From: Mariprofundaceae bacterium
Lineage (GTDB): Bacteria; Pseudomonadota; Zetaproteobacteria; Mariprofundales; Mariprofundaceae
Assembly: GCA_030950585.1 (NCBI GenBank)
Contig: JAUZRG010000033.1
Coordinates: 1-64,000 of the forward strand
Length of the DNA stretch: 64,000 nucleotides
Direction of reading: 5' to 3'
The position numbers were made by a program, and so were the translations under genes. Under the pieces are notes generated by a model. The model was given only the letters and a program-made list of their open reading frames with translations. It did no database searches and was not told the origin of the DNA. This document shows, piece after piece, positions 1 through 64,000 of the stretch. Position 1 is the stretch's first letter. Each line of letters starts with the position of its first letter.

Positions 1-435
1 GGAAAAATCCGCGAGGTCAATATAGCAAAAGGCAACTTTAGATTTGCCCCTGTGATGTATCTGGATGCCGCTTTAAAAAACATCGAGGTCATGCCACAAA
101 CCAGCTTCAATGACATCATCGAAAAATATGTAGAAATGAATATTGCCCACCCTTTTAGAGAAGGCAATGGCAGAAGTACACGCATATGGCTTGATCTCAT
201 CCTAAAAAAAGAACTTAAACAGGTGATCGATTGGCAGTGCGTGGATAAAAACGACTACTTAATGGCAATGGAACGCAGCCCCATCAAAGACATTGAAATT
301 AAATTTCTCTTACAACAAGCTTTAAGCGATAAAATTGATGACGCGGAAATCTACATGAAAGGCATTGATGCCAGTTATTACTATGAGGGCTACACCCTCT
401 ACAAAACTGAAGATATTACGGAGGATAAAGCATGA
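1..435 (+). CDS. fic: Fic family AMP-transferase, class III (5' end outside window)
   Basis: This is the C-terminal 144 residues of a Fic protein; the frame is open from base 1, so the start lies upstream. The catalytic motif HPFREGNGR is at 148-174 and carries the His needed for AMP transfer from ATP to a target hydroxyl. The first visible residues ([16 protein letters not shown]) match the flap region of the family. Near the C-terminus is SYYYEG, which fits the (S/T)xxxE(G/N) inhibitory helix of class III Fic proteins such as Neisseria meningitidis NmFic, where the Glu blocks productive ATP binding and is released by oligomer change and self-modification. So the enzyme is probably intact and self-inhibited. 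Its stop overlaps the hsdR start (ATGA), so the two are co-transcribed. NmFic-type enzymes are reported to modify DNA gyrase; the target here is unknown. Confidence 0.9.
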
Positions 436-3400
436 CATTCACCAACGAAGCCGCCTTTGAAGCCGCCTTAATCGATGAGTTAAAAAACAAAGGTTGGGAA
501 GATGAAGTATTAAAAAACCCGACCGAAGCGGATTTACTGAAAAATTGGGCGGCTATTTTATTTCAGAATAATCGTAAGATTGACTGTCTCAATGATGTGC
601 CGCTCAGCGATAGCGAAATGCAGCAAATTATCGAGCAAATTCGTGAGTTGAAAACACCGCTTAAATTGAATGGTTTTATCAATGGTAAATCCGTGGCTAT
701 TACCCGCGATAACCCTGCTGACCCATTGCACTTGGGCAAAGCCATCAGCCTGAAAATTTACGACCGCCAAGAAATCGCCGCAGGGCAAAGCCGCTACCAA
801 ATTGTCCAACAACCACGGTTTGCTAAAAAGTCCAAACTACTTAACGACCGACGTGGCGATATGATGCTGCTAATTAATGGTATGCCCGTCATTCACATCG
901 AGCTGAAAAAGAGCGGTGTCCCAGTAAGTCATGCCTATAACCAAATCGAAAAATATTCCGCCGAGGGGGTATTCACGGGTTTGTTTGCCTTGGTGCAGGT
1001 GTTTGTCGCTATGAAACCAGCCGAGACAGTTTACTTTGCGAACCCCGGAATGGATGGCAAGTTTAATAAAGACTTTTATTTCCATTGGGCTGATTTCTAT
1101 AACGAACCCATTAACGATTGGAAGGCGGTTGTCGCGAGTTTGTTATCCATTCCCATGGCGCACCAATTGATTGGTTTTTACACTGTGGCTGATGGCTCTG
1201 ATGGCGTGTTAAAAGTGATGCGTAGTTATCAATACTATGCCGCTAACGCTATCTCGGACAAAGTATCCAAAACCAACTGGGGAGATAAAGATCGTTTAGG
1301 CGGTTATGTGTGGCATACCACGGGTTCGGGCAAAACCATGACCAGCTTTAAATCGGCGCAGCTTATTGCGCACTCAAAAGATGCCGATAAAGTGGTCTTT
1401 TTAATGGATCGCATCGAATTGGGCGTGCAATCCTTGCTAGCCTATCAAGGCTTTGCTGGTGATGGTGAAACGGTACAGGCCACCGAGAATACCGGCGTTT
1501 TAATCACCAAGCTCAAAAGTACCAATGAACCTGCCGATATCTTGATTGTTAGCTCGATTCAAAAAATGAGTAATATCAGTGAAGAGGTCAATGATGAAGG
1601 CGTGAGCTTTAAAAGCCATGATATTGCGCTCATCAACGATAAGCGTTTGGTGTTTATTATTGATGAAGCACACCGCTCTACCTTTGGCGATATGCTCATC
1701 ACCATTAAACAAACCTTTCCTGCTGCGCTATTTTTTGGATTTACCGGTACGCCGATTCAGGATGAAAACAAAAAGAAAGATAATACCACCTCAACCGTGT
1801 TTGGTAACGAACTGCACCGCTACAGCATTGCCGATGGCATCCGCGATAAAAATGTATTGGGCTTCGATCCGTATAAGGTAATGACCTACAAAGATAAAGA
1901 CCTGAGACGCGAAGTCGCATTGCTAAAAGCCAAAGCCAATACTGAAAGCGAAGCTTTAGCAGATCCTGAGAAAAAAAAGATATTTAATCACACCATGCGT
2001 CATGTCGATATGGCCGGGCATACAAGCCCCAATGGCAAATATGTCAAAGGTATTGAAGATGACTTGCCCAAGGCACAGTACACCCGTGATGAGCATCAAC
2101 AAAAGGTGGTGGAAGACATTGCTGAAAACTGGAGAAACTTGAGCTACGAGAGTAAGTTTCACGCCATCTTTGCCACCAGCAGCATACCTGAAGCGATTGA
2201 ATATTATCGTCGTCTAAAACAAGCAGCACCGACATTAAAAATAACCGCCTTATTTGATCCCAATATGAACGAAGGCAGTGATTATGCAGATACTGCATTT
2301 AAGCAAGCTGGTTTAGTCGAAATTATTGAAGACTATAATGCGCAATATGCTCAGAGCTTTACGCTTGCCAATCATGCTAAATTTAAAGATGATCTTAGAG
2401 TGCGCCTTGCCCATAAGGAACCCTATTTACGCATTGAAAAAACACCTGAACAACAACTTGACCTGTTAATTGTGGTCGATCAAATGCTCACGGGGTTTGA
2501 CTCTAAATGGTTGAATACCCTGTATCTGGATAAGGTGCTCAAGTTTGAAAACATCATACAGGCCTTTTCGCGCACCAATCGCCTTTACCTTAAAGATGAA
2601 AAACCCTTTGGCACGATTCGTTATTATCGTTACCCGCACAGTATGGAGCGCAATGTTAAGGATGCGGTTAAGCTCTATTCCGGTGATAAACCCGTCTGCC
2701 TTTTTGTGGATAAACTGCCTATGAATTTGAAAAAAATGAATGCTGTTTATGATGAGATGGTAGAGCTGTTTAATCATGACGGGATCAATGACTTTGCAAA
2801 ACTGCCAGCTGATCCTTCAGTACGCGGTCAATTTGCAAAATTGTTTACAGGCTTTAATGACTATTTAGAAGCGGCAAAAATCCAAGGTTTTGTTTGGACT
2901 AAATTGACCTACCTTTTTGGCAAAGCTAAGCAAAAAGACGACGTGACGCTAAACCTTGATGAAAACACCTATTTGATATTGGTGTTACGTTATAAAGAAT
3001 TATCCAGTGGCGGTGATGGAGGCGGTGGTATCGAAGAGGTGCCATTTGAAATATCAGGCTATTTAACGGAAATAGACACAGGTAAAATCGACTCGGATTA
3101 CATGAACTCCCGTTTTGAAAAATACCTTAAAACGATTCAAAAAAATGATGCAAGTAGCAAAGATATTCAAAAAATCGTCGATGAATTGCACAAGTCTTTT
3201 GCAACCCTCACCCAAGAAGAGCAAAAGTTTGCGAATATTTTTCTTCATGATGTGCAACGTGGTGATGTTAAACCAGAAGAAGGCAAAACCTTTAGAGACT
3301 ACATCACAGAATATTTAGCTACTGCTAAACAGTCGCAAATTAATGAGATTGTTAAGGTGCTTGGAAGCTCAGAAGACGCAAATATCGCCGAATTTAAACG

Positions 3401-3611
3401 CCAGTTAAGCCGTATGATGAATGCCGAAATAACCGAAGCCAATATCAATGCATTTGCCCGCTTTGATGATTTAAAAAAATGTGTTAATCAAGCCAAAGCC
3501 AAGGTTTATTTTGAAGAATTGGAAGGTGCTAGTATTTCTGTATTCAAGGTGAATGTGAAAATCGACAAGTTGCTTCAAGATTTTATTATGAGCGGAGGCT
3601 TTGATTTGTAG
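432..3611 (+). CDS. hsdR: Type I restriction enzyme R (HsdR) subunit
   Basis: A 1059-residue restriction and translocation subunit. The N-terminal nuclease of the PD-(D/E)xK type is seen at D143 and E157-x-K159 (the IELKK stretch). A superfamily 2 translocase follows: Walker A TGSGKT at 297-302, DEAH at 411-414 and GFTGTP at 436-441, then a helicase C domain with SRTNR-type residues. The C-terminal third is helical and would contact the HsdM/HsdS methylase core. In the holoenzyme HsdR cuts DNA far from the recognition site after ATP-driven translocation. The gene starts inside the fic stop codon (ATGA overlap). hsdM and hsdS are not in the window and are expected upstream. All motifs needed for activity are present. 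Confidence 0.96.
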
Positions 3612-3625
3612 CACACCAGCACTTT

Positions 3626-3684
3626 CACACATGAGAAGAGTCAAACATAATCCATGATGTGTGTGTTTTTCATGATGAAAACAC
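3626..3684 (+). terminator. Possible hairpins after hsdR
   Basis: In the 247-base gap after hsdR there is an imperfect CACACAT/ATGTGTG pair (3626-3632 with 3657-3663) and a tighter hairpin GTGTTTT/AAAACAC (3663-3669 with 3678-3684). Either could end hsdR transcription, but the U-run is short. No gene is visible in the rest of the gap. Confidence 0.3.
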
Positions 3685-3858
3685 TTCATCGCCATCGCTT
3701 TCATGATGCAAGATTTTGATGCCTATCTATTGAATACGCATTGATTTCACAGTGTGGTGATAAGCGGGTACTGGCTTGAGGAACTACCTTTTTTAAGCGT
3801 TATGGCTATGCTGCGAGCTTCTTTCGTAGATTATATATGCATATTGGGGAGCTCCACC

Positions 3859-6800
3859 TTGTCAGAGAAGAATCGATTGCCTGAAATTGCCATTGTTGGG
3901 ATGGGCTGTCTTTTTCCTGAGTCGCCCTCACCAGAAGCCTTGTGGCAACATGTGTTGCAGGCCAAAAGCACGGTAGAAGATGTGCCTGCTGATCGTTGGT
4001 ATTTATCGGCAGACAAAGCTTGTGCGGATACTGTGCAAGAAGATCGTGTGTATAGTCAGAAGGGTTGTTTTATTCACCCTGAAAGCTTGCATGTGGATAA
4101 CGATTTATTTGATATTGAACCTGATTTATTAGCCAAGTTAGACCCCTTGTTTCAGGTCTTATTTCATGCGGCGGGCGCTGCGCTAAAAGATGCAGGTGAT
4201 TTTGCAACATGGAATCATGACCGCACAGGTGTGATTTTGGGTAACTTGGTCTTACCCACAGAAACGGCATCGGCGCTTTCCCGAGAATGTTTATTAAAAG
4301 GTGTGGTTCCTCATACCAGCACGGATTCTTTAAATTTATATGCTGCGGGTATGCCCTCAGGTTTATTGGCGCAAGCATTGCATCTAGGTGGTACGAGTTT
4401 CACCTTGGATGCGGCCTGTGCATCATCGCTTTACGCTTTGAAAATGGCGATGGATGAACTTCAATCGGGTCGGGCTGATGTCATGTTGACGGGTGGTGTG
4501 TCTCGCCCTGATGCGCAATACACGCAAATGGGCTTTAGTCAGTTGCGTGCCTTGTCCAAACGCGGAAAAAGCGCGCCTTTTGATGCGCTGGGTGATGGCT
4601 TGCTGGTGGGTGAAGGTTCAGGTGTGTTTGTTTTAAAACGCTTGGATGATGCCTTGAAAGCCAACAACCCTATCTATGGTGTGATTCGTGGTGTGGGTTT
4701 ATCCAATGATTTGTCGGGTAAGTTGTTGGCACCCAGTTCTGAAGGTCAGTTGCGAGCCATGCGTGCCGCTTATGCACAGGCGGCTTGGTCGCCCAGTGAA
4801 GTTGAGCTGATTGAGTGCCATGCCACAGGTACGCCTTTGGGTGATGCGGTTGAATTCGCAAGTTTAAAAACATTATGGGCTGACTCGCATGCCTCTTCTT
4901 CAGCATGTGTATTGGGATCTGTTAAATCGAATATTGGTCATACGCTGACCGCTGCGGGATCGGCGGCAATGGTGAAAGTTCTCAAAGCCATGCAGCAAAA
5001 AATACTGCCGCCGACTGTGAATTTTAAACAAGCCTCACCTGATTTGGGTATGGAAGATTCACCTTTTGATGTGTTGACGCAGTCTAAAGCATGGGACACA
5101 GAGCAGCCAACACGCAAAGCAGCCATTAGTGCCTTTGGTTTTGGCGGCATCAATGCCCATGTCTTGATTGAAGAGTATGTGCCAAGTGCATGGCAGCGTA
5201 ATGTGCTGGAGCCGCAAAAAAATACTGTGCCTATTTCAATTGTGGGGATAGCGGCACAAGTTGGCCAATCCAAGCGTTTGGACGCACTTAGTCGTTGTGT
5301 TTTCAGCCAACAGCAACCACCACTGGCACCAAGTAGGGCTTGGCATACTGAGGATCAGCAAGAAGGTTATTTTATTTCTGAGGTGAAGCTAGCACAAGCC
5401 ACCTTTAGAATTCCGCCCAAAGAAATGGAAGAGATGTTGCCGCAACAATTATTGATGTTGCAGTTGGCACATGAGGCATGGAAAGATGCAGGTTTAGAGA
5501 AAGGTGGTGAACGCACTGGGGTTTATGTTGGCCTTGGTTTGGATATGAATAGCACTAACTTTCATTTGCGTTGGGCGATGGCGCAACACGCCGATGGTCT
5601 ACTTTCCTCAGAGGCCTTGCAGCATGTGAATCATTTACTCACCCCAGCCTTGAATGCCAATCGCACGATGGGTGCGTTGGGGAGTGTGGTGGCGAGTCGT
5701 ATTGCTAGAGAACTGGGTTGTGGTGGGCCTTCGTTCACCTTATCGAGCGAAGGTGCATCAGGTTTGCATGCATTGGCAACCGCGCTGCATGCTTTAGAAG
5801 CAGGAGAAATTGATACAGCCATTGTGGGTGCTGTGGATATGCAAGCGGATGTGCGTGTCTTAAAGCATCGTCAAAACGATGAGCTGGCCGCAGAAGGTGG
5901 GGTGGTGTTTGTGTTGCGCCGTGCAAATGTTGCGGCTTATGGACAGCTCAGCTCTGTCTTGGTGCAACAAAAGTTAAATGCCGTTGTGTTGCCTGCGCAT
6001 GTGGAAGTGATGCCGAGTTTTCATGATTGCTGGGGGCATGTTGGGGCCGCAGATGGCTTATTTCAGTTATATGGAAGCCTGCTTTGCATGCATCAACATC
6101 GTTTGCCTGCCAGCGCAGTGCGTGAACAAGCACAGTATTGGTTGCATGATCGCGCATGGGGCAGCCGTCAGGCGCAAGTCATGCATCAAAGTGTGGAAGG
6201 TAGCCAAGCTTTGCTGCTTATCACAGAATCAGCCATGCGCAAACAGGTCAATGCACCTCTGGGTGAAGAACAGTTATTTGTTTTCGCTGCACCAAATCCT
6301 GATGCATTATTACAACAATTAAGACAATTTGAACCACGCTGCCAAGCCGAGACCGAGATGTTGGTCTTGGCTTCATCCCTTTTTGGGCAAATTCAGGTGG
6401 GTGAAACGCGGGCAGCCTTGGTGGCGCGTAGCTTGAGTGAATTACTGGCGCAGTTAAGTTTGTTGTGTGCGCACCTTGAGCAGCGTCCTCAACATGGGGT
6501 TGGGGGTCAAGCAGATGATTTGCTGCATATTTGTGCGCGTGATCGCGTCTTCTATCAACCCTGTGATGCGCAACAAGGCAAGCTTGCGTTTGTGTTTCCC
6601 GGTTCAGGCAATCATTTTCATGGCATGGGTCGAGACGTTTTCTTGCGCTGGCCACATTTATTGGACGGACAGGAAAAACAAACCAAAACCTTAGCAACAC
6701 AGTTTCAAGCTGATTATTTTTGGCATGGTGTACATAGCCAAGAAAATCACACCGCCTTTATTTTGGCTCACGTCGCTTTGGGTATCGCTTTAAGTGATGT

Positions 6801-9800
6801 GTTAACGCAGACAGACTTAGCTCCACAGGCAGCGATACCGCATAGCCTTGGCGAAACAGTGTCTTTCTTTTCGCTTGGTGTGTGGCATGAACGTGATGAG
6901 ATGTTGCGTCGGATGCTACAAACGAAGCTGTTCACGCATGAGCTGCACAGCGAAGGTCAGGCAGCAAGACGTTTTTGGCAGCTAGAGCCAGAAGAAAAGG
7001 TGGCGTGGGTCATTGGTGTGGTGGATGTCAGTGCCGCTGTGGTGCGAGCTGCTTTAGTGGAGCGGTGTTATTTATTGATTGTGAATACGCCCAGCCAATG
7101 TGTGATTGGTGGTCAACGTGGCCAAGTCGAAAAGTTGGTGTCTCAACTCGGTGTGACAGTGCTGTGGTTGGATGGTGTGAGTATTGCTCATACACCTGTG
7201 GTGGCTGAAGTGGCGGATGATTACCGTGCGTTGCATGCTTTTTCTTCCACTCAACGTCCTGAAGGTGTGGCGTTTTATAGTGATGTAACGGCAAAACCCT
7301 TGTGGATCAATGCCGAAAAAGCGGCGAAATCACGCTTGGATCACGCGCTTTATACCTTAAATTACCCCGCTACCATTGAGCAAGCTTATGCTGATGGTGT
7401 GCGTACTTTTATCGAAGTGGGGCCGGGTCGTTCGTGTACGCATATGATTGAAACGATTTTGGCTGAACGCCCGTATATGGCCCGAGCTATTTGCCATGCA
7501 GGTGAAGATAGTTGTTCCACCTTATTGCGCACTTTTGCCTCTTTGTTTGTTGTGGGTTTAAACATAAAGCTGGATTGGCTTTACAGTCAAGCGCAAGAAA
7601 GAGCAAAGCAGTTTTTATGCATTCCTATCAAAAGTGGGGTGTTGGATAAGATTGTGTTGGAAACGATATTGCAACGAGAAAAAGTCGTTGTCGCAGAGAA
7701 GGTTGAAAAGTCTCAGCTTAAGCAGGAAGAAACCATGAATGAAAATGAACATCATGTTGAGCATGAAGATGTTAAAAGCACAACAGACGCATTAACCACA
7801 CAGGATATGAGCGGTGTGCCAGCATTAATTGCGGGTCACTTAGCTTCGTTGCAACGCATTGAAGTGGCGAGTGCCTTAGCTCATCAATCGTTTTTAAGTT
7901 GCAGTCAAAGCATCACGGAAAATATTTTGAGCCATGCCCAAGTGCAAATGCAAATGGTTCAGAATGCAGCTATATTGCCAGAGGATGTTGCAGCAGAAAC
8001 ATCAAACGCGGTCTTAAATCGTGAGCAGTGTATGGAGTTTGCAGTGGGGTCCATTGCAGCGGTGTTTGGTGATACTTATCGCGAAATTGATCAATACCCC
8101 GTGCGTGTTCGTTTGCCTGATGAGCCTTTGATGTTGGTGGATGAGGTGGTGTTACTGGAGGCTGAAGCCAATAGCATGAGTCATGGTCGCATTGTGACCC
8201 ATCATCATGTGGGCGCGCGGCCTTGGTATTTAGATCAAGGTCATATTCCTGTGTGTATTGCGGTTGAATCAGGGCAAGCTGATTTGATGTTGGCGGCTTA
8301 TCTTGGCATTGATTTCTTGGCAAAAGGCAAGGCGACCTATCGTTTGTTGGATGCTGCCGTGGTGTTTCATGCTGATTTGCCCACCCAAGGCCAAGTCATT
8401 GAATATGATATTCATGTTGATCGGTTTTTTGAGCATGAAGGCACATGGTTCATGAACTTTCATTTTGAAGGCAGTGTGGATGGTCAGCCTTTGATTTCCA
8501 TGCAGGATGGTTGCGCTGGCTTCTTCAGCCAAGCCGCTTTGGATGCAGGTGAAGGCATCAAGTTAAACCAGTGGGAGAAAAAACAAATAGTCTCATCGTT
8601 ACCTCAGGGCTGGCAAACATGGGTGTCCATGCAACAAGAGTCGTATGATGAAGCTCAGTTAAATGGCTTGCGTGCTGGTGATTTGGTGCAGTGTTTTGGT
8701 GCAGATTTTAGCAATCGGGTGCGTGATCCGCTTGGCTTGCCCTCAGGTCGTATGAATTTAGTGCATCGTGTGCGCTGCATTGAACCAGAAGGCGGTCGGT
8801 TTGGTTTAGGGCGTATTGTGGCAGAAGCCGATATTGCCGCTGATGACTGGTTTCTAACGTGTCATTTTGTGGATGATAAGGTGATGCCTGGTACCTTGAT
8901 GTATGAATGCTGTAATCACACCTTGCGTATCTTTTTGATGCGCATGGGTTGGATTAGTGAACGTGATAGCAGTTGGTGGGGACCCATCAAAGGGGTGCAA
9001 ACACGCTTGAAATGTCGTGGCCAAGTGTTGGACACCACAAAAGTAGTGAGCTATGAAATTGTGGTCAAAGAAATGGGCTATCACCCTGAGCCTTATGCCA
9101 TTGTGGAAGCCAATATGTATGCCGATAGCAAGTTTATTGTGCGCTTTGATACCATGAGCATTCAGCTTAATGGCAGCAATGAAGACATTTTAAAAGCCAT
9201 TTGGCAAAAGAAAGTCAGCGTGGTGAAGCCTGCTATTTATGATAAAAGTCGCATTGTGGCCTTTTGTGAAGGTAAGCCATCCGAAGCCTTTGGTGATCGT
9301 TATCAAATTTTTGATCATGAACGCAAAATTGCCCGCTTACCGCGTGACCCTTATGCCTTTTTAGATCGGATCACAGCCGTTAGCGGTGAACCTTGGTGCA
9401 TGGAAGCGGGGGCAAGTGCGCAAGCCCAATATGATGTGCCTGTTGATGCATGGTATTTTGCACAAAATAGACAAGCGTCAATGTCATTTGCGGTATTATT
9501 AGAAATTGCATTGCAACCGTGTGGTTGGTTGGCTGCTTATGTAGGCTCAGCTTTGACGAGTGATGTGGATTTGCGTTTTCGCAATCTTGGTGGAAAGGCA
9601 ACACAGTATTTAGCGGTGACAGCCAATAGTGGTACGTTAACCATTGATGTGACTTTAACGCGGGTATCAAGTTCAGCTGGTATGATTATTCAGTCGTATA
9701 CGATGGCGGTGCGCTCTGCCAAGGGTTTGGTTTATGAAGGAACCACAGACTTTGGCTTCTTTTCCAAAGAAGCTTTGGCACAACAAGTGGGTGTGGCAGG

Positions 9801-10290
9801 TGCAGCTTTGCATGATGTAGCCAATATGCCATTGCAAGCTTACCCTATGGAAGCGCCTTATCCTGATCGTCAAATGCGCATGCAAGATCATATTAGTTTG
9901 TTTCAACCTGAAGGTGGGCCTGCTGGTTTGGGTTTGATTCGTGGCTATAAACAAATTGATGCCAATGAGTGGTTTTTTAAAGCGCATTTTTATGAAGATC
10001 CTGTGAATCCTGGCTCTTTGGGTTTGGAAGCGATGATGCAACTTTTGAAAGTCATGGCTGCTCAGCGTTGGAATGGTGGAAAAGACATGCAATTTCAATC
10101 TGTTGCATTGCATGAAAAGCATGAGTGGATCTACCGTGGCCAAGTCGTACCGCACAACAAAGAAGTGATCGTTGAGGCTTGGTTAACAGAAGTGGATGAT
10201 GATCAACAAATCCTATGGGCAGATGGTTTATTGCAAGTTGATGGCAAAGTCATTTATCAAATGAAGCGTTTTAGCTTGCAGGCAAGTTAA
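3859..10290 (+). CDS. PfaC/Pfa3-type polyunsaturated fatty acid synthase subunit (KS-CLF-AT-DH-DH)
   Basis: A 2143-residue iterative megasynthase. I chose the TTG at 3859 because GGGGAG sits 7 bases upstream (3846-3851) and the KS domain starts directly after it; the frame is open back to GTG 3754. Domains in order: ketosynthase with active Cys in DAACASS (C187) and both His motifs (CHATGT, NIGHT); a chain-length-factor KS with the Cys replaced (SEGASG, near 5750); an acyltransferase (FVFPGSGNHFHGMG near 6590, HSLGE near 6841); an acidic linker; then two FabA-like double-hotdog dehydratases, each with a catalytic half (HFVDDKVMPG near 8865, HFYEDPVNPG near 9985). I see no acyl carrier protein, ketoreductase or enoyl reductase, so partner subunits must be encoded elsewhere. 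KS-CLF-AT-DH-DH is the order of myxobacterial Pfa3; marine PfaC lacks the AT. The exact product is unknown. Confidence 0.9.
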   Translation: MSEKNRLPEIAIVGMGCLFPESPSPEALWQHVLQAKSTVEDVPADRWYLSADKACADTVQEDRVYSQKGCFIHPESLHVDNDLFDIEPDLLAKLDPLFQVLFHAAGAALKDAGDFATWNHDRTGVILGNLVLPTETASALSRECLLKGVVPHTSTDSLNLYAAGMPSGLLAQALHLGGTSFTLDAACASSLYALKMAMDELQSGRADVMLTGGVSRPDAQYTQMGFSQLRALSKRGKSAPFDALGDGLLVGEGSGVFVLKRLDDALKANNPIYGVIRGVGLSNDLSGKLLAPSSEGQLRAMRAAYAQAAWSPSEVELIECHATGTPLGDAVEFASLKTLWADSHASSSACVLGSVKSNIGHTLTAAGSAAMVKVLKAMQQKILPPTVNFKQASPDLGMEDSPFDVLTQSKAWDTEQPTRKAAISAFGFGGINAHVLIEEYVPSAWQRNVLEPQKNTVPISIVGIAAQVGQSKRLDALSRCVFSQQQPPLAPSRAWHTEDQQEGYFISEVKLAQATFRIPPKEMEEMLPQQLLMLQLAHEAWKDAGLEKGGERTGVYVGLGLDMNSTNFHLRWAMAQHADGLLSSEALQHVNHLLTPALNANRTMGALGSVVASRIARELGCGGPSFTLSSEGASGLHALATALHALEAGEIDTAIVGAVDMQADVRVLKHRQNDELAAEGGVVFVLRRANVAAYGQLSSVLVQQKLNAVVLPAHVEVMPSFHDCWGHVGAADGLFQLYGSLLCMHQHRLPASAVREQAQYWLHDRAWGSRQAQVMHQSVEGSQALLLITESAMRKQVNAPLGEEQLFVFAAPNPDALLQQLRQFEPRCQAETEMLVLASSLFGQIQVGETRAALVARSLSELLAQLSLLCAHLEQRPQHGVGGQADDLLHICARDRVFYQPCDAQQGKLAFVFPGSGNHFHGMGRDVFLRWPHLLDGQEKQTKTLATQFQADYFWHGVHSQENHTAFILAHVALGIALSDVLTQTDLAPQAAIPHSLGETVSFFSLGVWHERDEMLRRMLQTKLFTHELHSEGQAARRFWQLEPEEKVAWVIGVVDVSAAVVRAALVERCYLLIVNTPSQCVIGGQRGQVEKLVSQLGVTVLWLDGVSIAHTPVVAEVADDYRALHAFSSTQRPEGVAFYSDVTAKPLWINAEKAAKSRLDHALYTLNYPATIEQAYADGVRTFIEVGPGRSCTHMIETILAERPYMARAICHAGEDSCSTLLRTFASLFVVGLNIKLDWLYSQAQERAKQFLCIPIKSGVLDKIVLETILQREKVVVAEKVEKSQLKQEETMNENEHHVEHEDVKSTTDALTTQDMSGVPALIAGHLASLQRIEVASALAHQSFLSCSQSITENILSHAQVQMQMVQNAAILPEDVAAETSNAVLNREQCMEFAVGSIAAVFGDTYREIDQYPVRVRLPDEPLMLVDEVVLLEAEANSMSHGRIVTHHHVGARPWYLDQGHIPVCIAVESGQADLMLAAYLGIDFLAKGKATYRLLDAAVVFHADLPTQGQVIEYDIHVDRFFEHEGTWFMNFHFEGSVDGQPLISMQDGCAGFFSQAALDAGEGIKLNQWEKKQIVSSLPQGWQTWVSMQQESYDEAQLNGLRAGDLVQCFGADFSNRVRDPLGLPSGRMNLVHRVRCIEPEGGRFGLGRIVAEADIAADDWFLTCHFVDDKVMPGTLMYECCNHTLRIFLMRMGWISERDSSWWGPIKGVQTRLKCRGQVLDTTKVVSYEIVVKEMGYHPEPYAIVEANMYADSKFIVRFDTMSIQLNGSNEDILKAIWQKKVSVVKPAIYDKSRIVAFCEGKPSEAFGDRYQIFDHERKIARLPRDPYAFLDRITAVSGEPWCMEAGASAQAQYDVPVDAWYFAQNRQASMSFAVLLEIALQPCGWLAAYVGSALTSDVDLRFRNLGGKATQYLAVTANSGTLTIDVTLTRVSSSAGMIIQSYTMAVRSAKGLVYEGTTDFGFFSKEALAQQVGVAGAALHDVANMPLQAYPMEAPYPDRQMRMQDHISLFQPEGGPAGLGLIRGYKQIDANEWFFKAHFYEDPVNPGSLGLEAMMQLLKVMAAQRWNGGKDMQFQSVALHEKHEWIYRGQVVPHNKEVIVEAWLTEVDDDQQILWADGLLQVDGKVIYQMKRFSLQAS

Positions 10291-11333
10291 TGCGTTATCA
10301 AAAGGTTTGGATGGATGCGATTGGCTATCAATTGGGTGAGCTTGAGGTGAGCAGCGCAGTGCTTGAAAAACGACTTGCCCCAAGTTACAAAAAATTACAT
10401 TTCCCCCAAGGCCAATTAGAGGCTTTAACGGGTGTGCAGCATCGGCGTTGGTGGCCTAAAGGTCATCGCTTGAGTGATGGTGCGGTTGCAGCGGCACGCC
10501 ATGCCTTGGCAAAAACCGATGTTCCTATTTCCGCACTTGGGGCTGTGGTGTATACCGCTGTGGCTCGTGAACAATTCGAGCCTGCAACAGCTTGTCGGGT
10601 CGCGGGTTTATTGGGTGTGGAACCGAGCACTTTGGTGTTTGACATCAGTAATGCCTGTTTGGGCATGCTCAATGGTATGCTAGATGTGGCCAATCGTATT
10701 GAATTGGGTCAAATCAAAGCGGGTTTGGTGGTGGCTTGTGAGTCATCACGCGATATTATTAATGAAGCCATCGCCGCGATATTGGCCGATTCTAGCATGA
10801 AAAACATGGTCATGTGGTTGGCAACCTTAACGGGTGGTTCAGGTGCGGTTGCCGTGGTACTCACAGATGGTTCTTTTTCTCACGAAGATAAACCGCGCTT
10901 GCATGGCGCGAGTTGGCAGGCTGCACCTCAGTTTCATGATTTATGCAGCTGGGGCTTGGAAGAAGATCAACCGCGCCGTTTTCGTGAAGTTATGCGCACA
11001 GACTCTATCCCACTCATGAAAAACGGTGTTGCTCTCGGTCAGAAGACATGGGCTGTATTCTTAAAAGAGCAAGGCTGGTCGGCAGAAAATGTTGATAAAG
11101 TGATTTGTCATCAAGTGGGTTCATCCAATCAAAAAGCGGTGTTGGGTGCTTTGCAAATTTCATTAGAAAAAGATTTTGTTACCTTTCCATCGTTGGGAAA
11201 TATGGGGCCAGTCTCTGTGCCTTTAACAGCAGCCATTGCTGCTGAAAAAGATTTTTTAAAGACTGGAGATCATGTGGCTTGGTTGGGCATTGGTAGTGGC
11301 CTTAATTGCATGATGCTGGCTTTTGAGTGGTAG
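10290..11333 (+). CDS. oleA: OleA-like thiolase-fold acyl-CoA/ACP condensing enzyme
   Basis: A 347-residue KASIII/thiolase-fold protein. Cys123 (DISNACLGM), His275 (ICHQVG) and Asn305 (LGNMGPVS) form the catalytic triad. Glu97, 26 residues before the Cys, has the same spacing as the Glu117/Cys143 pair described for Xanthomonas OleA. The RRWWPKGH and SGLNCMM stretches resemble Shewanella OleA as I remember it. OleA performs head-to-head Claisen condensation of two fatty acyl thioesters to a beta-keto acid, the first step to long-chain olefins or ketones. The start overlaps the stop of the megasynthase (TAATG), so the two are translationally coupled. The usual partners oleB, oleC and oleD are not in the window. 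An ordinary FabH-like role is the alternative, but the whole-length match favours OleA. Confidence 0.82.
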   Translation: MRYQKVWMDAIGYQLGELEVSSAVLEKRLAPSYKKLHFPQGQLEALTGVQHRRWWPKGHRLSDGAVAAARHALAKTDVPISALGAVVYTAVAREQFEPATACRVAGLLGVEPSTLVFDISNACLGMLNGMLDVANRIELGQIKAGLVVACESSRDIINEAIAAILADSSMKNMVMWLATLTGGSGAVAVVLTDGSFSHEDKPRLHGASWQAAPQFHDLCSWGLEEDQPRRFREVMRTDSIPLMKNGVALGQKTWAVFLKEQGWSAENVDKVICHQVGSSNQKAVLGALQISLEKDFVTFPSLGNMGPVSVPLTAAIAAEKDFLKTGDHVAWLGIGSGLNCMMLAFEW

Positions 11334-11334
11334 T

Positions 11335-11760
11335 TTAAAGTGTTTTCATGTATTCCATGATATCTAAGCGTTTTTGTGTTTCTTGCATCTCAGGCAGGGA
11401 AGGCATGATCAGAATGGGGTTTTCGTCGAGTAACTTTTTAGCTTCAGCATTAACTTTTGCAAAAGCAACAGGTGATTTTAACCAGTCGCTTAGCCACACA
11501 TCCGAGCGACGCGTACTAATGCCTTGTAAATTGAGCGCGCCCACAAGGCTCTTTTTACCATCGGTTTTATGACAGTAACGACAGCTATTTTGATATAGTT
11601 TCTTACCATTGTCTTTATCGGCAATGATCACTTCGCCTGTTTGGGTGTTGGTGCTCATGAGCGTGCCATAACTTTTATACTCGACCTTTATCTCTTCCGC
11701 ATATGCGACAGGATGCATTAAAAGTATTGTGTTAAATAAAATAAAATAAAGGTATTTCAT
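11335..11760 (-). CDS. Small monohaem cytochrome c (copy 1)
   Basis: A 141-residue periplasmic cytochrome c. The start at 11760 is preceded by GGGAG and opens a signal peptide (MKYLYFILFNTILLMHPVAYA); an earlier in-frame ATG at 11790 lacks these features. One haem site is visible, CRYCH, with a likely axial Met in IMPSLPEM, as in class I cytochromes of about 100 mature residues. It is 44 bases downstream of a close paralogue with the same layout (LxGxxxRRSDxWLxxWxKSP), so the pair arose by duplication and is probably one operon. It converges on oleA with one base between stops. An electron-carrier role is inferred; the partner is unknown. Confidence 0.88.
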   Translation of the reverse strand: MKYLYFILFNTILLMHPVAYAEEIKVEYKSYGTLMSTNTQTGEVIIADKDNGKKLYQNSCRYCHKTDGKKSLVGALNLQGISTRRSDVWLSDWLKSPVAFAKVNAEAKKLLDENPILIMPSLPEMQETQKRLDIMEYMKTL

Positions 11761-11804
11761 ATCATTCTCCCTTATCAGATGATTGAACATGAAAGTGATG
11801 CTTT

Positions 11805-12176
11805 TTACAAGGTCTTGATATAAGTGATGACATCAAGACGTTTATGATCGTCTTGCATTTGAGGTAATGTGGGCATGATGATGATGACATCATCGCCAAT
11901 GGTCATTCTTTTAGCTTCCACATTTACTTTGGCAAAATCACTGGGTGATTTAACCCAGTTGTCCAGCCATGTATCGGAACGACGTTGACCAACACCGTTG
12001 AGACTGGTTGCTCCCACAGTGCTCTTTTCTTCGCCTAACTTATGGCAGTAGGCACATGTATTTTCAAAAATAACTTTTCCTCGCATGGCATCACCAACAA
12101 AAGCACCGTCATCGGCATGAAGGTTTGTTGTGGGTAAAATGCACAGACTGAGAAACAGTAAAACGTGTTTATTCAT
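11805..12176 (-). CDS. Small monohaem cytochrome c (copy 2)
   Basis: A 123-residue class I cytochrome c, first gene of the minus-strand pair. It has a strong AAGGAGG ribosome binding site, a signal peptide (MNKHVLLFLSLCILPTTNLHA), one CAYCH haem site and a likely axial Met in IMPTLPQM. It differs from its neighbour mainly in the N-terminal segment before the haem site. The conserved RRSDTWLDNWVKSP block between haem and Met is shared by both copies. Such small cytochromes shuttle electrons in the periplasm. Confidence 0.88.
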   Translation of the reverse strand: MNKHVLLFLSLCILPTTNLHADDGAFVGDAMRGKVIFENTCAYCHKLGEEKSTVGATSLNGVGQRRSDTWLDNWVKSPSDFAKVNVEAKRMTIGDDVIIIMPTLPQMQDDHKRLDVITYIKTL

Positions 12177-12275
12177 GTATCAATCCTCCTTGGCATACCT
12201 TATGAAGGCTTTATCCTTTTTGCAAGTATGGTTAAGTAGGTAGAGGCGGGTGTGTTTGAAGGTTCACATATGATA

Positions 12276-12563
12276 TTACTGAATGCAGTACACTCTGGCT
12301 GTTCTTGGTGTGTAAATACCAAGTGTTAGTCCGCCTAGAAAGCCATCTAAGAAAGTTAACTCTACTTCAACTTTGGCCACTTTATCTGCACCACCGCAGA
12401 TGGTTGCTGCATTGAATTGTTTTTCTTGGCCTAAACCACTGATAAAGAAGCTTTGTGAGTCTTCTTTGCTGAGTGTTCCTGAGCCACTATTGTGTAGTGT
12501 GAATGATTGCGTCGCGCAGCCTGTCATGGCAATGAGAGCAAGAGCTAGAATAAGATTTTTCAT
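12276..12563 (-). CDS. bor: Bor/Iss family outer-membrane lipoprotein
   Basis: A 95-residue lipoprotein. Lipobox MTGC gives a lipid-modified Cys at residue 15. The mature part follows the Bor pattern closely: FFISGLGQ, AATICGGA, a central TFLDGFLG and the ending LGIYTPRTARVYC. Bor is a lambda lysogenic-conversion lipoprotein linked to serum resistance, with many chromosomal homologues. AAGGAG lies upstream of the start. No other phage gene is visible nearby, so this is either an old phage remnant or a domesticated family member. Its function here is unknown. Confidence 0.88.
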   Translation of the reverse strand: MKNLILALALIAMTGCATQSFTLHNSGSGTLSKEDSQSFFISGLGQEKQFNAATICGGADKVAKVEVELTFLDGFLGGLTLGIYTPRTARVYCIQ

Positions 12564-12739
12564 GTTTAAACTCCTTGAATGATTTTTTTATTGTATGAAT
12601 GATGAGTTGCCAAACATATCTCTTCTTCATTAAAGGTGAAACACTAAGTATTGATGTATTCATGGTGCTGTTTTTTTCGATATGGTTAGCATACTGAAAA
12701 ACATCAATATTTTGTATGTAGAGAAAGGAAGGTCTTTTG

Positions 12740-13009
12740 ATGGTAGTGGATGCATGGCAATGGGTAGGTTCAGTGGCAGCTGTTATTTTTACGGTGGGTT
12801 TTATCGATCAGTTAAAGGTGACATGGAAAAGCAAGGATGTGGATGGTTTATCACAATGGCAATGGTTTATTTTTACGATAGCATCGAGCTTGTTTACGAT
12901 ATATTATATTCATTTAGAGCAATGGTTAATGGTGGGTATCTCTGCTTTTGGAACCTTATGCTGTTTATCTATGGTGATGATGATTTCTTATTTTAAAAAG
13001 AAAGGATAA
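12740..13009 (+). CDS. SemiSWEET-like small membrane protein (PQ-loop/MtN3 type)
   Basis: An 89-residue protein with three hydrophobic segments, the size and layout of bacterial SemiSWEET half-transporters, which dimerise to move sugars. The first helix (WVGSVAAVIFTVGFIDQL) is followed by a KSKDVDGLSQWQW loop, typical of the family, and a short basic tail. The start at 12740 follows AAAGGAAGG with good spacing; a TTG just before it is also in frame. It is a single gene between divergent and unknown neighbours. A transport substrate cannot be read from the sequence. Confidence 0.75.
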   Translation: MVVDAWQWVGSVAAVIFTVGFIDQLKVTWKSKDVDGLSQWQWFIFTIASSLFTIYYIHLEQWLMVGISAFGTLCCLSMVMMISYFKKKG

Positions 13010-13118
13010 AAGCTTTGATGGTGAAGTGGGTCATGAAACATTATTGTTTTTTAAGTATGACTTCATCTTTATATTAGTTTTTGTTTAGTAGTTTTTCCTA
13101 AGTTAAAAGGAGAATATC

Positions 13119-13529
13119 ATGATGCAAAAGCACTCATCACAACAATATCAGGCTTGGTTAGAGCAGCTTAATCGCACAAATAGCGTGGTTTCATGCATGG
13201 TCGTTGATGGTTATTGTGAAAAAATAGTGGCTTCTGCAGGGGTTGACCTTGATGAAGGTTTAACAGGTTTGATTCATAAGTTTTATGCTGAATTATCACT
13301 TAGTGATAGCGGTGAACAGTTAATTTCATCTGAAAAATATTATCATTTAACTCGCTTTTTAGATAAAGAAAATAAAACATTTGTGCATGTTGTGGTGAAA
13401 AAGAATCAGGTGTTTCTTCCCTTGGTTCGTTTAAAGGTGAGTAACCTTGTGATGAATTTTTCATTCTCGACGATGATGTTAAGAAACATGCCAGCAGTTC
13501 ATGCTTTGAGTTTAGCGCCTAGTCTTTAA
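13119..13529 (+). CDS. Hypothetical protein, 136 residues
   Basis: Not recognised. The ATG at 13119 (or 13122) has a strong AAAAGGAGA upstream, so the gene is likely real. The protein is soluble, without signal peptide or membrane helix. The pattern of VVSCMVVDGYCEKIVAS followed by a helix and YYHLTRFLDKENKTFVHVVVKK alternates strands and helices and is loosely like a roadblock/LC7 or small regulatory fold, but I cannot support a family. It ends about 150 bases before ftsW with a likely terminator between. Confidence 0.6.
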   Translation: MMQKHSSQQYQAWLEQLNRTNSVVSCMVVDGYCEKIVASAGVDLDEGLTGLIHKFYAELSLSDSGEQLISSEKYYHLTRFLDKENKTFVHVVVKKNQVFLPLVRLKVSNLVMNFSFSTMMLRNMPAVHALSLAPSL

Positions 13530-13588
13530 GTTAGTTGCCAAAAATCTCTGTTCTGCTCTTGATCGTTTGGCGTTAACATGAATAACTA

Positions 13589-13621
13589 GAACCTCAGCAT
13601 GTTTGTCGGGGTTTCTTTTTT
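13589..13621 (+). terminator. Likely rho-independent terminator before ftsW
   Basis: GAACCTC at 13589-13595 can pair with GGGGTTTC at 13608-13615 (one bulge, one G-T pair), followed by TTTTTT. It would separate the 13119-13529 gene from the division cluster. Confidence 0.5.
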
Positions 13622-13681
13622 GTGATCTTAAACGTACCGTGCCGTCGGAAAATGGGTTATTTGATAGAGATGGGGTAGGTA

Positions 13682-14788
13682 TTGGCTACAGTTGTTAGGC
13701 ATAAACAGTTGCAATCATTTGATAGTTGGCTTTTAGTCAGTGTGTTGTTGTTATCGGCATTAAGCATGGTGATGATTAGCAGTGCGAGTATGACTATGGC
13801 AGAACACTGGAAACAGGATGCCTTTTATTTTGTGAAAAATTGGCTAATTTATATGCCAGCAGGGCTTCTTTTAATGTATGTCATTTCACGCATTGAAGTG
13901 AGTTGGTGGCAAGCTGCAACCATGCCACTGTTGTTATGCGTGTTCACGTTAATGGTCTCAGTGCTTGTCTTTGGCACAAAAATTAACCATGCGCAGCGAT
14001 GGTTGTCGTTTTTTTCACTTAGTTTTCAACCTGTAGAGATATTAAAACCTATTATTATTCTTTATACAGCTCATTATATTTCTTCATTTCCAGAGCGGTT
14101 GCAAAATTTTTCACATGGACTTGCACCGATGCTGGTAGTCACGCTTTCATCGTTGTTTCTGTTATTGTTACAGCCTGATTTTGGTAATGCAGCTTTGATT
14201 ATTTCCGTGTGTTTAGCTATGTGGTTTGTGGGTGGTATTCCTCTACGACATTTGCTGATGTTCTTGGCAACGATTATTCCTATAGGACTGGTTATCCTTG
14301 TTTCTGAATCATACCGTGTCAAACGATTAATGAGCTTTTTAGACCCTTGGGCGGATGCGCAAAACTCAGGCTACCAGCTGGTGCAGTCACTTTTGGCTTA
14401 TGGTTCGGGTGGGGTTTATGGCAAAGGTTTGGGGCAGGGCATTCAAAAACTATTTTATTTACCTGAGCCATATACCGATTTTATTGCTGCTGTGTTGGCA
14501 GAAGAGCTGGGGTTGATTGGTAGTTTAAGCTTAGTTGCTTTGTTCATGATCATTTTTTGGCGCAGTATGGTGATTGTTTATCAAACACCTGATGTTTTTT
14601 CACGATTATTGGTGTTGGGTAGCTGTTTGCTATTGGTCGCAAGTTTTATGATTAATCTAGGTACAACGATGGGTCTGCTACCAACCAAAGGTATGCCTTT
14701 ACCCATTATTTCTTATGGTGGTAGTGCTTTGCTTGGGAGTTATATTTTGCTTGGTTTTATTTTTTCTGTGCAGAGGCATCAATCTTGA
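13682..14788 (+). CDS. ftsW: Peptidoglycan glycosyltransferase FtsW
   Basis: A 368-residue SEDS-family membrane protein with about ten hydrophobic segments. FtsW polymerises lipid II into septal glycan with its transpeptidase partner FtsI. Family motifs: QPVEILKP, the loop Asp in LLQPDFGNA, KRLMSFLDPWAD, YLPEPYTDFIAAVLAEELG and the C-terminal PLPIISYGGSAL. The TTG start has GGGGTAGG-like bases upstream; no ATG is available near the expected N-terminus. It is the first gene of the division block, with murD, mraY and ftsI absent upstream. It overlaps murG by 4 bases. Confidence 0.96.
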   Translation: MATVVRHKQLQSFDSWLLVSVLLLSALSMVMISSASMTMAEHWKQDAFYFVKNWLIYMPAGLLLMYVISRIEVSWWQAATMPLLLCVFTLMVSVLVFGTKINHAQRWLSFFSLSFQPVEILKPIIILYTAHYISSFPERLQNFSHGLAPMLVVTLSSLFLLLLQPDFGNAALIISVCLAMWFVGGIPLRHLLMFLATIIPIGLVILVSESYRVKRLMSFLDPWADAQNSGYQLVQSLLAYGSGGVYGKGLGQGIQKLFYLPEPYTDFIAAVLAEELGLIGSLSLVALFMIIFWRSMVIVYQTPDVFSRLLVLGSCLLLVASFMINLGTTMGLLPTKGMPLPIISYGGSALLGSYILLGFIFSVQRHQS

Positions 14789-15897
14789 AAAAGAAACAAG
14801 CGTATATGTGTGTTGCGGGTGGTGGAACAGGTGGGCATATCATGCCAGCACTAGCATTGGCCGATGCCGTTCGTGAGACTTATTCTGATATAAATGTTGA
14901 GTTTATTGGCACCGACTATGGTTTGGAAGCCACAATGCTGCCCGAACGTGGCGAAAAGGTTCATTTATTAAAAATGCGTGCGGTGCAAGGCAAAAGTTGG
15001 TTGCAAAAGTTGATAGTTTATTTTGTGGCTTTGCCAATGGCTGTGCTGCAAGTGTGTTGGTTATGGCGCAAGCAGCGTCCGATAGTGGTGGTTGGCGTGG
15101 GAGGCTATGCCAGTGTTGCTTCGGTCTTGGCGGCAATTATTTGTCGTATCCCTGTGGTTCTTTATGAGCAAAATGCCATTCCAGGTATGGTGAACCGACG
15201 TTTAGCCCGTTGGTGCCAAGTCATGATGCTGGGTTTTAAGCAAGCAGAACAATTTTTAGCACGAGTGCGCTGTGTCGATACTGGTAATATTGTGGCTAAA
15301 AATTTATCAGAACCTGCTTTGAAAAAACACGCAGAGCCTTGTCTTTTAATTTTAGGTGGCTCGCAAGGTGCGCGGTTCTTGAATCAAGAAATACCCAAGG
15401 TTTGTGCTTTGCTGGCGCAAGAGGGTCATGTTTTTAATGTGGTTCATCAATGTGGGCGAGCAGAGGGCATGGTTGAGCAAGTTAGTCAGGCTTATGAACA
15501 GGCCAATGTTCGGGCTGAGGTGCTTGGTTTTTGTGCCGATATGCCTGGTTTTTATCACCGAGGTGATGTGTTGATGGCGCGTTCAGGTGCGATGACCGTG
15601 AGTGAAGCGGCGATGCAAGGTTTGGCATCTGTTTTTATTCCTTATCCTTATGCAGCGGATGATCATCAATTTTATAATGCACAAGTGATGATGGAAGGCG
15701 GAGCTGCGCTTGTCATGCGTGAAGAAGGTCTGAGTACAGAGATCTTGGCGACACAATTGAAGCAACTCTTATTCGATAAAACGAAGCTTCGTTCAATGCA
15801 CCAAGCAGCGCGCGCGGTTGCACCTGTGGATGCGACAGCAAAGCAGTTAGATGTATTAAAACCTTATTTATGTAAACGAAAAAACAGTGAGGGGTAA
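14785..15897 (+). CDS. murG: UDP-GlcNAc:lipid I N-acetylglucosaminyltransferase MurG
   Basis: A 370-residue GT-B glycosyltransferase making lipid II on the inner face of the membrane. GGGTGGHIMPALALA is at the N-terminus, LILGGSQGARFLNQ opens the C-terminal Rossmann half, and SGAMTVSEAAMQG binds UDP-GlcNAc. YEQNAIPGMVNRRLA is also typical. The start is a TTG inside the ftsW stop (TTGA overlap), which implies translational coupling. It is slightly longer than E. coli MurG (about 355 residues). murC follows after 3 bases. Confidence 0.97.
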   Translation: MKKKQAYMCVAGGGTGGHIMPALALADAVRETYSDINVEFIGTDYGLEATMLPERGEKVHLLKMRAVQGKSWLQKLIVYFVALPMAVLQVCWLWRKQRPIVVVGVGGYASVASVLAAIICRIPVVLYEQNAIPGMVNRRLARWCQVMMLGFKQAEQFLARVRCVDTGNIVAKNLSEPALKKHAEPCLLILGGSQGARFLNQEIPKVCALLAQEGHVFNVVHQCGRAEGMVEQVSQAYEQANVRAEVLGFCADMPGFYHRGDVLMARSGAMTVSEAAMQGLASVFIPYPYAADDHQFYNAQVMMEGGAALVMREEGLSTEILATQLKQLLFDKTKLRSMHQAARAVAPVDATAKQLDVLKPYLCKRKNSEG

Positions 15898-15900
15898 ACT

Positions 15901-17277
15901 GTGAAAAGTAGAGTTAAGTGTATTCATTTTACGGGTATTGGTGGCATTGGCATGAGTGGTATTGCTGAGCTACTTCATCATCAAGGCTTTCATGTGCAAG
16001 GCTCTGATATGCAAGAAAACGCGAATGTGTTGCGTTTGCGCGAACTGGGTATATCGGTGCAAATTGGCCATGATGCCAAGCACCTTGGTCAAGCACAGGT
16101 TGTGGTGGTGTCGTCTGCAATATCTGCTAATAACCCTGAGCTTATTGCTGCCAGAGAGAAAAATATTGCTGTGATCCCTCGGGCTGAAATGTTGGCCGAG
16201 TTAATGCGCATGAAACATGGTATTGCGATTGCGGGCAGTCATGGCAAAACCACGATGACCTCCATGATTGCGCATGTTATGGAAGAAGCGGGTTTAGATC
16301 CTACTTATGTGATTGGTGGTCGCTTGACGGCAAGTGGCCACAATACCCGCTTGGGTGATAGCCCTTATTTGGTGGCTGAAGCCGATGAAAGTGATGGGTC
16401 TTTTTTGCATTTATCTCCCATGATTGCGGTGGTCAGTAATATTGATCCTGAGCATTTAGATCATTATGGTAATTTTGAAAACTTAATGGCGGCATTTAAA
16501 GAGTTTGTGGCAAAAATTCCTTTTTATGGTCGTGTTGTGTTGCATCATGAGCATCCCCATGTGGCTGCTTTGCGTGATGGTTTACATAAGCCAGTGAGGA
16601 CATACGGCAGTAGTTTGCAAGCGGATGTTCATTTATTGAATCGTAAAACGGGTGTGCATGGTCAAATACTTTCTGTAGGTTGTTCTTTTGTAGATGACTT
16701 AGGGGATTTTGAGCTTCAATTACCGGGTCAGCACAATGCTGAAAATGCATTGGCTGCGATTTGTGTGTTATTGGATTTAGGCGTGGCTGTTGATGTGATT
16801 CGACACGCGCTTGCCAATTTTGACGGTATTCAGCGACGCTTTCAGTGTCACCGTGTAGGTGAAGCGGTGCTGGTAGATGATTATGCACATCATCCCAAAG
16901 AAATTAGTGCAACCTTAAAAGCAGCCAGAGACAGCTGGCCTAAAAAACATATTCGTGTCATTTTTCAGCCGCATCGCTACACCCGAACCCGTGATTTAAT
17001 GAAAGATTTTTTGGGTTCTTTTGATGATGCCAACGAAGTGTGTTTGCTGCCTGTCTTTTCTGCGGGAGAACAGGCTATTGCGGGTGCTTCATCGGATGCA
17101 ATGGTGGAAGGCATGCAAGAACGAGGTCATCGTTGTGTATCGTTATCTGTGAATATGGCGCAAGCTCATGATCAAGTGTGTGAAAGCATGGCAGAGGGAC
17201 ACATTGTGATGCTGCTTGGTGCAGGATCTATTGCGAAGTTGGCTGTTGCACTTCGTGCCGAGTTAGGAAAAAGTTAA
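15901..17277 (+). CDS. murC: UDP-N-acetylmuramate--L-alanine ligase MurC
   Basis: A 458-residue ATP-dependent Mur ligase adding the first amino acid to UDP-MurNAc in the cytoplasm. FTGIGGIGMSGIAELL binds the nucleotide sugar, GSHGKTTMTSMIAHV is the ATP P-loop, and the central EADESDGSFL and HYGNFENL stretches are standard. VLVDDYAHHPKEI is the MurC-specific C-terminal motif. The GTG start is preceded by GAGGGG. The stop overlaps the murB start by one base. Confidence 0.97.
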   Translation: MKSRVKCIHFTGIGGIGMSGIAELLHHQGFHVQGSDMQENANVLRLRELGISVQIGHDAKHLGQAQVVVVSSAISANNPELIAAREKNIAVIPRAEMLAELMRMKHGIAIAGSHGKTTMTSMIAHVMEEAGLDPTYVIGGRLTASGHNTRLGDSPYLVAEADESDGSFLHLSPMIAVVSNIDPEHLDHYGNFENLMAAFKEFVAKIPFYGRVVLHHEHPHVAALRDGLHKPVRTYGSSLQADVHLLNRKTGVHGQILSVGCSFVDDLGDFELQLPGQHNAENALAAICVLLDLGVAVDVIRHALANFDGIQRRFQCHRVGEAVLVDDYAHHPKEISATLKAARDSWPKKHIRVIFQPHRYTRTRDLMKDFLGSFDDANEVCLLPVFSAGEQAIAGASSDAMVEGMQERGHRCVSLSVNMAQAHDQVCESMAEGHIVMLLGAGSIAKLAVALRAELGKS

Positions 17278-18155
17278 TGTGGTATCAGCAATTAAAAGCC
17301 TTCGGTGAGTTGCGTGAAAATGTGGCATTGGCACGATATACCACACTTGGTGTGGGTGGTTGTGCGCGTTGGTTTTTCACCCCCACCTCTTTGCCTGAAA
17401 TGGTGCAGGCCATGCCGATTATTCCTCGTCATATGCGCCTTCTTTCCTTGGGGCGTGGCAGCAATATGTTGGTGAGTGATCAAGGTTTTGATGGTGTGGT
17501 GATTGACCTGAGAACACTGAAAGAACTCAGCTTTACGGAAGATGGTCAAGTGCAGGCTCAAGCTGGGGTGCGCATGAGTGTTGTGGCACGTCGTTGTGCA
17601 GAGCAGTCGTTGGCAGGCTTGGATTTTATGGCAACGGTTCCGGGTGGTGTCGGGGGTGGGGTTGCGATGAATGCAGGTGCATTTGGTCAACAAGTATCTG
17701 ATACGCTTGCGTCTATTTCGGTGTTACAGCGGGATGGGAAGGTGTTGACGTTAAAAGCGCAGCAGTTGCAGATGTCGTATCGTTATACGGTACTACCTCC
17801 ACAATCTATTATTTTGAGTGCTTGTTTTCACTTAACAGCTGCCAGTGCAGATGAGTTAAAAGCGAGCATGCTGCATATGCGAGAAACAAGGGCGAAAACA
17901 CAGCCTTTATCTTTACCCAATTGTGGTTCTGTGTTTAAAAATCCAGACGGTAATTTTGCAGCACGTTTAATTGAGCAGGCAGGTTTGAAAGGTAAGCAAA
18001 TTGGTGGCGCGCAGTTTTCATTGCAGCATGCTAATTTTATCGTGAATCATGGTCATGCGACTTGTGCTGACATTATGGCTTTGATTGCATGCGCACAGCA
18101 AGCGGTGATGGAACAGTTTTCCGTTGCACTAGAGACTGAGGTAAGAATGATATGA
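17277..18155 (+). CDS. murB: UDP-N-acetylenolpyruvoylglucosamine reductase MurB
   Basis: A 292-residue FAD enzyme reducing enolpyruvyl-UDP-GlcNAc to UDP-MurNAc with NADPH. FAD-binding blocks are NTxx-like TLGVGGCARW, LGRGSNMLVSDQGF and GLDFMATVPGGVGGGVAMNAG. The catalytic Ser lies in PNCGSVFKNP and the late Glu in ALETEVRMI. The spacing and the YRYT motif mark the type II (short) MurB form. It starts within the murC stop (TAATG) and overlaps ddl by 4 bases. Confidence 0.96.
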   Translation: MWYQQLKAFGELRENVALARYTTLGVGGCARWFFTPTSLPEMVQAMPIIPRHMRLLSLGRGSNMLVSDQGFDGVVIDLRTLKELSFTEDGQVQAQAGVRMSVVARRCAEQSLAGLDFMATVPGGVGGGVAMNAGAFGQQVSDTLASISVLQRDGKVLTLKAQQLQMSYRYTVLPPQSIILSACFHLTAASADELKASMLHMRETRAKTQPLSLPNCGSVFKNPDGNFAARLIEQAGLKGKQIGGAQFSLQHANFIVNHGHATCADIMALIACAQQAVMEQFSVALETEVRMI

Positions 18156-19039
18156 AGTCGAAAGTAGTGGTGTTGATGGGCGGCACGTCTAGCGAACGTG
18201 AGATTTCTTTAAAGTCAGGTCATGCCGTATTACAAGCACTGTTGGCAGCAGGTGTGGATGCTGTGGCTTTGGATTTGCAAGCAAATTGGGTGGAACAGCT
18301 GATTCAAAAGCCGATGGATGTGGCATTTGTTGCTTTGCATGGTGCTTTGGGCGAAGACGGTTGTGTGCAAGGTTTATTAGAAATCATGGGTGTGCCTTAT
18401 ACTGGATCGGGGGTGTTAGCCTCTGCATTGTGCATGCATAAAAAGACCTGTAAATCTGTACTATCGCAAGCAGGCTTAGCGATTGCCGAAGATATTGTGA
18501 TGGGTCGTGATGGGCCTGAACTATATCCAGCAGTGTTAAAACCAGCATGTGAAGGTTCCAGCGTTGGTTTGCATATGTTGCAGAATCAACATGATTGGCA
18601 GGGAGTACAGCCCTTAGAAAATATTTTATGGATGGCAGAAAAGCCCTTGCAAGGTGTGGAGGTCGCTGTTTCGGTGTTGCATGGTCAAGCTTTGCCTGTT
18701 GTGGAGATTGCGCCCAATTCAGGTGTTTATGATTTTGTATCCAAATATACAAGTGGTGCAACAAATTATTATTGTCCTGCACGCTTAAAACAAAGACAAC
18801 TCGATGCTTGTGCTGAACTTGCTAGGCATGCTGTTGCAGCCTGCTATTGTCGAGGCGCGCCTCGTGTGGATATGATTGTTTTGGAAAAAAAAGGCCCAGT
18901 TATTTTAGAGATCAATACGGTTCCAGGCATGACGAGCACGAGTCTTTTGCCTAAATCAGCCGCTCAGCTGGGTTTGTCTTTTGAAGACCTGTGTTTGAAT
19001 TTATTAGAGCATGCTTCTTTGGATAAAGAGACCCATTAA
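18152..19039 (+). CDS. ddl: D-alanine--D-alanine ligase
   Basis: A 295-residue ATP-grasp ligase joining two D-Ala for the murein stem peptide. Seen are VLMGGTSSEREISLKSG at the N-terminus, ALHGALGEDGCVQGLLE, YTGSGVLAS, the ATP-grasp lysine region LKPACEGSSVGL, and the metal-binding C-terminus VILEINTVPGMTSTSLLPKSA. It begins inside the murB stop (ATGA). It is a little shorter than E. coli DdlB (306 residues). Confidence 0.96.
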   Translation: MKSKVVVLMGGTSSEREISLKSGHAVLQALLAAGVDAVALDLQANWVEQLIQKPMDVAFVALHGALGEDGCVQGLLEIMGVPYTGSGVLASALCMHKKTCKSVLSQAGLAIAEDIVMGRDGPELYPAVLKPACEGSSVGLHMLQNQHDWQGVQPLENILWMAEKPLQGVEVAVSVLHGQALPVVEIAPNSGVYDFVSKYTSGATNYYCPARLKQRQLDACAELARHAVAACYCRGAPRVDMIVLEKKGPVILEINTVPGMTSTSLLPKSAAQLGLSFEDLCLNLLEHASLDKETH

Positions 19040-19049
19040 AGGATTCATT

Positions 19050-19763
19050 GTGTTATCAAGAAAACAAGTGTTTTTTCGACAATCTATTTTATATTTATTG
19101 ATTACTTTATTACTATACGCACTACTTTTATGGATGAATCATGTGTTGCGTATTCAGTCGTGGGAAATTTATTGCAGTGATAGCGTTGTGGCACAAGCTA
19201 TTGAAGATGAGTTGCAGCAAATAGATTCATTGGACTTTATTCAGGGTACGCCTTTTTTATTGCGTGAAACATTATTGGGTCGTATTCAGGCTTTGCGTGA
19301 TATTAAAATCGTGAGAAGATTACCAGGCTCATTGTATATTGAAGGCGTGGCGCGTGTCCCCGTGGCTTTATGGAAAAAAGGTGCAGATGTCTTGCTAGTG
19401 GATAAAGGTGGTTTTGCTTACCGCCGTCTTTTGCAAGGAGAAAACTTGAGTTTGCCCTTATTGCGTGCGGAAGAAAGTGAATTAATAGGAATTTCAAAAT
19501 TGATTTTAGACCTAAAAAAACAGGCTCCAGATTATTATGAACACTTAAGTGAGTGTCGATATTTGTTTGATGGCAGCTTAAAATTATTTTTCTCGCAAAG
19601 GCAGGCTTGGCTTCTGCCTAGTGGCGAGAAAGCACACCGTCACCTAGCCAAACTGGTAGCTTTATTGCAGAATCGCCGCTGGCGGGATGGAAACTGGAAA
19701 GTGGATGCCCGACAAGAAAACCGTTGGTTTATTCGACAGGCACAATACGGAGGCGTTATCTGA
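19050..19763 (+). CDS. ftsQ: Cell division protein FtsQ
   Basis: A 237-residue bitopic division protein linking early and late divisome parts. A short basic N-terminus is followed by one membrane helix (ILYLLITLLLYALLLW), a POTRA-type region and a beta-domain. I chose GTG 19050, with AAAGGA 6 bases upstream, over an in-frame TTG at 19011 inside ddl. Sequence conservation is low, as usual for FtsQ; the call rests on topology and position between ddl and ftsA. The stop overlaps the ftsA start by one base. Confidence 0.9.
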   Translation: MLSRKQVFFRQSILYLLITLLLYALLLWMNHVLRIQSWEIYCSDSVVAQAIEDELQQIDSLDFIQGTPFLLRETLLGRIQALRDIKIVRRLPGSLYIEGVARVPVALWKKGADVLLVDKGGFAYRRLLQGENLSLPLLRAEESELIGISKLILDLKKQAPDYYEHLSECRYLFDGSLKLFFSQRQAWLLPSGEKAHRHLAKLVALLQNRRWRDGNWKVDARQENRWFIRQAQYGGVI

Positions 19764-20998
19764 TGCCAAAACAGGATCAAATGATTGTAGGGCTGGATAT
19801 TGGCACAAGTAAGATTGCTTGTGTTGTGGCTGAGGTCTCGATGGACGGTCGTTTAGACGTGATCGGTATTGGTACGCATGCTTCACGAGGCCTACGTAAA
19901 GGTGTTGTTGTTGATATTGAAAGCACGGTAGAGTCAATTCGTTTGGCAGTAGAAGAAGCTGAATTGATGGCTGGTGTTGAAATTAAAAAAGTTCATGTTG
20001 GTATTGCGGGTAGCCATATTCGCGGTCATAATACCACAGGTATTATTGCAACACGTCACGGTGAAGTGACTGCGGAAGATGTGCAGCGTGTGATTGAAAA
20101 TGGTAGTGCTATGAAACTGCCAGATGACCGAACTTTCTTACACGTTATGCCTCAAGAATATAGTATTGATGATCAAGATGGGATCCGTGAACCGATTGGT
20201 ATGAGTGGTGTGCGTTTACAAGCTAAAATTCACTTGGTGACAGCCGCTATTTCTTCAGCACATAATATTCGCAAGTGTTGTAAGCGTTGTGGACTTGAAG
20301 TGTCTGAGCTTGTGTTGGAGCAAGTGGCATCAAGTTGTGCTGTGTTGCTACAGGATGAAAAAGATATCGGTGTTGTGTTGGTTGATATTGGTGGTGGAAC
20401 CACTGATATTGCTGTTTTCTTAGATGGCGCCATTCAATATACCTCAGTGATTCCAATTGGTGGTGACCATTTAACCAATGACTTGGTTGTTGGTTTGCGC
20501 ACCTCAGCGCGTGAAGCCGATGAATTAAAAAGAAAACATGGTTCTTGTATGCTCAGTGATGTTGGTGAGCATGAAGAAGTGCAAGTTCCTAGCGTGGGTG
20601 GGCGAGATCCTCGACCGATGCCACGTCATATTATGGCGCAGATTTTACAACCGCGTGTTGAAGAGCTCTTCGATTTAATCACTGAGGAACTTCAGTGTTC
20701 AGGTTACCATGAATTGGTAGCGGCAGGGATCGTTTTGACAGGTGGCTGTAGCCTACTTTCAGGCATGGAAACCTTAGCTGAAGAAACCTTTGATATGCCT
20801 GTTCGCATTGGTACACCACAGAATGTGGGCGGATTGGCCGATGTGGTGAATAGTCCTGCTTATGCGACTGCGGTGGGCTTAATTCAGTACAGTACGGATC
20901 ACCATCCAGTTGCGAATCGAGTTCGTCAACGAGACCCTGTCGTCTCATCTCAGCCGCTATGGCAAAGGATGCGTAATTGGTTTGGCGATGCTTCTTAA
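19763..20998 (+). CDS. ftsA: Cell division protein FtsA
   Basis: A 411-residue actin-fold ATPase that ties FtsZ filaments to the membrane. VGLDIGTSKIACVVAEV is phosphate loop 1, VDIGGGTTDIAVF is phosphate loop 2, and GIVLTGGCSLLSGM is the adenosine motif. The C-terminus ends with a short amphipathic stretch (LWQRMRNWFGD) that fits the membrane-targeting helix. The ATG at 19763 has GGAGG upstream and overlaps the ftsQ stop. A 138-base gap to ftsZ is the longest space in the division block. Confidence 0.97.
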   Translation: MPKQDQMIVGLDIGTSKIACVVAEVSMDGRLDVIGIGTHASRGLRKGVVVDIESTVESIRLAVEEAELMAGVEIKKVHVGIAGSHIRGHNTTGIIATRHGEVTAEDVQRVIENGSAMKLPDDRTFLHVMPQEYSIDDQDGIREPIGMSGVRLQAKIHLVTAAISSAHNIRKCCKRCGLEVSELVLEQVASSCAVLLQDEKDIGVVLVDIGGGTTDIAVFLDGAIQYTSVIPIGGDHLTNDLVVGLRTSAREADELKRKHGSCMLSDVGEHEEVQVPSVGGRDPRPMPRHIMAQILQPRVEELFDLITEELQCSGYHELVAAGIVLTGGCSLLSGMETLAEETFDMPVRIGTPQNVGGLADVVNSPAYATAVGLIQYSTDHHPVANRVRQRDPVVSSQPLWQRMRNWFGDAS

Positions 20999-21085
20999 TA
21001 ATTATAAAATCATTGATTTCTTGTATTTTTTTCGGGACAGCTGTAATTTTGCGCCAGTTTTTAATGATTGGGGATTGTTTGTGGT

Positions 21086-21108
21086 CTATGGAAAGGTCTC
21101 ACCCATAG
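21086..21108 (+). promoter_or_regulatory. Small hairpin in the ftsZ leader
   Basis: CTATGG (21086-21091) and CCATAG (21103-21108) form a 6-bp stem with an 11-base loop, ending 28 bases before the ftsZ ATG. The ftsA-ftsZ gap is the only sizeable gap in the cluster and probably carries an ftsZ promoter or processing site. The stem is short and may be chance. Confidence 0.25.
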
Positions 21109-21136
21109 CTAGTCAGAATTGGATGGAGCTTGGTTC

Positions 21137-22408
21137 ATGAGCACACTATATACACTTGAAGATACAAAAGGTCAGAGTGCGAATATCAAGGTTTTTGGTA
21201 TTGGCGGTGGTGGCGGTAATGCTTTAAACAACATGATTGATCATCAATTGCGTGGTGTTGAGTTTATTGTTGCCAATACAGATGCTCAAGCGATTACACG
21301 TAGTAAAGCGAATGTGAAAGTTCAGCTAGGTACGGAAATTACACGCGGTCTTGGTGCGGGTGCAGATCCTGAAAAGGGTCGTCAAGCCGCAGAAGAAGAA
21401 CGTGAAAATATTCGCGAAATTTTACGTGATACCGATATGGTTTTCATTACTGCTGGCATGGGCGGTGGTACGGGTACTGGTGGCACGCCAGTGATTGCTG
21501 AAGTTGCTCAAGAAATGGGTATCTTAACGGTTGCTGTTGTCACAAAACCTTTTCAGTTTGAAGGGAAAAGACGTATGCGTCAGGCTGAAGAAGGCATTGA
21601 AGCCTTACGCGGTCATGTTGATACTTTAATTATTATACCAAACCAGAAATTAATTAGTGCTGTAGGTAAAAACACCACTATGTTGGATGCTTTTAGACAA
21701 GCGGACGACGTGTTGTTGCAAGCAGTGCGCGGTATTGCGGAACTAATTACCCAAACGGGCTACATTAATGTGGATTTCGCCGATGTGAAAGCTGTGATGA
21801 CTGAAACGCAAGGCATGGCCATGATGGGTTCGGGTGTTTCTAATGGTGAAGGTCGGGCAGTGGATGCGGCTGAGTTAGCGATTAACTCCCCATTATTAGA
21901 TGATGTTGATATTCATGGTGCGCAAGGTTTGTTGGTGAATGTCACGGGTAGTGAAGACATGACGCTGATGGAATATGATGAAGCGATCTGTATTATCCAA
22001 GACATGGCTGATGAAGATGCCAATATAATTTGTGGCATGGTTTACGATGAAGATTGTGGTGATGAAATTCGTGTAACTGTGGTGGCTACTGGATTAAACC
22101 AAGCTAAAGAGCAAGCTTTGTTAAAGAAAAAGCTTGCGAAAGCAGTGCCTGTTGTGACCGCACCTGAAGAAGTGATACCGACTTATGAAGAGCCTGTCAA
22201 ACCAGCTTGTGAACAGCCTATGCAAAAAGTGCAAACACCTGCTGTTGAGCCTGTGCATGCAGCTTTAAAAGAAAGTTCACCTTTAGCTGAATCAAAAAAA
22301 GACTCAAAACAGCGTTCGGACTCAAAACAAGTTTATAATCGCGATGGTGGTTATAATGAAGGTGTTTTGCAGGTGCCGACATGGTTGCGTCGTCAATCAA
22401 AACCATAG
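21137..22408 (+). CDS. ftsZ: Cell division GTPase FtsZ
   Basis: A 423-residue tubulin homologue that forms the Z ring. FGIGGGGGNALNNMI starts the GTPase core, the tubulin signature GGGTGTGGTPV binds GTP phosphates, and NVDFADVKAVM is the T7/synergy region. A long disordered linker rich in Glu, Pro, Lys and Ser leads to the C-terminal peptide VPTWLRRQ, which binds FtsA and other tethers. I chose ATG 21137 with GGAG 8 bases upstream; an upstream in-frame TTG (21119) is less likely. Confidence 0.98.
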   Translation: MSTLYTLEDTKGQSANIKVFGIGGGGGNALNNMIDHQLRGVEFIVANTDAQAITRSKANVKVQLGTEITRGLGAGADPEKGRQAAEEERENIREILRDTDMVFITAGMGGGTGTGGTPVIAEVAQEMGILTVAVVTKPFQFEGKRRMRQAEEGIEALRGHVDTLIIIPNQKLISAVGKNTTMLDAFRQADDVLLQAVRGIAELITQTGYINVDFADVKAVMTETQGMAMMGSGVSNGEGRAVDAAELAINSPLLDDVDIHGAQGLLVNVTGSEDMTLMEYDEAICIIQDMADEDANIICGMVYDEDCGDEIRVTVVATGLNQAKEQALLKKKLAKAVPVVTAPEEVIPTYEEPVKPACEQPMQKVQTPAVEPVHAALKESSPLAESKKDSKQRSDSKQVYNRDGGYNEGVLQVPTWLRRQSKP

Positions 22409-22454
22409 TATTTTTTAGTATTTCTTTTATTTTGAGCCAAACTGGGAGCCATGA

Positions 22455-23366
22455 ATGATTGCACAAAGAACGTTAGAGCATGCGATTCGTTGTAGTGGCA
22501 TCGGTTTGCACTCAGGTAAAAAAGTTGACTTGGTTTTAAAGCCCGCGCCTGTGGATAGTGGTATTACTCTTTTTAATACAGCTGTTGCGCCAGATGTGGC
22601 TATACCTGCACATGCTGATTACGTCGTGGATACAAGGCTTTGCACAACTTTAGGTCTTGGCGATGTGCGTATTGGCACGGTGGAACATTTATTGTCTGCA
22701 CTGGTTGGCATGGGTGTGGATAATGCTGATGTTGAAGTGGGTGGTTCTGAAGTCCCTGTGATGGATGGTTCCGCAGCTCCTTTTGTGTTTCTTATTCAAT
22801 GTGCGGGTATAAAAGAACAGAGTAAATCACGTCAAGTGATGAAAATACTTAAAAAAATAACCGTGAAAGACGGTGATAAAATTTGTTCTATCTCTCCAGC
22901 AAATACATTTAAAGTCAGTTATGCACTCGATTACAATCATCCTTTGTTGCGCCAAAGAAAGGTATGCATTGATTTTTCAACACAAGCGTATTCCAGAGAA
23001 ATTAGTCGGGCTCGAACATTTGGTTTTATGCATGAAATAGAAGCCCTGCAAAAGGCTGGATTGGCTTTGGGCGGCTCACTTGAAAATGCAGTGGTGCTGG
23101 ATGCAACACGCGTGATGAATGAAAATGGTCTTCGTTATCGTGATGAGTGCGCACGTCATAAAATTTTAGATACAGTCGGTGATTTGTTTTTAAGTGGTTA
23201 TCCTATGTTAGGTGCCTTTGAAGGCGAGAAAACAGGGCATGCCATGAATTACGCATTGGTGAAAGCTGTTCTGGAAGATCCTGAAGCTTGGCATCTTGAA
23301 AGCATGAATCACGTTTTATCAACAAATAGTGATACGGATTATGATCAAGTCTTTGCCGCAACTTGA
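22455..23366 (+). CDS. lpxC: UDP-3-O-acyl-N-acetylglucosamine deacetylase LpxC
   Basis: A 303-residue Zn-dependent deacetylase, the committed step of lipid A synthesis. Motifs: SGIGLHSGKKV, the Zn His in GTVEHLLSAL, MDGSAAPFV, the SRARTFGF region, and DECARHKILDTVGDLFLSG with further Zn ligands; a late His is in GEKTGHAMNYAL. GGGAG precedes the ATG. It is the last gene of the division block, as in E. coli, and a terminator follows its stop. Confidence 0.97.
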   Translation: MIAQRTLEHAIRCSGIGLHSGKKVDLVLKPAPVDSGITLFNTAVAPDVAIPAHADYVVDTRLCTTLGLGDVRIGTVEHLLSALVGMGVDNADVEVGGSEVPVMDGSAAPFVFLIQCAGIKEQSKSRQVMKILKKITVKDGDKICSISPANTFKVSYALDYNHPLLRQRKVCIDFSTQAYSREISRARTFGFMHEIEALQKAGLALGGSLENAVVLDATRVMNENGLRYRDECARHKILDTVGDLFLSGYPMLGAFEGEKTGHAMNYALVKAVLEDPEAWHLESMNHVLSTNSDTDYDQVFAAT

Positions 23367-23370
23367 GTTG

Positions 23371-23391
23371 CAACAAAGACTTTGTTTTTTT
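23371..23391. terminator. Terminator between lpxC and the DksA-like gene
   Basis: AACAAAG and CTTTGTT form an inverted repeat directly after the lpxC stop, followed by a run of seven T. It would end plus-strand transcription of the division block. It also lies at the 3' end of the convergent DksA-like gene. Confidence 0.65.
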
Positions 23392-23758
23392 AGATATGTG
23401 TTCTTTCTTCCTGTTCTTGGGTTGTTTTACATTCAATACAAAGTGTGGTGACAAGTCGTGCTACTAAGCGTTTAAAGCCAATATCACCACCGCATCCATC
23501 GCAAAATCCAAAGTTATGATCTTTGATACGTTCAATAGCTTGATCAATTTTTCTAATTAACTTTCTTTCTCTATCATGAATTCTTAACTCGAAGTTACGA
23601 TCCACTTCTGCACTTGCTTGATCATTGGGATCAGGGAAGTTTAGCGGGTTATCTTCATGCATGGCATGAAAGTTTTGTTGAAGCGTATCGTCTAAGTCTT
23701 GACGCCACTTGATTAATTTTTGATGGAATTCATGAAGTTCATTTTGATTTAGAGGCAT
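23390..23758 (-). CDS. DksA/TraR-family zinc-finger protein
   Basis: A 122-residue protein of DksA layout: a helical hairpin rich in charged residues, then a C4 zinc finger (CDGC and CIEC, 20 residues apart) and a helical end. DksA-like proteins enter the RNA polymerase secondary channel and work with ppGpp on rRNA and biosynthetic promoters. The coiled-coil tip shows NDQASAEVD, close to the DxxDxA-type tip but not identical. I chose ATG 23758, with AAAGGATAGG upstream, over an ATG eight codons earlier. It is shorter than E. coli DksA (151 residues), so it may be a paralogue. Confidence 0.85.
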   Translation of the reverse strand: MPLNQNELHEFHQKLIKWRQDLDDTLQQNFHAMHEDNPLNFPDPNDQASAEVDRNFELRIHDRERKLIRKIDQAIERIKDHNFGFCDGCGGDIGFKRLVARLVTTLCIECKTTQEQEERTHI

Positions 23759-23928
23759 GGGGTGACCTATCCTTTTCATCACTTGGATTAAAAAAAGATT
23801 GGCATGATAGGGCTGGTATTATGAATTGTCTATTAATTAGCACTTCAGAATGGTTGTTTTTTTGAGGTATTGGCTTTTAATAATTGTTCATTTTAAGTTA
23901 ATTTAAGCTTTGCAACACTGGGCGTGTG

Positions 23929-23940
23929 CACAAGCTTGTG
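23929..23940. repeat. 12-bp perfect palindrome upstream of the TolC-like gene
   Basis: CACAAGCTTGTG lies in the 325-base space between the divergent DksA-like and TolC-like genes. It could be a dimeric regulator's operator. I see no other clear feature in this gap apart from AT-rich stretches. Confidence 0.25.
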
Positions 23941-24083
23941 TCTTGTGAAAAGGATCAGCAGGTTATGGTGACTGTTTCTAGCCTTTTAGCAGAACAATAA
24001 CTTGCATTGTTTTATGGGCACTGCAACAATCGCACCGTTGCGAATAAATTATTTAGCCAACTTGCCTGCAGATAGGAGAAGCC

Positions 24084-25976
24084 ATGCGAAAACCATACTT
24101 GTTATTTATATTGATACTGCCACTCATCTTTAGTGGTTGTGTTGGAAAGAAAGTAGCTTTTGATCAAAATGAGGCACGCGAAAACAACGTGCGTTCGGAT
24201 ATGGCAGCGATTGGCAATCAAGCATGGCATCAACAGTTAAACGTACCTTTGTCGTTAGAGCAGATGATGGGTCTTGCCAAAAAACATAACCTTGAATATT
24301 TAATCAAAGAATTAGAAGCGGAACAAGCAGATCACGAGTTAGCAGCTGTTAAATTAGCTTCTTTGCCAAAAGCAAAAGTGGATGTGAATACCAATTACGA
24401 TACGACTGATGGCTTTGCCTTTAATAAGAATCAAGCAACAGGCACAAAGAGTGCAACAGCGGCCACATCATCGCAAAAGTTTGGTGGAACAGCCAATATT
24501 TCGTTGCAATGGAGTGTTTTAGATTACGGTATTTCTTATTATCGTGCCAAGCAAAAAGTTTATGCCCGTGCAATTGTTGATGAACGTCAACGCCGTGCTT
24601 TGCATAAATTGGCGATGAATTTAGTGCAAGATTATATGCGTGTTTCTGTGGCAGACGCGGGCTTGAAATTAGCCAAAATTGCTTTGGATGACTTAAAAGA
24701 TGCAAGTCGCCGCATGGAAAAATTATCTAAAATTAATGAAATCGATGAATACAACGCGCTACAATACAAGAGCAAACAAATTGCACTTGAAAATGCAAAA
24801 GAAGCACTTAGAGAAGAAAAAGATGCATCAATGCTGCGCTTAGCGCAAACTATAGGTGTGACACCAGGTACCAGTTTTCGTGTACAAATGCCTGACTTCT
24901 CAGACAGCATGATGCCAAGTGTGTTTGATGTTGATACTTTGGTTGAAGAAGCGCTTCGCCGCCGCCCTGAATTGTTTGAAGCTGATTTACAAGAACGAAT
25001 CACGCTTGAAGAAGTGAAAGCCATCGGTCTACAACGTTGGCCAAACTTTGCAGGTATTCTTGGTTTGAACTTTAACTCCAATAAATTTTTATATGCCAAT
25101 AGCTGGGCCAATATTGGTTCTGCTTTGTCATGGGATTTGTTGTCTATTCCTCGTTTGAATCAAGAGAAATCAGCCAAAGAAGTCAGAGCAAAGGTTCAGG
25201 TCAGAGAACGTCAATTACTTGCTTTGGGTGTGATGGCAGAAGTTCATTTAGCCAATGCTGATTACCAATTGAAGGGTGAGCGTTACCGTCGTATGAAGGA
25301 TGAGCTTAAGTTGCATCGCGCGCTTTTAAGCTTAGCCAGAACACGTGCACGTGCAGGTAAGCTGAGTAATGTTGATTTAATCGCCCATGAAGCTTCAGCG
25401 ATTGAAAAATCAATACAATTGGCACGTTCTTATGCTGATTGGGTGGAAGCGTTACAAAAGATTTACTATGCTACTCAAAAAGAAACACCTTCAATGGATA
25501 ACTTAACAGCCATGCCTGTTTTAGCCTCTATTGGCTATCGCAATCAACCTGTTTCTTTGCAAAAAGTGTCAACGACGAAAGATGCTAAAGTAGCAGTAGC
25601 TGCACCTAAAGAAGAAGTTGCTGTTGTGAAAGCAATTACACCGCCTGTTGTGAAAGCAAAACCAGTAGCCGTGGCTGCATGGAAAGAAGTGAAGCCTGTG
25701 GCGGTTCAGCCACGTTTGCGTGCATCTAAGCCTAAGGGCGCGAAGATGCTTTATCATGTCTATTTGCCTAAGCCTCGTGATATGTCGAATGAGTTTGTGA
25801 AAGGTCAGTTAAGCTGGTTGCGTAAAAATGGTTTCCCTGATGCTTATTTGAAACGCAGAGGCAATGGATCACGTATTATGATCGGTGTGTTTTCACAAAA
25901 ACATCGGGCTGATGAAATCGTTTATTTATTACAACGTGAAAATTTGCACGCACGCATTGATCCTGTTCGCATATAA
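24084..25976 (+). CDS. TolC-like outer-membrane efflux lipoprotein with C-terminal SPOR-like domain
   Basis: A 630-residue lipoprotein with lipobox FSGC (Cys 19). Residues of about 55-470 form the two helical-hairpin repeats of an outer-membrane efflux protein (PLSLEQMMGLAKKHNLEYLI start, long coiled coils, RRPELFEADLQERI). A Lys/Ala/Val/Pro-rich linker (about 475-550) leads to a roughly 78-residue SPOR-like end (YHVYLPKPRD ... GSRIMIGVFSQKHRADEI), a fold that binds denuded septal glycan. TolC proteins usually lack such a domain. AGGAGA precedes the start. It sits just before the giant Ig-repeat gene, and no ABC transporter or membrane fusion protein is nearby. Export of the neighbour is a reasonable guess, not shown. 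Confidence 0.85.
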   Translation: MRKPYLLFILILPLIFSGCVGKKVAFDQNEARENNVRSDMAAIGNQAWHQQLNVPLSLEQMMGLAKKHNLEYLIKELEAEQADHELAAVKLASLPKAKVDVNTNYDTTDGFAFNKNQATGTKSATAATSSQKFGGTANISLQWSVLDYGISYYRAKQKVYARAIVDERQRRALHKLAMNLVQDYMRVSVADAGLKLAKIALDDLKDASRRMEKLSKINEIDEYNALQYKSKQIALENAKEALREEKDASMLRLAQTIGVTPGTSFRVQMPDFSDSMMPSVFDVDTLVEEALRRRPELFEADLQERITLEEVKAIGLQRWPNFAGILGLNFNSNKFLYANSWANIGSALSWDLLSIPRLNQEKSAKEVRAKVQVRERQLLALGVMAEVHLANADYQLKGERYRRMKDELKLHRALLSLARTRARAGKLSNVDLIAHEASAIEKSIQLARSYADWVEALQKIYYATQKETPSMDNLTAMPVLASIGYRNQPVSLQKVSTTKDAKVAVAAPKEEVAVVKAITPPVVKAKPVAVAAWKEVKPVAVQPRLRASKPKGAKMLYHVYLPKPRDMSNEFVKGQLSWLRKNGFPDAYLKRRGNGSRIMIGVFSQKHRADEIVYLLQRENLHARIDPVRI

Positions 25977-26055
25977 TTCGCGATTCATTTAATTTTTGCC
26001 AAAATGTTCTTATGCCATCACTTTAACGTGGTGGCTGTTTAAGAGGTAAGGTCAC

Positions 26056-29000
26056 ATGGCTATTACAAAAAAAACAATCAAGGAAGTATGGCAACGGCTG
26101 AGTAAGTCAGAGCCTATTGCCAAAGCGCCGTTGCTTTCTATCATGCCTTTGGAAGATCGCATCGTGCTTGATGGTGGTTTAGTTGGAGAGGCCTTAAGTA
26201 TCGGTCTGGATGCACCATCGCCAACTGCTTTAAGAAATGTTGCCTTGATTGCATCGGATGCACCTGATATTCAAGGTATCACAGCTGCTTTTGCGGCTAG
26301 CAATACCCAAGTGATTGTAATTGATGCTCAGGCAAGCCAAGCCGATATTTTAAACCAATTGACTCAGTTGAGTGCCGATGCTCGTGCGCCGATTGCCTCG
26401 ATTTCTCTTTTTTCTCATGCGCGTTCAGGTAGTTTCCAATTGGGTCAAACGGCCGTGTCTGGTGATAATGTCGGTGACCTTGCTAATATATGGCAGGCCA
26501 TTGATGCTGCCTTAGTTGATGGTGGAAACTTCAATTTATATGGCTGTAACCTTGCTGCTGATGGCAACGGACAACAACTTATTAATGATATTGCAAGCCA
26601 AACCAATGCACAGGTTTATGGCTCCAATGATATTTCAGGTCAAAGTGGTGACTGGGTTTTAGAAATTAGTTCGCAAGGTGCTCAGGCGTTTGATGTTGCG
26701 AATACCGTGGTTGATGAAGCTTTGTTGAGTCAGGTGCAGGGCGATTTGTTATTTACGGTCACCACTGTTGGTGCTGATACCGCAGCTCCTTTTATCACCA
26801 AAGACGTGCGGCCAACCTTTCAGGGTGGTGCATCTATTGGTGCACAAATGACCATGAGTATTAGCAATGGCGCAGGTGCAGTTGTGCAAACAGGATCAAC
26901 TTTTGGGGGTGGTGGTGGTACTTGGAGTTGGAATGCACCCGCTAATCTAGTGGATGGTAATTATACCTTAACCATTGCCGATGCCAATAATACGGCTCTT
27001 GCACCTATTGCTGTGGCCTTTAGCGTGGATACTGTGGCACCAGCCCTTGTGTATAGCACTCCAGCTTCAACAGGCTTAACCTCTCCAACGATCACAGGCA
27101 CGGTGACAGACCCTGCCAGTGTCGTGACTGTAACGATTAGTGTGACGGGTGGTACATCGCAGGTACTGACGGCTGCTGTTGATGCTGTGGGTAATTGGGC
27201 AACTACACCTGTAACACCTCTGGTTGCTGGTACAGTTTATAGTGTCAGTGTGACGGCACATGATGCAGCAGGAAATGCTGATCAAAATAATATTTCCCTT
27301 AGGCCTTTAGCGGTTACGTTGCCTGCAACACCGCATACTTTAACAGCCATTGGTGCAACCAATACAGCTGTGGCAAATGGCACAGGTGATAGTCGTTTCT
27401 CCATTAAGCTGGATGTGGTGAATAACCTCGGTGCGACAGTACAATCAGTGGTAACACCTATAAGCACCAATGTTTTGGGTGCAAGTGTGTGGTCTCATAA
27501 TTTTCAGGGTCTTGGTGATGGCGTATATACGGTGAGCGCCACACAAGTTGATTCCAATAACCCTGCAACCGTGATGAATATTGCTTTGAGCACGGCTATG
27601 ACGCTTGACCGCACTGCTCTTGCGCCTGCATTAGTGAGTGTTACGGGAGCCACAGTCATTGGTGGCCAAAACTATATTAACAATATAACACCGAGCTTGG
27701 TGGGTGGCATTGGTAGCGTAGAGGCTGGCGCCACGATTAGCCTTACAGAGACAACAGCAGGGATTGCAGCAACGACCATACCAGCAGTAACTGCGCTTGC
27801 AAATGGGTCTTGGAGCCTTGTCTTTCCGACGTTGAGCAATGGTCAGCATACCTTTGCGGTGAATCAAACCGATGTCTTGGGTAATAGTTCTCAGTCAACG
27901 ATTATTACATTTACTGTGGATACGGCCGTTACAGGTTTAAGTATTGCACCAACAGCTACATCGGCTGTAAGTTTTCCAACTATTTCAGGTACAGCTGAAC
28001 CCTCAGCTGATCCAGCCACAGTGCCCCATACTGTTTCGGTGACGGTTTCATCAGGTGTGAATGCCATTGTTGTCATCAATAATGTCGCTGTGGATGCAGC
28101 TGGTAACTGGAGCGTTGCCGTACCACGCACGAATCCTCTCACAGCCGCTGCTATTCAGCCTTTAAATGGTGTATACACGGTGACGGTCAACCAGACGGAT
28201 GCTTTGAGCAATATTGCCATCCCTGTAACGCAAAGTTTAACGGTGAATACGTTGGTGGCACAACCAAGTATCAGCTTAGCTGCGACGGTCGCAAATCCAG
28301 CCTTGGTTCAAACGCCTGTGTTATTAAATGGCGTGGGTATTAATGGTGCCACGATTCAAGTGACAGCAACGAATATGGCCACGTTGGTACAAACGATTTT
28401 AACGACAACACCTATCGTGACCAATGGTCTTTGGTCTTTAACCAATACTGGCTTGGTGGCTGCAAATCTTGTGGATGGAAATTATAGCTTTTCAGTCGTT
28501 CAAATCGTTGATGTGGCTGCTAGCCCAGCATCAACGGTGTTTGGCACATCTGCTGCAATCAATAGCTTGCAAAATTTACAAATAGATACCGTTGTTGTTG
28601 CACCTGTGATTGCAACGATTAATGGTGCAGGCGTTGTTGGTGCAGCTCACGGAACGAATCTCAATACTTTATCAGCTGTTGTTGGCGTTGAAGCCAATGC
28701 CAGTGCAAATATTGTATTAACGGATTCTTTGGGTGCGATTGTTGATCAAAGAACGCTTACTGCGTTACCGGCAACGCCCACAAACATCACTTATACTGCA
28801 CCACAAAATATTGTGGATGGTCTTTATACGCTTACCGTGACACAAACAGATGCAGCGAGTAATCAAAGTATTGCAAGTGCTATTGCTTTGACTGTAGATA
28901 CGGTGGCGTTGGCTCCTGTAGTCAATGCCATTGAAACGAGTACGACAGCTGTGTTTGTCGATTTGGCAACAGGTGTTAAATATGTCAATGCCACGACAGG

Positions 29001-32000
29001 CCCTGTAACATTCACAGGAACTGCGGAAGCAGGTGCGACGATCAGTGTTGCAAATTTAACAGTGGTCAATGCTTTAGGTGTTGTGACGGCTCTTAGCCCA
29101 TTACCTTCAGTGCTTGTAGGTGTGAACGGTGCATGGAGTTTAGTGGTCACGACACCTGTAGGAACATCTTTGGCTGCTGGAGCGCAAACCGCTCAAATTA
29201 CTCAAACAGATGTGTTGGCTAACACAAGTACTGCAAGCAATATGAATTTTGTGATTGATCAAGTGGTGAGTAATTTTACATTACCCGCTATTCCCGCACA
29301 AACCAGTAGTTTCCCTGTTATTACAGGTACTGGTGAAACAGGTGGCTCTGTTGTGGTTACTGTCAGTGGCTTAGGGCTTGTGACACCCTTAACATTAAAT
29401 GCTGGCCCTATCGCTCAGGGTAGTTGGTCAGTGACTGTTCCTCAAAACTTAGTGAATGGTAATTACACCGTCAATGCGACCTTTACAGATATTGCTCAAA
29501 ATGCATTAGCGGCTGCACCCGTGACGATGAGTATTGCTGCTGTTGTAGATCCACCATCTTTAAATGTTGCCACGCCAACGAAGTCGGGTGTGCTTGATCC
29601 TGCTGTGATCAAAGGTATTGGTATTGTAGGATCAACGGTGAATATTAGCGTTACCGATACGGTCACAGCTGCGGTTGTTGGTAACTATGTGGTGACTGTT
29701 GCTGCAAATGGAGCGGCGACGACCAATACATGGAGTTTGACGAATAATTTACTGATCGATGCACTTGGTGTTGCTTTGGTCGATAAAAGCTATCAAGTCA
29801 GTGTTACTCAAACCACGACAGCGGCCAATGCAGGTAATGCTGGTGGCGTTGTGGGTACATCAGCAGCAACAGTGGGCACGGTTGTATTGGATAATATCGC
29901 ATCCGCACCTGTTGTGGCTACTATTGATGCAACACTTCCACCTTTGCCTTTGCCAGTGGGTACGGTGAATGCAGGCGCAATTGAATTTGTAACGAATAAT
30001 ACACGACCAAATATTGCCTTTAATCTTGAGCCAGGATCAACACTTGAGTTAACATTAAATGGTGCTGCTTTAACTTCGTTACAAGATATTGGTAATACAG
30101 GTGTGATTACGTTTACACCGAATGCGGCGTTGAGTGCTGTTGTGACACCGCCTGCGACCTTTGCACAGCATACTTTGCTTGCAACTCAAGTCGACATAGC
30201 TGGCAATAGAAGTGCGCTTAGCACGGTATTGATTGATGTGGATATGCAAGTGGGTGCAGTCACCGCTAATCCAGTCGGTACATTATTTGGTGTAACACAA
30301 GTGGTGAATAGTGCGCAAATGGCGAACTTTACGCTCAGTGGTACAGGTGAAGTAGGGGCTACAGTCACAGTTTCAGGCCTGAATACGGTCGGTCTTGGTG
30401 GGCTTGTTGCTCCGATGGTTCCTGCGGTTGTGACTGTGGATGTGTTGGGAAATTGGACGCATACCTTTGCGGCTGGAACTATCTTAGCAGAAGGGGCGCA
30501 ACGAGCGACCTTAACACAGCAAGATAATGTTGCTTATGCAAAGCTAAACCCTATTTCTAGTTTGGGTGTGCAAAACACAGCTGTAAGTACGGTATTAGAT
30601 TTTAGTGTTGATACCACAGTCACACCATTAACCATTGATTCACTTGGCACCGCATTGGCTCCTGCTACGATTAGTACAACCAATAGACCGTTGATTCAAG
30701 GTACTGCTGAGGCAAACCGCAATGCTGCGATTGCGACAACAGTGAATGTGCAAGTGTTTAATGTGGCAAACCCTTTGGCTCCAGTATTAGTGGGAACATT
30801 TGCGCCTATTGCTGACCCTTTAACAGGCCAGTGGTCTGTGAGCAATGCGATGTATCTGGCTTCTTTAGCCAATGGCAGTTATTCAGCTACCGTCACTCAA
30901 ATGGATGAAGCGGGTAATACCTTAAGTTCATCTCAGGTTTTCACTGTGGCTACGACGGTTGCAAGCCCTGCTTTTGATCCTTTGATGCCCAGTGCTGCTA
31001 GCCCTGGTTTAGCTGCTACACCTGTTATTTCTGGTACGGCGACTGTGCATGGAGCGCAGATTCATCTTACGGCAACAGCCGTTGCTGATGCATTGGGAAC
31101 CCCTGTGGTGGGGGCTATACCGATTGTCTTGGCCGATGCTTTAACCAATCCTATTTTAGTTAATGGTACACAATGGTCTTTAGCCAATACAGTTTTAAAT
31201 CCGCTTGTTGGCTTACCTTTGTTAGCCGATGGCTTTTATCAAATTAATGTGAGTCAAGTTTTACCCGATGGTGCCAATGCAACCTTGGTGGGGTCTTCGT
31301 TAGCGACATCTCAAGTATTGCAAATTGATACTGTTGCGGCACCTTTTAATGTCACAATAGATCCAATCACCTTTAAAGTGGAAAGCTTGGTTAGTTATCC
31401 TGTGATTGCAGGTGTTGCAGAGATAGCGCCAGTCGGTGGTGTGGCAACGGTTGCTGTGGTCGTGAGTTCACAAATTCCAGTTGGATCACCTGTTGGAACC
31501 TTGCCTGCAACAACGGTCACGATGAATGCCACCGTTGATGCCTTGGGTAATTGGAGTACCGCCGTTACTCAAGCTTTAGCTAATGGATTGTATGACATTA
31601 ATTTAACGCAAACAGATCATTTAGGGAATACAGCAACTTTGTTAAGCACATTAAACGTGAATGCCACTGTGCCTGTGCCAACGCTCACTTTGCCAACATC
31701 GCCGACCCAATTACTTGGGACGGGGAATCCACTAACCTCGCAAACATTTTTGATTCAAGGAGATAGCGGTGGTGGTGTGCCGCCTGTGCCACAAGGTAGT
31801 ACGGTGAATATTAGTCTTCATAGCATCGCTGCTTTGGCACTAAATCCACTTGCTCCACCATCATTGCTAACAACAGCTACTGTAGGTGATCCTGCGGTGG
31901 TGGGTAATCAGCCGACAGCATGGGCTTTAACGAATCAAGCCTTGGTGCAGGCTCTTTTAGCTGATGGTGAATATCAAGTGACGGTGACTCAAACGACATT

Positions 32001-35000
32001 AGCACCCTCTGGTTTTGATCGTATTGGTACCTCTGCATCTATCGTGGGTCGTTTCGTGATTGATACGGCCGCGCTATCACCTGTTGTCAACTTGGTAGAT
32101 GCCGTGGCTCCAGCTCTGGGTAATGTGGTAAATACTGCTAATCTAACACCTTCAATTCAATTAAGTGTAGAGCCTGGAGCGACGGTTCGCATTAGTGTGA
32201 ATGGCTTGCTACAAACGCCTGTGGTGGCCAATAATTTGGGTCAACTCACATTCGTTCCGACATTAACCCAAATGAATGCAGGTGCTACGGCAGCAGCGAA
32301 TAGCATCGTTTTTAGTCAAGTAGATGAAGCAGGGAATGCTAGCCCTGTGGCAACGACATTAACCATCAATGTTGATAATGCGGCATTGGCACCTGCTGCT
32401 AGCTTAGATCAAGCAGCAATGACGCTTGCAAATCCAACAGCTTTGGTAACTGTTTTAGGTACGCAAACATTTGTCAATACAGCCACGCCAATTTTGAGTG
32501 GTAGTGCTGAACCCGGTGCCAGTATCACGATTACAGGTCTTAATCCTGTGCCAGCTGCGCCGATAACAGTGCTTGCAGTGACGGATGTTTTTGGTGTCAC
32601 CACGTGGTCAGCAGTTTTACCTGTTTTGGCGCAGGGTGCTCAAAGTCTATCCATTATTCAAACGGATGCTTTGTTAAATGTCAGTCCTGCAACGCTTGTG
32701 AATTTTACCGTGGATACGGCGGTGATAGGTTTTGCTTATAATGGTATTGACCCTATCACAACCACGATTCCAAGTGCTTCGAGCTTTCCTGTGCTTTCAG
32801 GTAGTGCCGAGGTCGCTGTGGGTAACACAGCCTATCAAGTGAATGTGACAGTGGTGTCTCAGGTTGCCGCTGGACAAATTCCAGGAATCAATATTGCAAG
32901 TACCGCTGCGGTTGACGCTCAAGGTGCTTGGCAAGTTGATCTTGGTGCGCTTGTGCCAGCTGGCTTGGCAAATGGTTTATATACTGTAACGGCAACGATG
33001 ACGGATGCTGCGCAAAATTCAGCGACCATCACCAATACCTTGGATGTAAATAAACAAGTCTTGGCACCTGTTTTGAATGCATCCACGACAGCTGTGAATC
33101 CAAGTTTGGCCAACACACCTGTGATTCTCAATGGCTTAGCAGGTTCAGTAGAAGCTTTGGCTGTTGTGAACATTGAGATTGTTCAGGGCGCGACGGTATT
33201 GCAAACACATCAAGTCACAGCAGATAACACAGGTGCGTGGTTTATTCCAAACTCAGCTATTGCAACGCCTCCTTTGGGTGTAGCAACCCTTGCTGATGGC
33301 AATTATATCATACGTGTTTCGCAAACAACGGTTGCTGCAACATCGTTGGTCTCATTGTCTCCTTTGGCCATTGATACGGTTGCACAAACTGTGGTGATTA
33401 ATACAATTGATGCGGTGGCTCCTGCTTTGGGTGCAACCAGTGTGACCACAAATAACTTAACACCAACAGTGACTTTAACCATTGAGCCAGGTGCAACGCT
33501 CAATGTCACCGTTAATGGTGTTTTGAGTATCAATGTTGCGACTGCTGACCCTGTGACAGGTGTTGTTTCTTTTATCTTACCAACTTTAAATGCTTCTGCG
33601 TTAGGAACCGCTAATTCACTGACGTTTACCCAAACAGATATTGCAGGGAACACCAATATTGTGGGGTCGAACATGGGTATTGTGGTCGATAATGCTACGA
33701 CTGGTTTGAGTATTAACCCAGTTGGTACCTTGCTTGGAGCCAATGATGTTGTGGGTGGCCTCGGTGGTAATCAGCCCATTCTAACGGGTTCAGGTGAAGC
33801 GGGTGCTACCGTTAATGTACAGGTTTTTGATGTTGCAACCAACACATTGGTGACAACGCTTCCACCTGCGCTTGTGGGTGCAGCAGTTGGCGGTATTGCG
33901 ACTTGGAGCGCCACTGTTCCGATCGCTTTGCTTGATGGTGCTTATAGCGTTCAAGTCACACAGACGGACTTGGTGGGTAATAGCACTGTTGTGGGTCAAG
34001 AAGTGATTCGGAATTTTAGCGTTGATACCACAGTGACACCATTAAGCATGACTTCTTTGGCTAGTGTGACAACAACAAGTTATCCAACTTTGACAGGTGT
34101 GGCAGAATTTAATCGTGGGGCTACACTAAGCCAAGTGAGCATTAACATTAGCAATGCTGCCGGCAATGTTGCCTTGGCAGCACCGATTGCCATTCCAGCT
34201 GTGACGGTGACCCAACAAGCGGGTGCAGGCTTAACAGGAGCATGGAGCACAGTGATTGATACACCATTGAGTAATGGTAGTTATACGGTCACCGTGACGC
34301 AAACCGATGAACTGGGAAATGTGGCATCTTTTGTGCAAACGCTCACCGTGAATACGGCAGTCGCTTCACCAACCCTTGTGCTTAGCCCTAGTGATGCCGT
34401 GGGTGGTACCACAAATCCAGCCACACAGTTAACCACCTTGGTCTCAGGGACTGGTCTTGCAGGGGCAACGATTAATTTATTTGCAGTGCAAACAGCTGAT
34501 ATATTAGGAAATTTAATCCCTATCGTGAATCAAGTGCCAGTTACTTTAACGCCTGTGGTGGTGGATGCCGCTGGTTTATGGCAAATGAACCTTGTGAATC
34601 AACAAAGCAGCATGGGTGTGTTGCCAGATGGCAGCTATAGCATTCGTGCAAGTCAAACAACAGCGAATTTAGCCAATCCAACCCTTGATCCTGCAGCGGC
34701 GACATACATTGTGGGAACCTCATTAGAAGCCATGCAATCGTTGGTCATTGATAAAACAGCACAAGCACCTGTTGTGAACCCTGTAGGACAATTATTAGGT
34801 GGGGTGCGGGTAGCCAATGCCACGCCTGTGATGACGGGTACCGCTGAAGCCAATGCCACAGTTCAAGTTTCTGGTCTCATCGCTTTAAACAATACACCGC
34901 TACCGATTCAAACGGTGGTGGCAAATGCTTTGGGTGCATGGCAGCTCAATATTTTAACACCATTACAGCAAGGTGTGCAAACTGCCAATGTGGTGCAAGT

Positions 35001-37959
35001 TGATATTTTGAAAAATACCTCTATCTCTACAGTTTTAAATTTTGAAGTAGATAGCAGTGTGACAAATTTAACGGTGTTGGCAGGTCAGCAGGGCACATTA
35101 AATCCTGTGATTAGTGGTACTGCTGAAATTCCTCGCGGTGCAACTGCTGCGACAGTCACAGTGACGGTGACTGATCCAATCAACGCCAATACTGTGATTT
35201 CTGTGGTTCCTAATGTCGCTGTGAATAGTCTCAATGGTACATGGAGCACCACATTGCCCGCCTTTGCTGCTATGGGTAGTTTTGATGTGACAGTGACGCA
35301 AACCGATGAAACGGGGAATGTGGGTTCTGCATTTCAAACCTTAACGCTTGTGCCATTGAATCCACCAACTATTTTATTCCCAAATGTCACAAATTTACCC
35401 GCCACAGCGGTGGGTACATCCTCGACTGTGTCAGGAACGGCTGATTTTAATGTGCCAGTGAAAATCACCTTTACGCAAGTTGATAGCTTAGCTAATCCGT
35501 TAGCACCTGCTTCTCTGCCTGTGGTCATGACCACAGTTGCAGACGGGCTAGGTAACTGGGCACTTGATAATACCGCTTTGGCGACTGCCTTGGGTGCGGG
35601 ACCCAGCCAATATTATCAAATATCGACGATTCAAGGTTTGGGTAGTGCTAATGCCTCTCCGATTGATATTAAACCGGGTTTAATGCAGGTGGACACAGTT
35701 GCACCAGCCGCACCACTACCTACATTTAATAGTTTAGCTGCCGTGCCTGTGGAAGGTGAAAATTTCACGATTGCTGTGCATGGTGAAATTGGAACCTCAA
35801 CGAATATTACTTTTGTGGCGATTGCGCCCAATGTAAATATCTCTCCCGCAGTGAGTTTTATTAGTCCTCAACTTGTCGCTGATCCGCTCATTGTTCCACC
35901 AGCTCTACCACAAGGTTTAGCCACATCTCAGGGTATTTCATTGTTGGCAGGTAATTATCAAATGACCACGGTATTGACTGACACTGCGGGCAATAGTTCA
36001 TCGGTTACGCAAACGATCAACATTGCTGCTCCTCAGCCAAATGTCATTAATGTGGTGCAGGCTCCTGTGGCAACAGATACCAATGCCGTCTTGTTTAACG
36101 ATCCGAACCAGCTGAGTGGTGCGCCTGTTATCGTATCTGCCAATGGTAATATCACAGGGGCATCGCCAACAATTTTGAATTTGCATCCTACCATTGATCC
36201 TTTAACAGGTTTGAGCACCAATGATGCCTTTAACCAAATTCAACGGCCAATTGATCCTTTGACGGGTTTAGCTATTCAGACATCTCTGAAAGCTGGGGTA
36301 AGCTCAGCAGGTATCAACCCCATTACAGGGGCTGCTTCAGGCATTGATCCTGTGACAGGCGCGAATGTATCGACAGTGATCACTAACAATGCTTCACCAC
36401 TGATCTCTGGTCAGTTACCCGTTGCATCGGTACAAACCGTGGATATTTTCTTTAAAGCGGTCAACCCTGCAACAGGTGCGGAAACACTTGATTTTCTTGT
36501 GCCTGTGACCACCAATGCTTTGGGTCAATGGACTGTGGATTTGGCAGCACAAGGCTTAGTGCTTGCTGATGGTCTGCATCGTATCTTTGCTTCTGGTATT
36601 GGTATTGGCGGTGTATCCAACACCTTTGATATGGTGGTTGATACACAAAAACCCATTTCACCTGTGATTTTAAATATGGCTCCTACAGCAGCCAATGGTG
36701 GTGTGCCACAGGTCGCTGGAACCTTTGATCTTATTGGTACAGCCGAACCTGGAAGTCGGGTGATTGTGCAAATGAATCCTACTTTTGTGGTCACAGCCGA
36801 TGCTTTGGGTAATTGGAGTATTACAGGGATTACCCTGACACCCAATACCAACTATCGCATGTTCCTTTTTAGCGTGGACATTGCAACCAATACGACGATG
36901 GTCACACCCTTTAACTTCACGGTGAATAAAGTCGGTGGCGTGGTGATTAATGCCCCGACCACATATGTAACAGACCCATCATCACCAACGGTGGTATTGG
37001 CAGGTACGGTCATTATTGATGGTTTATTAGAGAATATTACCACTCAAGCCATTAATAATAACTTGGCTGATATTTGGGCGAAGAGCCAACAGCATGGTGG
37101 TTTATTAGAAGATATTCGTCTTGCTGCTATTAATGGTATTCCTGTTGAACCCATTGATCAAAAACGCTTGAATCCTTCCGATATGCCAGCCGATCGTATT
37201 GAAGATAATGGTTATATTGGTTATTTACGTATCAGTGCAGAGTCACCTGATTTGAATGCAACGGCGAATGAAACACTTGATCGTACCTCAAAATCACGTT
37301 TTCGCAATGCTTTGAATCATTTGCAACAAGCTGAAACCACTATTGGTCATGGTAACCGTTTAACTGAAGGTCGTATTGCGATGTTTGCACCTGAGTTTCA
37401 ATTGGGTGAAACGCAAATGAATATGAACGATGCTTTTGCTGTGTTGGATGATGATGCTAAATTGCGTTTGTTTGCAATGGATGATCGTAATGTTCGTATT
37501 CATTTCGATTTTGATCAATATGCACTTCAGAAAGAAGGCGTGAATGATATGTCGGTCTTCTCCGACTGGATTAATCGAGAGTGGGGACAGTGGATTGGTG
37601 TTTGGGGTTCGCAACATATACATGTGGTGGGTCACACTGATTTTATCGGAACTGTGGAATACAATGATAAACTCGGTATGCGCCGTGCCTTTGTGGCGGG
37701 CGAATACCTTGTGAAGCATTTAGGCTTTGCGGTTGAACACATTAGTTTTGATTCTTGGGGTAAGGATGCTCCTGTGGATTTGGGTGAATCAGATGAAAGT
37801 CGTGCTCAAAATCGTCGAGTAGAAATTAATATTGGTGATACAGAAACAATTTCACCTAAATTTCCTTCTGATAGTGAAGTTGGCAAGTTATCTGTGATTC
37901 AACGTGACTTTATTCAATTCTTGCAAACGGGTGATTTTGGCCGATTCAGCAAAGAATAG
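26056..37959 (+). CDS. Giant Ig-repeat surface protein with LEPR-like motif, DUF4347-type and OmpA domains
   Basis: A 3967-residue protein. Near the N-terminus is PLEDRIVLDGG (residues 31-41), the LEPRxxxDG-type motif often placed before DUF4347. A DUF4347-like domain spans about 55-230 (VALIASDAPDIQGITAAF, SLFSHARSGSFQLG, YGCNLAADG). Then come about 30 Ig-like repeats of 100-125 residues, each ending like DGxYxVxVTQTDxxGN and VDT, with an alternating GNWS core strand. The C-terminal 200 residues hold an OmpA-like murein-binding domain (IHFDFDQYALQ, VVGHTDFIGT, NRRVEINI). I noticed only one Cys. There is no Sec signal peptide at the start. GAGGTAAGG precedes the ATG. It probably forms a long fibre tied to murein; adhesion or biofilm is inferred. 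Confidence 0.9.
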   Translation: MAITKKTIKEVWQRLSKSEPIAKAPLLSIMPLEDRIVLDGGLVGEALSIGLDAPSPTALRNVALIASDAPDIQGITAAFAASNTQVIVIDAQASQADILNQLTQLSADARAPIASISLFSHARSGSFQLGQTAVSGDNVGDLANIWQAIDAALVDGGNFNLYGCNLAADGNGQQLINDIASQTNAQVYGSNDISGQSGDWVLEISSQGAQAFDVANTVVDEALLSQVQGDLLFTVTTVGADTAAPFITKDVRPTFQGGASIGAQMTMSISNGAGAVVQTGSTFGGGGGTWSWNAPANLVDGNYTLTIADANNTALAPIAVAFSVDTVAPALVYSTPASTGLTSPTITGTVTDPASVVTVTISVTGGTSQVLTAAVDAVGNWATTPVTPLVAGTVYSVSVTAHDAAGNADQNNISLRPLAVTLPATPHTLTAIGATNTAVANGTGDSRFSIKLDVVNNLGATVQSVVTPISTNVLGASVWSHNFQGLGDGVYTVSATQVDSNNPATVMNIALSTAMTLDRTALAPALVSVTGATVIGGQNYINNITPSLVGGIGSVEAGATISLTETTAGIAATTIPAVTALANGSWSLVFPTLSNGQHTFAVNQTDVLGNSSQSTIITFTVDTAVTGLSIAPTATSAVSFPTISGTAEPSADPATVPHTVSVTVSSGVNAIVVINNVAVDAAGNWSVAVPRTNPLTAAAIQPLNGVYTVTVNQTDALSNIAIPVTQSLTVNTLVAQPSISLAATVANPALVQTPVLLNGVGINGATIQVTATNMATLVQTILTTTPIVTNGLWSLTNTGLVAANLVDGNYSFSVVQIVDVAASPASTVFGTSAAINSLQNLQIDTVVVAPVIATINGAGVVGAAHGTNLNTLSAVVGVEANASANIVLTDSLGAIVDQRTLTALPATPTNITYTAPQNIVDGLYTLTVTQTDAASNQSIASAIALTVDTVALAPVVNAIETSTTAVFVDLATGVKYVNATTGPVTFTGTAEAGATISVANLTVVNALGVVTALSPLPSVLVGVNGAWSLVVTTPVGTSLAAGAQTAQITQTDVLANTSTASNMNFVIDQVVSNFTLPAIPAQTSSFPVITGTGETGGSVVVTVSGLGLVTPLTLNAGPIAQGSWSVTVPQNLVNGNYTVNATFTDIAQNALAAAPVTMSIAAVVDPPSLNVATPTKSGVLDPAVIKGIGIVGSTVNISVTDTVTAAVVGNYVVTVAANGAATTNTWSLTNNLLIDALGVALVDKSYQVSVTQTTTAANAGNAGGVVGTSAATVGTVVLDNIASAPVVATIDATLPPLPLPVGTVNAGAIEFVTNNTRPNIAFNLEPGSTLELTLNGAALTSLQDIGNTGVITFTPNAALSAVVTPPATFAQHTLLATQVDIAGNRSALSTVLIDVDMQVGAVTANPVGTLFGVTQVVNSAQMANFTLSGTGEVGATVTVSGLNTVGLGGLVAPMVPAVVTVDVLGNWTHTFAAGTILAEGAQRATLTQQDNVAYAKLNPISSLGVQNTAVSTVLDFSVDTTVTPLTIDSLGTALAPATISTTNRPLIQGTAEANRNAAIATTVNVQVFNVANPLAPVLVGTFAPIADPLTGQWSVSNAMYLASLANGSYSATVTQMDEAGNTLSSSQVFTVATTVASPAFDPLMPSAASPGLAATPVISGTATVHGAQIHLTATAVADALGTPVVGAIPIVLADALTNPILVNGTQWSLANTVLNPLVGLPLLADGFYQINVSQVLPDGANATLVGSSLATSQVLQIDTVAAPFNVTIDPITFKVESLVSYPVIAGVAEIAPVGGVATVAVVVSSQIPVGSPVGTLPATTVTMNATVDALGNWSTAVTQALANGLYDINLTQTDHLGNTATLLSTLNVNATVPVPTLTLPTSPTQLLGTGNPLTSQTFLIQGDSGGGVPPVPQGSTVNISLHSIAALALNPLAPPSLLTTATVGDPAVVGNQPTAWALTNQALVQALLADGEYQVTVTQTTLAPSGFDRIGTSASIVGRFVIDTAALSPVVNLVDAVAPALGNVVNTANLTPSIQLSVEPGATVRISVNGLLQTPVVANNLGQLTFVPTLTQMNAGATAAANSIVFSQVDEAGNASPVATTLTINVDNAALAPAASLDQAAMTLANPTALVTVLGTQTFVNTATPILSGSAEPGASITITGLNPVPAAPITVLAVTDVFGVTTWSAVLPVLAQGAQSLSIIQTDALLNVSPATLVNFTVDTAVIGFAYNGIDPITTTIPSASSFPVLSGSAEVAVGNTAYQVNVTVVSQVAAGQIPGINIASTAAVDAQGAWQVDLGALVPAGLANGLYTVTATMTDAAQNSATITNTLDVNKQVLAPVLNASTTAVNPSLANTPVILNGLAGSVEALAVVNIEIVQGATVLQTHQVTADNTGAWFIPNSAIATPPLGVATLADGNYIIRVSQTTVAATSLVSLSPLAIDTVAQTVVINTIDAVAPALGATSVTTNNLTPTVTLTIEPGATLNVTVNGVLSINVATADPVTGVVSFILPTLNASALGTANSLTFTQTDIAGNTNIVGSNMGIVVDNATTGLSINPVGTLLGANDVVGGLGGNQPILTGSGEAGATVNVQVFDVATNTLVTTLPPALVGAAVGGIATWSATVPIALLDGAYSVQVTQTDLVGNSTVVGQEVIRNFSVDTTVTPLSMTSLASVTTTSYPTLTGVAEFNRGATLSQVSINISNAAGNVALAAPIAIPAVTVTQQAGAGLTGAWSTVIDTPLSNGSYTVTVTQTDELGNVASFVQTLTVNTAVASPTLVLSPSDAVGGTTNPATQLTTLVSGTGLAGATINLFAVQTADILGNLIPIVNQVPVTLTPVVVDAAGLWQMNLVNQQSSMGVLPDGSYSIRASQTTANLANPTLDPAAATYIVGTSLEAMQSLVIDKTAQAPVVNPVGQLLGGVRVANATPVMTGTAEANATVQVSGLIALNNTPLPIQTVVANALGAWQLNILTPLQQGVQTANVVQVDILKNTSISTVLNFEVDSSVTNLTVLAGQQGTLNPVISGTAEIPRGATAATVTVTVTDPINANTVISVVPNVAVNSLNGTWSTTLPAFAAMGSFDVTVTQTDETGNVGSAFQTLTLVPLNPPTILFPNVTNLPATAVGTSSTVSGTADFNVPVKITFTQVDSLANPLAPASLPVVMTTVADGLGNWALDNTALATALGAGPSQYYQISTIQGLGSANASPIDIKPGLMQVDTVAPAAPLPTFNSLAAVPVEGENFTIAVHGEIGTSTNITFVAIAPNVNISPAVSFISPQLVADPLIVPPALPQGLATSQGISLLAGNYQMTTVLTDTAGNSSSVTQTINIAAPQPNVINVVQAPVATDTNAVLFNDPNQLSGAPVIVSANGNITGASPTILNLHPTIDPLTGLSTNDAFNQIQRPIDPLTGLAIQTSLKAGVSSAGINPITGAASGIDPVTGANVSTVITNNASPLISGQLPVASVQTVDIFFKAVNPATGAETLDFLVPVTTNALGQWTVDLAAQGLVLADGLHRIFASGIGIGGVSNTFDMVVDTQKPISPVILNMAPTAANGGVPQVAGTFDLIGTAEPGSRVIVQMNPTFVVTADALGNWSITGITLTPNTNYRMFLFSVDIATNTTMVTPFNFTVNKVGGVVINAPTTYVTDPSSPTVVLAGTVIIDGLLENITTQAINNNLADIWAKSQQHGGLLEDIRLAAINGIPVEPIDQKRLNPSDMPADRIEDNGYIGYLRISAESPDLNATANETLDRTSKSRFRNALNHLQQAETTIGHGNRLTEGRIAMFAPEFQLGETQMNMNDAFAVLDDDAKLRLFAMDDRNVRIHFDFDQYALQKEGVNDMSVFSDWINREWGQWIGVWGSQHIHVVGHTDFIGTVEYNDKLGMRRAFVAGEYLVKHLGFAVEHISFDSWGKDAPVDLGESDESRAQNRRVEINIGDTETISPKFPSDSEVGKLSVIQRDFIQFLQTGDFGRFSKE
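27900..35700 (+). repeat. Four-domain (ABCD) super-repeat inside the giant gene
   Basis: The Ig-like units fall into four classes that recur in fixed order: A (APVV...EPGATLxVTVNG), B (GTAEPGASITVTGLN), C (SFPVISGTAE...VTVSS) and D (VASPxL...NPxxTPVxLNGxG). C units lie near 27970, 29310, 30690, 31395, 32785, 34078 and 35100. Full tetrads repeat every 1.3-1.4 kb. One A-B pair is missing between the third and fourth C units, and one A before the last. Confidence 0.75.
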
Positions 37960-37964
37960 CGTTT

Positions 37965-38002
37965 AAAAGGCTTCTTTTTTGATATGAAGAAAGAAGCCTT
38001 TT
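37965..38002 (+). promoter_or_regulatory. apbE: Hairpin enclosing the apbE start codon
   Basis: A perfect 13-bp inverted repeat: AAAAGGCTTCTTT (37965-37977) and AAAGAAGCCTTTT (37990-38002), with a 12-base loop that contains the apbE ATG (37984-37986). It can end transcription of the giant gene or hide the apbE start and its AAAGG ribosome site, so apbE translation would depend on opening it. Confidence 0.6.
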
Positions 38003-38997
38003 CACAGCAATCTTGTGCACCTATTTTCATCCTGTACTTAGCAATGCTTTTTCTTTTGAGTGCTTGTCATACCGACGAAGTGATCGAAGAGCATGCTTTT
38101 TTGATGGGAACGATGGTATCTGTGACTGTGGCAGAATCAGAAAAAGATTCTCAAGTTCGCTTAGCAATTAAAGCCAGTATGCAGGAAATACAGCGTGTGG
38201 AAGCATTGTTTTCCACCCACCTTGATAACAGCGTGCAAGCTTTTAATCAGAGTCATGTTGGTGTATGGCAAGACTTAGATCCAGAGGTTTCTGTATTATT
38301 AGCCCAAGCAGTGCGAATCATGGCACAAAGTCAGCAAGCTTTTCATCCGATGTTGGGTCAATTAAAACAACTATGGGCGTTTCAGTCCGAAAGCAAGCAA
38401 GTTCCACCTGAGGCATCTATTCAGATTTTGGTGCAAGCAATAAAAAAAGCAACATTAGAGCAAAAAGGCACACAGTGGCGACGTTCGCATGCCGCACTTC
38501 GATTGGATTTTGGTGCAATTGCCAAAGGTTATGCCATTGATCGTGCGATTAAGGTTTTGCGTCAACAGGGTATTGGCAATGCTATTGTGAATGCTGGGGG
38601 CGATATTCGTCTCATCGGTCAACGTTTTGGTCGTGCTTGGCGTATTGGCATCAAACACCCGAGACAGGCAAATCAAATATTGGGTTGGATGGCGCTTAAG
38701 GGGGATGTTAGTTTGGTGACCTCAGGTGATTATGAGCGTTTTTTTATCGTAGGCGACAAGCGCTACCATCATATTTTAGATGCACGCACGGGTTATCCCG
38801 CCACAAAATCACAAAGTGTCACTGTCATTGCTAAAAATGCCACGCTTGCCGATGCATGGAGTACCGCATTGTTTGTGCTTGGCTCAAATTCACAGGGCTT
38901 GGTGACGGCCCCCACTGATTTAGATTATTTAATCGTGGATCGGCAGGGCAAGAAAAGCATGTCTTTGGGCATGCAAAAACTATTTCATTCGCAGTAG
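37984..38997 (+). CDS. apbE: FAD:protein FMN transferase ApbE (lipoprotein)
   Basis: A 337-residue lipoprotein, lipobox LLSAC, that would face the periplasm. ApbE moves FMN from FAD to a Thr of target proteins such as NqrC and RnfG. Family features are MGTMVSVTV near the N-terminus, LDFGAIAKGYAIDRA, NAIVNAGGDIRLIG, SGDYERFF and HHILDARTGYPA, which together hold FAD and Mg. The start codon is in the loop of a hairpin. The end overlaps aguB tail to tail by 13 bases. No flavinylation target is visible in the window. Confidence 0.93.
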   Translation: MKKEAFSQQSCAPIFILYLAMLFLLSACHTDEVIEEHAFLMGTMVSVTVAESEKDSQVRLAIKASMQEIQRVEALFSTHLDNSVQAFNQSHVGVWQDLDPEVSVLLAQAVRIMAQSQQAFHPMLGQLKQLWAFQSESKQVPPEASIQILVQAIKKATLEQKGTQWRRSHAALRLDFGAIAKGYAIDRAIKVLRQQGIGNAIVNAGGDIRLIGQRFGRAWRIGIKHPRQANQILGWMALKGDVSLVTSGDYERFFIVGDKRYHHILDARTGYPATKSQSVTVIAKNATLADAWSTALFVLGSNSQGLVTAPTDLDYLIVDRQGKKSMSLGMQKLFHSQ

Positions 38998-39869
38998 CGT
39001 TTTTCTAATTCTTTGTAGGCATCAATGCGACGGTCTCTTAAAAATGGCCATTGCTGGCGCACTTGTTCACAGCGTTTAAAGTTAACGTTTCCCGTCAGTA
39101 GTTCTTCTTCATCTTGACTGGCTTGAGCCAGTGTTTCTCCTTGTTCGCCCACAATAAAGCTATGTCCCCAAAATAAAATACCACGATCTTCTTTGTTTGG
39201 GTTCTTTTCAAAGCCTGTGCGATTGGCTGAAATAAGAGGAATTGCGTTGGCGATGGCATGACTGCGCTGCATGGTTTGCCAAGCAAAAAGTTGACGTTGT
39301 TGCTCATCCACGCTGTCGTCACCATCCCAGCCAATGGCCGTGGGGCAGACTAATATTTGCGCACCCGCAAGAGCTAAAAGACGAGCGGCTTCGGGGAACC
39401 ATTGATCCCAGCAAATGAGAATGCCAATTTTACCTAAAGAGGTCTGCACAGGTTTAAAGCCTGTATCACCAGGGGTAAAATAGTATTTTTCATAATAATC
39501 AGGGTCATCAGGGATGTGCATTTTACGATAAATGCCCGCAATACTACCATCGGTATCCAACACAACAGCGGTATTGTGATAAATACCAGCAGTGCGTCTT
39601 TCAAAAATAGAGGCAACAATGACAATATTGAGTTCCGCAGCTAAGGATGAAAAAACATGGGTGGTTGGGCCTGGGATAGGCTCTGCAAGATCAAAACATT
39701 TTTGATTTTCTGATTGGCAAAAGTAATAGGTTCGATGCAGTTCTTGCAGAACCACCAATTGTGCACCATCACTGGCTGCCTGATGAATCATGGCAATGCT
39801 TTTGTGCAGGTTTTGGGCAACATTGCTTTGGCAGCTTTGTTGAATTAAGGCAACTTTAATATTACTCAT
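38985..39869 (-). CDS. aguB: N-carbamoylputrescine amidase AguB
   Basis: A 294-residue nitrilase-fold hydrolase turning N-carbamoylputrescine into putrescine, CO2 and ammonia. The catalytic Glu is in VLQELHRTYY, the Lys in YRKMHIPDDP, and the Cys in ILICWDQWFPEAARL. I chose ATG 39869, with AAAGGA upstream and an ATGA overlap with aguA; an in-frame ATG 12 codons earlier lies inside aguA. Together with aguA it makes putrescine from agmatine. Arginine decarboxylase is not in the window. Confidence 0.95.
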   Translation of the reverse strand: MSNIKVALIQQSCQSNVAQNLHKSIAMIHQAASDGAQLVVLQELHRTYYFCQSENQKCFDLAEPIPGPTTHVFSSLAAELNIVIVASIFERRTAGIYHNTAVVLDTDGSIAGIYRKMHIPDDPDYYEKYYFTPGDTGFKPVQTSLGKIGILICWDQWFPEAARLLALAGAQILVCPTAIGWDGDDSVDEQQRQLFAWQTMQRSHAIANAIPLISANRTGFEKNPNKEDRGILFWGHSFIVGEQGETLAQASQDEEELLTGNVNFKRCEQVRQQWPFLRDRRIDAYKELEKRYCE

Positions 39870-40885
39870 GCGATCAATCCTTTTGGAAATTGCATTGTCA
39901 TGCAATGTAGCGAACCTCCCTGTTCAATCAAGGTTTCGCAAGCAATCATCACAATACGTCGGTTGGGAAAGCAAGATGCTAAAACTTGTTGTGCTTGAAC
40001 ATCGGTCGTTAAGCCATAACTAGGTAATAAAACAGCATCGTTGATGATCAGAAAGTTGGCATAACTAGCGGCTAACCGTTGGCCACTTTTGTTCAATATG
40101 GCTTTTGGCCAAGGCAATGCTTGTAGTTCATAGGTCTTACCTATGGGTGTGCGCAGGGCGCGTAATTCTTTCTGCATGGCTTGTAAGTCTTGGTAGTGAG
40201 GGTCATTTTTATCATCGCAGTGCATGTAGACAATACCTGTTGGTGAAAAAAAGCGAGCCAAGGTATCAATATGTGCATCGGTATCATCACCCATTAAATG
40301 CCCATGCTTGAGCATGATGATGTGCTGCATGCCAAAAAACTGCATAAGCTGTGTTTGAATAGCGTTGAGACTCTGTTGTGGGTGACGTTGTTGTAAGCAT
40401 TGTTGGGTGGTCATGAGTGTATCAAGGCCATTGGACTCAATGCTTCCACCTTCTAAAACAAAGGGCAGGGAAGTCATGCTTGCTTTGAAAAAACCGTGTT
40501 GATCTAAATACTGATTCACATGGTTATCGAGTTCAAAAGAAAACTTTTCACCCCAAGCGTTGAATTGAAAATTCAATAAATGAACTTGATGATGTCGATC
40601 AATGGCGATAGGACCATAATCGCGAATCCACGTATCATTAAAGTGGCAAGGTATGAGTTGAATGTTGTGCGTGTGGGGTTGTTGTAGGTAATCGCGCGGG
40701 CTAGAGTCACGAGGATCGTGAAGTAAATAAACTTGCTCATACAGATCAATGGCTGTGCAAATAGTAGCAACACAATGTCGAGCTTGTGTTAATTGATGTA
40801 TCCAATCGGTTTTTTCATGTGGCCAAGCCAGCATGATGCCTTGTTGAGGTTCCCATTCGGCGGGTAGGCGTACGTTTGATTGCAT
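39866..40885 (-). CDS. aguA: Agmatine deiminase AguA
   Basis: A 339-residue guanidine-modifying enzyme converting agmatine to N-carbamoylputrescine. LPAEWEPQQGIMLAWPHEKTDW at the N-terminus, WIRDYGPIAID, LEGGSIESNG and the late catalytic Cys in EQGGSLHCMTMQFP mark the family. It is first in an aguA-aguB pair with 4-bp overlap. No good ribosome binding site precedes the ATG: the five bases before it are part of the T-run after a strong palindrome, so the gene may be leaderless or poorly translated. Confidence 0.95.
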   Translation of the reverse strand: MQSNVRLPAEWEPQQGIMLAWPHEKTDWIHQLTQARHCVATICTAIDLYEQVYLLHDPRDSSPRDYLQQPHTHNIQLIPCHFNDTWIRDYGPIAIDRHHQVHLLNFQFNAWGEKFSFELDNHVNQYLDQHGFFKASMTSLPFVLEGGSIESNGLDTLMTTQQCLQQRHPQQSLNAIQTQLMQFFGMQHIIMLKHGHLMGDDTDAHIDTLARFFSPTGIVYMHCDDKNDPHYQDLQAMQKELRALRTPIGKTYELQALPWPKAILNKSGQRLAASYANFLIINDAVLLPSYGLTTDVQAQQVLASCFPNRRIVMIACETLIEQGGSLHCMTMQFPKGLIA

Positions 40886-40890
40886 ATAAA

Positions 40891-40920
40891 AATGGCAGTA
40901 AGCCTAGGCTTACTGCCATT
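40891..40920 (-). terminator. 30-bp perfect palindrome, terminator of the porin gene
   Basis: AATGGCAGTAAGCC and GGCTTACTGCCATT form a 14-bp stem with a TA loop. On the minus strand it follows the porin stop by 13 bases and is followed by TTT, so the stem plus T-run reads CCATTTTT. It ends 5 bases before the aguA start. Confidence 0.7.
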
Positions 40921-40933
40921 GTCTTAAGTGAGT

Positions 40934-42052
40934 TTAGAATCTAAATTCTGAGTACAAACCAACTTTAGTTGTTTTGCTTGTGTCGTTCAATGCAGTCGCT
41001 GTCCATGCAGCATTACCATTGGTTACTTTAGTGTTATCAAGAGCTAAAGAGAATGTCATACCTTGAGTTTCAAAGTATTCAAGACCAACAATGTAATGAC
41101 TTGTTTTTGCAGAGAAAGTAGATGCAAGAGGTGTGCTTTTTAGATAATCATAACGTGCAAATACGCCATAATCTTCAGCAAAACGTGCCCATGCCCAAAC
41201 ATTGTAACCAGTTGCTTTGTTGACAGTACTTGTGTTGTCTTTTTTATTGTTAATGACAAAGTTACCGCCTACACGCCATGTTTCTTGACCATAGCTAAGT
41301 AGAACTTGGTTTAAAGTTTCTTTGATTGGGTTTGCGGCAGTAGCAATAACACCAGTTACAGCGTTTGTAACAAGTCTTTTATTACCACGGTAACCGTCAC
41401 GGAAGCCAAGTGAAATATCCATGCCTTCGATTGGGTGAACAGTGAAACGACCGCTTATATCCATAGCTTGTGTTGCGTTAGGCTTACCATAACCGCCACC
41501 ATTACTGTAGGTTAACCAGTATTCAAGCATGTCATCCATGAATTTACCTTTCAGGCCAAGACCATAATCAGCAGAGTCATCCATTTTGAAAAAGTCTGTA
41601 TAAACGTTAGACACATAACGATGCGCCCAAAGTTTTTCTTCATAACCAATCCAAGGTGTGTTGGATAGACCTAAACGTACTTGTACTTCATCGCTGAATT
41701 TGCCTTCAACATAAGCATATTTCAAAAAGACGTTTGTGCTTCTTTTAAGACCAGGAACAGTGTTTTGTTCGTTGTTCACATCAGTCACAATGGTACCAAA
41801 CCATTGATCATTGACTTGGTATTTTGCTTGCAAGTAAAAACGATCAACACTTAGACCTGTTGATTTGTTGGCTGTTGTGGTTGTGCCAGTTGCACTGTTA
41901 AAGTTATCTGTTTTGTTGTTTTGTAAACCAAAATAAGCTTTACCACTGATGGATAATTGATCAGTTACTTCTGTTGCAGATACAGAAGTGCTACCAAAGG
42001 CCAAGATAGCGGCACTAAGAATAGACATTTTAATATTTTTTTTGTTAAACAA
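40934..42052 (-). CDS. Porin-like outer-membrane beta-barrel protein
   Basis: A 372-residue protein with signal peptide (ending STSVSA) and a mature part of alternating strands typical of a barrel. It ends in EFRF, the aromatic C-terminus used by the BAM machinery. It resembles small trimeric-type porins of proteobacteria but I cannot assign a substrate. The TTG start at 42052 has AGGAGA 8 bases upstream; an ATG eight codons later would shorten the signal's basic end. Strong start site and terminator suggest high expression. Confidence 0.82.
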   Translation of the reverse strand: MFNKKNIKMSILSAAILAFGSTSVSATEVTDQLSISGKAYFGLQNNKTDNFNSATGTTTTANKSTGLSVDRFYLQAKYQVNDQWFGTIVTDVNNEQNTVPGLKRSTNVFLKYAYVEGKFSDEVQVRLGLSNTPWIGYEEKLWAHRYVSNVYTDFFKMDDSADYGLGLKGKFMDDMLEYWLTYSNGGGYGKPNATQAMDISGRFTVHPIEGMDISLGFRDGYRGNKRLVTNAVTGVIATAANPIKETLNQVLLSYGQETWRVGGNFVINNKKDNTSTVNKATGYNVWAWARFAEDYGVFARYDYLKSTPLASTFSAKTSHYIVGLEYFETQGMTFSLALDNTKVTNGNAAWTATALNDTSKTTKVGLYSEFRF

Positions 42053-42170
42053 GTGTATTGTCTCCTATAGATAATTCATATAATGATATAGAATATGAGC
42101 CGTATCATAACATCAAAGGCAATGTTTTCAATTCACATCATATTTAGGTGTGTTAAAAAGACACATTAAG

Positions 42171-44243
42171 TTATTTTAATGGTCGGTGTTCGAGTTCATA
42201 AACAAGCACAGATTTGTTTTTGCCTTTCACATTCACACCACCCAATTCCTTGAGGTATAAACCATTAAAGGTTTTTTGTTTTGTGACCAAAGAAAGACTG
42301 TCACCTTTTTGAATCAAGTGTTCTTTAATGAGTGCGTAGGTAAATTCGGTGAGCATGATGTGATTGCTGTAGTTACGAGTCAGGGCTTCAACACGCGCGC
42401 CTAAATTCACACTGTCGCCAATAATGGTGTAATCCATTTTCTTAGCTTCACAGCCAATATTGCCAACAACCACTTCGCCTGTGTTCATACCAATACCAAT
42501 ATCCAGTTCTTCTCGACCTTCTTTGCGCCATTGTTGTTGTAACTCAGCCAAGCGATGCATCATATCAAGTGCGCAGCCAATGCTTAGCAAAGCATGATCG
42601 TTTTGTTTGGAGGGTGCACCCCAAAAAACCATGATTTCATCACCGACAAATTTATCTAAAGTGCCATCCCATTTAAAAATAACGTCTGTCATGGCAGATA
42701 ACAATTCATTCAATGCCAAGATGACCTCTTCGGGGGTGCGTGTTTCTGAAAAGGTGGTGAATGAACGCACATCAGAAAACAACACCGTGACTTCACGCCG
42801 CATGCCACCCAATTTAGCCAGTTCTGGATGAGCCAAAAGCTCATTCACCACTTTTTCTGTGGTATAGCTTGAAAACATGGTTTTAATTTGACGGGCTTTC
42901 TTTTCTTCAACTAAAAAGCGAAATGCGGTTAAAGAGGCGTAAAGCATAAAAATAGTGCCTGTTGGAACCAGAAAATCGACCCACATGAGATGAACACTGA
43001 AAAGGTATTGGGTGAGTAAGCCATAACCAAACACAAATGAGATGACGAGAGTTGCACCTGCCAAGGCACGCCAGCGACTAATGAAAATGAGAAAAATGAG
43101 CGTGAAGGCTAAAATAAAAGAAAAATTAAGAACCTTAATCAATTCACCTTTGTTGAGAAAACGTTGATACAGAATATTTTCAATCACGCTGGCTTGTTTT
43201 TCAACACCCATGAGTTGGGCAAAGGGAGTGACATGATTGTCTGATGTGCCTAAGGCTGTGAGGCCAATGAGTGCAATGCGATTTTCTAAAAAGTCTTTGG
43301 GTAATTTGCCGTTAAGGACATCCGCAGCCGAGTAGGTTGGAAACGTTTGGCCTTTGCCAGCGTAATTGATCAGGGCGCGGTTTGATTGATCCATAGCAAT
43401 GACTTCTTTGCCCAAAATAATGGCTTCGCCTGCAATGATTTGCAGTTCATCGCTAGAAATATCAAGGTAGTGACGGGCAATGGATAAACCAAACACAGGG
43501 TAATAATCTTGATTGAAGTTAATGGCTAAGGTTTCCCAGCGAATCGCACCATCACGATCATATTGGGTGTAGACATGACCCATCGAAGCCGCTTCATCAA
43601 TGAATATATCAAGGGGAAGCAACACATCATTTGCCATAACAGGTTGTACAAAAGGTTTTGTTTTGACCCGCATAAACATGTGATCAAATAACACATCGGG
43701 GGTTTCCACGGGATCTGCTTTCTTTTGAGAAAACAAACGCACGTGTGGTGCAAAGGGCAAGATGACATTGCCTGCATAAGCGATTGCCTGACTCAAGACA
43801 AGGTCATCATTTTCTGCAAGTTCTTTTCGTTGCAAGTACAACTTGAGCTTGGGGTGGTTCTCCCACTTGATTTGAGGCATGCTCAGCATGTGCTGGATCA
43901 GTCGAACATCTTCATCTTGAGAAGGTTCAGGAAACAAAATATCAATGCCGATGGTTTTAGCGCCCGCATCGGCAGTAGCCTTAATGAGGGTGGCTAGTTG
44001 CGCCCTTGGCCATGGCCATCGTCCCACTTGCTGAAGGCTTTCGTGGTCAATGGCAATGATAGCAACCTTATCGTCAATGGGTCGTTCACCACGCAATAAA
44101 AAACGCAAATCAAAGGTTTTGTTTTCTAAAAATTGAAGGAAGACAGGTGGGTTAAAGGTCAAAAATCCAGAAAGCAAAACGATGATGCTTGAGATAAGCA
44201 AATAAGGTATGTGATCTTTTACGATGGCACGGATGTTTTTCAT
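42171..44243 (-). CDS. CHASE2-domain adenylate/guanylate cyclase
   Basis: A 690-residue membrane sensor. Residues of about 1-340 form an N-terminal membrane anchor and an extracytoplasmic CHASE2 domain (FDLRFLLRGERP, AIIAIDHESLQQVGRWPWPRA, AKTIGIDILFPEP). Three membrane helices follow (about 365-450), then a class III cyclase domain: LFSDVRSFT and GDEIMVFWG hold the metal Asp residues, GIGMNTGEVVVGNIG and DYTIIGDSVNLGARVEAL complete the site with the Asn and Arg. It should make cAMP or cGMP in response to a periplasmic signal. It is a lone gene; no cyclic-nucleotide receptor is visible beside it. Confidence 0.94.
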   Translation of the reverse strand: MKNIRAIVKDHIPYLLISSIIVLLSGFLTFNPPVFLQFLENKTFDLRFLLRGERPIDDKVAIIAIDHESLQQVGRWPWPRAQLATLIKATADAGAKTIGIDILFPEPSQDEDVRLIQHMLSMPQIKWENHPKLKLYLQRKELAENDDLVLSQAIAYAGNVILPFAPHVRLFSQKKADPVETPDVLFDHMFMRVKTKPFVQPVMANDVLLPLDIFIDEAASMGHVYTQYDRDGAIRWETLAINFNQDYYPVFGLSIARHYLDISSDELQIIAGEAIILGKEVIAMDQSNRALINYAGKGQTFPTYSAADVLNGKLPKDFLENRIALIGLTALGTSDNHVTPFAQLMGVEKQASVIENILYQRFLNKGELIKVLNFSFILAFTLIFLIFISRWRALAGATLVISFVFGYGLLTQYLFSVHLMWVDFLVPTGTIFMLYASLTAFRFLVEEKKARQIKTMFSSYTTEKVVNELLAHPELAKLGGMRREVTVLFSDVRSFTTFSETRTPEEVILALNELLSAMTDVIFKWDGTLDKFVGDEIMVFWGAPSKQNDHALLSIGCALDMMHRLAELQQQWRKEGREELDIGIGMNTGEVVVGNIGCEAKKMDYTIIGDSVNLGARVEALTRNYSNHIMLTEFTYALIKEHLIQKGDSLSLVTKQKTFNGLYLKELGGVNVKGKNKSVLVYELEHRPLK

Positions 44244-44457
44244 TTGAAAACATTAAGCCTAATTCAAAAGAGGTAAAGTGTTTTTGTTTAAATGCTTGAG
44301 CGTGAAGGGAGATGCGATGATGGTTCATTCATTGAAATATTTTATGAAAATAACGAGACTTGTTATAACTGCGTAACATCAGTTACTAATTAGAGCATGA
44401 CGAGGAGAAAAAATATTCTGTCTTCGAACCAAAAGAACATGAGAAAAGGGGGCAAGT

Positions 44458-44485
44458 TGAACCTCTCCCAAAAGACTGGACACTA
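44458..44485 (+). mobile_element. Possible IS3-type terminal end (remnant)
   Basis: TGAACCTCTCCC at 44458 followed by GGACACTA at 44478 has the look of an IS3-family left end (TGAACC...GGACAC). No transposase frame and no matching right end are visible, so at most this is a solo or decayed end. Based on memory of such ends, not on alignment. Confidence 0.3.
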
Positions 44486-44527
44486 ATTTGAATGATAGAA
44501 TGCAGTTTCAAAATTTAAAGGAGGTTG

Positions 44528-44704
44528 ATGATTGAGATAATGATGCCCACCTGCTTATTCAAGTTGGAGCTATTCTTAGCTCACATGTCAATCGCTGAGT
44601 ATGTAAAACATTGGACTTTTTCATGCTTCAGGCTAGAAAATCATGGTGCAGAAAATGCTAAAGACTGCGCGGGACAAAATAATCATCCCATTTATGCAAA
44701 ATAG
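44528..44704 (+). CDS. Possible small protein, 58 residues
   Basis: A short frame with AAAGGAGG at 44517-44524, only 3 bases before the ATG, which is closer than usual. The product begins MIEIMMPTCLFKLELFLAH and has no known motif. It ends 36 bases before the next gene. It may be a remnant of a lost IS open reading frame, a leader peptide, or chance. It lies in the roughly 500-base gap between the cyclase and the LEA-like gene. Confidence 0.25.
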   Translation: MIEIMMPTCLFKLELFLAHMSIAEYVKHWTFSCFRLENHGAENAKDCAGQNNHPIYAK

Positions 44705-44740
44705 ATGATCTTTTATTTCAGAGTTTCAAGAGGGTTTATC

Positions 44741-45379
44741 ATGCTCAATCACGAGATCACGTCATCGGTTCAAAGGTTCATTCGCCTGCCAGCTTTATTG
44801 GCTATCATGACCCTGCTCTGTCTCTCTGGCTGTGCAACCATGCCTCAAAAAAACAGCCTATCAAATGTGAAATTCTCTCTTGATCGAGTCTCGGATGTCA
44901 CCCTTGCAGGTATTGATCTGATGAAAATTCAATCCCCTCAAGATCTCGATATATTTCAAATAGCCCGTGCCACTATGGCTCTTTCTAGTGAAAAATTACC
45001 ATTAAACCTTACGCTGCACCTCAAATCTGAGAACCCATTGGCCAACATGGTTGTGGCTAGGATTGTGCGCATTGGGTGGACGCTGGTACTTGATGGTCGC
45101 GACACAGTCAGTGGTGTTATGAATAGCAGCGTCCATTTGGCGGCTGGAAAAGAGGAGCTGATCCCGCTCACTCTTAGCCTGAATATGTTTGATTTCTTTA
45201 ATGAGAAATCAGCTATGGATATGCTGGATTTGGCGCTGGCCTTTGCTGGTGCAGATGGGGAGATTCCCAAAGGTGTGGCTTTGAAGGTACGCCCAAGCAT
45301 TGATACCATCTTTGGACCACTGACCTATGGCAAAGATATTCTGATTAAGCCGAATGCCAAAAATCCCGTTCAAGAATAG
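44741..45379 (+). CDS. LEA type 2-like (WHy domain) outer-membrane lipoprotein
   Basis: A 212-residue lipoprotein with lipobox LSGC. The mature part has the beta-sandwich pattern of the LEA14/WHy family: VKFSLDRVSDVTLAGIDLMKI, then LPLNLTLHLKSENPLANMVVARIVRIGWTLVLDG and a second half with LTLSLNMFDFF. Bacterial members are periplasmic and linked to stress tolerance, with no proven mechanism. I chose ATG 44741, with AGAGGG upstream and a proper signal start, over an in-frame codon at 44705. Confidence 0.78.
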   Translation: MLNHEITSSVQRFIRLPALLAIMTLLCLSGCATMPQKNSLSNVKFSLDRVSDVTLAGIDLMKIQSPQDLDIFQIARATMALSSEKLPLNLTLHLKSENPLANMVVARIVRIGWTLVLDGRDTVSGVMNSSVHLAAGKEELIPLTLSLNMFDFFNEKSAMDMLDLALAFAGADGEIPKGVALKVRPSIDTIFGPLTYGKDILIKPNAKNPVQE

Positions 45380-45427
45380 TTTATTTAAGCATTGCTTGTT
45401 GTATAGTCATGAAGACTTTGATCTTTT

Positions 45428-45646
45428 TTATAGATGATATGATAGCCGCTGCCAGTTTTCAGGCCAAGTATCGAAATCAGTTATAACAGCGTCATGGATT
45501 AGCAATGAATAAAGATGTTCTTCTGGGAAATCATTTATCCGAACGATCCATTTCTCCTCATCAATGATTGATGCGTAAGGAAACTCGGCGCTTTCTGTTT
45601 TATTCCAGATCACATGTCTTAATAAATATTGTGTTGCAATATCCAC
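45428..45646 (-). CDS. Hypothetical small protein, 72 residues
   Basis: A frame with protein-like composition: EEKWIVRINDFPEEHLYSLLIHDAVITDFDTWPENW, a pattern I recall from uncharacterised small cytosolic proteins. Start is a GTG without a clear ribosome site, and the frame closes soon upstream, so the gene may be truncated at its 5' end. The remaining part of this 556-base space up to murD shows nothing else convincing. Confidence 0.45.
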   Translation of the reverse strand: MDIATQYLLRHVIWNKTESAEFPYASIIDEEKWIVRINDFPEEHLYSLLIHDAVITDFDTWPENWQRLSYHL

Positions 45647-45935
45647 TACTTTTTGACCCCATATCGGTCATTGTATTTTTTATTGGTTCGCTTAAACATA
45701 GGATGGAACCTTCTTTATCAAAACAAGGTATTCAATTGTTTTGTCCTTCAATGGATAAACTGGTTAAACAAGGGCAAAGGTCTTTTATGTTAATCGTAGG
45801 GTGTAATAACTGAAAGGCATTACACCAAAATTATCATCAGACAGCTTGAAATTACTTTGTGTCGTGTGCAATGTCCGTTGGTTATTGACATCCTACATGA
45901 TGGATTCCTTGTTAGTTTGATGAACGGGTCGGGGT

Positions 45936-47243
45936 TTAGGTTTGTGAAACCTCGGCTTTAGCTAATTCCATAAACACTTCACCGCGCTCTGCATAGTTAA
46001 GAAATTGATCCATGCTTGCAGAAGCGGGTGAAAGTAGGACTGGGAGCTTGTTGTTTGCTGCTTTGGCTGCTGTTACTGCTGCCGCTAAGTGTCCGACGAC
46101 TTGATAGCTCACACCTGCCTCTTGCAGCATAGCCACATAGGCTTCGGGTTCTGTGCCAATGACCCAAGCATGATCAACATGCTGGGCGACGGTTTTGGTC
46201 ATGGGTGTTAAGTCGATGCCTTTACGCAGGCCACCGCAGATCCAAGTGACTTTTTGGCATGATTGAAGGGCTGCGATGGCAGCGTCGGGGTTGGTGGCTT
46301 TGGAATCATTGAACCAATCACGTCCGTGGTAATGACCGACATATTGCATGCGGTGTGGCAAACCAGAAAAGTGATGCATCATGTGGATTATTTTTTCTTG
46401 ATCTTGGTCTAAGTCGGTCGCAATTTGTGCCACAATGGCCAAGTTAAGGTACTGGTGGCTGCCTTGAATGGCTATGTCAGCACATGGCATGCTGTATTGG
46501 CCTTGTTGCCAAAACACGGTGTTTCCTTGATCGCTTTGGCGAATACCAACATCGGTATGAGGGCTTGTGCCACCCACACGGCGGACACAGACACCGCGCT
46601 TTTGTAGTCTGTTGGCTTGTTCATCCCATTCATGATCAGCGGGCAACATCGCCCAGTCGCCTTGTTGTTGTTTTGCAAACACGCGCAATTTGGCTTGTTT
46701 GTATTCTTCTGCATCCGCATGCATATCAACATGATCTGGCTGAAGGTTGAGAAGCACGGCGTATTTGGAGTGAATCGGGGCACTGCGTTGGAGCTGAAAA
46801 CTAGATAATTCCAAGACCGCTTGGCTGTGTTGATCTGCCAAGGCATCGAGCATGGGTGTGCCTATATTGCCGAGGGCTGGGATGTTCATCAGTTGATGTA
46901 AAAGTGTGGTCACGGTTGTTTTGCCGTTTGTTCCCGTGATGGCAATGGTGTCACCCTTAAAATGTTGGGCAAATAGTTCAAGGTCGCTCAGCATCTTTTT
47001 GCCTTGTGATCTTAATTGCTGCAAGACGGGATGTTGCCATGAAATACCAGGGCTGAGGGCGAGGCTATCATAAGCTTCTAATTGCTGAGCCTGCAAAGGA
47101 CCACAGTACAACCGACACGTTAAGCTTGGGTCTAAGTCGATGTTGTTTTCATCAAAAGCATCGCATTCAATGCCTTGAGATAAAAGAAATGAGACAATGG
47201 AACAACCTGTTTTTCCCATTCCAATGACGGCAGTTTTTTGCAT
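45936..47243 (-). CDS. murD: UDP-N-acetylmuramoylalanine--D-glutamate ligase MurD
   Basis: A 435-residue Mur ligase adding D-Glu to UDP-MurNAc-L-Ala. The N-terminal Rossmann part starts VIGMGKTGCSIVSFLL; the ATP P-loop is AITGTNGKTTVTTLL; LNLQPDHVDMH, DWFNDSKATNPDAAIAAL and LLSPASASMDQF are diagnostic for MurD. In most proteobacteria murD is beside ftsW and murG; here it stands alone, 22 kb from lpxC and on the other strand. The gene looks complete, so it is likely the working copy unless another exists. Confidence 0.96.
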   Translation of the reverse strand: MQKTAVIGMGKTGCSIVSFLLSQGIECDAFDENNIDLDPSLTCRLYCGPLQAQQLEAYDSLALSPGISWQHPVLQQLRSQGKKMLSDLELFAQHFKGDTIAITGTNGKTTVTTLLHQLMNIPALGNIGTPMLDALADQHSQAVLELSSFQLQRSAPIHSKYAVLLNLQPDHVDMHADAEEYKQAKLRVFAKQQQGDWAMLPADHEWDEQANRLQKRGVCVRRVGGTSPHTDVGIRQSDQGNTVFWQQGQYSMPCADIAIQGSHQYLNLAIVAQIATDLDQDQEKIIHMMHHFSGLPHRMQYVGHYHGRDWFNDSKATNPDAAIAALQSCQKVTWICGGLRKGIDLTPMTKTVAQHVDHAWVIGTEPEAYVAMLQEAGVSYQVVGHLAAAVTAAKAANNKLPVLLSPASASMDQFLNYAERGEVFMELAKAEVSQT

Positions 47244-47449
47244 AGAAACCCTCTTTCAATTCACAAATAGAGGCTGAATGAGCCTGTGATGGGTGCGAAT
47301 TGTTCACAAGCTGGATGAAAAATAAAAGCATTGTGTGCGTGTGCTGGTGCATGACATGTGGGAAAAAATAAGCTTATATAAGCCTAAGGCTAAGCTTCTT
47401 GTGATGGCTGCAATTGACAATAGCACGTCCTTATGAAGACTTCCTTGCC

Positions 47450-48526
47450 ATGCAAACATGTCCATTAGTCCCACAATCCAACGAAAAAGAAGTTTTGAAA
47501 AAGATTCAGAAACTTAAAACTGAACTTGGTGAACAGGTGTTGATCTTAGGTCACCATTACCAAAGAGAAGAAGTTTTTGCATTTGCAGATATTAGTGGTG
47601 ACTCCTTAAAGTTATCGCAACAAGCGGCAGATTCGACCAGTCCTTATATTATCTTTTGCGGTGTGCATTTTATGGCTGAGACCGCAGATATTTTAACCAC
47701 CGATGCACAAACGGTGATTTTACCCGACCTAGCAGCGGGTTGTTCGATGGCAGATATGGCCAATGACGAGCAAGTGAATGAGGTCTGGGCAGAACTGGCG
47801 AGCGTGATAGATGTGGAAGCATCGGTCACGCCTGTGACTTATATTAATTCAACGGCAGCCCTTAAATCTTTTTGTGGTCAGCATGGCGGTATTGTTTGTA
47901 CGTCGTCGAATGCACAGAAAACCTTGGAGTGGAGTTGGGCGCAGCGAGATAAGATCTTATTTTTTCCTGATCAGCATCTTGGCCGCAACACAGCTCTGGC
48001 GATGGGTATGAGCGATGAGCTCATGATTGTTTGGGATCCATTGTTGCCCTTGGGTGGTAATAGTTTGGAAAGCATTCAAAAAGCGAAATTGATTTTATGG
48101 AAAGGCTATTGTTCGGTTCATATGCTTTTTCAAGCAGAGCATGTGCATGATATGCGCGAAGAATATACGGATATTCAAATTTTGGCACATCCAGAGTGTG
48201 ATCGTTCGGTGTGTGATATTGCTGATTTTGTGGGTTCCACAGAAGCCATTATTGCGCATGTTGCAGCTGCCAAGACGGGGCAACGTTTTGCCATTGGCAC
48301 AGAATTAAATCTGGTGAATCGTTTGCGTTTACAATTTCCGCAAAAACCAGTTCATTTTTTATCACCCACTATTTGCATGTGTTCGACGATGTTTCGGACA
48401 GATCCACAGCATTTATTAGCAGCATTGCAAAGCATTGCTGACCATCATATTACAAATCAGGTGAAAGTTCATGAAACAGATAAACATTGGGCTAAAATTT
48501 CATTACAACGCATGTTGGCTATTTAG
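47450..48526 (+). CDS. nadA: Quinolinate synthase NadA
   Basis: A 358-residue [4Fe-4S] enzyme condensing iminoaspartate with DHAP to quinolinate for NAD synthesis. LILGHHYQREEVFAFADISGDS is the N-terminal block; cluster Cys residues are in AAGCSMADMA, GIVCTSSNAQK and ICMCSTMFRTDPQHL. The start is uncertain: ATG 47450 gives family length, while an in-frame TTG at 47414 would add 12 residues. nadB is not next to it. The 3' end overlaps the next gene by 56 bases. Confidence 0.95.
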   Translation: MQTCPLVPQSNEKEVLKKIQKLKTELGEQVLILGHHYQREEVFAFADISGDSLKLSQQAADSTSPYIIFCGVHFMAETADILTTDAQTVILPDLAAGCSMADMANDEQVNEVWAELASVIDVEASVTPVTYINSTAALKSFCGQHGGIVCTSSNAQKTLEWSWAQRDKILFFPDQHLGRNTALAMGMSDELMIVWDPLLPLGGNSLESIQKAKLILWKGYCSVHMLFQAEHVHDMREEYTDIQILAHPECDRSVCDIADFVGSTEAIIAHVAAAKTGQRFAIGTELNLVNRLRLQFPQKPVHFLSPTICMCSTMFRTDPQHLLAALQSIADHHITNQVKVHETDKHWAKISLQRMLAI

Positions 48527-50039
48527 CCTTTTTCTTTTTTATTTGATGGCGACTTCTCAGGTTGCCGCTGCAAGCTTAGATGAGCGCATTGAATTGTTGC
48601 AGCAAGATATTCAAGGCTTTATGCAAAGCGATGATTATGATCTTGCACCTTCAACAATTGCGCGTGCGCAGGCTTATTTAGGTGCAGCCATGCTTTCAAA
48701 TCAACAAGATGATGAGAAAGAAACAGCATCTAGGGTACGAGCCACTGAGCATGCCCTTACTGAAGCGAGGCGATTGGTCACGGCATTTTTACATCAAAAC
48801 AAAGAAGTATTGCAACTGCGTGGTGCTTGTATTGAATTGCTTGGCAATGCCAAGCACAGCGAAATGGAAGGTGCTCGTGTTGATTTTAATACCGCCATTC
48901 GCAGCATTGAATCAGGTCACCTAAATGAAAGCGGTCAATATATTGATGCTGCCAAAAAGGCTTATAAAGAAGTATTGACTCGCCACTTACCACTGTTGAT
49001 AGAAGAAAGTGGTAAGGCTATTTCAGCCGCTTCGAGCAAAGGCGCAAAGAAATATGCACCTATAACCTATCAAGCGGCACTTGAAGCAAAAGCTGCTTTA
49101 CAACATTATTTAGATAATAATCAGCGTAATTCTTTTCCTAAGCAGCCACGTCGTGCCATTAAACTGGCCGAGACAGCCAAAAGTTTGGCTTTACAGGTGA
49201 AGGAATGGCGCAAGCAGCCAATGAGTTACGAGTTTTTGGTATTGAAGGCAAAACACGGTCGTTTAAATATAGCACGTAGTTTAGATATGGATGTTAATGT
49301 TGATGATGTATTGGCCAACGTCAGCACTGCAACGCTTGTCCGAGAAGTGAAAGATCTGCGTAAAAAAAGAGAACAAGATCGCACCAAGTATGCACAAGAG
49401 TTGAGTCGTTTATCCAAACAACACCAAGAGACAATACATGCTGAACTTGCCAAGCAAAGGGATTTATTGCGCCATAACCAGGAAGGGCATATTCAAGATC
49501 TAAAGAGTGCCTTTAGTGCCAAACTGGAAAGTGAAACCCATGAGCAAAAAAGACAAAAACACTTAAAAGAAATGTTCAGTGAAGATGAAACAAGTATTTT
49601 GATTCATGCTGATGGTTCACTCTTGGTGCGTTTAAAAACCTTACAGTTTGCATCGGGAAGTGCGCGACTTTCATCAGATTATTTTGAATTGTTGGATAAG
49701 CTAAAAATGGCACTGGAGCTTTACCCTGAGCGTGCAGTACAAATTGAAGGCCACACCGATAACCAAGGTGACTTAAAAGCAAATCAAGGCTTATCCTTAC
49801 AGCGTGCTGAAGCTATTCGAGATTATTTATTGGAAGAAGAAATTGCCGTTCAAGAATTGACAGCTGCGGGTTATGGGGAAGTTAAACCCATTGCCAGCAA
49901 TGACTTTTCTCAAGGGCGTGTGATGAACCGTCGTATTGATGTTATTATCCAAAAAGAAGTCGTGGAAGAAAACGATGTTGCACCTTCTTTACCTGAGGAG
50001 AGTAGCAATACTTTTCTTGAAGAAAATCAAGCACAATAA
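48471..50039 (+). CDS. OmpA-family protein with coiled-coil arm
   Basis: A 522-residue protein. A signal peptide (ending QVAA) precedes a helical DUF4398-like region (about 40-200), a long charged coiled coil (about 290-370) and a C-terminal OmpA domain (about 390-500) with LQFASGSARLSSDYF, QIEGHTDNQG and NRRIDVII. The OmpA part binds peptidoglycan. The ATG at 48471 is within nadA with AGGTGAAAG upstream; starting later would remove the signal peptide, so the 56-base overlap seems real. It is followed by the LOG-family gene and probably shares its transcript. Confidence 0.88.
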   Translation: MKQINIGLKFHYNACWLFSLFLFYLMATSQVAAASLDERIELLQQDIQGFMQSDDYDLAPSTIARAQAYLGAAMLSNQQDDEKETASRVRATEHALTEARRLVTAFLHQNKEVLQLRGACIELLGNAKHSEMEGARVDFNTAIRSIESGHLNESGQYIDAAKKAYKEVLTRHLPLLIEESGKAISAASSKGAKKYAPITYQAALEAKAALQHYLDNNQRNSFPKQPRRAIKLAETAKSLALQVKEWRKQPMSYEFLVLKAKHGRLNIARSLDMDVNVDDVLANVSTATLVREVKDLRKKREQDRTKYAQELSRLSKQHQETIHAELAKQRDLLRHNQEGHIQDLKSAFSAKLESETHEQKRQKHLKEMFSEDETSILIHADGSLLVRLKTLQFASGSARLSSDYFELLDKLKMALELYPERAVQIEGHTDNQGDLKANQGLSLQRAEAIRDYLLEEEIAVQELTAAGYGEVKPIASNDFSQGRVMNRRIDVIIQKEVVEENDVAPSLPEESSNTFLEENQAQ

Positions 50040-50057
50040 TATAAAAAGTTGATACCT

Positions 50058-50771
50058 ATGACACTTGATGATGCCAAAAAAGAATTGAAACACGCACTAG
50101 ATGTGATGTTAGATGATTTAGACACAAAAGATGATGTGAAGTTATGCCATCAAATGCTGGATGATATTAAAGTAGGTTTGAATATCTTTAAGCCTTATCG
50201 AACAGATAAGAAGGTTAGTTTTTTTGGTTCTGCCCAATTAGAGCAATCTCACCCCAGTTGCTTGCAAGTGAAAAAGTTTGCACATATTTTGGAAAATCAT
50301 GGTTATATGACCATCACAGGTGGTGGTGAAGGTATCATGTGCGCTGCCAATGATGGCGCTGGTGAAGCGCATTCATTTGCCATTAATATCAAACTTCCAG
50401 AAGATAAAAAGCAAGATGCCAATCATGTGATGCGCCAGAGTTCACGTTATTTCTGTTGTCATTATTTCTTTACGCGTAAATTTTTCTTCTTAAAAGAAAG
50501 CCATGCTGTGGTGTTGGCTGAAGGTGGTTTTGGTACCTTGGATGAAACCTTTGAAACCTTAACATTATTGCAAACAGGTCGCACAAGAAAAGTTCCAGTG
50601 GTCTTTTTAGAAGAACCCAATGGGTGTTTTTGGGCTCCTTTTATTGAGCAGTGGTTGCCACATCTATTATCAGAAGGGTTGATTCACCCTGAAGATGCCG
50701 ACCTCTTTTTGCATACGGATGATTTAGATCAAGCTCGGGCTTATATTACTGGGTTTTCAGCATTCGATTAA
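50058..50771 (+). CDS. LOG-family (lysine decarboxylase-like) protein
   Basis: A 237-residue Rossmann-fold protein of the LOG/TIGR00730-type family, which cleave nucleotide 5'-monophosphates. Seen are VSFFGSAQ, ITGGGEGIMCAANDGA, RKFFFLKESHAVVLAEGGFGTLDE (the PGGxGTxxE motif, with Glu in place of Pro). It has an N-terminal helical extension of about 50 residues. Cytokinin-type LOG enzymes are the best known, but the substrate here is open. An in-frame TTG at 50049 is an alternative start. The 3' end overlaps the next, convergent, gene by 26 bases. Confidence 0.85.
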   Translation: MTLDDAKKELKHALDVMLDDLDTKDDVKLCHQMLDDIKVGLNIFKPYRTDKKVSFFGSAQLEQSHPSCLQVKKFAHILENHGYMTITGGGEGIMCAANDGAGEAHSFAINIKLPEDKKQDANHVMRQSSRYFCCHYFFTRKFFFLKESHAVVLAEGGFGTLDETFETLTLLQTGRTRKVPVVFLEEPNGCFWAPFIEQWLPHLLSEGLIHPEDADLFLHTDDLDQARAYITGFSAFD

Positions 50772-53058
50772 CCAATTTTAAGCGTTTTCGGTCAGCCACG
50801 ACTTCATAAAAAAATTCACCTTTCACAATAGCACCCACACCATCAGATTTAGTGCTATCCCACACACGAACCTCGCTTTTACGAATAACGAGAGTGTGCA
50901 TATAACCTTTGACATCGGGGTAACGACCGATGTAAAAAACACTTGGGAACTTACTAGTGGGTACTTGGATTCGGATACCCTTAAGGTTAATTTCTTGTTG
51001 AAGTTTAGCAAAGGCTTCGGGGCTTAATTCAATACCGTTGACGTTATAACGCATATTGGCTTCACCTTTGTGATCGGTGGTTCCCTTATCTTGGGACAGT
51101 GCGAAGTTTTCAACATGGTGAACATGGGGAAACTTTTCAAGCACAGGCCGCACGACCTTCGAGCATGAAGATAGGCGGTCAGCACGACCAATGGCGGATG
51201 AAATCGTGATGCGGTGATCGCCATCAAATAAGAAGGTCGGAGAGTTTTGTAAGAAATCAATGCCGATTCCCAACTCTAATTCTGGTAATTGATGTTTACG
51301 GCAAAAGTCATTTTGTTTATCGACTACGCCTAAAATTTGACGGGCTAAACCACTGGCTCGCGATGCTGCAAACCAATGTTGAGACAAGTCGGCGTATTCA
51401 AACACACTCAGAATAACAGCATCGCCCTCAATAAACACTTTTTGAGCACCGTAGCGTTCGAGCAAATCATTGATAGGATTGAAGAAAGCACGACTGAAGT
51501 GTGTGGCTGGGTTTAACTTTCGTTTGCTCAATTCTGTGGTGATACCCACTGAGCCACGCACGTCTGCTTTTAAAATGACATGACGTTTAATCGGGCGGTC
51601 ATCATTGTTTTGTTCTTTTTTAGAAACGACTTCATACAAAGAGGCATTGCTTTTAGAAAGCTGTATTTGCTCTTTATTTAATAAAATGCGGATATTTTGC
51701 AATACATGCATGGTCAAGAAGTAATACTTAAGATCTCGACGGTATTTTAGAAAGTCACGCATAAAGCGAATGAGGTATTCACTGTGCTGGCGGCGAGATA
51801 GGCGTTTACTTCTTTTAGCAACTTCTTTTAAAGGAGCTAAGTCAATGGATTCGCTGCCCTTCATGTTCTTCAGGCGTGTTAATGCTCTTTCTTTTTCAGC
51901 ACCGCCAAGCAGGTAGCTATAAATCATCTTAGGGCTGAGTTTACCCGTGTAATAATGGGCAACACCAGCTGTTTGATAGGCTGTTAAAATACCTTCAAGT
52001 AGTTTATTTTTCTTTAAAAATTGATATAATTTATCGAAATTATGTTCAAGACCTTGAACTTGTTCTTTGGCTTGTTCGATGCTTTGTTTGTTTTTACTGT
52101 CTTTGGCTTCTTCTAATGCCTTTAATGCTGGCATGGTATCAAATAAAGTATCGACATTCATCGGTTGATCTTTCCAATCAAAATGAATCTCGGTTTGATT
52201 GTTTTCAAAAAAGTCTGAAATGAGAGCTTCTGTATCTTCAATGGGTTCAGGTAAGAAAATCTTTTGTGTCTTATGATCTGCTGGGTCAAAGCTGTCCAAG
52301 TATGTTTCAATGAGCTGGTTGAGCTTTAAAAAAGAATAAGCTTGGTTGTTGGTATGAACGGGCATCACATAGGCATGCATCATCACATAATTGTTTTCAG
52401 GATGAGGAGATCTTAAAAGTGGGTTGAAAAGCCTGTCAGGATCAAGCACCCATTCAGTGCCGAGCACCGATTTTCTTAAATCACGTAAATGACTTGATTC
52501 CATTTTTTCAATTTGTTGAAATAAAAACAATTGTATTTGATTATAAAGCGCGCCCTCATACTTGGCGATGCAGACCACTTGCTCATAAGTGTCCAGAGTA
52601 GACTGACCGCGTTTTTCTTGTTGGCTAATCAGACTTTTTAAATCATGGGTGGTGCGTTGAATCTCGGACTCAGTGCTTTCCATGATATATTTTAAGGCAG
52701 CTATTTGTGCTAAAGGTAGGAGTGTGGTGGTGGTGCTATCGCTTTTAGCGCGGTATGTGGTGCCTTCCATCATATCCACATAAGTGGTGCGAAAGCGTGC
52801 TAACGTTTTGGCATTGGGCTGAGGGAGTCGTTCACCCCAATAAGGTTGACCCACTTGCTCTTGTAGAACTGTCGATAAAAGATCGGTAATAAAGAGGGTG
52901 GTGGATACGGTAAAATCTTTGCTAAGAAAAACATCAATATGCACATTATCAACCCCTTTAATAAAGGCATCGAGGTTAATGCTGCTGACTTCTGGGTGTT
53001 CATCTAATGAACGTGTGTATATTTCACTTGCACCAAATAAGGATGAAAAAAGACTCAT
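50746..53058 (-). CDS. Uncharacterised protein with divergent class III nucleotide cyclase domain
   Basis: A 770-residue cytosolic protein I cannot name. Residues of about 1-480 are mostly helical, with coiled-coil segments near 105-160 and 280-330. From about 490 to 640 the pattern follows a class III cyclase: LKADVRGSVGITTEL (first metal Asp), KVFIEGDAVILSVFE (substrate Lys region and second metal Asp), ELGIGIDFL, and SAIGRADRLSS in place of VNxAxRL, where Arg is kept and Asn is lost. A C-terminal 130-residue region follows. Good ribosome site (AGGGGAAA) and strong coding signal show it is real. It could be an active cyclase or a cyclase-derived sensor. Confidence 0.75.
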   Translation of the reverse strand: MSLFSSLFGASEIYTRSLDEHPEVSSINLDAFIKGVDNVHIDVFLSKDFTVSTTLFITDLLSTVLQEQVGQPYWGERLPQPNAKTLARFRTTYVDMMEGTTYRAKSDSTTTTLLPLAQIAALKYIMESTESEIQRTTHDLKSLISQQEKRGQSTLDTYEQVVCIAKYEGALYNQIQLFLFQQIEKMESSHLRDLRKSVLGTEWVLDPDRLFNPLLRSPHPENNYVMMHAYVMPVHTNNQAYSFLKLNQLIETYLDSFDPADHKTQKIFLPEPIEDTEALISDFFENNQTEIHFDWKDQPMNVDTLFDTMPALKALEEAKDSKNKQSIEQAKEQVQGLEHNFDKLYQFLKKNKLLEGILTAYQTAGVAHYYTGKLSPKMIYSYLLGGAEKERALTRLKNMKGSESIDLAPLKEVAKRSKRLSRRQHSEYLIRFMRDFLKYRRDLKYYFLTMHVLQNIRILLNKEQIQLSKSNASLYEVVSKKEQNNDDRPIKRHVILKADVRGSVGITTELSKRKLNPATHFSRAFFNPINDLLERYGAQKVFIEGDAVILSVFEYADLSQHWFAASRASGLARQILGVVDKQNDFCRKHQLPELELGIGIDFLQNSPTFLFDGDHRITISSAIGRADRLSSCSKVVRPVLEKFPHVHHVENFALSQDKGTTDHKGEANMRYNVNGIELSPEAFAKLQQEINLKGIRIQVPTSKFPSVFYIGRYPDVKGYMHTLVIRKSEVRVWDSTKSDGVGAIVKGEFFYEVVADRKRLKLVNRMLKTQ

Positions 53059-53102
53059 TTTTCCCCTGCTCTCCCTGCTTGGGTGCTTTTCAGCTTACAT
53101 GC

Positions 53103-53615
53103 TTAAATGACGTGATGCTTGTTTTTCCAGCGATCAGTCAGTTCCATGCGCCATGCGATATGTGTTGCAATATAGCCAATAACAGCACACACAGTTCCCA
53201 TGACAAAGCAACCAAGGAGGAAAGGCTGCCATATTGCCCCAAGGCCGTGCAAGAGCCAGTCCAGAGACAGTTCCATCTGAACGCTTTGCGTGCTTGTGCC
53301 CATGATGAAGGCTCCTAGCTTATAAGCACCATAAAAAAGAGGTGGCATGGTTACTGGGTTAGAGATCCATACAAGAGCAACCGCAACAGGTAAGTTAGCA
53401 CGCAGGATGATGGCAATGGCAGCGGCTAAAATCATTTGAAATGGAATCGGTACAAAAGCGATAAATAGGCCAACAGCCACCGCTTTTGAAATGGTGTTTT
53501 GATCCACATGCCACAAGTGTGGGTCATGCAACAAGTCACCGAAGAGGCGCATATACTTATGCTTCTTTAGCTCTTCGGGTGTTGGTATCATTTTTTTAAA
53601 TTTATCCATCATCAT
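53103..53615 (-). CDS. DUF2062 family membrane protein
   Basis: A 170-residue protein with basic N-terminus and about three hydrophobic segments. HDPHLWHVDQNTISKAVAVGLFIAFVP and WISNPVTMPPLFYGAYKLG match the DUF2062 family, of unknown function, sometimes fused to glycosyltransferases. Three consecutive ATG codons are possible starts. It sits 45 bases upstream of the cyclase-like gene's start and after metG, on the same strand. Confidence 0.88.
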   Translation of the reverse strand: MMMDKFKKMIPTPEELKKHKYMRLFGDLLHDPHLWHVDQNTISKAVAVGLFIAFVPIPFQMILAAAIAIILRANLPVAVALVWISNPVTMPPLFYGAYKLGAFIMGTSTQSVQMELSLDWLLHGLGAIWQPFLLGCFVMGTVCAVIGYIATHIAWRMELTDRWKNKHHVI

Positions 53616-53691
53616 TCGCCAAGCTTGGCACAGGTAATTTAAACAAAGATGAAGACTTTATTTACGTTTCTTAATCTTCAGTTATGTTTGT

Positions 53692-55212
53692 TTATATCAT
53701 CCTAGGAAACAATGGATGTGGTTTCCCACACTCATGTCCCGCCGTAAGATTTCCCCTGTGTCCATGCTCAGCCAAATTGAAGGTTTGAAGTTCAACGTGA
53801 GTGTTCATGATTTGCGCCATCATGGCCTCCGCTTTGTTGGGCATGAATGGCGACAAATAAAATGCAGTCAAACGTAGTAAATCAATTAGGTGATACAAGA
53901 CCGTGTCTAGCCGTTCTATATGATCTTCTTTGGCTAGTTTCCACGGTGCACTTTGTTCCACATAACGATTACCATGCCGAACCAAACTATTAATCGCTTC
54001 AAGAGCTTGATGAAAAGCTTGACCCTGCATCGCTTGCTGCACAGACACGGGCATCTTATCCATATGTTGGCATAATTCAACATCTAATTCATGACTTGTG
54101 ACCTTGCCAAGGATGCCGCCTTTATATTTTTGTAGCATGGACAAGCTTCTATTGAGTAAGTTGCCAATATCATTGGCAAGTTCAGAATTATATCGCATCT
54201 TCAAAGCGGACTCAGAAAAGTCGCCATCACTCCCAAAAGGCACTTCACGCAATAAGAAATAACGTAAAACATCGCCTTCCCAATTTTTTAATAAATCATC
54301 AGGTTGCAAAGCATTTCCCAGTGATTTACTCATTTTTTTACCGTCAACTGTCCACCAGCCATGCGCAAAAACACGTTTGGGTAAAGGTAGACCAGCTGCC
54401 ATGAGGATACATGGCCAGTAGATGGCGTGAAAACGTAAGATGTCTTTGCCGACCAAGTGAACAGATGCAGGCCAAAAATCCATGTTATCAGCATCAGGAT
54501 AACCCAAGGCACTGAGGTAATTACTTAGCGCATCAATCCAAACATAAATCACATGCTTTTCATCGCCAGGAACGGGCACACCCCATGAAAAGGTGGTGCG
54601 AGAGATGGAAAGGTCACGCAATCCTGATTCGATAAAGCTAATAACTTCATTGCGACGACTGACAGGTGCAATGAAATCTAAATTTTCATTAATATAATCT
54701 AATAAAGGTTGTTGATAATCGCTTAAGCGAAAGAAGTAAGATTCTTCTTTTACTTTTTGAACCGCACGGTGACAATCAGGGCAACAGTCATTTTCTTCTA
54801 ACTGTGTTTGTGTCCAGTAGGTTTCACAAGGCACACAATACCAATCTTCGTAAACACCTTTGTAGATAGCGCCTTTTTGTTCCAGCTGTTTCCATAGGGT
54901 TTGCACAACTTGTTTGTGTCTATCTTCGCTGGTGCGAATGAAGTCCGTGTGACTAATAGACAATTTCGGCCATAATTGCTGGTAACGTTCCACCACTGCA
55001 TCGGCTAATTCAATGGGCTTCAAGCCTTTTTTTTCTGCGGCTTCTTGGACTTTTTGTCCGTGTTCATCAACACCAGTTAAAAAGAAAACATCATCGCCTT
55101 GTAGGCGCTGATAACGCGCCAATACATCGGCAGCAACTGTGGTGTACATATGACCAAGGTGTGGGTGGTCATTCACATAATAAATGGGGGTGGTGATATA
55201 ATACTTGGCCAT
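53692..55212 (-). CDS. metG: Methionyl-tRNA synthetase
   Basis: A 506-residue class I synthetase. PIYYVNDHPHLGHMY carries the HIGH-type signature and KKMSKSLGN the KMSKS loop. A CxxC...CxxC knuckle (CVPC and CPDC) lies in the connective peptide. The C-terminal tRNA-binding domain of long MetRS is absent, so this is the short form. ATG 55212 has GGAGAAAG upstream; the ribosome site overlaps the holB stop region. Last gene of the pabC-mltG-tmk-holB-metG run. Confidence 0.96.
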   Translation of the reverse strand: MAKYYITTPIYYVNDHPHLGHMYTTVAADVLARYQRLQGDDVFFLTGVDEHGQKVQEAAEKKGLKPIELADAVVERYQQLWPKLSISHTDFIRTSEDRHKQVVQTLWKQLEQKGAIYKGVYEDWYCVPCETYWTQTQLEENDCCPDCHRAVQKVKEESYFFRLSDYQQPLLDYINENLDFIAPVSRRNEVISFIESGLRDLSISRTTFSWGVPVPGDEKHVIYVWIDALSNYLSALGYPDADNMDFWPASVHLVGKDILRFHAIYWPCILMAAGLPLPKRVFAHGWWTVDGKKMSKSLGNALQPDDLLKNWEGDVLRYFLLREVPFGSDGDFSESALKMRYNSELANDIGNLLNRSLSMLQKYKGGILGKVTSHELDVELCQHMDKMPVSVQQAMQGQAFHQALEAINSLVRHGNRYVEQSAPWKLAKEDHIERLDTVLYHLIDLLRLTAFYLSPFMPNKAEAMMAQIMNTHVELQTFNLAEHGHRGNLTAGHECGKPHPLFPRMI

Positions 55213-55223
55213 ACTTTCTCCGC

Positions 55224-56156
55224 TCATGCTTTGTGTGAGACATCTTCTAAATGCAAAAGATGTGCCAACAGGGATGGAACGGGGCGAAGGCTATGTGTCC
55301 TTAGCCGTTCAGGCCAGCATGCCATATCCCATAGGGCTTTAGAAAGTTCTTGGTGTTGTTCAAAGTTCTTTAACTGTTGCAGATTTTGAAGGTAAGGCGC
55401 GCAGATAAGCTCAATTATCATGTGATGAGATAACGAGCTTAAGTGTGTCTCTAGCCATAATTGCCATGCAATCATATCCAAAGGTTTTTGGCTTAATTGG
55501 GATAAGGTGAGCAAAGCTTGAGCTTTTTTCTCTTGGCACATGTCGATGACTTTACCGGGTTGACCTTGTGCCAGTTTTTGAGCCAAATCGAGGTATGCTT
55601 TGCTGATTCCCATGTTTTGGCAGACATGCAAGCAGTCCTCAGTAGACAAAGCACTAAAGGGCATGAGTAGGCAACGAGAGCGTACCGTGATGGGTAGATG
55701 TTGTATCTTTTCACAGACCAATAGAATGAGACAACCTTGCGCAGGTTCTTCAAGACCTTTTAACAAAGCATTGGCTGCTTGGCGATTAAGGTGGTCGGCA
55801 TCATCCAAAATCACCACACGGTGTTGGCTACGTGTGCCTGTCAAACCAATGAAATGGCCTAATTCACGGACTTGAGCCACATTAATATCGCGGTTCTGTA
55901 CTTGTTTGTCGTTATAAGCGCGACCGAGGGATAAAAAGTCAGGGTGAGCGTCTCCCGTTAACATATGGCAACTTTGGCAAGTGCCACAAGCCCACGTTGT
56001 GCTATTCTCACATAAGTAGGCCGCCGCTAATTCATGTGCAAACAGACTCTTACCCACTCCTTTAGGGCCATGCAATAAAATAGCATGGTTCATATGATCT
56101 TGTTTCAGTTGTTCAGCCATTTGTTGTTGCTGTGCTTGGTGACCGATCATTTTCAT
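55224..56156 (-). CDS. holB: DNA polymerase III delta' subunit
   Basis: A 310-residue clamp-loader AAA+ protein. The P-loop GPKGVGKSLF, the zinc knuckle ACGTCQSCHM, VILDDADHLNRQAANALLKGLEEP and RSRCL are typical of delta'. It helps load the sliding clamp during replication. Its ATG overlaps the tmk stop by 4 bases. The tmk-holB pairing is conserved in proteobacteria. Confidence 0.94.
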   Translation of the reverse strand: MKMIGHQAQQQQMAEQLKQDHMNHAILLHGPKGVGKSLFAHELAAAYLCENSTTWACGTCQSCHMLTGDAHPDFLSLGRAYNDKQVQNRDINVAQVRELGHFIGLTGTRSQHRVVILDDADHLNRQAANALLKGLEEPAQGCLILLVCEKIQHLPITVRSRCLLMPFSALSTEDCLHVCQNMGISKAYLDLAQKLAQGQPGKVIDMCQEKKAQALLTLSQLSQKPLDMIAWQLWLETHLSSLSHHMIIELICAPYLQNLQQLKNFEQHQELSKALWDMACWPERLRTHSLRPVPSLLAHLLHLEDVSHKA

Positions 56157-56758
56157 ATTAATAAATCACGAATACGTTGTTGGACGGTTTGGCTATCGCC
56201 ATTGGCATCAATGCGTTGCATGCGTTGAGGATGTGACTGAGCGCGCTGTTGAAAACCTTTGAGCACGGCTGCATGGAAGCTTTGTTTTTCTTTGTCCAAA
56301 CGATTTTGTTGTTCTTCGCGTTGTTGGGTACGCAGCATGGCTTGTTCAACATCGAGATCCAACCACATGGTTTGACTGGGCTCATAGCCGAGTTGAGCAA
56401 AGTGCAGCAAGGGCAGAAGGTCTTGCTCTGCCAAAGGTCGTGCTGCCAACTGGTAAGCAAAGGTGGAGTCGGTATAGCGATCACACAAAACCCATTCGCC
56501 ACGTTGTAAGGCGGGTTGAATCACACGTTTGACATGCTCGGTGCGGTCTGCCAAAAAAAGCAGTAGTTCTGTTTCTGGTATCGGGCTAAAGCGTTCATCC
56601 AATAAAAGATGGCGAATCTCTTTGCCAAGATCCGTACCACCAGGTTGGCGTGTGGTGAGGACTTGGTGACCTTTTTGACGCAACCATTGCGCCGTTAATT
56701 GAAGTTGTGTGCTTTTGCCACAACCATCAATACCTTCAAAAGAGATAAAATGATTCAT
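56153..56758 (-). CDS. tmk: Thymidylate kinase
   Basis: A 201-residue kinase phosphorylating dTMP to dTDP. FEGIDGCGKSTQ is the P-loop, TRQPGGTDLGKEIR binds dTMP, and LCDRYTDSTFAYQ is the DRY/DRF-type motif. I chose ATG 56758, which gives normal family length; the frame is open a further 65 codons into mltG but that part is overlap. It lies one base after the mltG stop and shares 4 bases with holB. Confidence 0.96.
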   Translation of the reverse strand: MNHFISFEGIDGCGKSTQLQLTAQWLRQKGHQVLTTRQPGGTDLGKEIRHLLLDERFSPIPETELLLFLADRTEHVKRVIQPALQRGEWVLCDRYTDSTFAYQLAARPLAEQDLLPLLHFAQLGYEPSQTMWLDLDVEQAMLRTQQREEQQNRLDKEKQSFHAAVLKGFQQRAQSHPQRMQRIDANGDSQTVQQRIRDLLI

Positions 56759-56759
56759 A

Positions 56760-57734
56760 TTACTTTGCCTTTTGCAAGCGTACCCACTTGCGTACATTTT
56801 TAAGGTGTTGTCGATGATTTGAGGCAAAGGCATGACCACCACTGCCATCAGCGACAAAATATAGAAAATCAACATCCGCAGGCTTTGCCGCAGCACGTAA
56901 ACTACTGGCACCAGGGTGACAAATAGGGGTGGGGGGTAAACCTTTGTGAACATACGTGTTCCAAGGTGTGTCTCGTTTTAAGTCAACTCGGCGTAAATTA
57001 CCTGAGAAATCACCATCGACTTGATACAAACCATAAATCACCGTTGGGTCCATTTGCATGGGCATGCCCAAGCGTAAGCGGTTATAAATGACCGCAGAAA
57101 CCAGTGGCCTTTCCGTTTCGATGCGTGTTTCTTTTTCGATAATAGAAGCAATGGTGAGTAAGCGATGCTTGTCTTTCATCTGAATACTTGCCAACACCTT
57201 TTGTTGCGCTTTTGCCATGCGTTCTAAAAACGCAGTGGGTTGAATAGGCACTTGATAATCATAGGTCTCAGGTAATAAAAGACCTTCGCTATGTTGGCTT
57301 AAAGATTGCCATGCTGCCTGCCATTCTTTTAAAGGCACTTGGCTTTTTCGTGCCAGAATATCTAAGATTTCAGGGGTACGTAAACCTTCAGGGATGGTCA
57401 CAAAGAAACGTTCAACATCGCCTTTTTGTAAGCGCGCAATGACTTCAAACAGGGTTGCAGCGTTCTTAAATTGGTAGTGACCTTGTTTAAAGCTGGCTTG
57501 ATATTTAGGCACTTTTAAAACAAAGCGCATCAGCAGTGCTGAACGAATAATGCCTGCTTGTTCGAGTTGTTGGGCTATTTTAATGGCAGAGCTGCCAGAT
57601 TTGATGATCAAGACTTGCGCTGTTGGGGTGATTTTTTCAGATAAAACATGCTGTATCATGAAAAAGGATGCACCTAGACATATTGCAAGCAAGATGCCTA
57701 AAAATAAAAATACGGGTAAAAATCGTTTCAGCAT
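56760..57734 (-). CDS. mltG: Endolytic murein transglycosylase MltG
   Basis: A 324-residue inner-membrane protein with one N-terminal helix (FLPVFLFLGILLAICLGASFF) and a YceG domain. MltG cuts nascent glycan and sets strand length. ASIIEKETRIETERPLVSAVIYNRL includes the catalytic Glu, and MQMDPTVIYGL and PWNTYVHKGLPPTPICHPG are family hallmarks. ATG 57734 has AAGGAG upstream. It overlaps pabC by 7 bases. Confidence 0.95.
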   Translation of the reverse strand: MLKRFLPVFLFLGILLAICLGASFFMIQHVLSEKITPTAQVLIIKSGSSAIKIAQQLEQAGIIRSALLMRFVLKVPKYQASFKQGHYQFKNAATLFEVIARLQKGDVERFFVTIPEGLRTPEILDILARKSQVPLKEWQAAWQSLSQHSEGLLLPETYDYQVPIQPTAFLERMAKAQQKVLASIQMKDKHRLLTIASIIEKETRIETERPLVSAVIYNRLRLGMPMQMDPTVIYGLYQVDGDFSGNLRRVDLKRDTPWNTYVHKGLPPTPICHPGASSLRAAAKPADVDFLYFVADGSGGHAFASNHRQHLKNVRKWVRLQKAK

Positions 57735-58495
57735 GAACGCTTCACTCCTTTTTGATTTAATAATGGTTGCCAAAGTTGTTCAAATATCTCGCCGTCAACG
57801 CATAGTTCACGGCCATTGAGGCTGGCAACAGCTGTGATAAAAAAGCCGCTATTGCTTAAGGCAATAGCCTCCACATCAGCCAGCATATCCAGAGATATGG
57901 GTGATGTTTTCAACACTTCTTTTGCCAGTAAGAAAGCACGGATCACACCTGATAAAAGATAATCAGCTGGGGGTGTGAGCCATTGGCCGTGAATAAAGAA
58001 AGCAGCATTGGATGTTGTCGCACTATGGGCATATTGGGCATCACAAATCAACGGACTGACATGAGGCTCGAGTTTAAACATCTGCAAAGCGCGCAAGCTC
58101 ATGGCATAGTCAGCGGTGTATTTGGCTTGGCGTGCGAGAAGTGGAAAGGGCCATTGCACTTGCTGGAGGTGAATCGGTTGTCTTGTCTGCGGGCTGGGAA
58201 GGGTTTGAATCCAATATTCAGGTTGCGCTGGGGGTGTTGCTGATAATCCCCAAGCTGCCACACCACCGCCCACAGTGACGCGAACCATGCAATCATCCGC
58301 CGTCTTAGCAGCTTGTGCAATGGCTTCTGGAAGAATATGTGATGCGAGTTGAAGCCCAAAGCTAGCCAGACCCTTGCTTAAGCGTTGGCGATGTTCTTCG
58401 AGGGCAAAAACGTCATAATCAATGCAGCGAAAGGTTTCAAAGCAGCACTCACCATACATTAAAGCACGCAAACCAGCATTAGAACGATTTGGCAT
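57728..58495 (-). CDS. pabC: Aminodeoxychorismate lyase PabC
   Basis: A 255-residue PLP enzyme of the class IV aminotransferase fold, making 4-aminobenzoate for folate. YGECCFETFRCIDYDVFALEEH is the N-terminal block, the PLP Lys is in RQAKYTADYAMSL, and ALSNSGFFITAVASLNGREL is close to the end. The family also holds branched-chain and D-amino acid aminotransferases, but the position just before mltG-tmk-holB matches pabC of E. coli. Confidence 0.9.
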   Translation of the reverse strand: MPNRSNAGLRALMYGECCFETFRCIDYDVFALEEHRQRLSKGLASFGLQLASHILPEAIAQAAKTADDCMVRVTVGGGVAAWGLSATPPAQPEYWIQTLPSPQTRQPIHLQQVQWPFPLLARQAKYTADYAMSLRALQMFKLEPHVSPLICDAQYAHSATTSNAAFFIHGQWLTPPADYLLSGVIRAFLLAKEVLKTSPISLDMLADVEAIALSNSGFFITAVASLNGRELCVDGEIFEQLWQPLLNQKGVKRSC

Positions 58496-58618
58496 GATAA
58501 CTCCATAATAGGGCGGCGTAGCCTATATAAAAGACATGAACTGTCAGCAATGCTTTTATTTTAAACTTGTTTTTTTGACGGTATATCGTCATTTTTTAAG
58601 TATGCATGCATTTTTTTA

Positions 58619-58624
58619 TTGACA
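58619..58624 (+). promoter_or_regulatory. Possible -35 box (TTGACA) of the hrcA promoter
   Basis: A perfect TTGACA lies 24 bases before the CIRCE element. A matching -10 box is poor (GTGAAT after 17 bases), so the assignment is weak. Confidence 0.35.
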
Positions 58625-58647
58625 ATAGGCCTCAGTTATCCGTGAAT

Positions 58648-58674
58648 TTGGCACTCAAATGATTAGAGTGCTAA
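58648..58674. promoter_or_regulatory. CIRCE operator (HrcA binding site)
   Basis: TTGGCACTC, nine bases, then GAGTGCTAA: the standard inverted repeat with one change in the left arm. It lies 16 bases before the hrcA GTG, overlapping the likely promoter or leader. HrcA dimers bind here and repress the operon until heat shock or loss of GroEL support, so the set is self-regulated. Confidence 0.95.
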
Positions 58675-58689
58675 AAATGAAGAGGCTTA

Positions 58690-59718
58690 GTGAAAGAACG
58701 TCATGAATTAATTTTAGGTCAAGTGATTCAAGCTTATCTGGAAACAGGTAAAGCCATTGGCTCTAAAAGTATCGCAGAAGAATGTAGCTTGCAGCTCAGT
58801 TCAGCATCGATTCGCAATGCGATGTCGGACTTGGAGTGCATGGGCTTGTTGTGCTCGCCGCACACTTCCGCAGGGCGTGTTCCAACCGATCATGGTTTAC
58901 GTTATTTTGTGGATAGTTTGATGCAGCTTGATGCTAATATGGAAGCTCAGGTTCAGCAGTCTATGTCGGACGATGGCATTGATAGTGGGGTCATGCAACA
59001 AACCTTGAAACGGGTGAGTTCCGAGTTGGCCAATATCACTCAGTTCACAGGTATGGTGTCATTGCACGAAGAGTTGTATCAAGACATTCAGAGCATTGAT
59101 TTGTTGGCAGTATCATCGCAGCAGATTTTAGCGGTGTTGATGACCACAGGTGGTGAGATTCAAAATCGTTTGATTCCAATTGATCACCGCATGTCCACGA
59201 TTGAGTTGCAGCAGTTGTCTGCACAACTCACGCAAAAATTAGCCCACTATTCTTTGGCTGAGATACGTCAACAGCTACAGCATGATTTAGAGATAGATCG
59301 TCAGCAGGTTCATGATGTCTTAGAAGGTTTATTGGATGCGGTCGATCAGCCAAAATCAAAAAGTGATGTTATGATTAGTGGTCAACGTCATTTATTAGAT
59401 ATCCCCGAATTATCTGTGATGGATACGGTGCGTTCAATGTTTAAAACATTTGATGATAAAGACACCCTTATCCATATCATTGAGCAGGTAGAGCAAGATC
59501 ATTCTGGGGTGCGTGTGTTTATTGGAAGTGAACATGCACTTGTGGATATGGAAGAAATATCAATGGTGCTCAGTCCTTACGAGCATCACGGAAAAATAAT
59601 TGGTACGCTTGGTGTTATTGGTCCTAAACGCATGGCCTATGACAAAGTAGTACCTATAGTAAATTGTACGGCTAACTGGGTTAGTCGCATTCTTGGAGGA
59701 AAACTTGAGCGCGAATAA
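58690..59718 (+). CDS. hrcA: Heat-inducible transcription repressor HrcA
   Basis: A 342-residue repressor with an N-terminal winged helix (ASIRNAMSDLECMGLLCSPHTSAGRVPTD region) and a GAF-like C-terminal part (IFIGSE-like VRVFIGSEHA, GTLGVIGPKRMAYDKVVPIV). It binds the CIRCE site just upstream. GTG start with GAGG 5 bases before. First gene of hrcA-grpE-dnaK-dnaJ; it overlaps grpE by 14 bases. Confidence 0.97.
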   Translation: MKERHELILGQVIQAYLETGKAIGSKSIAEECSLQLSSASIRNAMSDLECMGLLCSPHTSAGRVPTDHGLRYFVDSLMQLDANMEAQVQQSMSDDGIDSGVMQQTLKRVSSELANITQFTGMVSLHEELYQDIQSIDLLAVSSQQILAVLMTTGGEIQNRLIPIDHRMSTIELQQLSAQLTQKLAHYSLAEIRQQLQHDLEIDRQQVHDVLEGLLDAVDQPKSKSDVMISGQRHLLDIPELSVMDTVRSMFKTFDDKDTLIHIIEQVEQDHSGVRVFIGSEHALVDMEEISMVLSPYEHHGKIIGTLGVIGPKRMAYDKVVPIVNCTANWVSRILGGKLERE

Positions 59719-60307
59719 AGATGAAGTTCAGCAAGAAGAGCAACTGGAAGATCAAAAAGTACACGAAGGTGTGATTGAGCCTGAAGCCAAAGAGCAAGAG
59801 ACAGCTGAAGCTGAGCCTCAAGTTGAAGCGGGCGGTGATGATGCTGAAGTCGATCTACAAGCTGCATTCGATGCCAAGCAAGAAGAATTGGATCAATTGC
59901 AAGACAAGTACTTGAGAACATGTGCTGAATTAGAAAACCTTCGTAAGCGTGGTCAACGTGATGTCACAGATGCGCGTAAATTTGCGATTGAAAAATTTGC
60001 AGGTTCATTGTTAAGCATTGGTGATAACTTGGAACGCGCACTAGAAGTGGATGCACAAGATGCAGCAGCCATTCGTGAGGGTATTGAACTAACACTCAAA
60101 ACATGGGCAGATCGTTTGGAAGAAAATGGTATTCAACGTGTGGAAGCGGTTGGTAAAACATTCGACCCTCATATGCATGAAGCTTTGGGTAAAATGCCTT
60201 CTGATGAAGATGAAGACACCGTGGTGATGCAACATACCGTGGGTTATACCTTGAATGAGCGTTTATTGCGCCCAGCTCAAGTCATGGTTTCTAGCGGAAA
60301 AGCATAA
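59705..60307 (+). CDS. grpE: Nucleotide exchange factor GrpE
   Basis: A 200-residue DnaK cochaperone. The first 60 residues are acidic and disordered, followed by the long helix (LDQLQDKYLRTCAELENLRKR) and the beta-wing domain (GKTFDPHMHEALG, VGYTLNERLLRPAQVMVS). The best start is TTG 59705, with GGAGG 5 bases upstream; another TTG at 59693 is also in frame. Start and site lie within the hrcA 3' end, so grpE depends on hrcA translation. Confidence 0.95.
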   Translation: MSANKDEVQQEEQLEDQKVHEGVIEPEAKEQETAEAEPQVEAGGDDAEVDLQAAFDAKQEELDQLQDKYLRTCAELENLRKRGQRDVTDARKFAIEKFAGSLLSIGDNLERALEVDAQDAAAIREGIELTLKTWADRLEENGIQRVEAVGKTFDPHMHEALGKMPSDEDEDTVVMQHTVGYTLNERLLRPAQVMVSSGKA

Positions 60308-60340
60308 TTTTTTAATTTAATTTAAAAAAACATCATCAAG

Positions 60341-60368
60341 GGGGTTGAATCTGCCAAGCAGCAACCCC
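60341..60368 (+). promoter_or_regulatory. Strong hairpin in the grpE-dnaK gap
   Basis: GGGGTTG (60341-60347) pairs with CAACCCC (60362-60368), extended inside by CTGC/GCAG with a CAA loop and a 3-base bulge. No U-run follows, so it is more likely an RNA-processing or stabilising structure in the dnaK leader than a terminator. Confidence 0.5.
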
Positions 60369-60414
60369 ATATATAGAATATTGAAGTTATTAAACAATTT
60401 GGAGAACAACGATT

Positions 60415-62334
60415 ATGAGTAAAGTTATTGGTATTGATTTAGGTACAACCAATTCATGTGTATCTATTATGGAAGGCAAGAAAGCAAAAGTTATTCCAAA
60501 TTCTGAAGGTGAAAACACCACACCATCCATTGTGGCTTTTGCTAAAGATGGCGAGCGTTTGGTCGGTAGCCCAGCAAAACGTCAAATGGTGACCAACCCA
60601 GATGGCACTTTTTATGCCGTAAAACGTTTAATTGGCCGTAAATTTGGTTCAAACGAAGCCAACCATCATAACAAATTGGTCGCATACTCTGTGGTCGGTG
60701 CTGATAATGGCGATGCATGGGTTGAAGTAGACGGTGGTAAAAAATCACCGCAAGAAATTTCTGCGATCACATTGCAAAAATTGAAAAAAACAGCAGAAGA
60801 TTATTTGGGTGAAACTGTGACTGATGCAGTGATCACGGTTCCTGCTTATTTCAATGACTCTCAACGCCAAGCAACCAAAGACGCTGGTGCGATTGCTGGT
60901 TTAAATGTATTGCGTATTCTAAACGAACCCACAGCAGCAGCTTTGGCTTATGGTTTGGATAAAACCGACGAAAATCATTTGATTGCTGTTTATGACTTGG
61001 GTGGCGGTACATTTGATGTATCGATCCTTGAAATTGGTGATGGTGTATTTGAAGTACGTTCAACCAATGGTGATACATTCTTGGGCGGTGAAGATTTTGA
61101 CCAAGTATTAATCCAATACCTTGCTGATGAATTCAAAAAAGAAAATGGCATTGACTTGATGAACGACAAAATGTCGTTGCAACGTCTAAAAGAAGCTTCT
61201 GAAAAAGCAAAAATCGAACTATCAAGCAGCCAACAAACTGAAGTAAACCTTCCGTTCATTACTGCTGATGCGACTGGCCCTAAACATTTGGTTATCAAAA
61301 TCACACGCGCTAAGTTTGAAACTTTAGTGGGTGAATTGGTTGAACGCAGTCTTGCTCCTTGTCAAAAAGCATTGAGTGATGCGGGTGTATCTGCTTCTGA
61401 AATTCACGAAGTTGTGTTGGTCGGTGGCCAAACACGGATGCCTTTGGTTCAAGCTAAAGTGGAAGCTTTCTTTGGTCGTGAGCCTCACAAAGGTGTGAAT
61501 CCTGATGAAGTTGTTTCTATTGGAGCTTGTATTCAAGCCGCAGTATTAACTGGTGATGTGACGGATGTTCTTTTGTTGGACGTGACACCATTATCTTTGG
61601 GTATCGAAGTTGAAGGTGGTTTGTTTAACCGTATTATTGAGAAAAACACCACGATCCCTTCTAAGAAGAGCCAAACGTATACCACAGCTGCTGACAACCA
61701 AACCGCTGTGACCATTCGTGTGGCACAGGGTGAACGTGAAATTTTTGCTAAAAACAAAGAGTTGGGTTTATTCAATCTTGAAGGTATAGCACCAGCAGCA
61801 CGCGGAACACCACAAGTTGAAGTGACTTTTGATATTGATGCCAATGGTATTATTCATGTGCATGCTAAAGATAAAGGCACCAACACAGAAACATCCATTC
61901 GTATTGAATCTGGTTCTGGTTTGTCTGAAGCTGAAATTGAAACAATGAAGCAAGAAGCAGAAATGCATGCTGAAGAAGATAAAGTAGCCAAAGAAAATAT
62001 CGAAACACGCAACCAAGCTGAATCATTGTTGCACTCCACTGAGAAATCATTGACTGATCACAAAGATGATGTGGATGCAGATACAACAAAAGCCATTGAA
62101 GATAGCATGAAAGCATTGCGCGAAGCCTTGGCTGGCGATGATGCTGAAGCTGTGAAACCTGCGGTAGACGCTTTGACAGAAGCAGCACAAAAATTAGGTG
62201 AAATCATCTATAAGAAATCTCAAGAAGCTGAAGCTGAAGCTCAAGCACAACCAGAAGCTGAAAAAGCACCAGAAGCCAATGATGGTAAAAAGAAAAAAGC
62301 AGATGATGTTGTTGACGCTGAAGTCGTTGATTGA
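60415..62334 (+). CDS. dnaK: Chaperone DnaK (Hsp70)
   Basis: A 639-residue Hsp70. [25 protein letters not shown] and [12 protein letters not shown] are the ATPase signatures; [14 protein letters not shown] leads into the substrate domain, and a helical lid ends in a disordered tail rich in Glu, Ala and Gln closing with DVVDAEVVD, typical of bacterial DnaK. GGAGA lies upstream of the ATG. It folds and protects proteins with GrpE and DnaJ encoded on either side. Confidence 0.99.
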
Positions 62335-62340
62335 TGCCAG

Positions 62341-62364
62341 TTTTAACGAAGCTGTTCGTTAAAA
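62341..62364 (+). terminator. First hairpin after dnaK
   Basis: TTTTAACGAA and TTCGTTAAAA form a perfect 10-bp stem with loop GCTG, six bases after the dnaK stop. It lacks a proper U-run and may act with the stronger hairpin that follows. Confidence 0.4.
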
Positions 62365-62376
62365 TATAAATGTTTC

Positions 62377-62407
62377 CTCCCTCTTGCTAAGCAAGAGGGA
62401 GTTTTTT
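62377..62407 (+). terminator. Rho-independent terminator between dnaK and dnaJ
   Basis: CTCCCTCTTGC and GCAAGAGGGAG make an 11-bp stem with loop TAA, followed by six T. This is a strong terminator inside the heat-shock operon; it should lower dnaJ relative to dnaK unless read through. Confidence 0.85.
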
Positions 62408-62455
62408 AATTTTAGCAGTGTTTTGATCCTGCTAGCTTTTTCACACAGGATAACT

Positions 62456-63592
62456 ATGACAACACAACGTGATTATTATGAAATTCTTGATGTTAGCAAA
62501 GATGCTGACATTAAGGATGTAAAGAGAAAATATCGCAAAATGGCGATGAAATACCATCCAGATCGCAATCCTGATGATGAGTCAGCGGCGGAAAAATTTC
62601 GTGAAGTCACCGAAGCTTATGAAGTGCTCAGCGACACCGAAAAGAGACAACGCTATGATCAATATGGTCATGCGGGTGTTGATGATCAAATGCAAGACTT
62701 CTGGTCACGTTCGGGTGCTGGTCAAGGCTCGCGTGCCTTCAATGATTTTGGTGATGTGCTTGGCGATGTGTTTGGCCAAATGTTTGGTGGTAGCGGTGGC
62801 GGCCAAAGCCGTGGTGCTGACCTGAGTTATCGTTTGAATATTACATTAGAAGAAGCCAATAATGGCTACGATAGTGAGTTAAATATTCCGAGAAAAGCCA
62901 GCTGTGATATTTGTCATGGTAGCGGAGCAAAGCCAGGTACACATCCTATTCCTTGTAAAACATGCGGTGGCCATGGCCAAGTGCAAGTTCAGCAAGGCTT
63001 CTTTGTCACACGTCAAAACTGCCCACATTGCCAAGGTCAAGGTAAGAAGATTGAATCACCTTGCACAAACTGTCGTGGTGCAGGCCGAGTTCAGCAGAAG
63101 AAAAAATTAAAAGTTCGTATTCCTGCTGGCATTTATGATGACGCGCAAGTGCGAGTGACTGGTGAAGGTGAAGCAGGGCCAAATGGTGGTGGTGCTGGTG
63201 ATTTATACATAAAAATATCTTTGAAAGAACATGAGATTTTTGAACGCGAAGGTGCAGACTTGCATTGCAGCATGCCAATTACCTTTCCTCAAGCAGCGTT
63301 GGGTGCAGAAGTTCAAGCGCCAACCTTGTCTGGAAAAGTGAAGATTAGAATTCCAGCAGGTACCGAAAGCGGCAAACAGTTTCGTGTGCGCGGCAAAGGT
63401 GTGCAAGATGTTCGCCTTGGTAGCGTTGGTGATTTGTATGTGCAGGTTTATATTGATGTACCGAAAAAATTAACAGATGAACAAAAAACATTATTACATG
63501 CTTTTGCTGAAGGTACAGGGCATGATACTTATCCAGAATGTCATTCTTTTTTAGATAAAGTAAAAAACTTTTGGGATAGCTTAGCAAAATAA
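62456..63592 (+). CDS. dnaJ: Chaperone DnaJ (Hsp40)
   Basis: A 378-residue type I J-protein. J domain with HPD in KYHPDRNPDDE, Gly/Phe-rich segment (GQMFGGSGGGQSRG), four CxxCxGxG zinc motifs (CDICHGSG, CKTCGGHG, CPHCQGQG, CTNCRGAG) and a substrate-binding C-terminal part. ATG 62456 has AGGA upstream; the earlier in-frame start would lie in the terminator. It stimulates DnaK ATPase activity and delivers clients. Confidence 0.98.
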   Translation: MTTQRDYYEILDVSKDADIKDVKRKYRKMAMKYHPDRNPDDESAAEKFREVTEAYEVLSDTEKRQRYDQYGHAGVDDQMQDFWSRSGAGQGSRAFNDFGDVLGDVFGQMFGGSGGGQSRGADLSYRLNITLEEANNGYDSELNIPRKASCDICHGSGAKPGTHPIPCKTCGGHGQVQVQQGFFVTRQNCPHCQGQGKKIESPCTNCRGAGRVQQKKKLKVRIPAGIYDDAQVRVTGEGEAGPNGGGAGDLYIKISLKEHEIFEREGADLHCSMPITFPQAALGAEVQAPTLSGKVKIRIPAGTESGKQFRVRGKGVQDVRLGSVGDLYVQVYIDVPKKLTDEQKTLLHAFAEGTGHDTYPECHSFLDKVKNFWDSLAK

Positions 63593-63647
63593 GTGTTTTC
63601 CTCTTGTCATCGCTGATGAGGGGTTGCACCACAGAAAGGGAAACAAT

Positions 63648-64000
63648 ATGCATAAAGTGATTATTGTGGGTGCATCGGGTCGCATGGGTCGGATGTTGGT
63701 GAGGGCTGTTGCAGAATCAGAGCATGCAAAACTGGTTGCAGCCACCGAGCGTGAAGGTTCTACTCTTTTAGGTGTGGACGCAGGCGAATTGGCAGGCGTT
63801 CAAACCTTGGGTGTGGCGATTCATAGTTCTATTCCAGAAGGTCTAGATGCTGATGTCATCATTGATTTCACCACACCAAAAGCCACCCTTGCGCATGCAA
63901 AGCTGGCTGCACAACGTGGTATTCAGATGGTGATCGGTACGACTGGCTTGGATAAAAATGAACTGCAAACATTATCTGCTATTTTAGCAGCCAGTGCGAC
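63648..64000 (+). CDS. dapB: 4-hydroxy-tetrahydrodipicolinate reductase DapB (3' end outside window)
   Basis: The first 117 codons of dapB. VIIVGASGRMGRMLV is the NAD(P)H site, DVIIDFTTPKATLAHA and VIGTTGLD are the conserved next blocks. DapB reduces the DapA product in lysine and diaminopimelate synthesis. GAAAGGG precedes the ATG. It follows dnaJ after 55 bases that contain only a weak hairpin. Confidence 0.95.
   Translation, partial: MHKVIIVGASGRMGRMLVRAVAESEHAKLVAATEREGSTLLGVDAGELAGVQTLGVAIHSSIPEGLDADVIIDFTTPKATLAHAKLAAQRGIQMVIGTTGLDKNELQTLSAILAASA

Follow-up and report, generated by a model that had tools for sequence, protein, structure and literature searches.

A pfaBC-oleA gene pair as the probable core of a scattered Type I-like polyunsaturated hydrocarbon pathway in a Mariprofundaceae bacterium

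The closest described systems are the "Type I" loci of Geobacter and other Desulfuromonadales, in which a pfaBC fusion is usually followed by oleA, alone or together with oleBCD (PMC3098273, PMC4882568). In Geobacter bemidjiensis, pfaDABC-oleABCD-pfaE are found in tandem and C31:9 is produced (PMC4882568). The pfaBC fusion types were described by Shulse and Allen in 2011, and their linkage with ole genes was found to be frequent, but not required (PMC3098273). Shewanella and Photobacterium, which combine pfaABCDE with oleABCD and also yield C31:9 (PMC6463001), keep pfaB and pfaC as separate genes, and oleA heads oleABCD. When pfa genes and oleA were combined in E. coli, a 31:8 ketone was obtained, and OleA was argued to draw the acyl groups from the ACPs of PfaA (PMC6463001). 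PfaB is the terminal acyltransferase that sets the final PUFA product, and in the Moritella protein a Tyr-to-His change (Y607H) reduced the transfer activity (PMC12895367).

The window, which is the whole 64-kb stretch analysed here (contig C140:1-64000), belongs to a draft genome of 2.5 Mb in 212 contigs that is 99% complete. It contains a pfaBC fusion with oleA directly downstream, and these genes very probably represent the part of a Type I-like pfa-ole pathway that has stayed together while the cluster was scattered over the genome; the product would be a long polyunsaturated hydrocarbon. This reading is based on the identities of the genes, the kept catalytic residues, the presence of all the parts in one genome and an adjacency that is conserved in relatives. 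The features of the locus are as follows:

3859-10290, plus strand: pfaBC fusion gene, 2143 aa from the TTG at 3859; PUFA synthase subunit KS-CLF-AT-DH-DH (Pfam/NCBIfam domains)
3883-5208, plus strand: KS domain (Pfam ketoacyl-synt); active-site Cys in DAACASS (4408), His motifs at 4816 and 4930 (motifs aligned)
5209-6453, plus strand: CLF (degenerate KS; Pfam/NCBIfam); SSEGASG at 5743, with Glu at the cysteine position
6589-7455, plus strand: PfaB-type AT domain (Pfam Acyl_transf_1 and TIGR02816 pfaB_fam, both below their cut-offs)
6838-6855, plus strand: AT nucleophile elbow, PHSLGE instead of GYSLGE (alignment with related pfaBC AT domains)
8074-9123, plus strand: first DH region (pseudo-DH plus DH); CHFVDDKVMPG at 8860
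9154-10287, plus strand: second DH region (FabA domain); KAHFYEDPVNPG at 9979
10288-10292, plus strand: TAATG stop/start overlap (sequence), suggesting translational coupling
10290-11333, plus strand: oleA, predicted head-to-head condensing thiolase, 347 aa (NF006720, PDB matches, fold, alignment)

The mechanical ORF call for pfaBC (3754-10290, plus strand) starts at a GTG, and in the protein read from this codon the Pfam/NCBIfam searches placed the KS at residues 44-424, a degenerate second KS, the AT at residues 946-1234 and two FabA-type DH stretches; the KS-CLF-AT-DH2 layout of the Type I pfaBC fusion is therefore present in the window. The TTG at 3859, with GGGGAG in front of it, is the better candidate for the start, as conserved KS residues begin only downstream of it. 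The second KS is taken as a CLF, since a Glu replaces its cysteine, as in related pfaBC proteins, while the aligned active-site motifs of the KS and DH domains are intact. Both the KS and DH1 are 49-59% identical to their counterparts in the Type I-like pfaBC proteins of relatives such as Geobacter; in trees of these domains, which were built without the other Types, the nearest sequences are Geobacter-type, with the window on a long branch and without strong support.

The product of the second gene matches the NCBIfam model NF006720 (PRK09258) over its full length with 467.8 bits (cut-off 285). We take this to be the OleA model, which is supported here by the PDB matches, the 12 best of which form one Xanthomonas OleA-like group. 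Among solved folds, the predicted structure (mean pLDDT 92.6) comes closest to Xanthomonas OleA (TM 0.92; FabH, 0.83), and the first 28 Foldseek matches are all to OleA of Xanthomonas campestris or to the homologue from X. oryzae. Residues E97, the OleA-specific Glu, C123, H274 and N304 are invariant across 31 aligned sequences. Although the fold and the catalytic residues are those of Xanthomonas OleA (PDB 3row and others), the sequence identity to this type is ~32-35%, and the window instead combines a linked PUFA synthase with a polyene-type OleA, which is 52-60% identical to the Shewanella/Colwellia/Geobacter polyene clade and which the tree joins to the enzymes of Shewanella, Psychromonas, Colwellia and Geobacter and separates from the Xanthomonas-type enzymes. 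A starter enzyme of the KASIII class, FabH-like or other, would share the thiolase fold, and there is indeed a weak similarity to the FabH model (75.9 bits), but the OleA model, the PDB structures, the ranking of the folds and the presence of E97 all favour OleA, and a separate FabH-like gene, the only KASIII match in the genome besides the single OleA, is located on another contig (C39). Such an identity is thus practically excluded and was rejected. On its sequence and modelled structure the 10290-11333 product is an OleA, predicted to perform head-to-head condensation. The original prediction, which had recognised an OleA-like enzyme and a PUFA synthase subunit and had proposed the comparison with FabH and other KASIII families, was right on both proteins.

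It had also described the KS-CLF-AT-DH-DH gene as overlapping the OleA-like gene by 1 bp, and this is borne out by the two ORFs (3859-10290 and 10290-11333). At the junction, ...GCAAGTTAATGCGTTAT..., the TAA stop and the ATG start have 1 nt in common, an arrangement that suggests that pfaBC and oleA are translationally coupled and co-transcribed; a 4-nt stop/start overlap is found at the same junction in seven related loci. The assumption that pfa genes and oleA are otherwise separate was mistaken, since their adjacency is published (PMC3098273, PMC4882568) and pfaBC lies directly before oleA in about 16 of the 80 named loci found with the OleA alignment. These belong to Geobacter, Geomonas, Geomobilimonas, other Desulfuromonadales-like MAGs, two planctomycetes and a KSB3 bacterium, and most of those that are complete show the order KR - pfaBC - oleA - oleB - oleC - oleD. 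The gammaproteobacteria among the loci carry oleA at the head of oleABCD.

The window shares with the Geobacter Type I loci the KS-CLF-AT-DH-DH fusion, the position of oleA and, within the genome, the same set of pfa and ole genes, which are in tandem in Geobacter but distributed over four contigs here, with oleBCD detached from oleA; the AT motif is GYSLGE in Geobacter and PHSLGE in the window. Shewanella and Photobacterium have in common with it a polyene-clade OleA and the same proposed chemistry, and differ in the gene arrangement described above, as pfaBC is fused and precedes oleA in the window. The locus of the KSB3 bacterium DOLJORAL78_50_49 (L065) also has pfaBC followed by oleA without adjoining oleBCD, but its junction is a 32-nt gap rather than a 1-nt overlap and a MATE-like transporter gene comes after oleA. 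In a sister genus of the host (g14) the pathway is scattered differently, with pfaD-pfaA-KR, pfaBC, oleAB and oleC each on different contigs. There, an ATP-grasp-like gene (L176:11465-12532; weak Pfam match), not oleA, is found ~10 nt after pfaBC. What is new in the window is modest: a further bacterial family, the spread of the cluster over four contigs, in which pfaBC-oleA is the one link that remains, and the PHSLGE site of the AT.

Searches of the 64-kb window by tblastn, using the genome's own proteins as queries, gave no real match to ACP, KR, PfaD or OleBCD. The earlier statement that ACP, KR, ER and oleBCD are missing therefore holds for the window, but it is incomplete, since the genome carries these genes on other contigs, and the search that had been suggested for PfaA/PfaD-like partners, a PPTase and oleBCD found them all. 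Directly after purB on contig C136, there are in a row PfaD (ER; 584.5 bits), PfaA, built of KS-MAT and two ACP stretches (1064.7 bits, above the cut-off), and a separate KR-DH protein. Contig C76 carries an overlapping oleB-oleC-oleD run that encodes an OleB-like alpha/beta hydrolase, an OleC (705 bits) and an OleD-like reductase; the last two missed the strictest equivalog cut-offs (711 bits against 850 for OleC, 437 against 580 for OleD). An Sfp-type PPTase of 215 aa is found between ispH and kdtA on C203. The catalytic or active-site motifs of MAT, OleB, OleC and OleD are intact in the alignments. A truncated pathway was thus rejected: pfaA with its ACPs, KR, pfaD, oleBCD and the PPTase, that is, the parts of the Type I pathway, are all in the genome, on three contigs other than that of the window. 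The genes do not form the single cluster of Type I but occupy four separate contigs of the draft. As the published linkage is frequent and not required, this scattering does not exclude a Type I pathway, and we refer to it as "Type I-like".

In the proposed pathway, PfaA, its ACPs armed by the Sfp-type PPTase, would build a polyunsaturated acyl chain on these ACPs together with the KR-DH protein, PfaD and the PfaBC of the window. OleA, probably encoded on one transcript with PfaBC, would then take two acyl groups off the ACPs, presumably by direct ACP-to-OleA transfer, and condense them head to head, and OleB, OleC and OleD would convert the beta-keto acid into the olefin. Because the partner genes (pfaD-pfaA-KR/DH, oleBCD and the PPTase) are in the same genome, the product is likely, by analogy with the described systems, a long polyunsaturated olefin such as hentriacontanonaene (C31:9). 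The original proposal of a dedicated route to a very long polyene ketone or hydrocarbon stands as regards the link to polyunsaturated hydrocarbons; the lack of oleBCD in the window is no pointer to a ketone, as oleBCD, like pfaA, pfaD and the PPTase, is on another contig. A polyunsaturated ketone as the end product, with OleBCD not acting with this OleA, would accord with the unlinked position of oleBCD and with the formation of ketone by decarboxylation when OleA is alone (PMC6463001); given the oleBCD run with kept catalytic motifs, and an OleC placed on the same gammaproteobacterial branch as OleA, we regard it as very unlikely.

The AT domain of the window has an altered active site. The Tyr that precedes the serine is present in all 13 related pfaBC AT domains, and the Gly before it in 11 of 13 comparable pfaBC proteins; a His is found only in the window. 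By analogy with the Tyr-to-His change that lowered transfer by the Moritella PfaB, the terminal acyltransferase, this AT may be weak or altered, a lead that comes from a single sequence of one draft genome, and the chain length or its release may differ from those of Geobacter. The site also bears on whether the synthase mainly makes PUFA for membrane lipids, OleA being a side branch as in EPA-producing Shewanella, which obtains both products from one synthase (PMC6463001). Every PUFA synthase subunit is present in the genome, which speaks for it, but the AT, which decides the final PUFA in PfaB, has the changed elbow, clusters of the Type I-like kind show linkage with ole genes, and Geobacter makes C31:9 (PMC4882568), so that we consider a mainly membrane-directed synthase improbable. 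An extension of the hydrocarbon pathway that we also regard as improbable is that the PfaB-type AT of this lineage has lost its terminal long-chain acyltransferase role (GYSLGE to PHSLGE); the co-translated OleA would then be the only off-loading step, and the synthase would be dedicated to hydrocarbons, possibly of another chain length.

Within the host's family, OleA and PfaD co-occur in the same four genomes and both are absent from the 33 others tested for the two; as the genomes are related, this may represent only one or two events. A scan of viral contigs for oleA gave no match. The window OleA is placed beside a gammaproteobacterial clade (97/89), on a long branch, and OleC falls on the same branch, so the two appear to have a common history although their genes are unlinked. 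Joint inheritance of oleA with g14 is not favoured, the AU test giving p 0.026 for a clade of the window OleA with that of g14; grouping with Geobacter was rejected (p 0.014), and grouping with KSB3 was not (p 0.09). Since the window OleA is not grouped with that of g14, the host genus and g14 probably gained or kept different oleA copies, a conclusion that is not firm given the long branch of the window. The simplest reading is that the pfaBC-oleA linkage is old and persisted in this genome when oleBCD and pfaDA became separated from it.

The surroundings of the gene pair are rearranged as well. Directly upstream of pfaBC is hsdR (432-3611; Type I restriction enzyme subunit R), preceded by a Fic-domain fragment. 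Two small c-type cytochrome genes (11335-12176, minus strand) converge with oleA, and a lambda Bor-like lipoprotein gene is at 12276-12563 (minus strand). In relatives, murD is followed by ftsW within the cell-wall (dcw) cluster, the two being adjacent in L195. In the window this cluster is broken before ftsW, which comes after pfaBC-oleA and the cytochrome genes (13682); murD is found on the minus strand (45936-47243), a position that an inversion of ~32 kb (13682-47243) would account for.

With this locus the pfa-ole hydrocarbon pathway reaches one more bacterial family, and the link that survived the break-up of the cluster is that between a synthase subunit and the condensing enzyme. This is consistent with a direct hand-over from the synthase to OleA, although it is no proof of it. 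The PHSLGE site provides a natural test of whether the synthase can do without a PfaB-type acyltransferase once OleA takes off the chain.

Follow-up and report, generated by a model that had tools for sequence, protein, structure and literature searches.

During the analysis of a 64,000-nucleotide stretch of a Mariprofundaceae genome (contig JAUZRG010000033.1, positions 1 to 64,000; referred to here as the window) we encountered two adjacent genes on the plus strand, the first of which (24084..25976) encodes a TolC-family outer-membrane factor of 630 residues that is a lipoprotein, while the second (26056..37959) encodes a giant surface protein of 3967 residues containing Ig repeats and an OmpA domain. 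The two genes are adjacent and located 3' of the division cluster ftsA-ftsZ-lpxC, as described in the initial annotation, with a single small minus-strand open reading frame intervening; both open reading frames are intact and co-oriented, and a gap of 79 bp separates them. Scans for promoters and terminators gave hits at chance levels only. A gene for an ApbE-family (FMN transferase) lipoprotein (window positions 37984-38997) begins 24 bp past the gene for the giant and is possibly co-transcribed with it; this gene was not found 3' of lpxC in relatives.

The N-terminus of the TolC-family protein (MRKPYLLFILILPLIFSGC) is a lipoprotein signal with the lipobox LIFSGC and Cys19, and the protein contains two OEP/TolC stretches (Pfam OEP, 3e-26). 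Columns that are invariant among 42 homologues are retained in the alignment of the window protein, which has no more than 27% identity to its homologues and forms a very long branch (3.44) on a tree of the TolC core; given this branch, the protein could have changed its job. The initial annotation assigned a peptidoglycan-binding type of end to both members of the pair, an assignment that is upheld by Pfam and by comparison with Pal for the giant (see below), but not for the TolC lipoprotein, the tail of which shows no match to the Pfam SPOR family (PF05036), even at E<5. Against a SPOR profile built from homologues this tail scores only 4.1 bits, a value equalled by 16 of 2000 shuffles, and the 50 Foldseek matches listed for a model of the tail include no SPOR entry, the nearest PDB folds being generic ferredoxin-like ones. 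In the same model (AF2 single-sequence, pLDDT 75) the C-terminal domain (plus strand, 25746..25973, residues ~555-630) has the order b-a-b-b-a-b, which is that of SPOR domains, and on the basis of this topology we consider the tail to be probably SPOR-like.

The initial annotation overlooked two elements at the N-terminus of the giant, namely a LEDRIVLDGG motif and a DUF4347 domain. The stretch LEDRIVLDG (plus strand, 26149..26175, residues 32-40) is a variant of the LEPRxxFDGA (LEPR-XLL) motif, and a motif of the form LExRxx[FL]D[GAS] is present in all 61 homologous giants that have an intact N-terminus, where it precedes DUF4347 by 40-102 residues. The DUF4347 domain itself (plus strand, 26239..26685, residues 62-210; Pfam 1.8e-24) was modelled from 29 sequences (pLDDT 88), and the best PDB match of this model in Foldseek is Tce1 (9qpe_G, TM 0.68), followed by caspases (TM 0.43-0.48); a caspase-like (clan CD type) cysteine-protease fold is newly predicted here for DUF4347. 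PDB sequence matches of DUF4347 to de novo TIM barrels were discarded, Tce1 alone being meaningful. The putative catalytic dyad consists of His121 (26416..26418), which is nearly invariant in the DUF4347 alignment, and Cys164 (26545..26547), which is conserved in this alignment, both encoded on the plus strand; in the model these residues come after strands 56-62 and 96-105, at the ends of neighbouring strands. Cys164 is the sole cysteine among the 3967 residues of the giant, compared with about 50 expected from the other proteins of the window, and 55 of the 62 homologous giants contain no cysteine beyond the DUF4347 domain. Since the giant has lost every other cysteine, it is likely that Cys164 has been retained for catalysis. 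Tce1 (PA0256) of P. aeruginosa is a DUF4347 cargo effector of the T6SS and a putative cysteine protease (PMC13323088), which shares its fold (predicted in the case of the giant) and the His/Cys dyad with the domain described here; in contrast to this T6SS-delivered effector, DUF4347 in the window forms the N-terminal domain of an adhesin.

The DUF4347 domain is followed by a stalk of Ig-like repeats of the Big_13 and Ca_tandemer types (plus strand, 26743..36855, the end being approximate), within which Pfam recognises about 16 Big_13 stretches and the NCBI model NF033510, which represents a Ca2+-stabilised adhesin repeat, recognises 13; a search of the giant for tandem repeats at the DNA level revealed none. 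The protein ends with an OmpA-like domain of the peptidoglycan-binding type (plus strand, 37504..37815, residues 3817-3920; Pfam OmpA 2.3e-10, 41.1 bits compared with a cut-off of 27.2) and then a tail of 47 residues. This domain aligns with solved Pal structures (4g4v, 4.4e-12) and retains the GHTD, RRA and NRRVEIN elements, and it is plausible that the giant fibre is tethered to murein through it. An OmpA domain is found in the window giant only and in none of the 62 other giants. This singular feature, together with the long branch of the TolC lipoprotein and the lack of an adjoining adaptor open reading frame, is what would be expected if the TolC-family protein were a diverged efflux duct or a structural tether, with the giant travelling by another route and being held in the periplasm or at the outer membrane by its OmpA domain. 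We regard this as quite unlikely, as the two genes remain intact next to each other, the giant lacks an evident Sec signal, and the retention of a LEPR-like motif, of the DUF4347 His and Cys and of an otherwise cysteine-free sequence would fit an exported protein under selection.

A search of 61 related genomes yielded TolC homologues with 22-27% identity, the matches being strong in 12 genomes including that of the window, and a scan of 85,000 species gave hundreds more loci; the 80 loci that were kept are mostly from Pseudomonas, with other carriers including Chromobacterium, Roseateles and Pectobacterium. In many Pseudomonadota these homologues form part of a recurring cluster, which encodes a giant with LEPRxxFDGA, DUF4347 and Ig repeats, a TolC lipoprotein, two MFPs (a short one of ~265 residues and a second of ~455) and an M50-MFP fusion of ~700 residues, the first half of which is an M50 membrane metalloprotease and the second half an MFP. 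The gene for the giant usually precedes that for TolC, an order that is reversed in the window. A LEPR-type motif, a DUF4347 domain with His and Cys, and an adjacent TolC of the family are all present at the window locus, while MFP1, MFP2 and M50-MFP are absent from the window and are found in trans on two other contigs, C117 and C198. The view that this make-up is without precedent is not supported, since adaptors are encoded in trans and clusters of this kind are common in Pseudomonadota. In none of the loci scanned does a same-strand ABC-type open reading frame occur at a distance of up to 6 kb from the cluster genes.

The pairing of the two genes is also conserved beyond the window, as TolC homologues adjoin LEPR/DUF4347 Ig giants in most loci examined; a DUF4347 giant ends at most 400 bp from TolC in 41 of the 63 related loci that show a TolC open reading frame, several of the remainder being cut off by the locus edge. 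The outcome that the initial annotation had named as refuting, a lack of co-occurrence in relatives, was thus not observed. Distant MFP partners, which had been envisaged in the initial annotation, were likewise found, the M50/MFP proteins tracking TolC genome-wide. DUF4347 occurs in 14 of the 61 relatives, including all 12 with a strong TolC match (Fisher 5e-11), and all 14 of these genomes encode M50-MFP (Fisher 5e-12), while among 399 Pseudomonadota genomes TolC is present in 80, M50-MFP in 77 and both in 75 (p = 2.4e-72), at thresholds (E<1e-20 for TolC and E<1e-50 for M50) that were chosen after the tables had been seen and with genome lists compiled by hand; the p-values for co-occurrence ignore shared ancestry, and many families are involved. 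One relative (G010) encodes a giant of 4160 residues with LEERLLLSAD and DUF4347 (L155:6348-18830) and an M50-MFP on the same contig, and no TolC of the window's family was found in this genome. The MFP2 encoded at L034:11469-12779 possesses a cytoplasmic N-terminal part with a weak GAF match (0.0017, under the cut-off), and it is perhaps the case that this GAF-like part serves as a sensor domain in the exporter.

The tails of the TolC family are variable. Among 43 diverse TolCs, Pfam identified SPOR in seven, OmpA in four and SH3 in one, and a second SH3-like tail was recognised by eye. As there are at least six tail changes on the TolC-core tree, wall-binding modules have been repeatedly gained or lost by this family, and their recurrence makes it plausible that these TolCs are anchored to murein; if so, this would suggest that interchangeable modules can fix export ducts to the cell wall. 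In one genome (G016; L035:17308-19901 and L036:3-674) the TolC open reading frame comes to a stop and OmpA domains are encoded further on in a different frame, which represents a frameshift, an assembly error or a split gene with tandem OmpA copies, and at L037:13683-16118 the TolC tail leads into a long EEMRKA repeat that reaches the contig end. The initial annotation suggested that the pair could form a machine placed at division sites, and one could envisage a septal machine in which the SPOR domain would take TolC to denuded glycans and the adhesin would be displayed at new poles. The SPOR order of the window tail is consistent with this, as are the real SPOR domains borne by seven homologues at the equivalent place, but the tails in the family are mostly OmpA, SH3 or absent, that of the window protein has no specific SPOR match, and the division-cluster neighbourhood is not conserved: in 10 relatives the genes 3' of lpxC are variable and include neither TolC nor the giant, two of these stretches being short owing to a contig end. 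The location of the pair next to the division genes is therefore a local feature of the window's genome and lends no support to a septal machine, which we consider to be very unlikely.

The genome from which the window derives is 99% complete and encodes two DUF4347 proteins (one on contig C58 and one in the window), two TolCs of the family, of which one is in the window and the other on C198, and two MFP/MFP/M50-MFP sets, carried by C198 and by C117. The initial annotation noted that no ABC transporter or fusion protein was present; this is correct at the locus but not for the genome as a whole, which contains these two sets in addition to one conventional T1SS on a further contig, C137. The initial account was thus partly right. 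C198 carries a full cluster comprising a giant cut by the contig end, a TolC with an OmpA tail, MFP1, MFP2 and M50-MFP, and C58 carries the start of a giant (LEPRVLLDAALADTAAKIV) with DUF4347. For the second giant we observed a start with LEPRVLLDAA, DUF4347 and a cadherin-like stretch (L152:405-4316) and a terminal part containing an extended collagen-like GST repeat with weak Scl/Lcl matches (L027:17264-18760); the C58 start and the C198 end probably constitute one gene split over two contigs.

The set on C117 (L165:5418-9599) consists of MFP2 (5418-6809), MFP1 (6778-7527) and M50-MFP (7503-9599) and is flanked by a pilin-like and an aminotransferase-like gene, neither a TolC nor a giant being encoded next to it. 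The HEFxH motif is retained in the M50 proteins of both copies in this genome, and the YydH/LiaK and daptide metalloprotease models (NF058609, NF041824) recognise the M50 portion of the fusion on C198; in contrast to the M50 proteins represented by these models, which mature small peptides, that of C198 is fused to an MFP and is tied to giants. By elimination, as the C117 set is without a TolC or giant and the window pair without adaptors, this set would be the missing half of the pair, and judging from gene content we interpret the window pair as the outer half of a second copy that is split. Both the pair and the C117 set are unusually diverged, and among 78 genomes examined across the class there is no relative with close copies of either half and none with both halves together.

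In the T1SS on C137 the genes for a TolC, a 731-residue ABC_membrane protein and a HlyD-type MFP lie side by side, and this system offers a more conventional explanation, namely ordinary type 1 secretion in which the C137 ABC/MFP proteins export the giant via either the window or the C137 TolC while the M50/MFP proteins have another role, for example in processing or regulation. The genes for T1SS components need not be linked to that for their adhesin (PMC7730722), and the Ca-stabilised Ig repeats of the giant resemble those of T1SS adhesins. This explanation is nevertheless unlikely, given that the M50-MFP set follows window-type TolC and DUF4347 across the phylum, that the clusters contain no ABC gene and that the C137 set possesses a TolC of its own. 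We favour, at a probability of about 0.6, the reading that the window pair represents one half, comprising the outer-membrane factor and the substrate, of a type-1-like system that exports and anchors giant adhesins and in which the ABC exporter would be replaced by adaptors and an M50 membrane protease.

From these observations we infer an export route, a choice of partners, a cleavage and a binding to murein that would operate as follows. Two MFPs and M50-MFP, most likely those of C117 and otherwise those of C198, would form a complex in the inner membrane that hands the giant to the window TolC lipoprotein, which would act as its exit duct in a single-step passage. The N-terminal LEPR-type motif and the caspase-like DUF4347 domain would serve in recognition, cutting or retention, and DUF4347 may cleave or hold the N-terminus of the giant. 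The Ig stalk would then emerge and fold externally, probably with Ca2+, and the OmpA domain of the giant and the SPOR-like domain of TolC would bind murein, so that the adhesin is kept on the cell. External folding of Ca-bound Ig domains could also pull the giant out. Pulling by folding on the outside has been proposed for RTX proteins. The long branch of the window TolC, the reversed gene order, the variant LEDR motif, the unspecific SPOR-like tail and the ABC protein of C137 all argue against the M50/MFP export model, the weakest point of which is that it names no energy source.

Type 1 systems for giant adhesins, such as LapA/LapBCE, BapA and SiiE, employ a TolC-type duct and MFP adaptors for a cysteine-poor substrate with Ig or Ca repeats. 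The window-type cluster is similar to these in its TolC duct, MFPs and cysteine-poor Ig/Ca-repeat giant, but differs in that an M50-MFP is present instead of an ABC gene, in the LEPR motif and DUF4347 at the N-terminus of the giant, and in the murein-binding-type tail on TolC or the giant. The combination of an ABC transporter with an MFP and TolC, which is the classical criterion for a T1SS, is absent from the cluster and is found only unlinked, on C137. Unless the absence of an ABC protein is confirmed experimentally, the LEPR/DUF4347-M50 system should be considered a variant of type 1 secretion. It is possible, but only as a tentative suggestion, that it constitutes a separate class of trans-envelope export, in which LEPR/caspase-like giants would be transported or processed, in the absence of an ABC protein, by M50-MFP, two further adaptors and a TolC anchored to murein, and of which the window would contain a split version with OmpA on the stalk. 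The nearest described adhesin cluster is that of BapP in Pseudoalteromonas tunicata, an Ig-like Ca2+-dependent biofilm adhesin with secretion genes alongside (PMC12153261); it is comparable in the proximity of an Ig/Ca2+ adhesin to secretion genes, but unlike the window-type cluster it includes genes for an ABC transporter and for a LolD-like ATPase, and its TolC is distant (PMC12153261).

Sequence alone defines the families of large LEPR-XLL and DUF4347 proteins (NF012209, PF14252), to which the window giant is related through its DUF4347 domain and its variant LEPR motif, and the open literature searched yielded neither an exporter nor a function for such giants. This literature also contained nothing that ties LEPR-XLL or DUF4347 to TolC, and nothing on the combination of M50, HlyD, TolC and an adhesin; subscription papers lay outside the search and an earlier description is possible. 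The window pair is probably a split and diverged member of a widespread putative export system that is apparently undescribed in the open literature searched. If this reading is right, bacteria such as Pseudomonas, Chromobacterium and Roseateles would possess, in a very common cluster, a type-1-like route minus its defining motor, and a function would be provided for two orphan labels, LEPR-XLL and DUF4347.

Elsewhere in the window, a minus-strand open reading frame of 770 residues (50746-53058) has no Pfam match at E<0.001. A multidomain synthase of 2178 residues (3754-11333), containing a ketoacyl synthase, an acyltransferase and two FabA domains, is followed by a KAS III-like gene and, judging from its domains, looks like an enzyme of polyunsaturated fatty-acid or polyketide synthesis.
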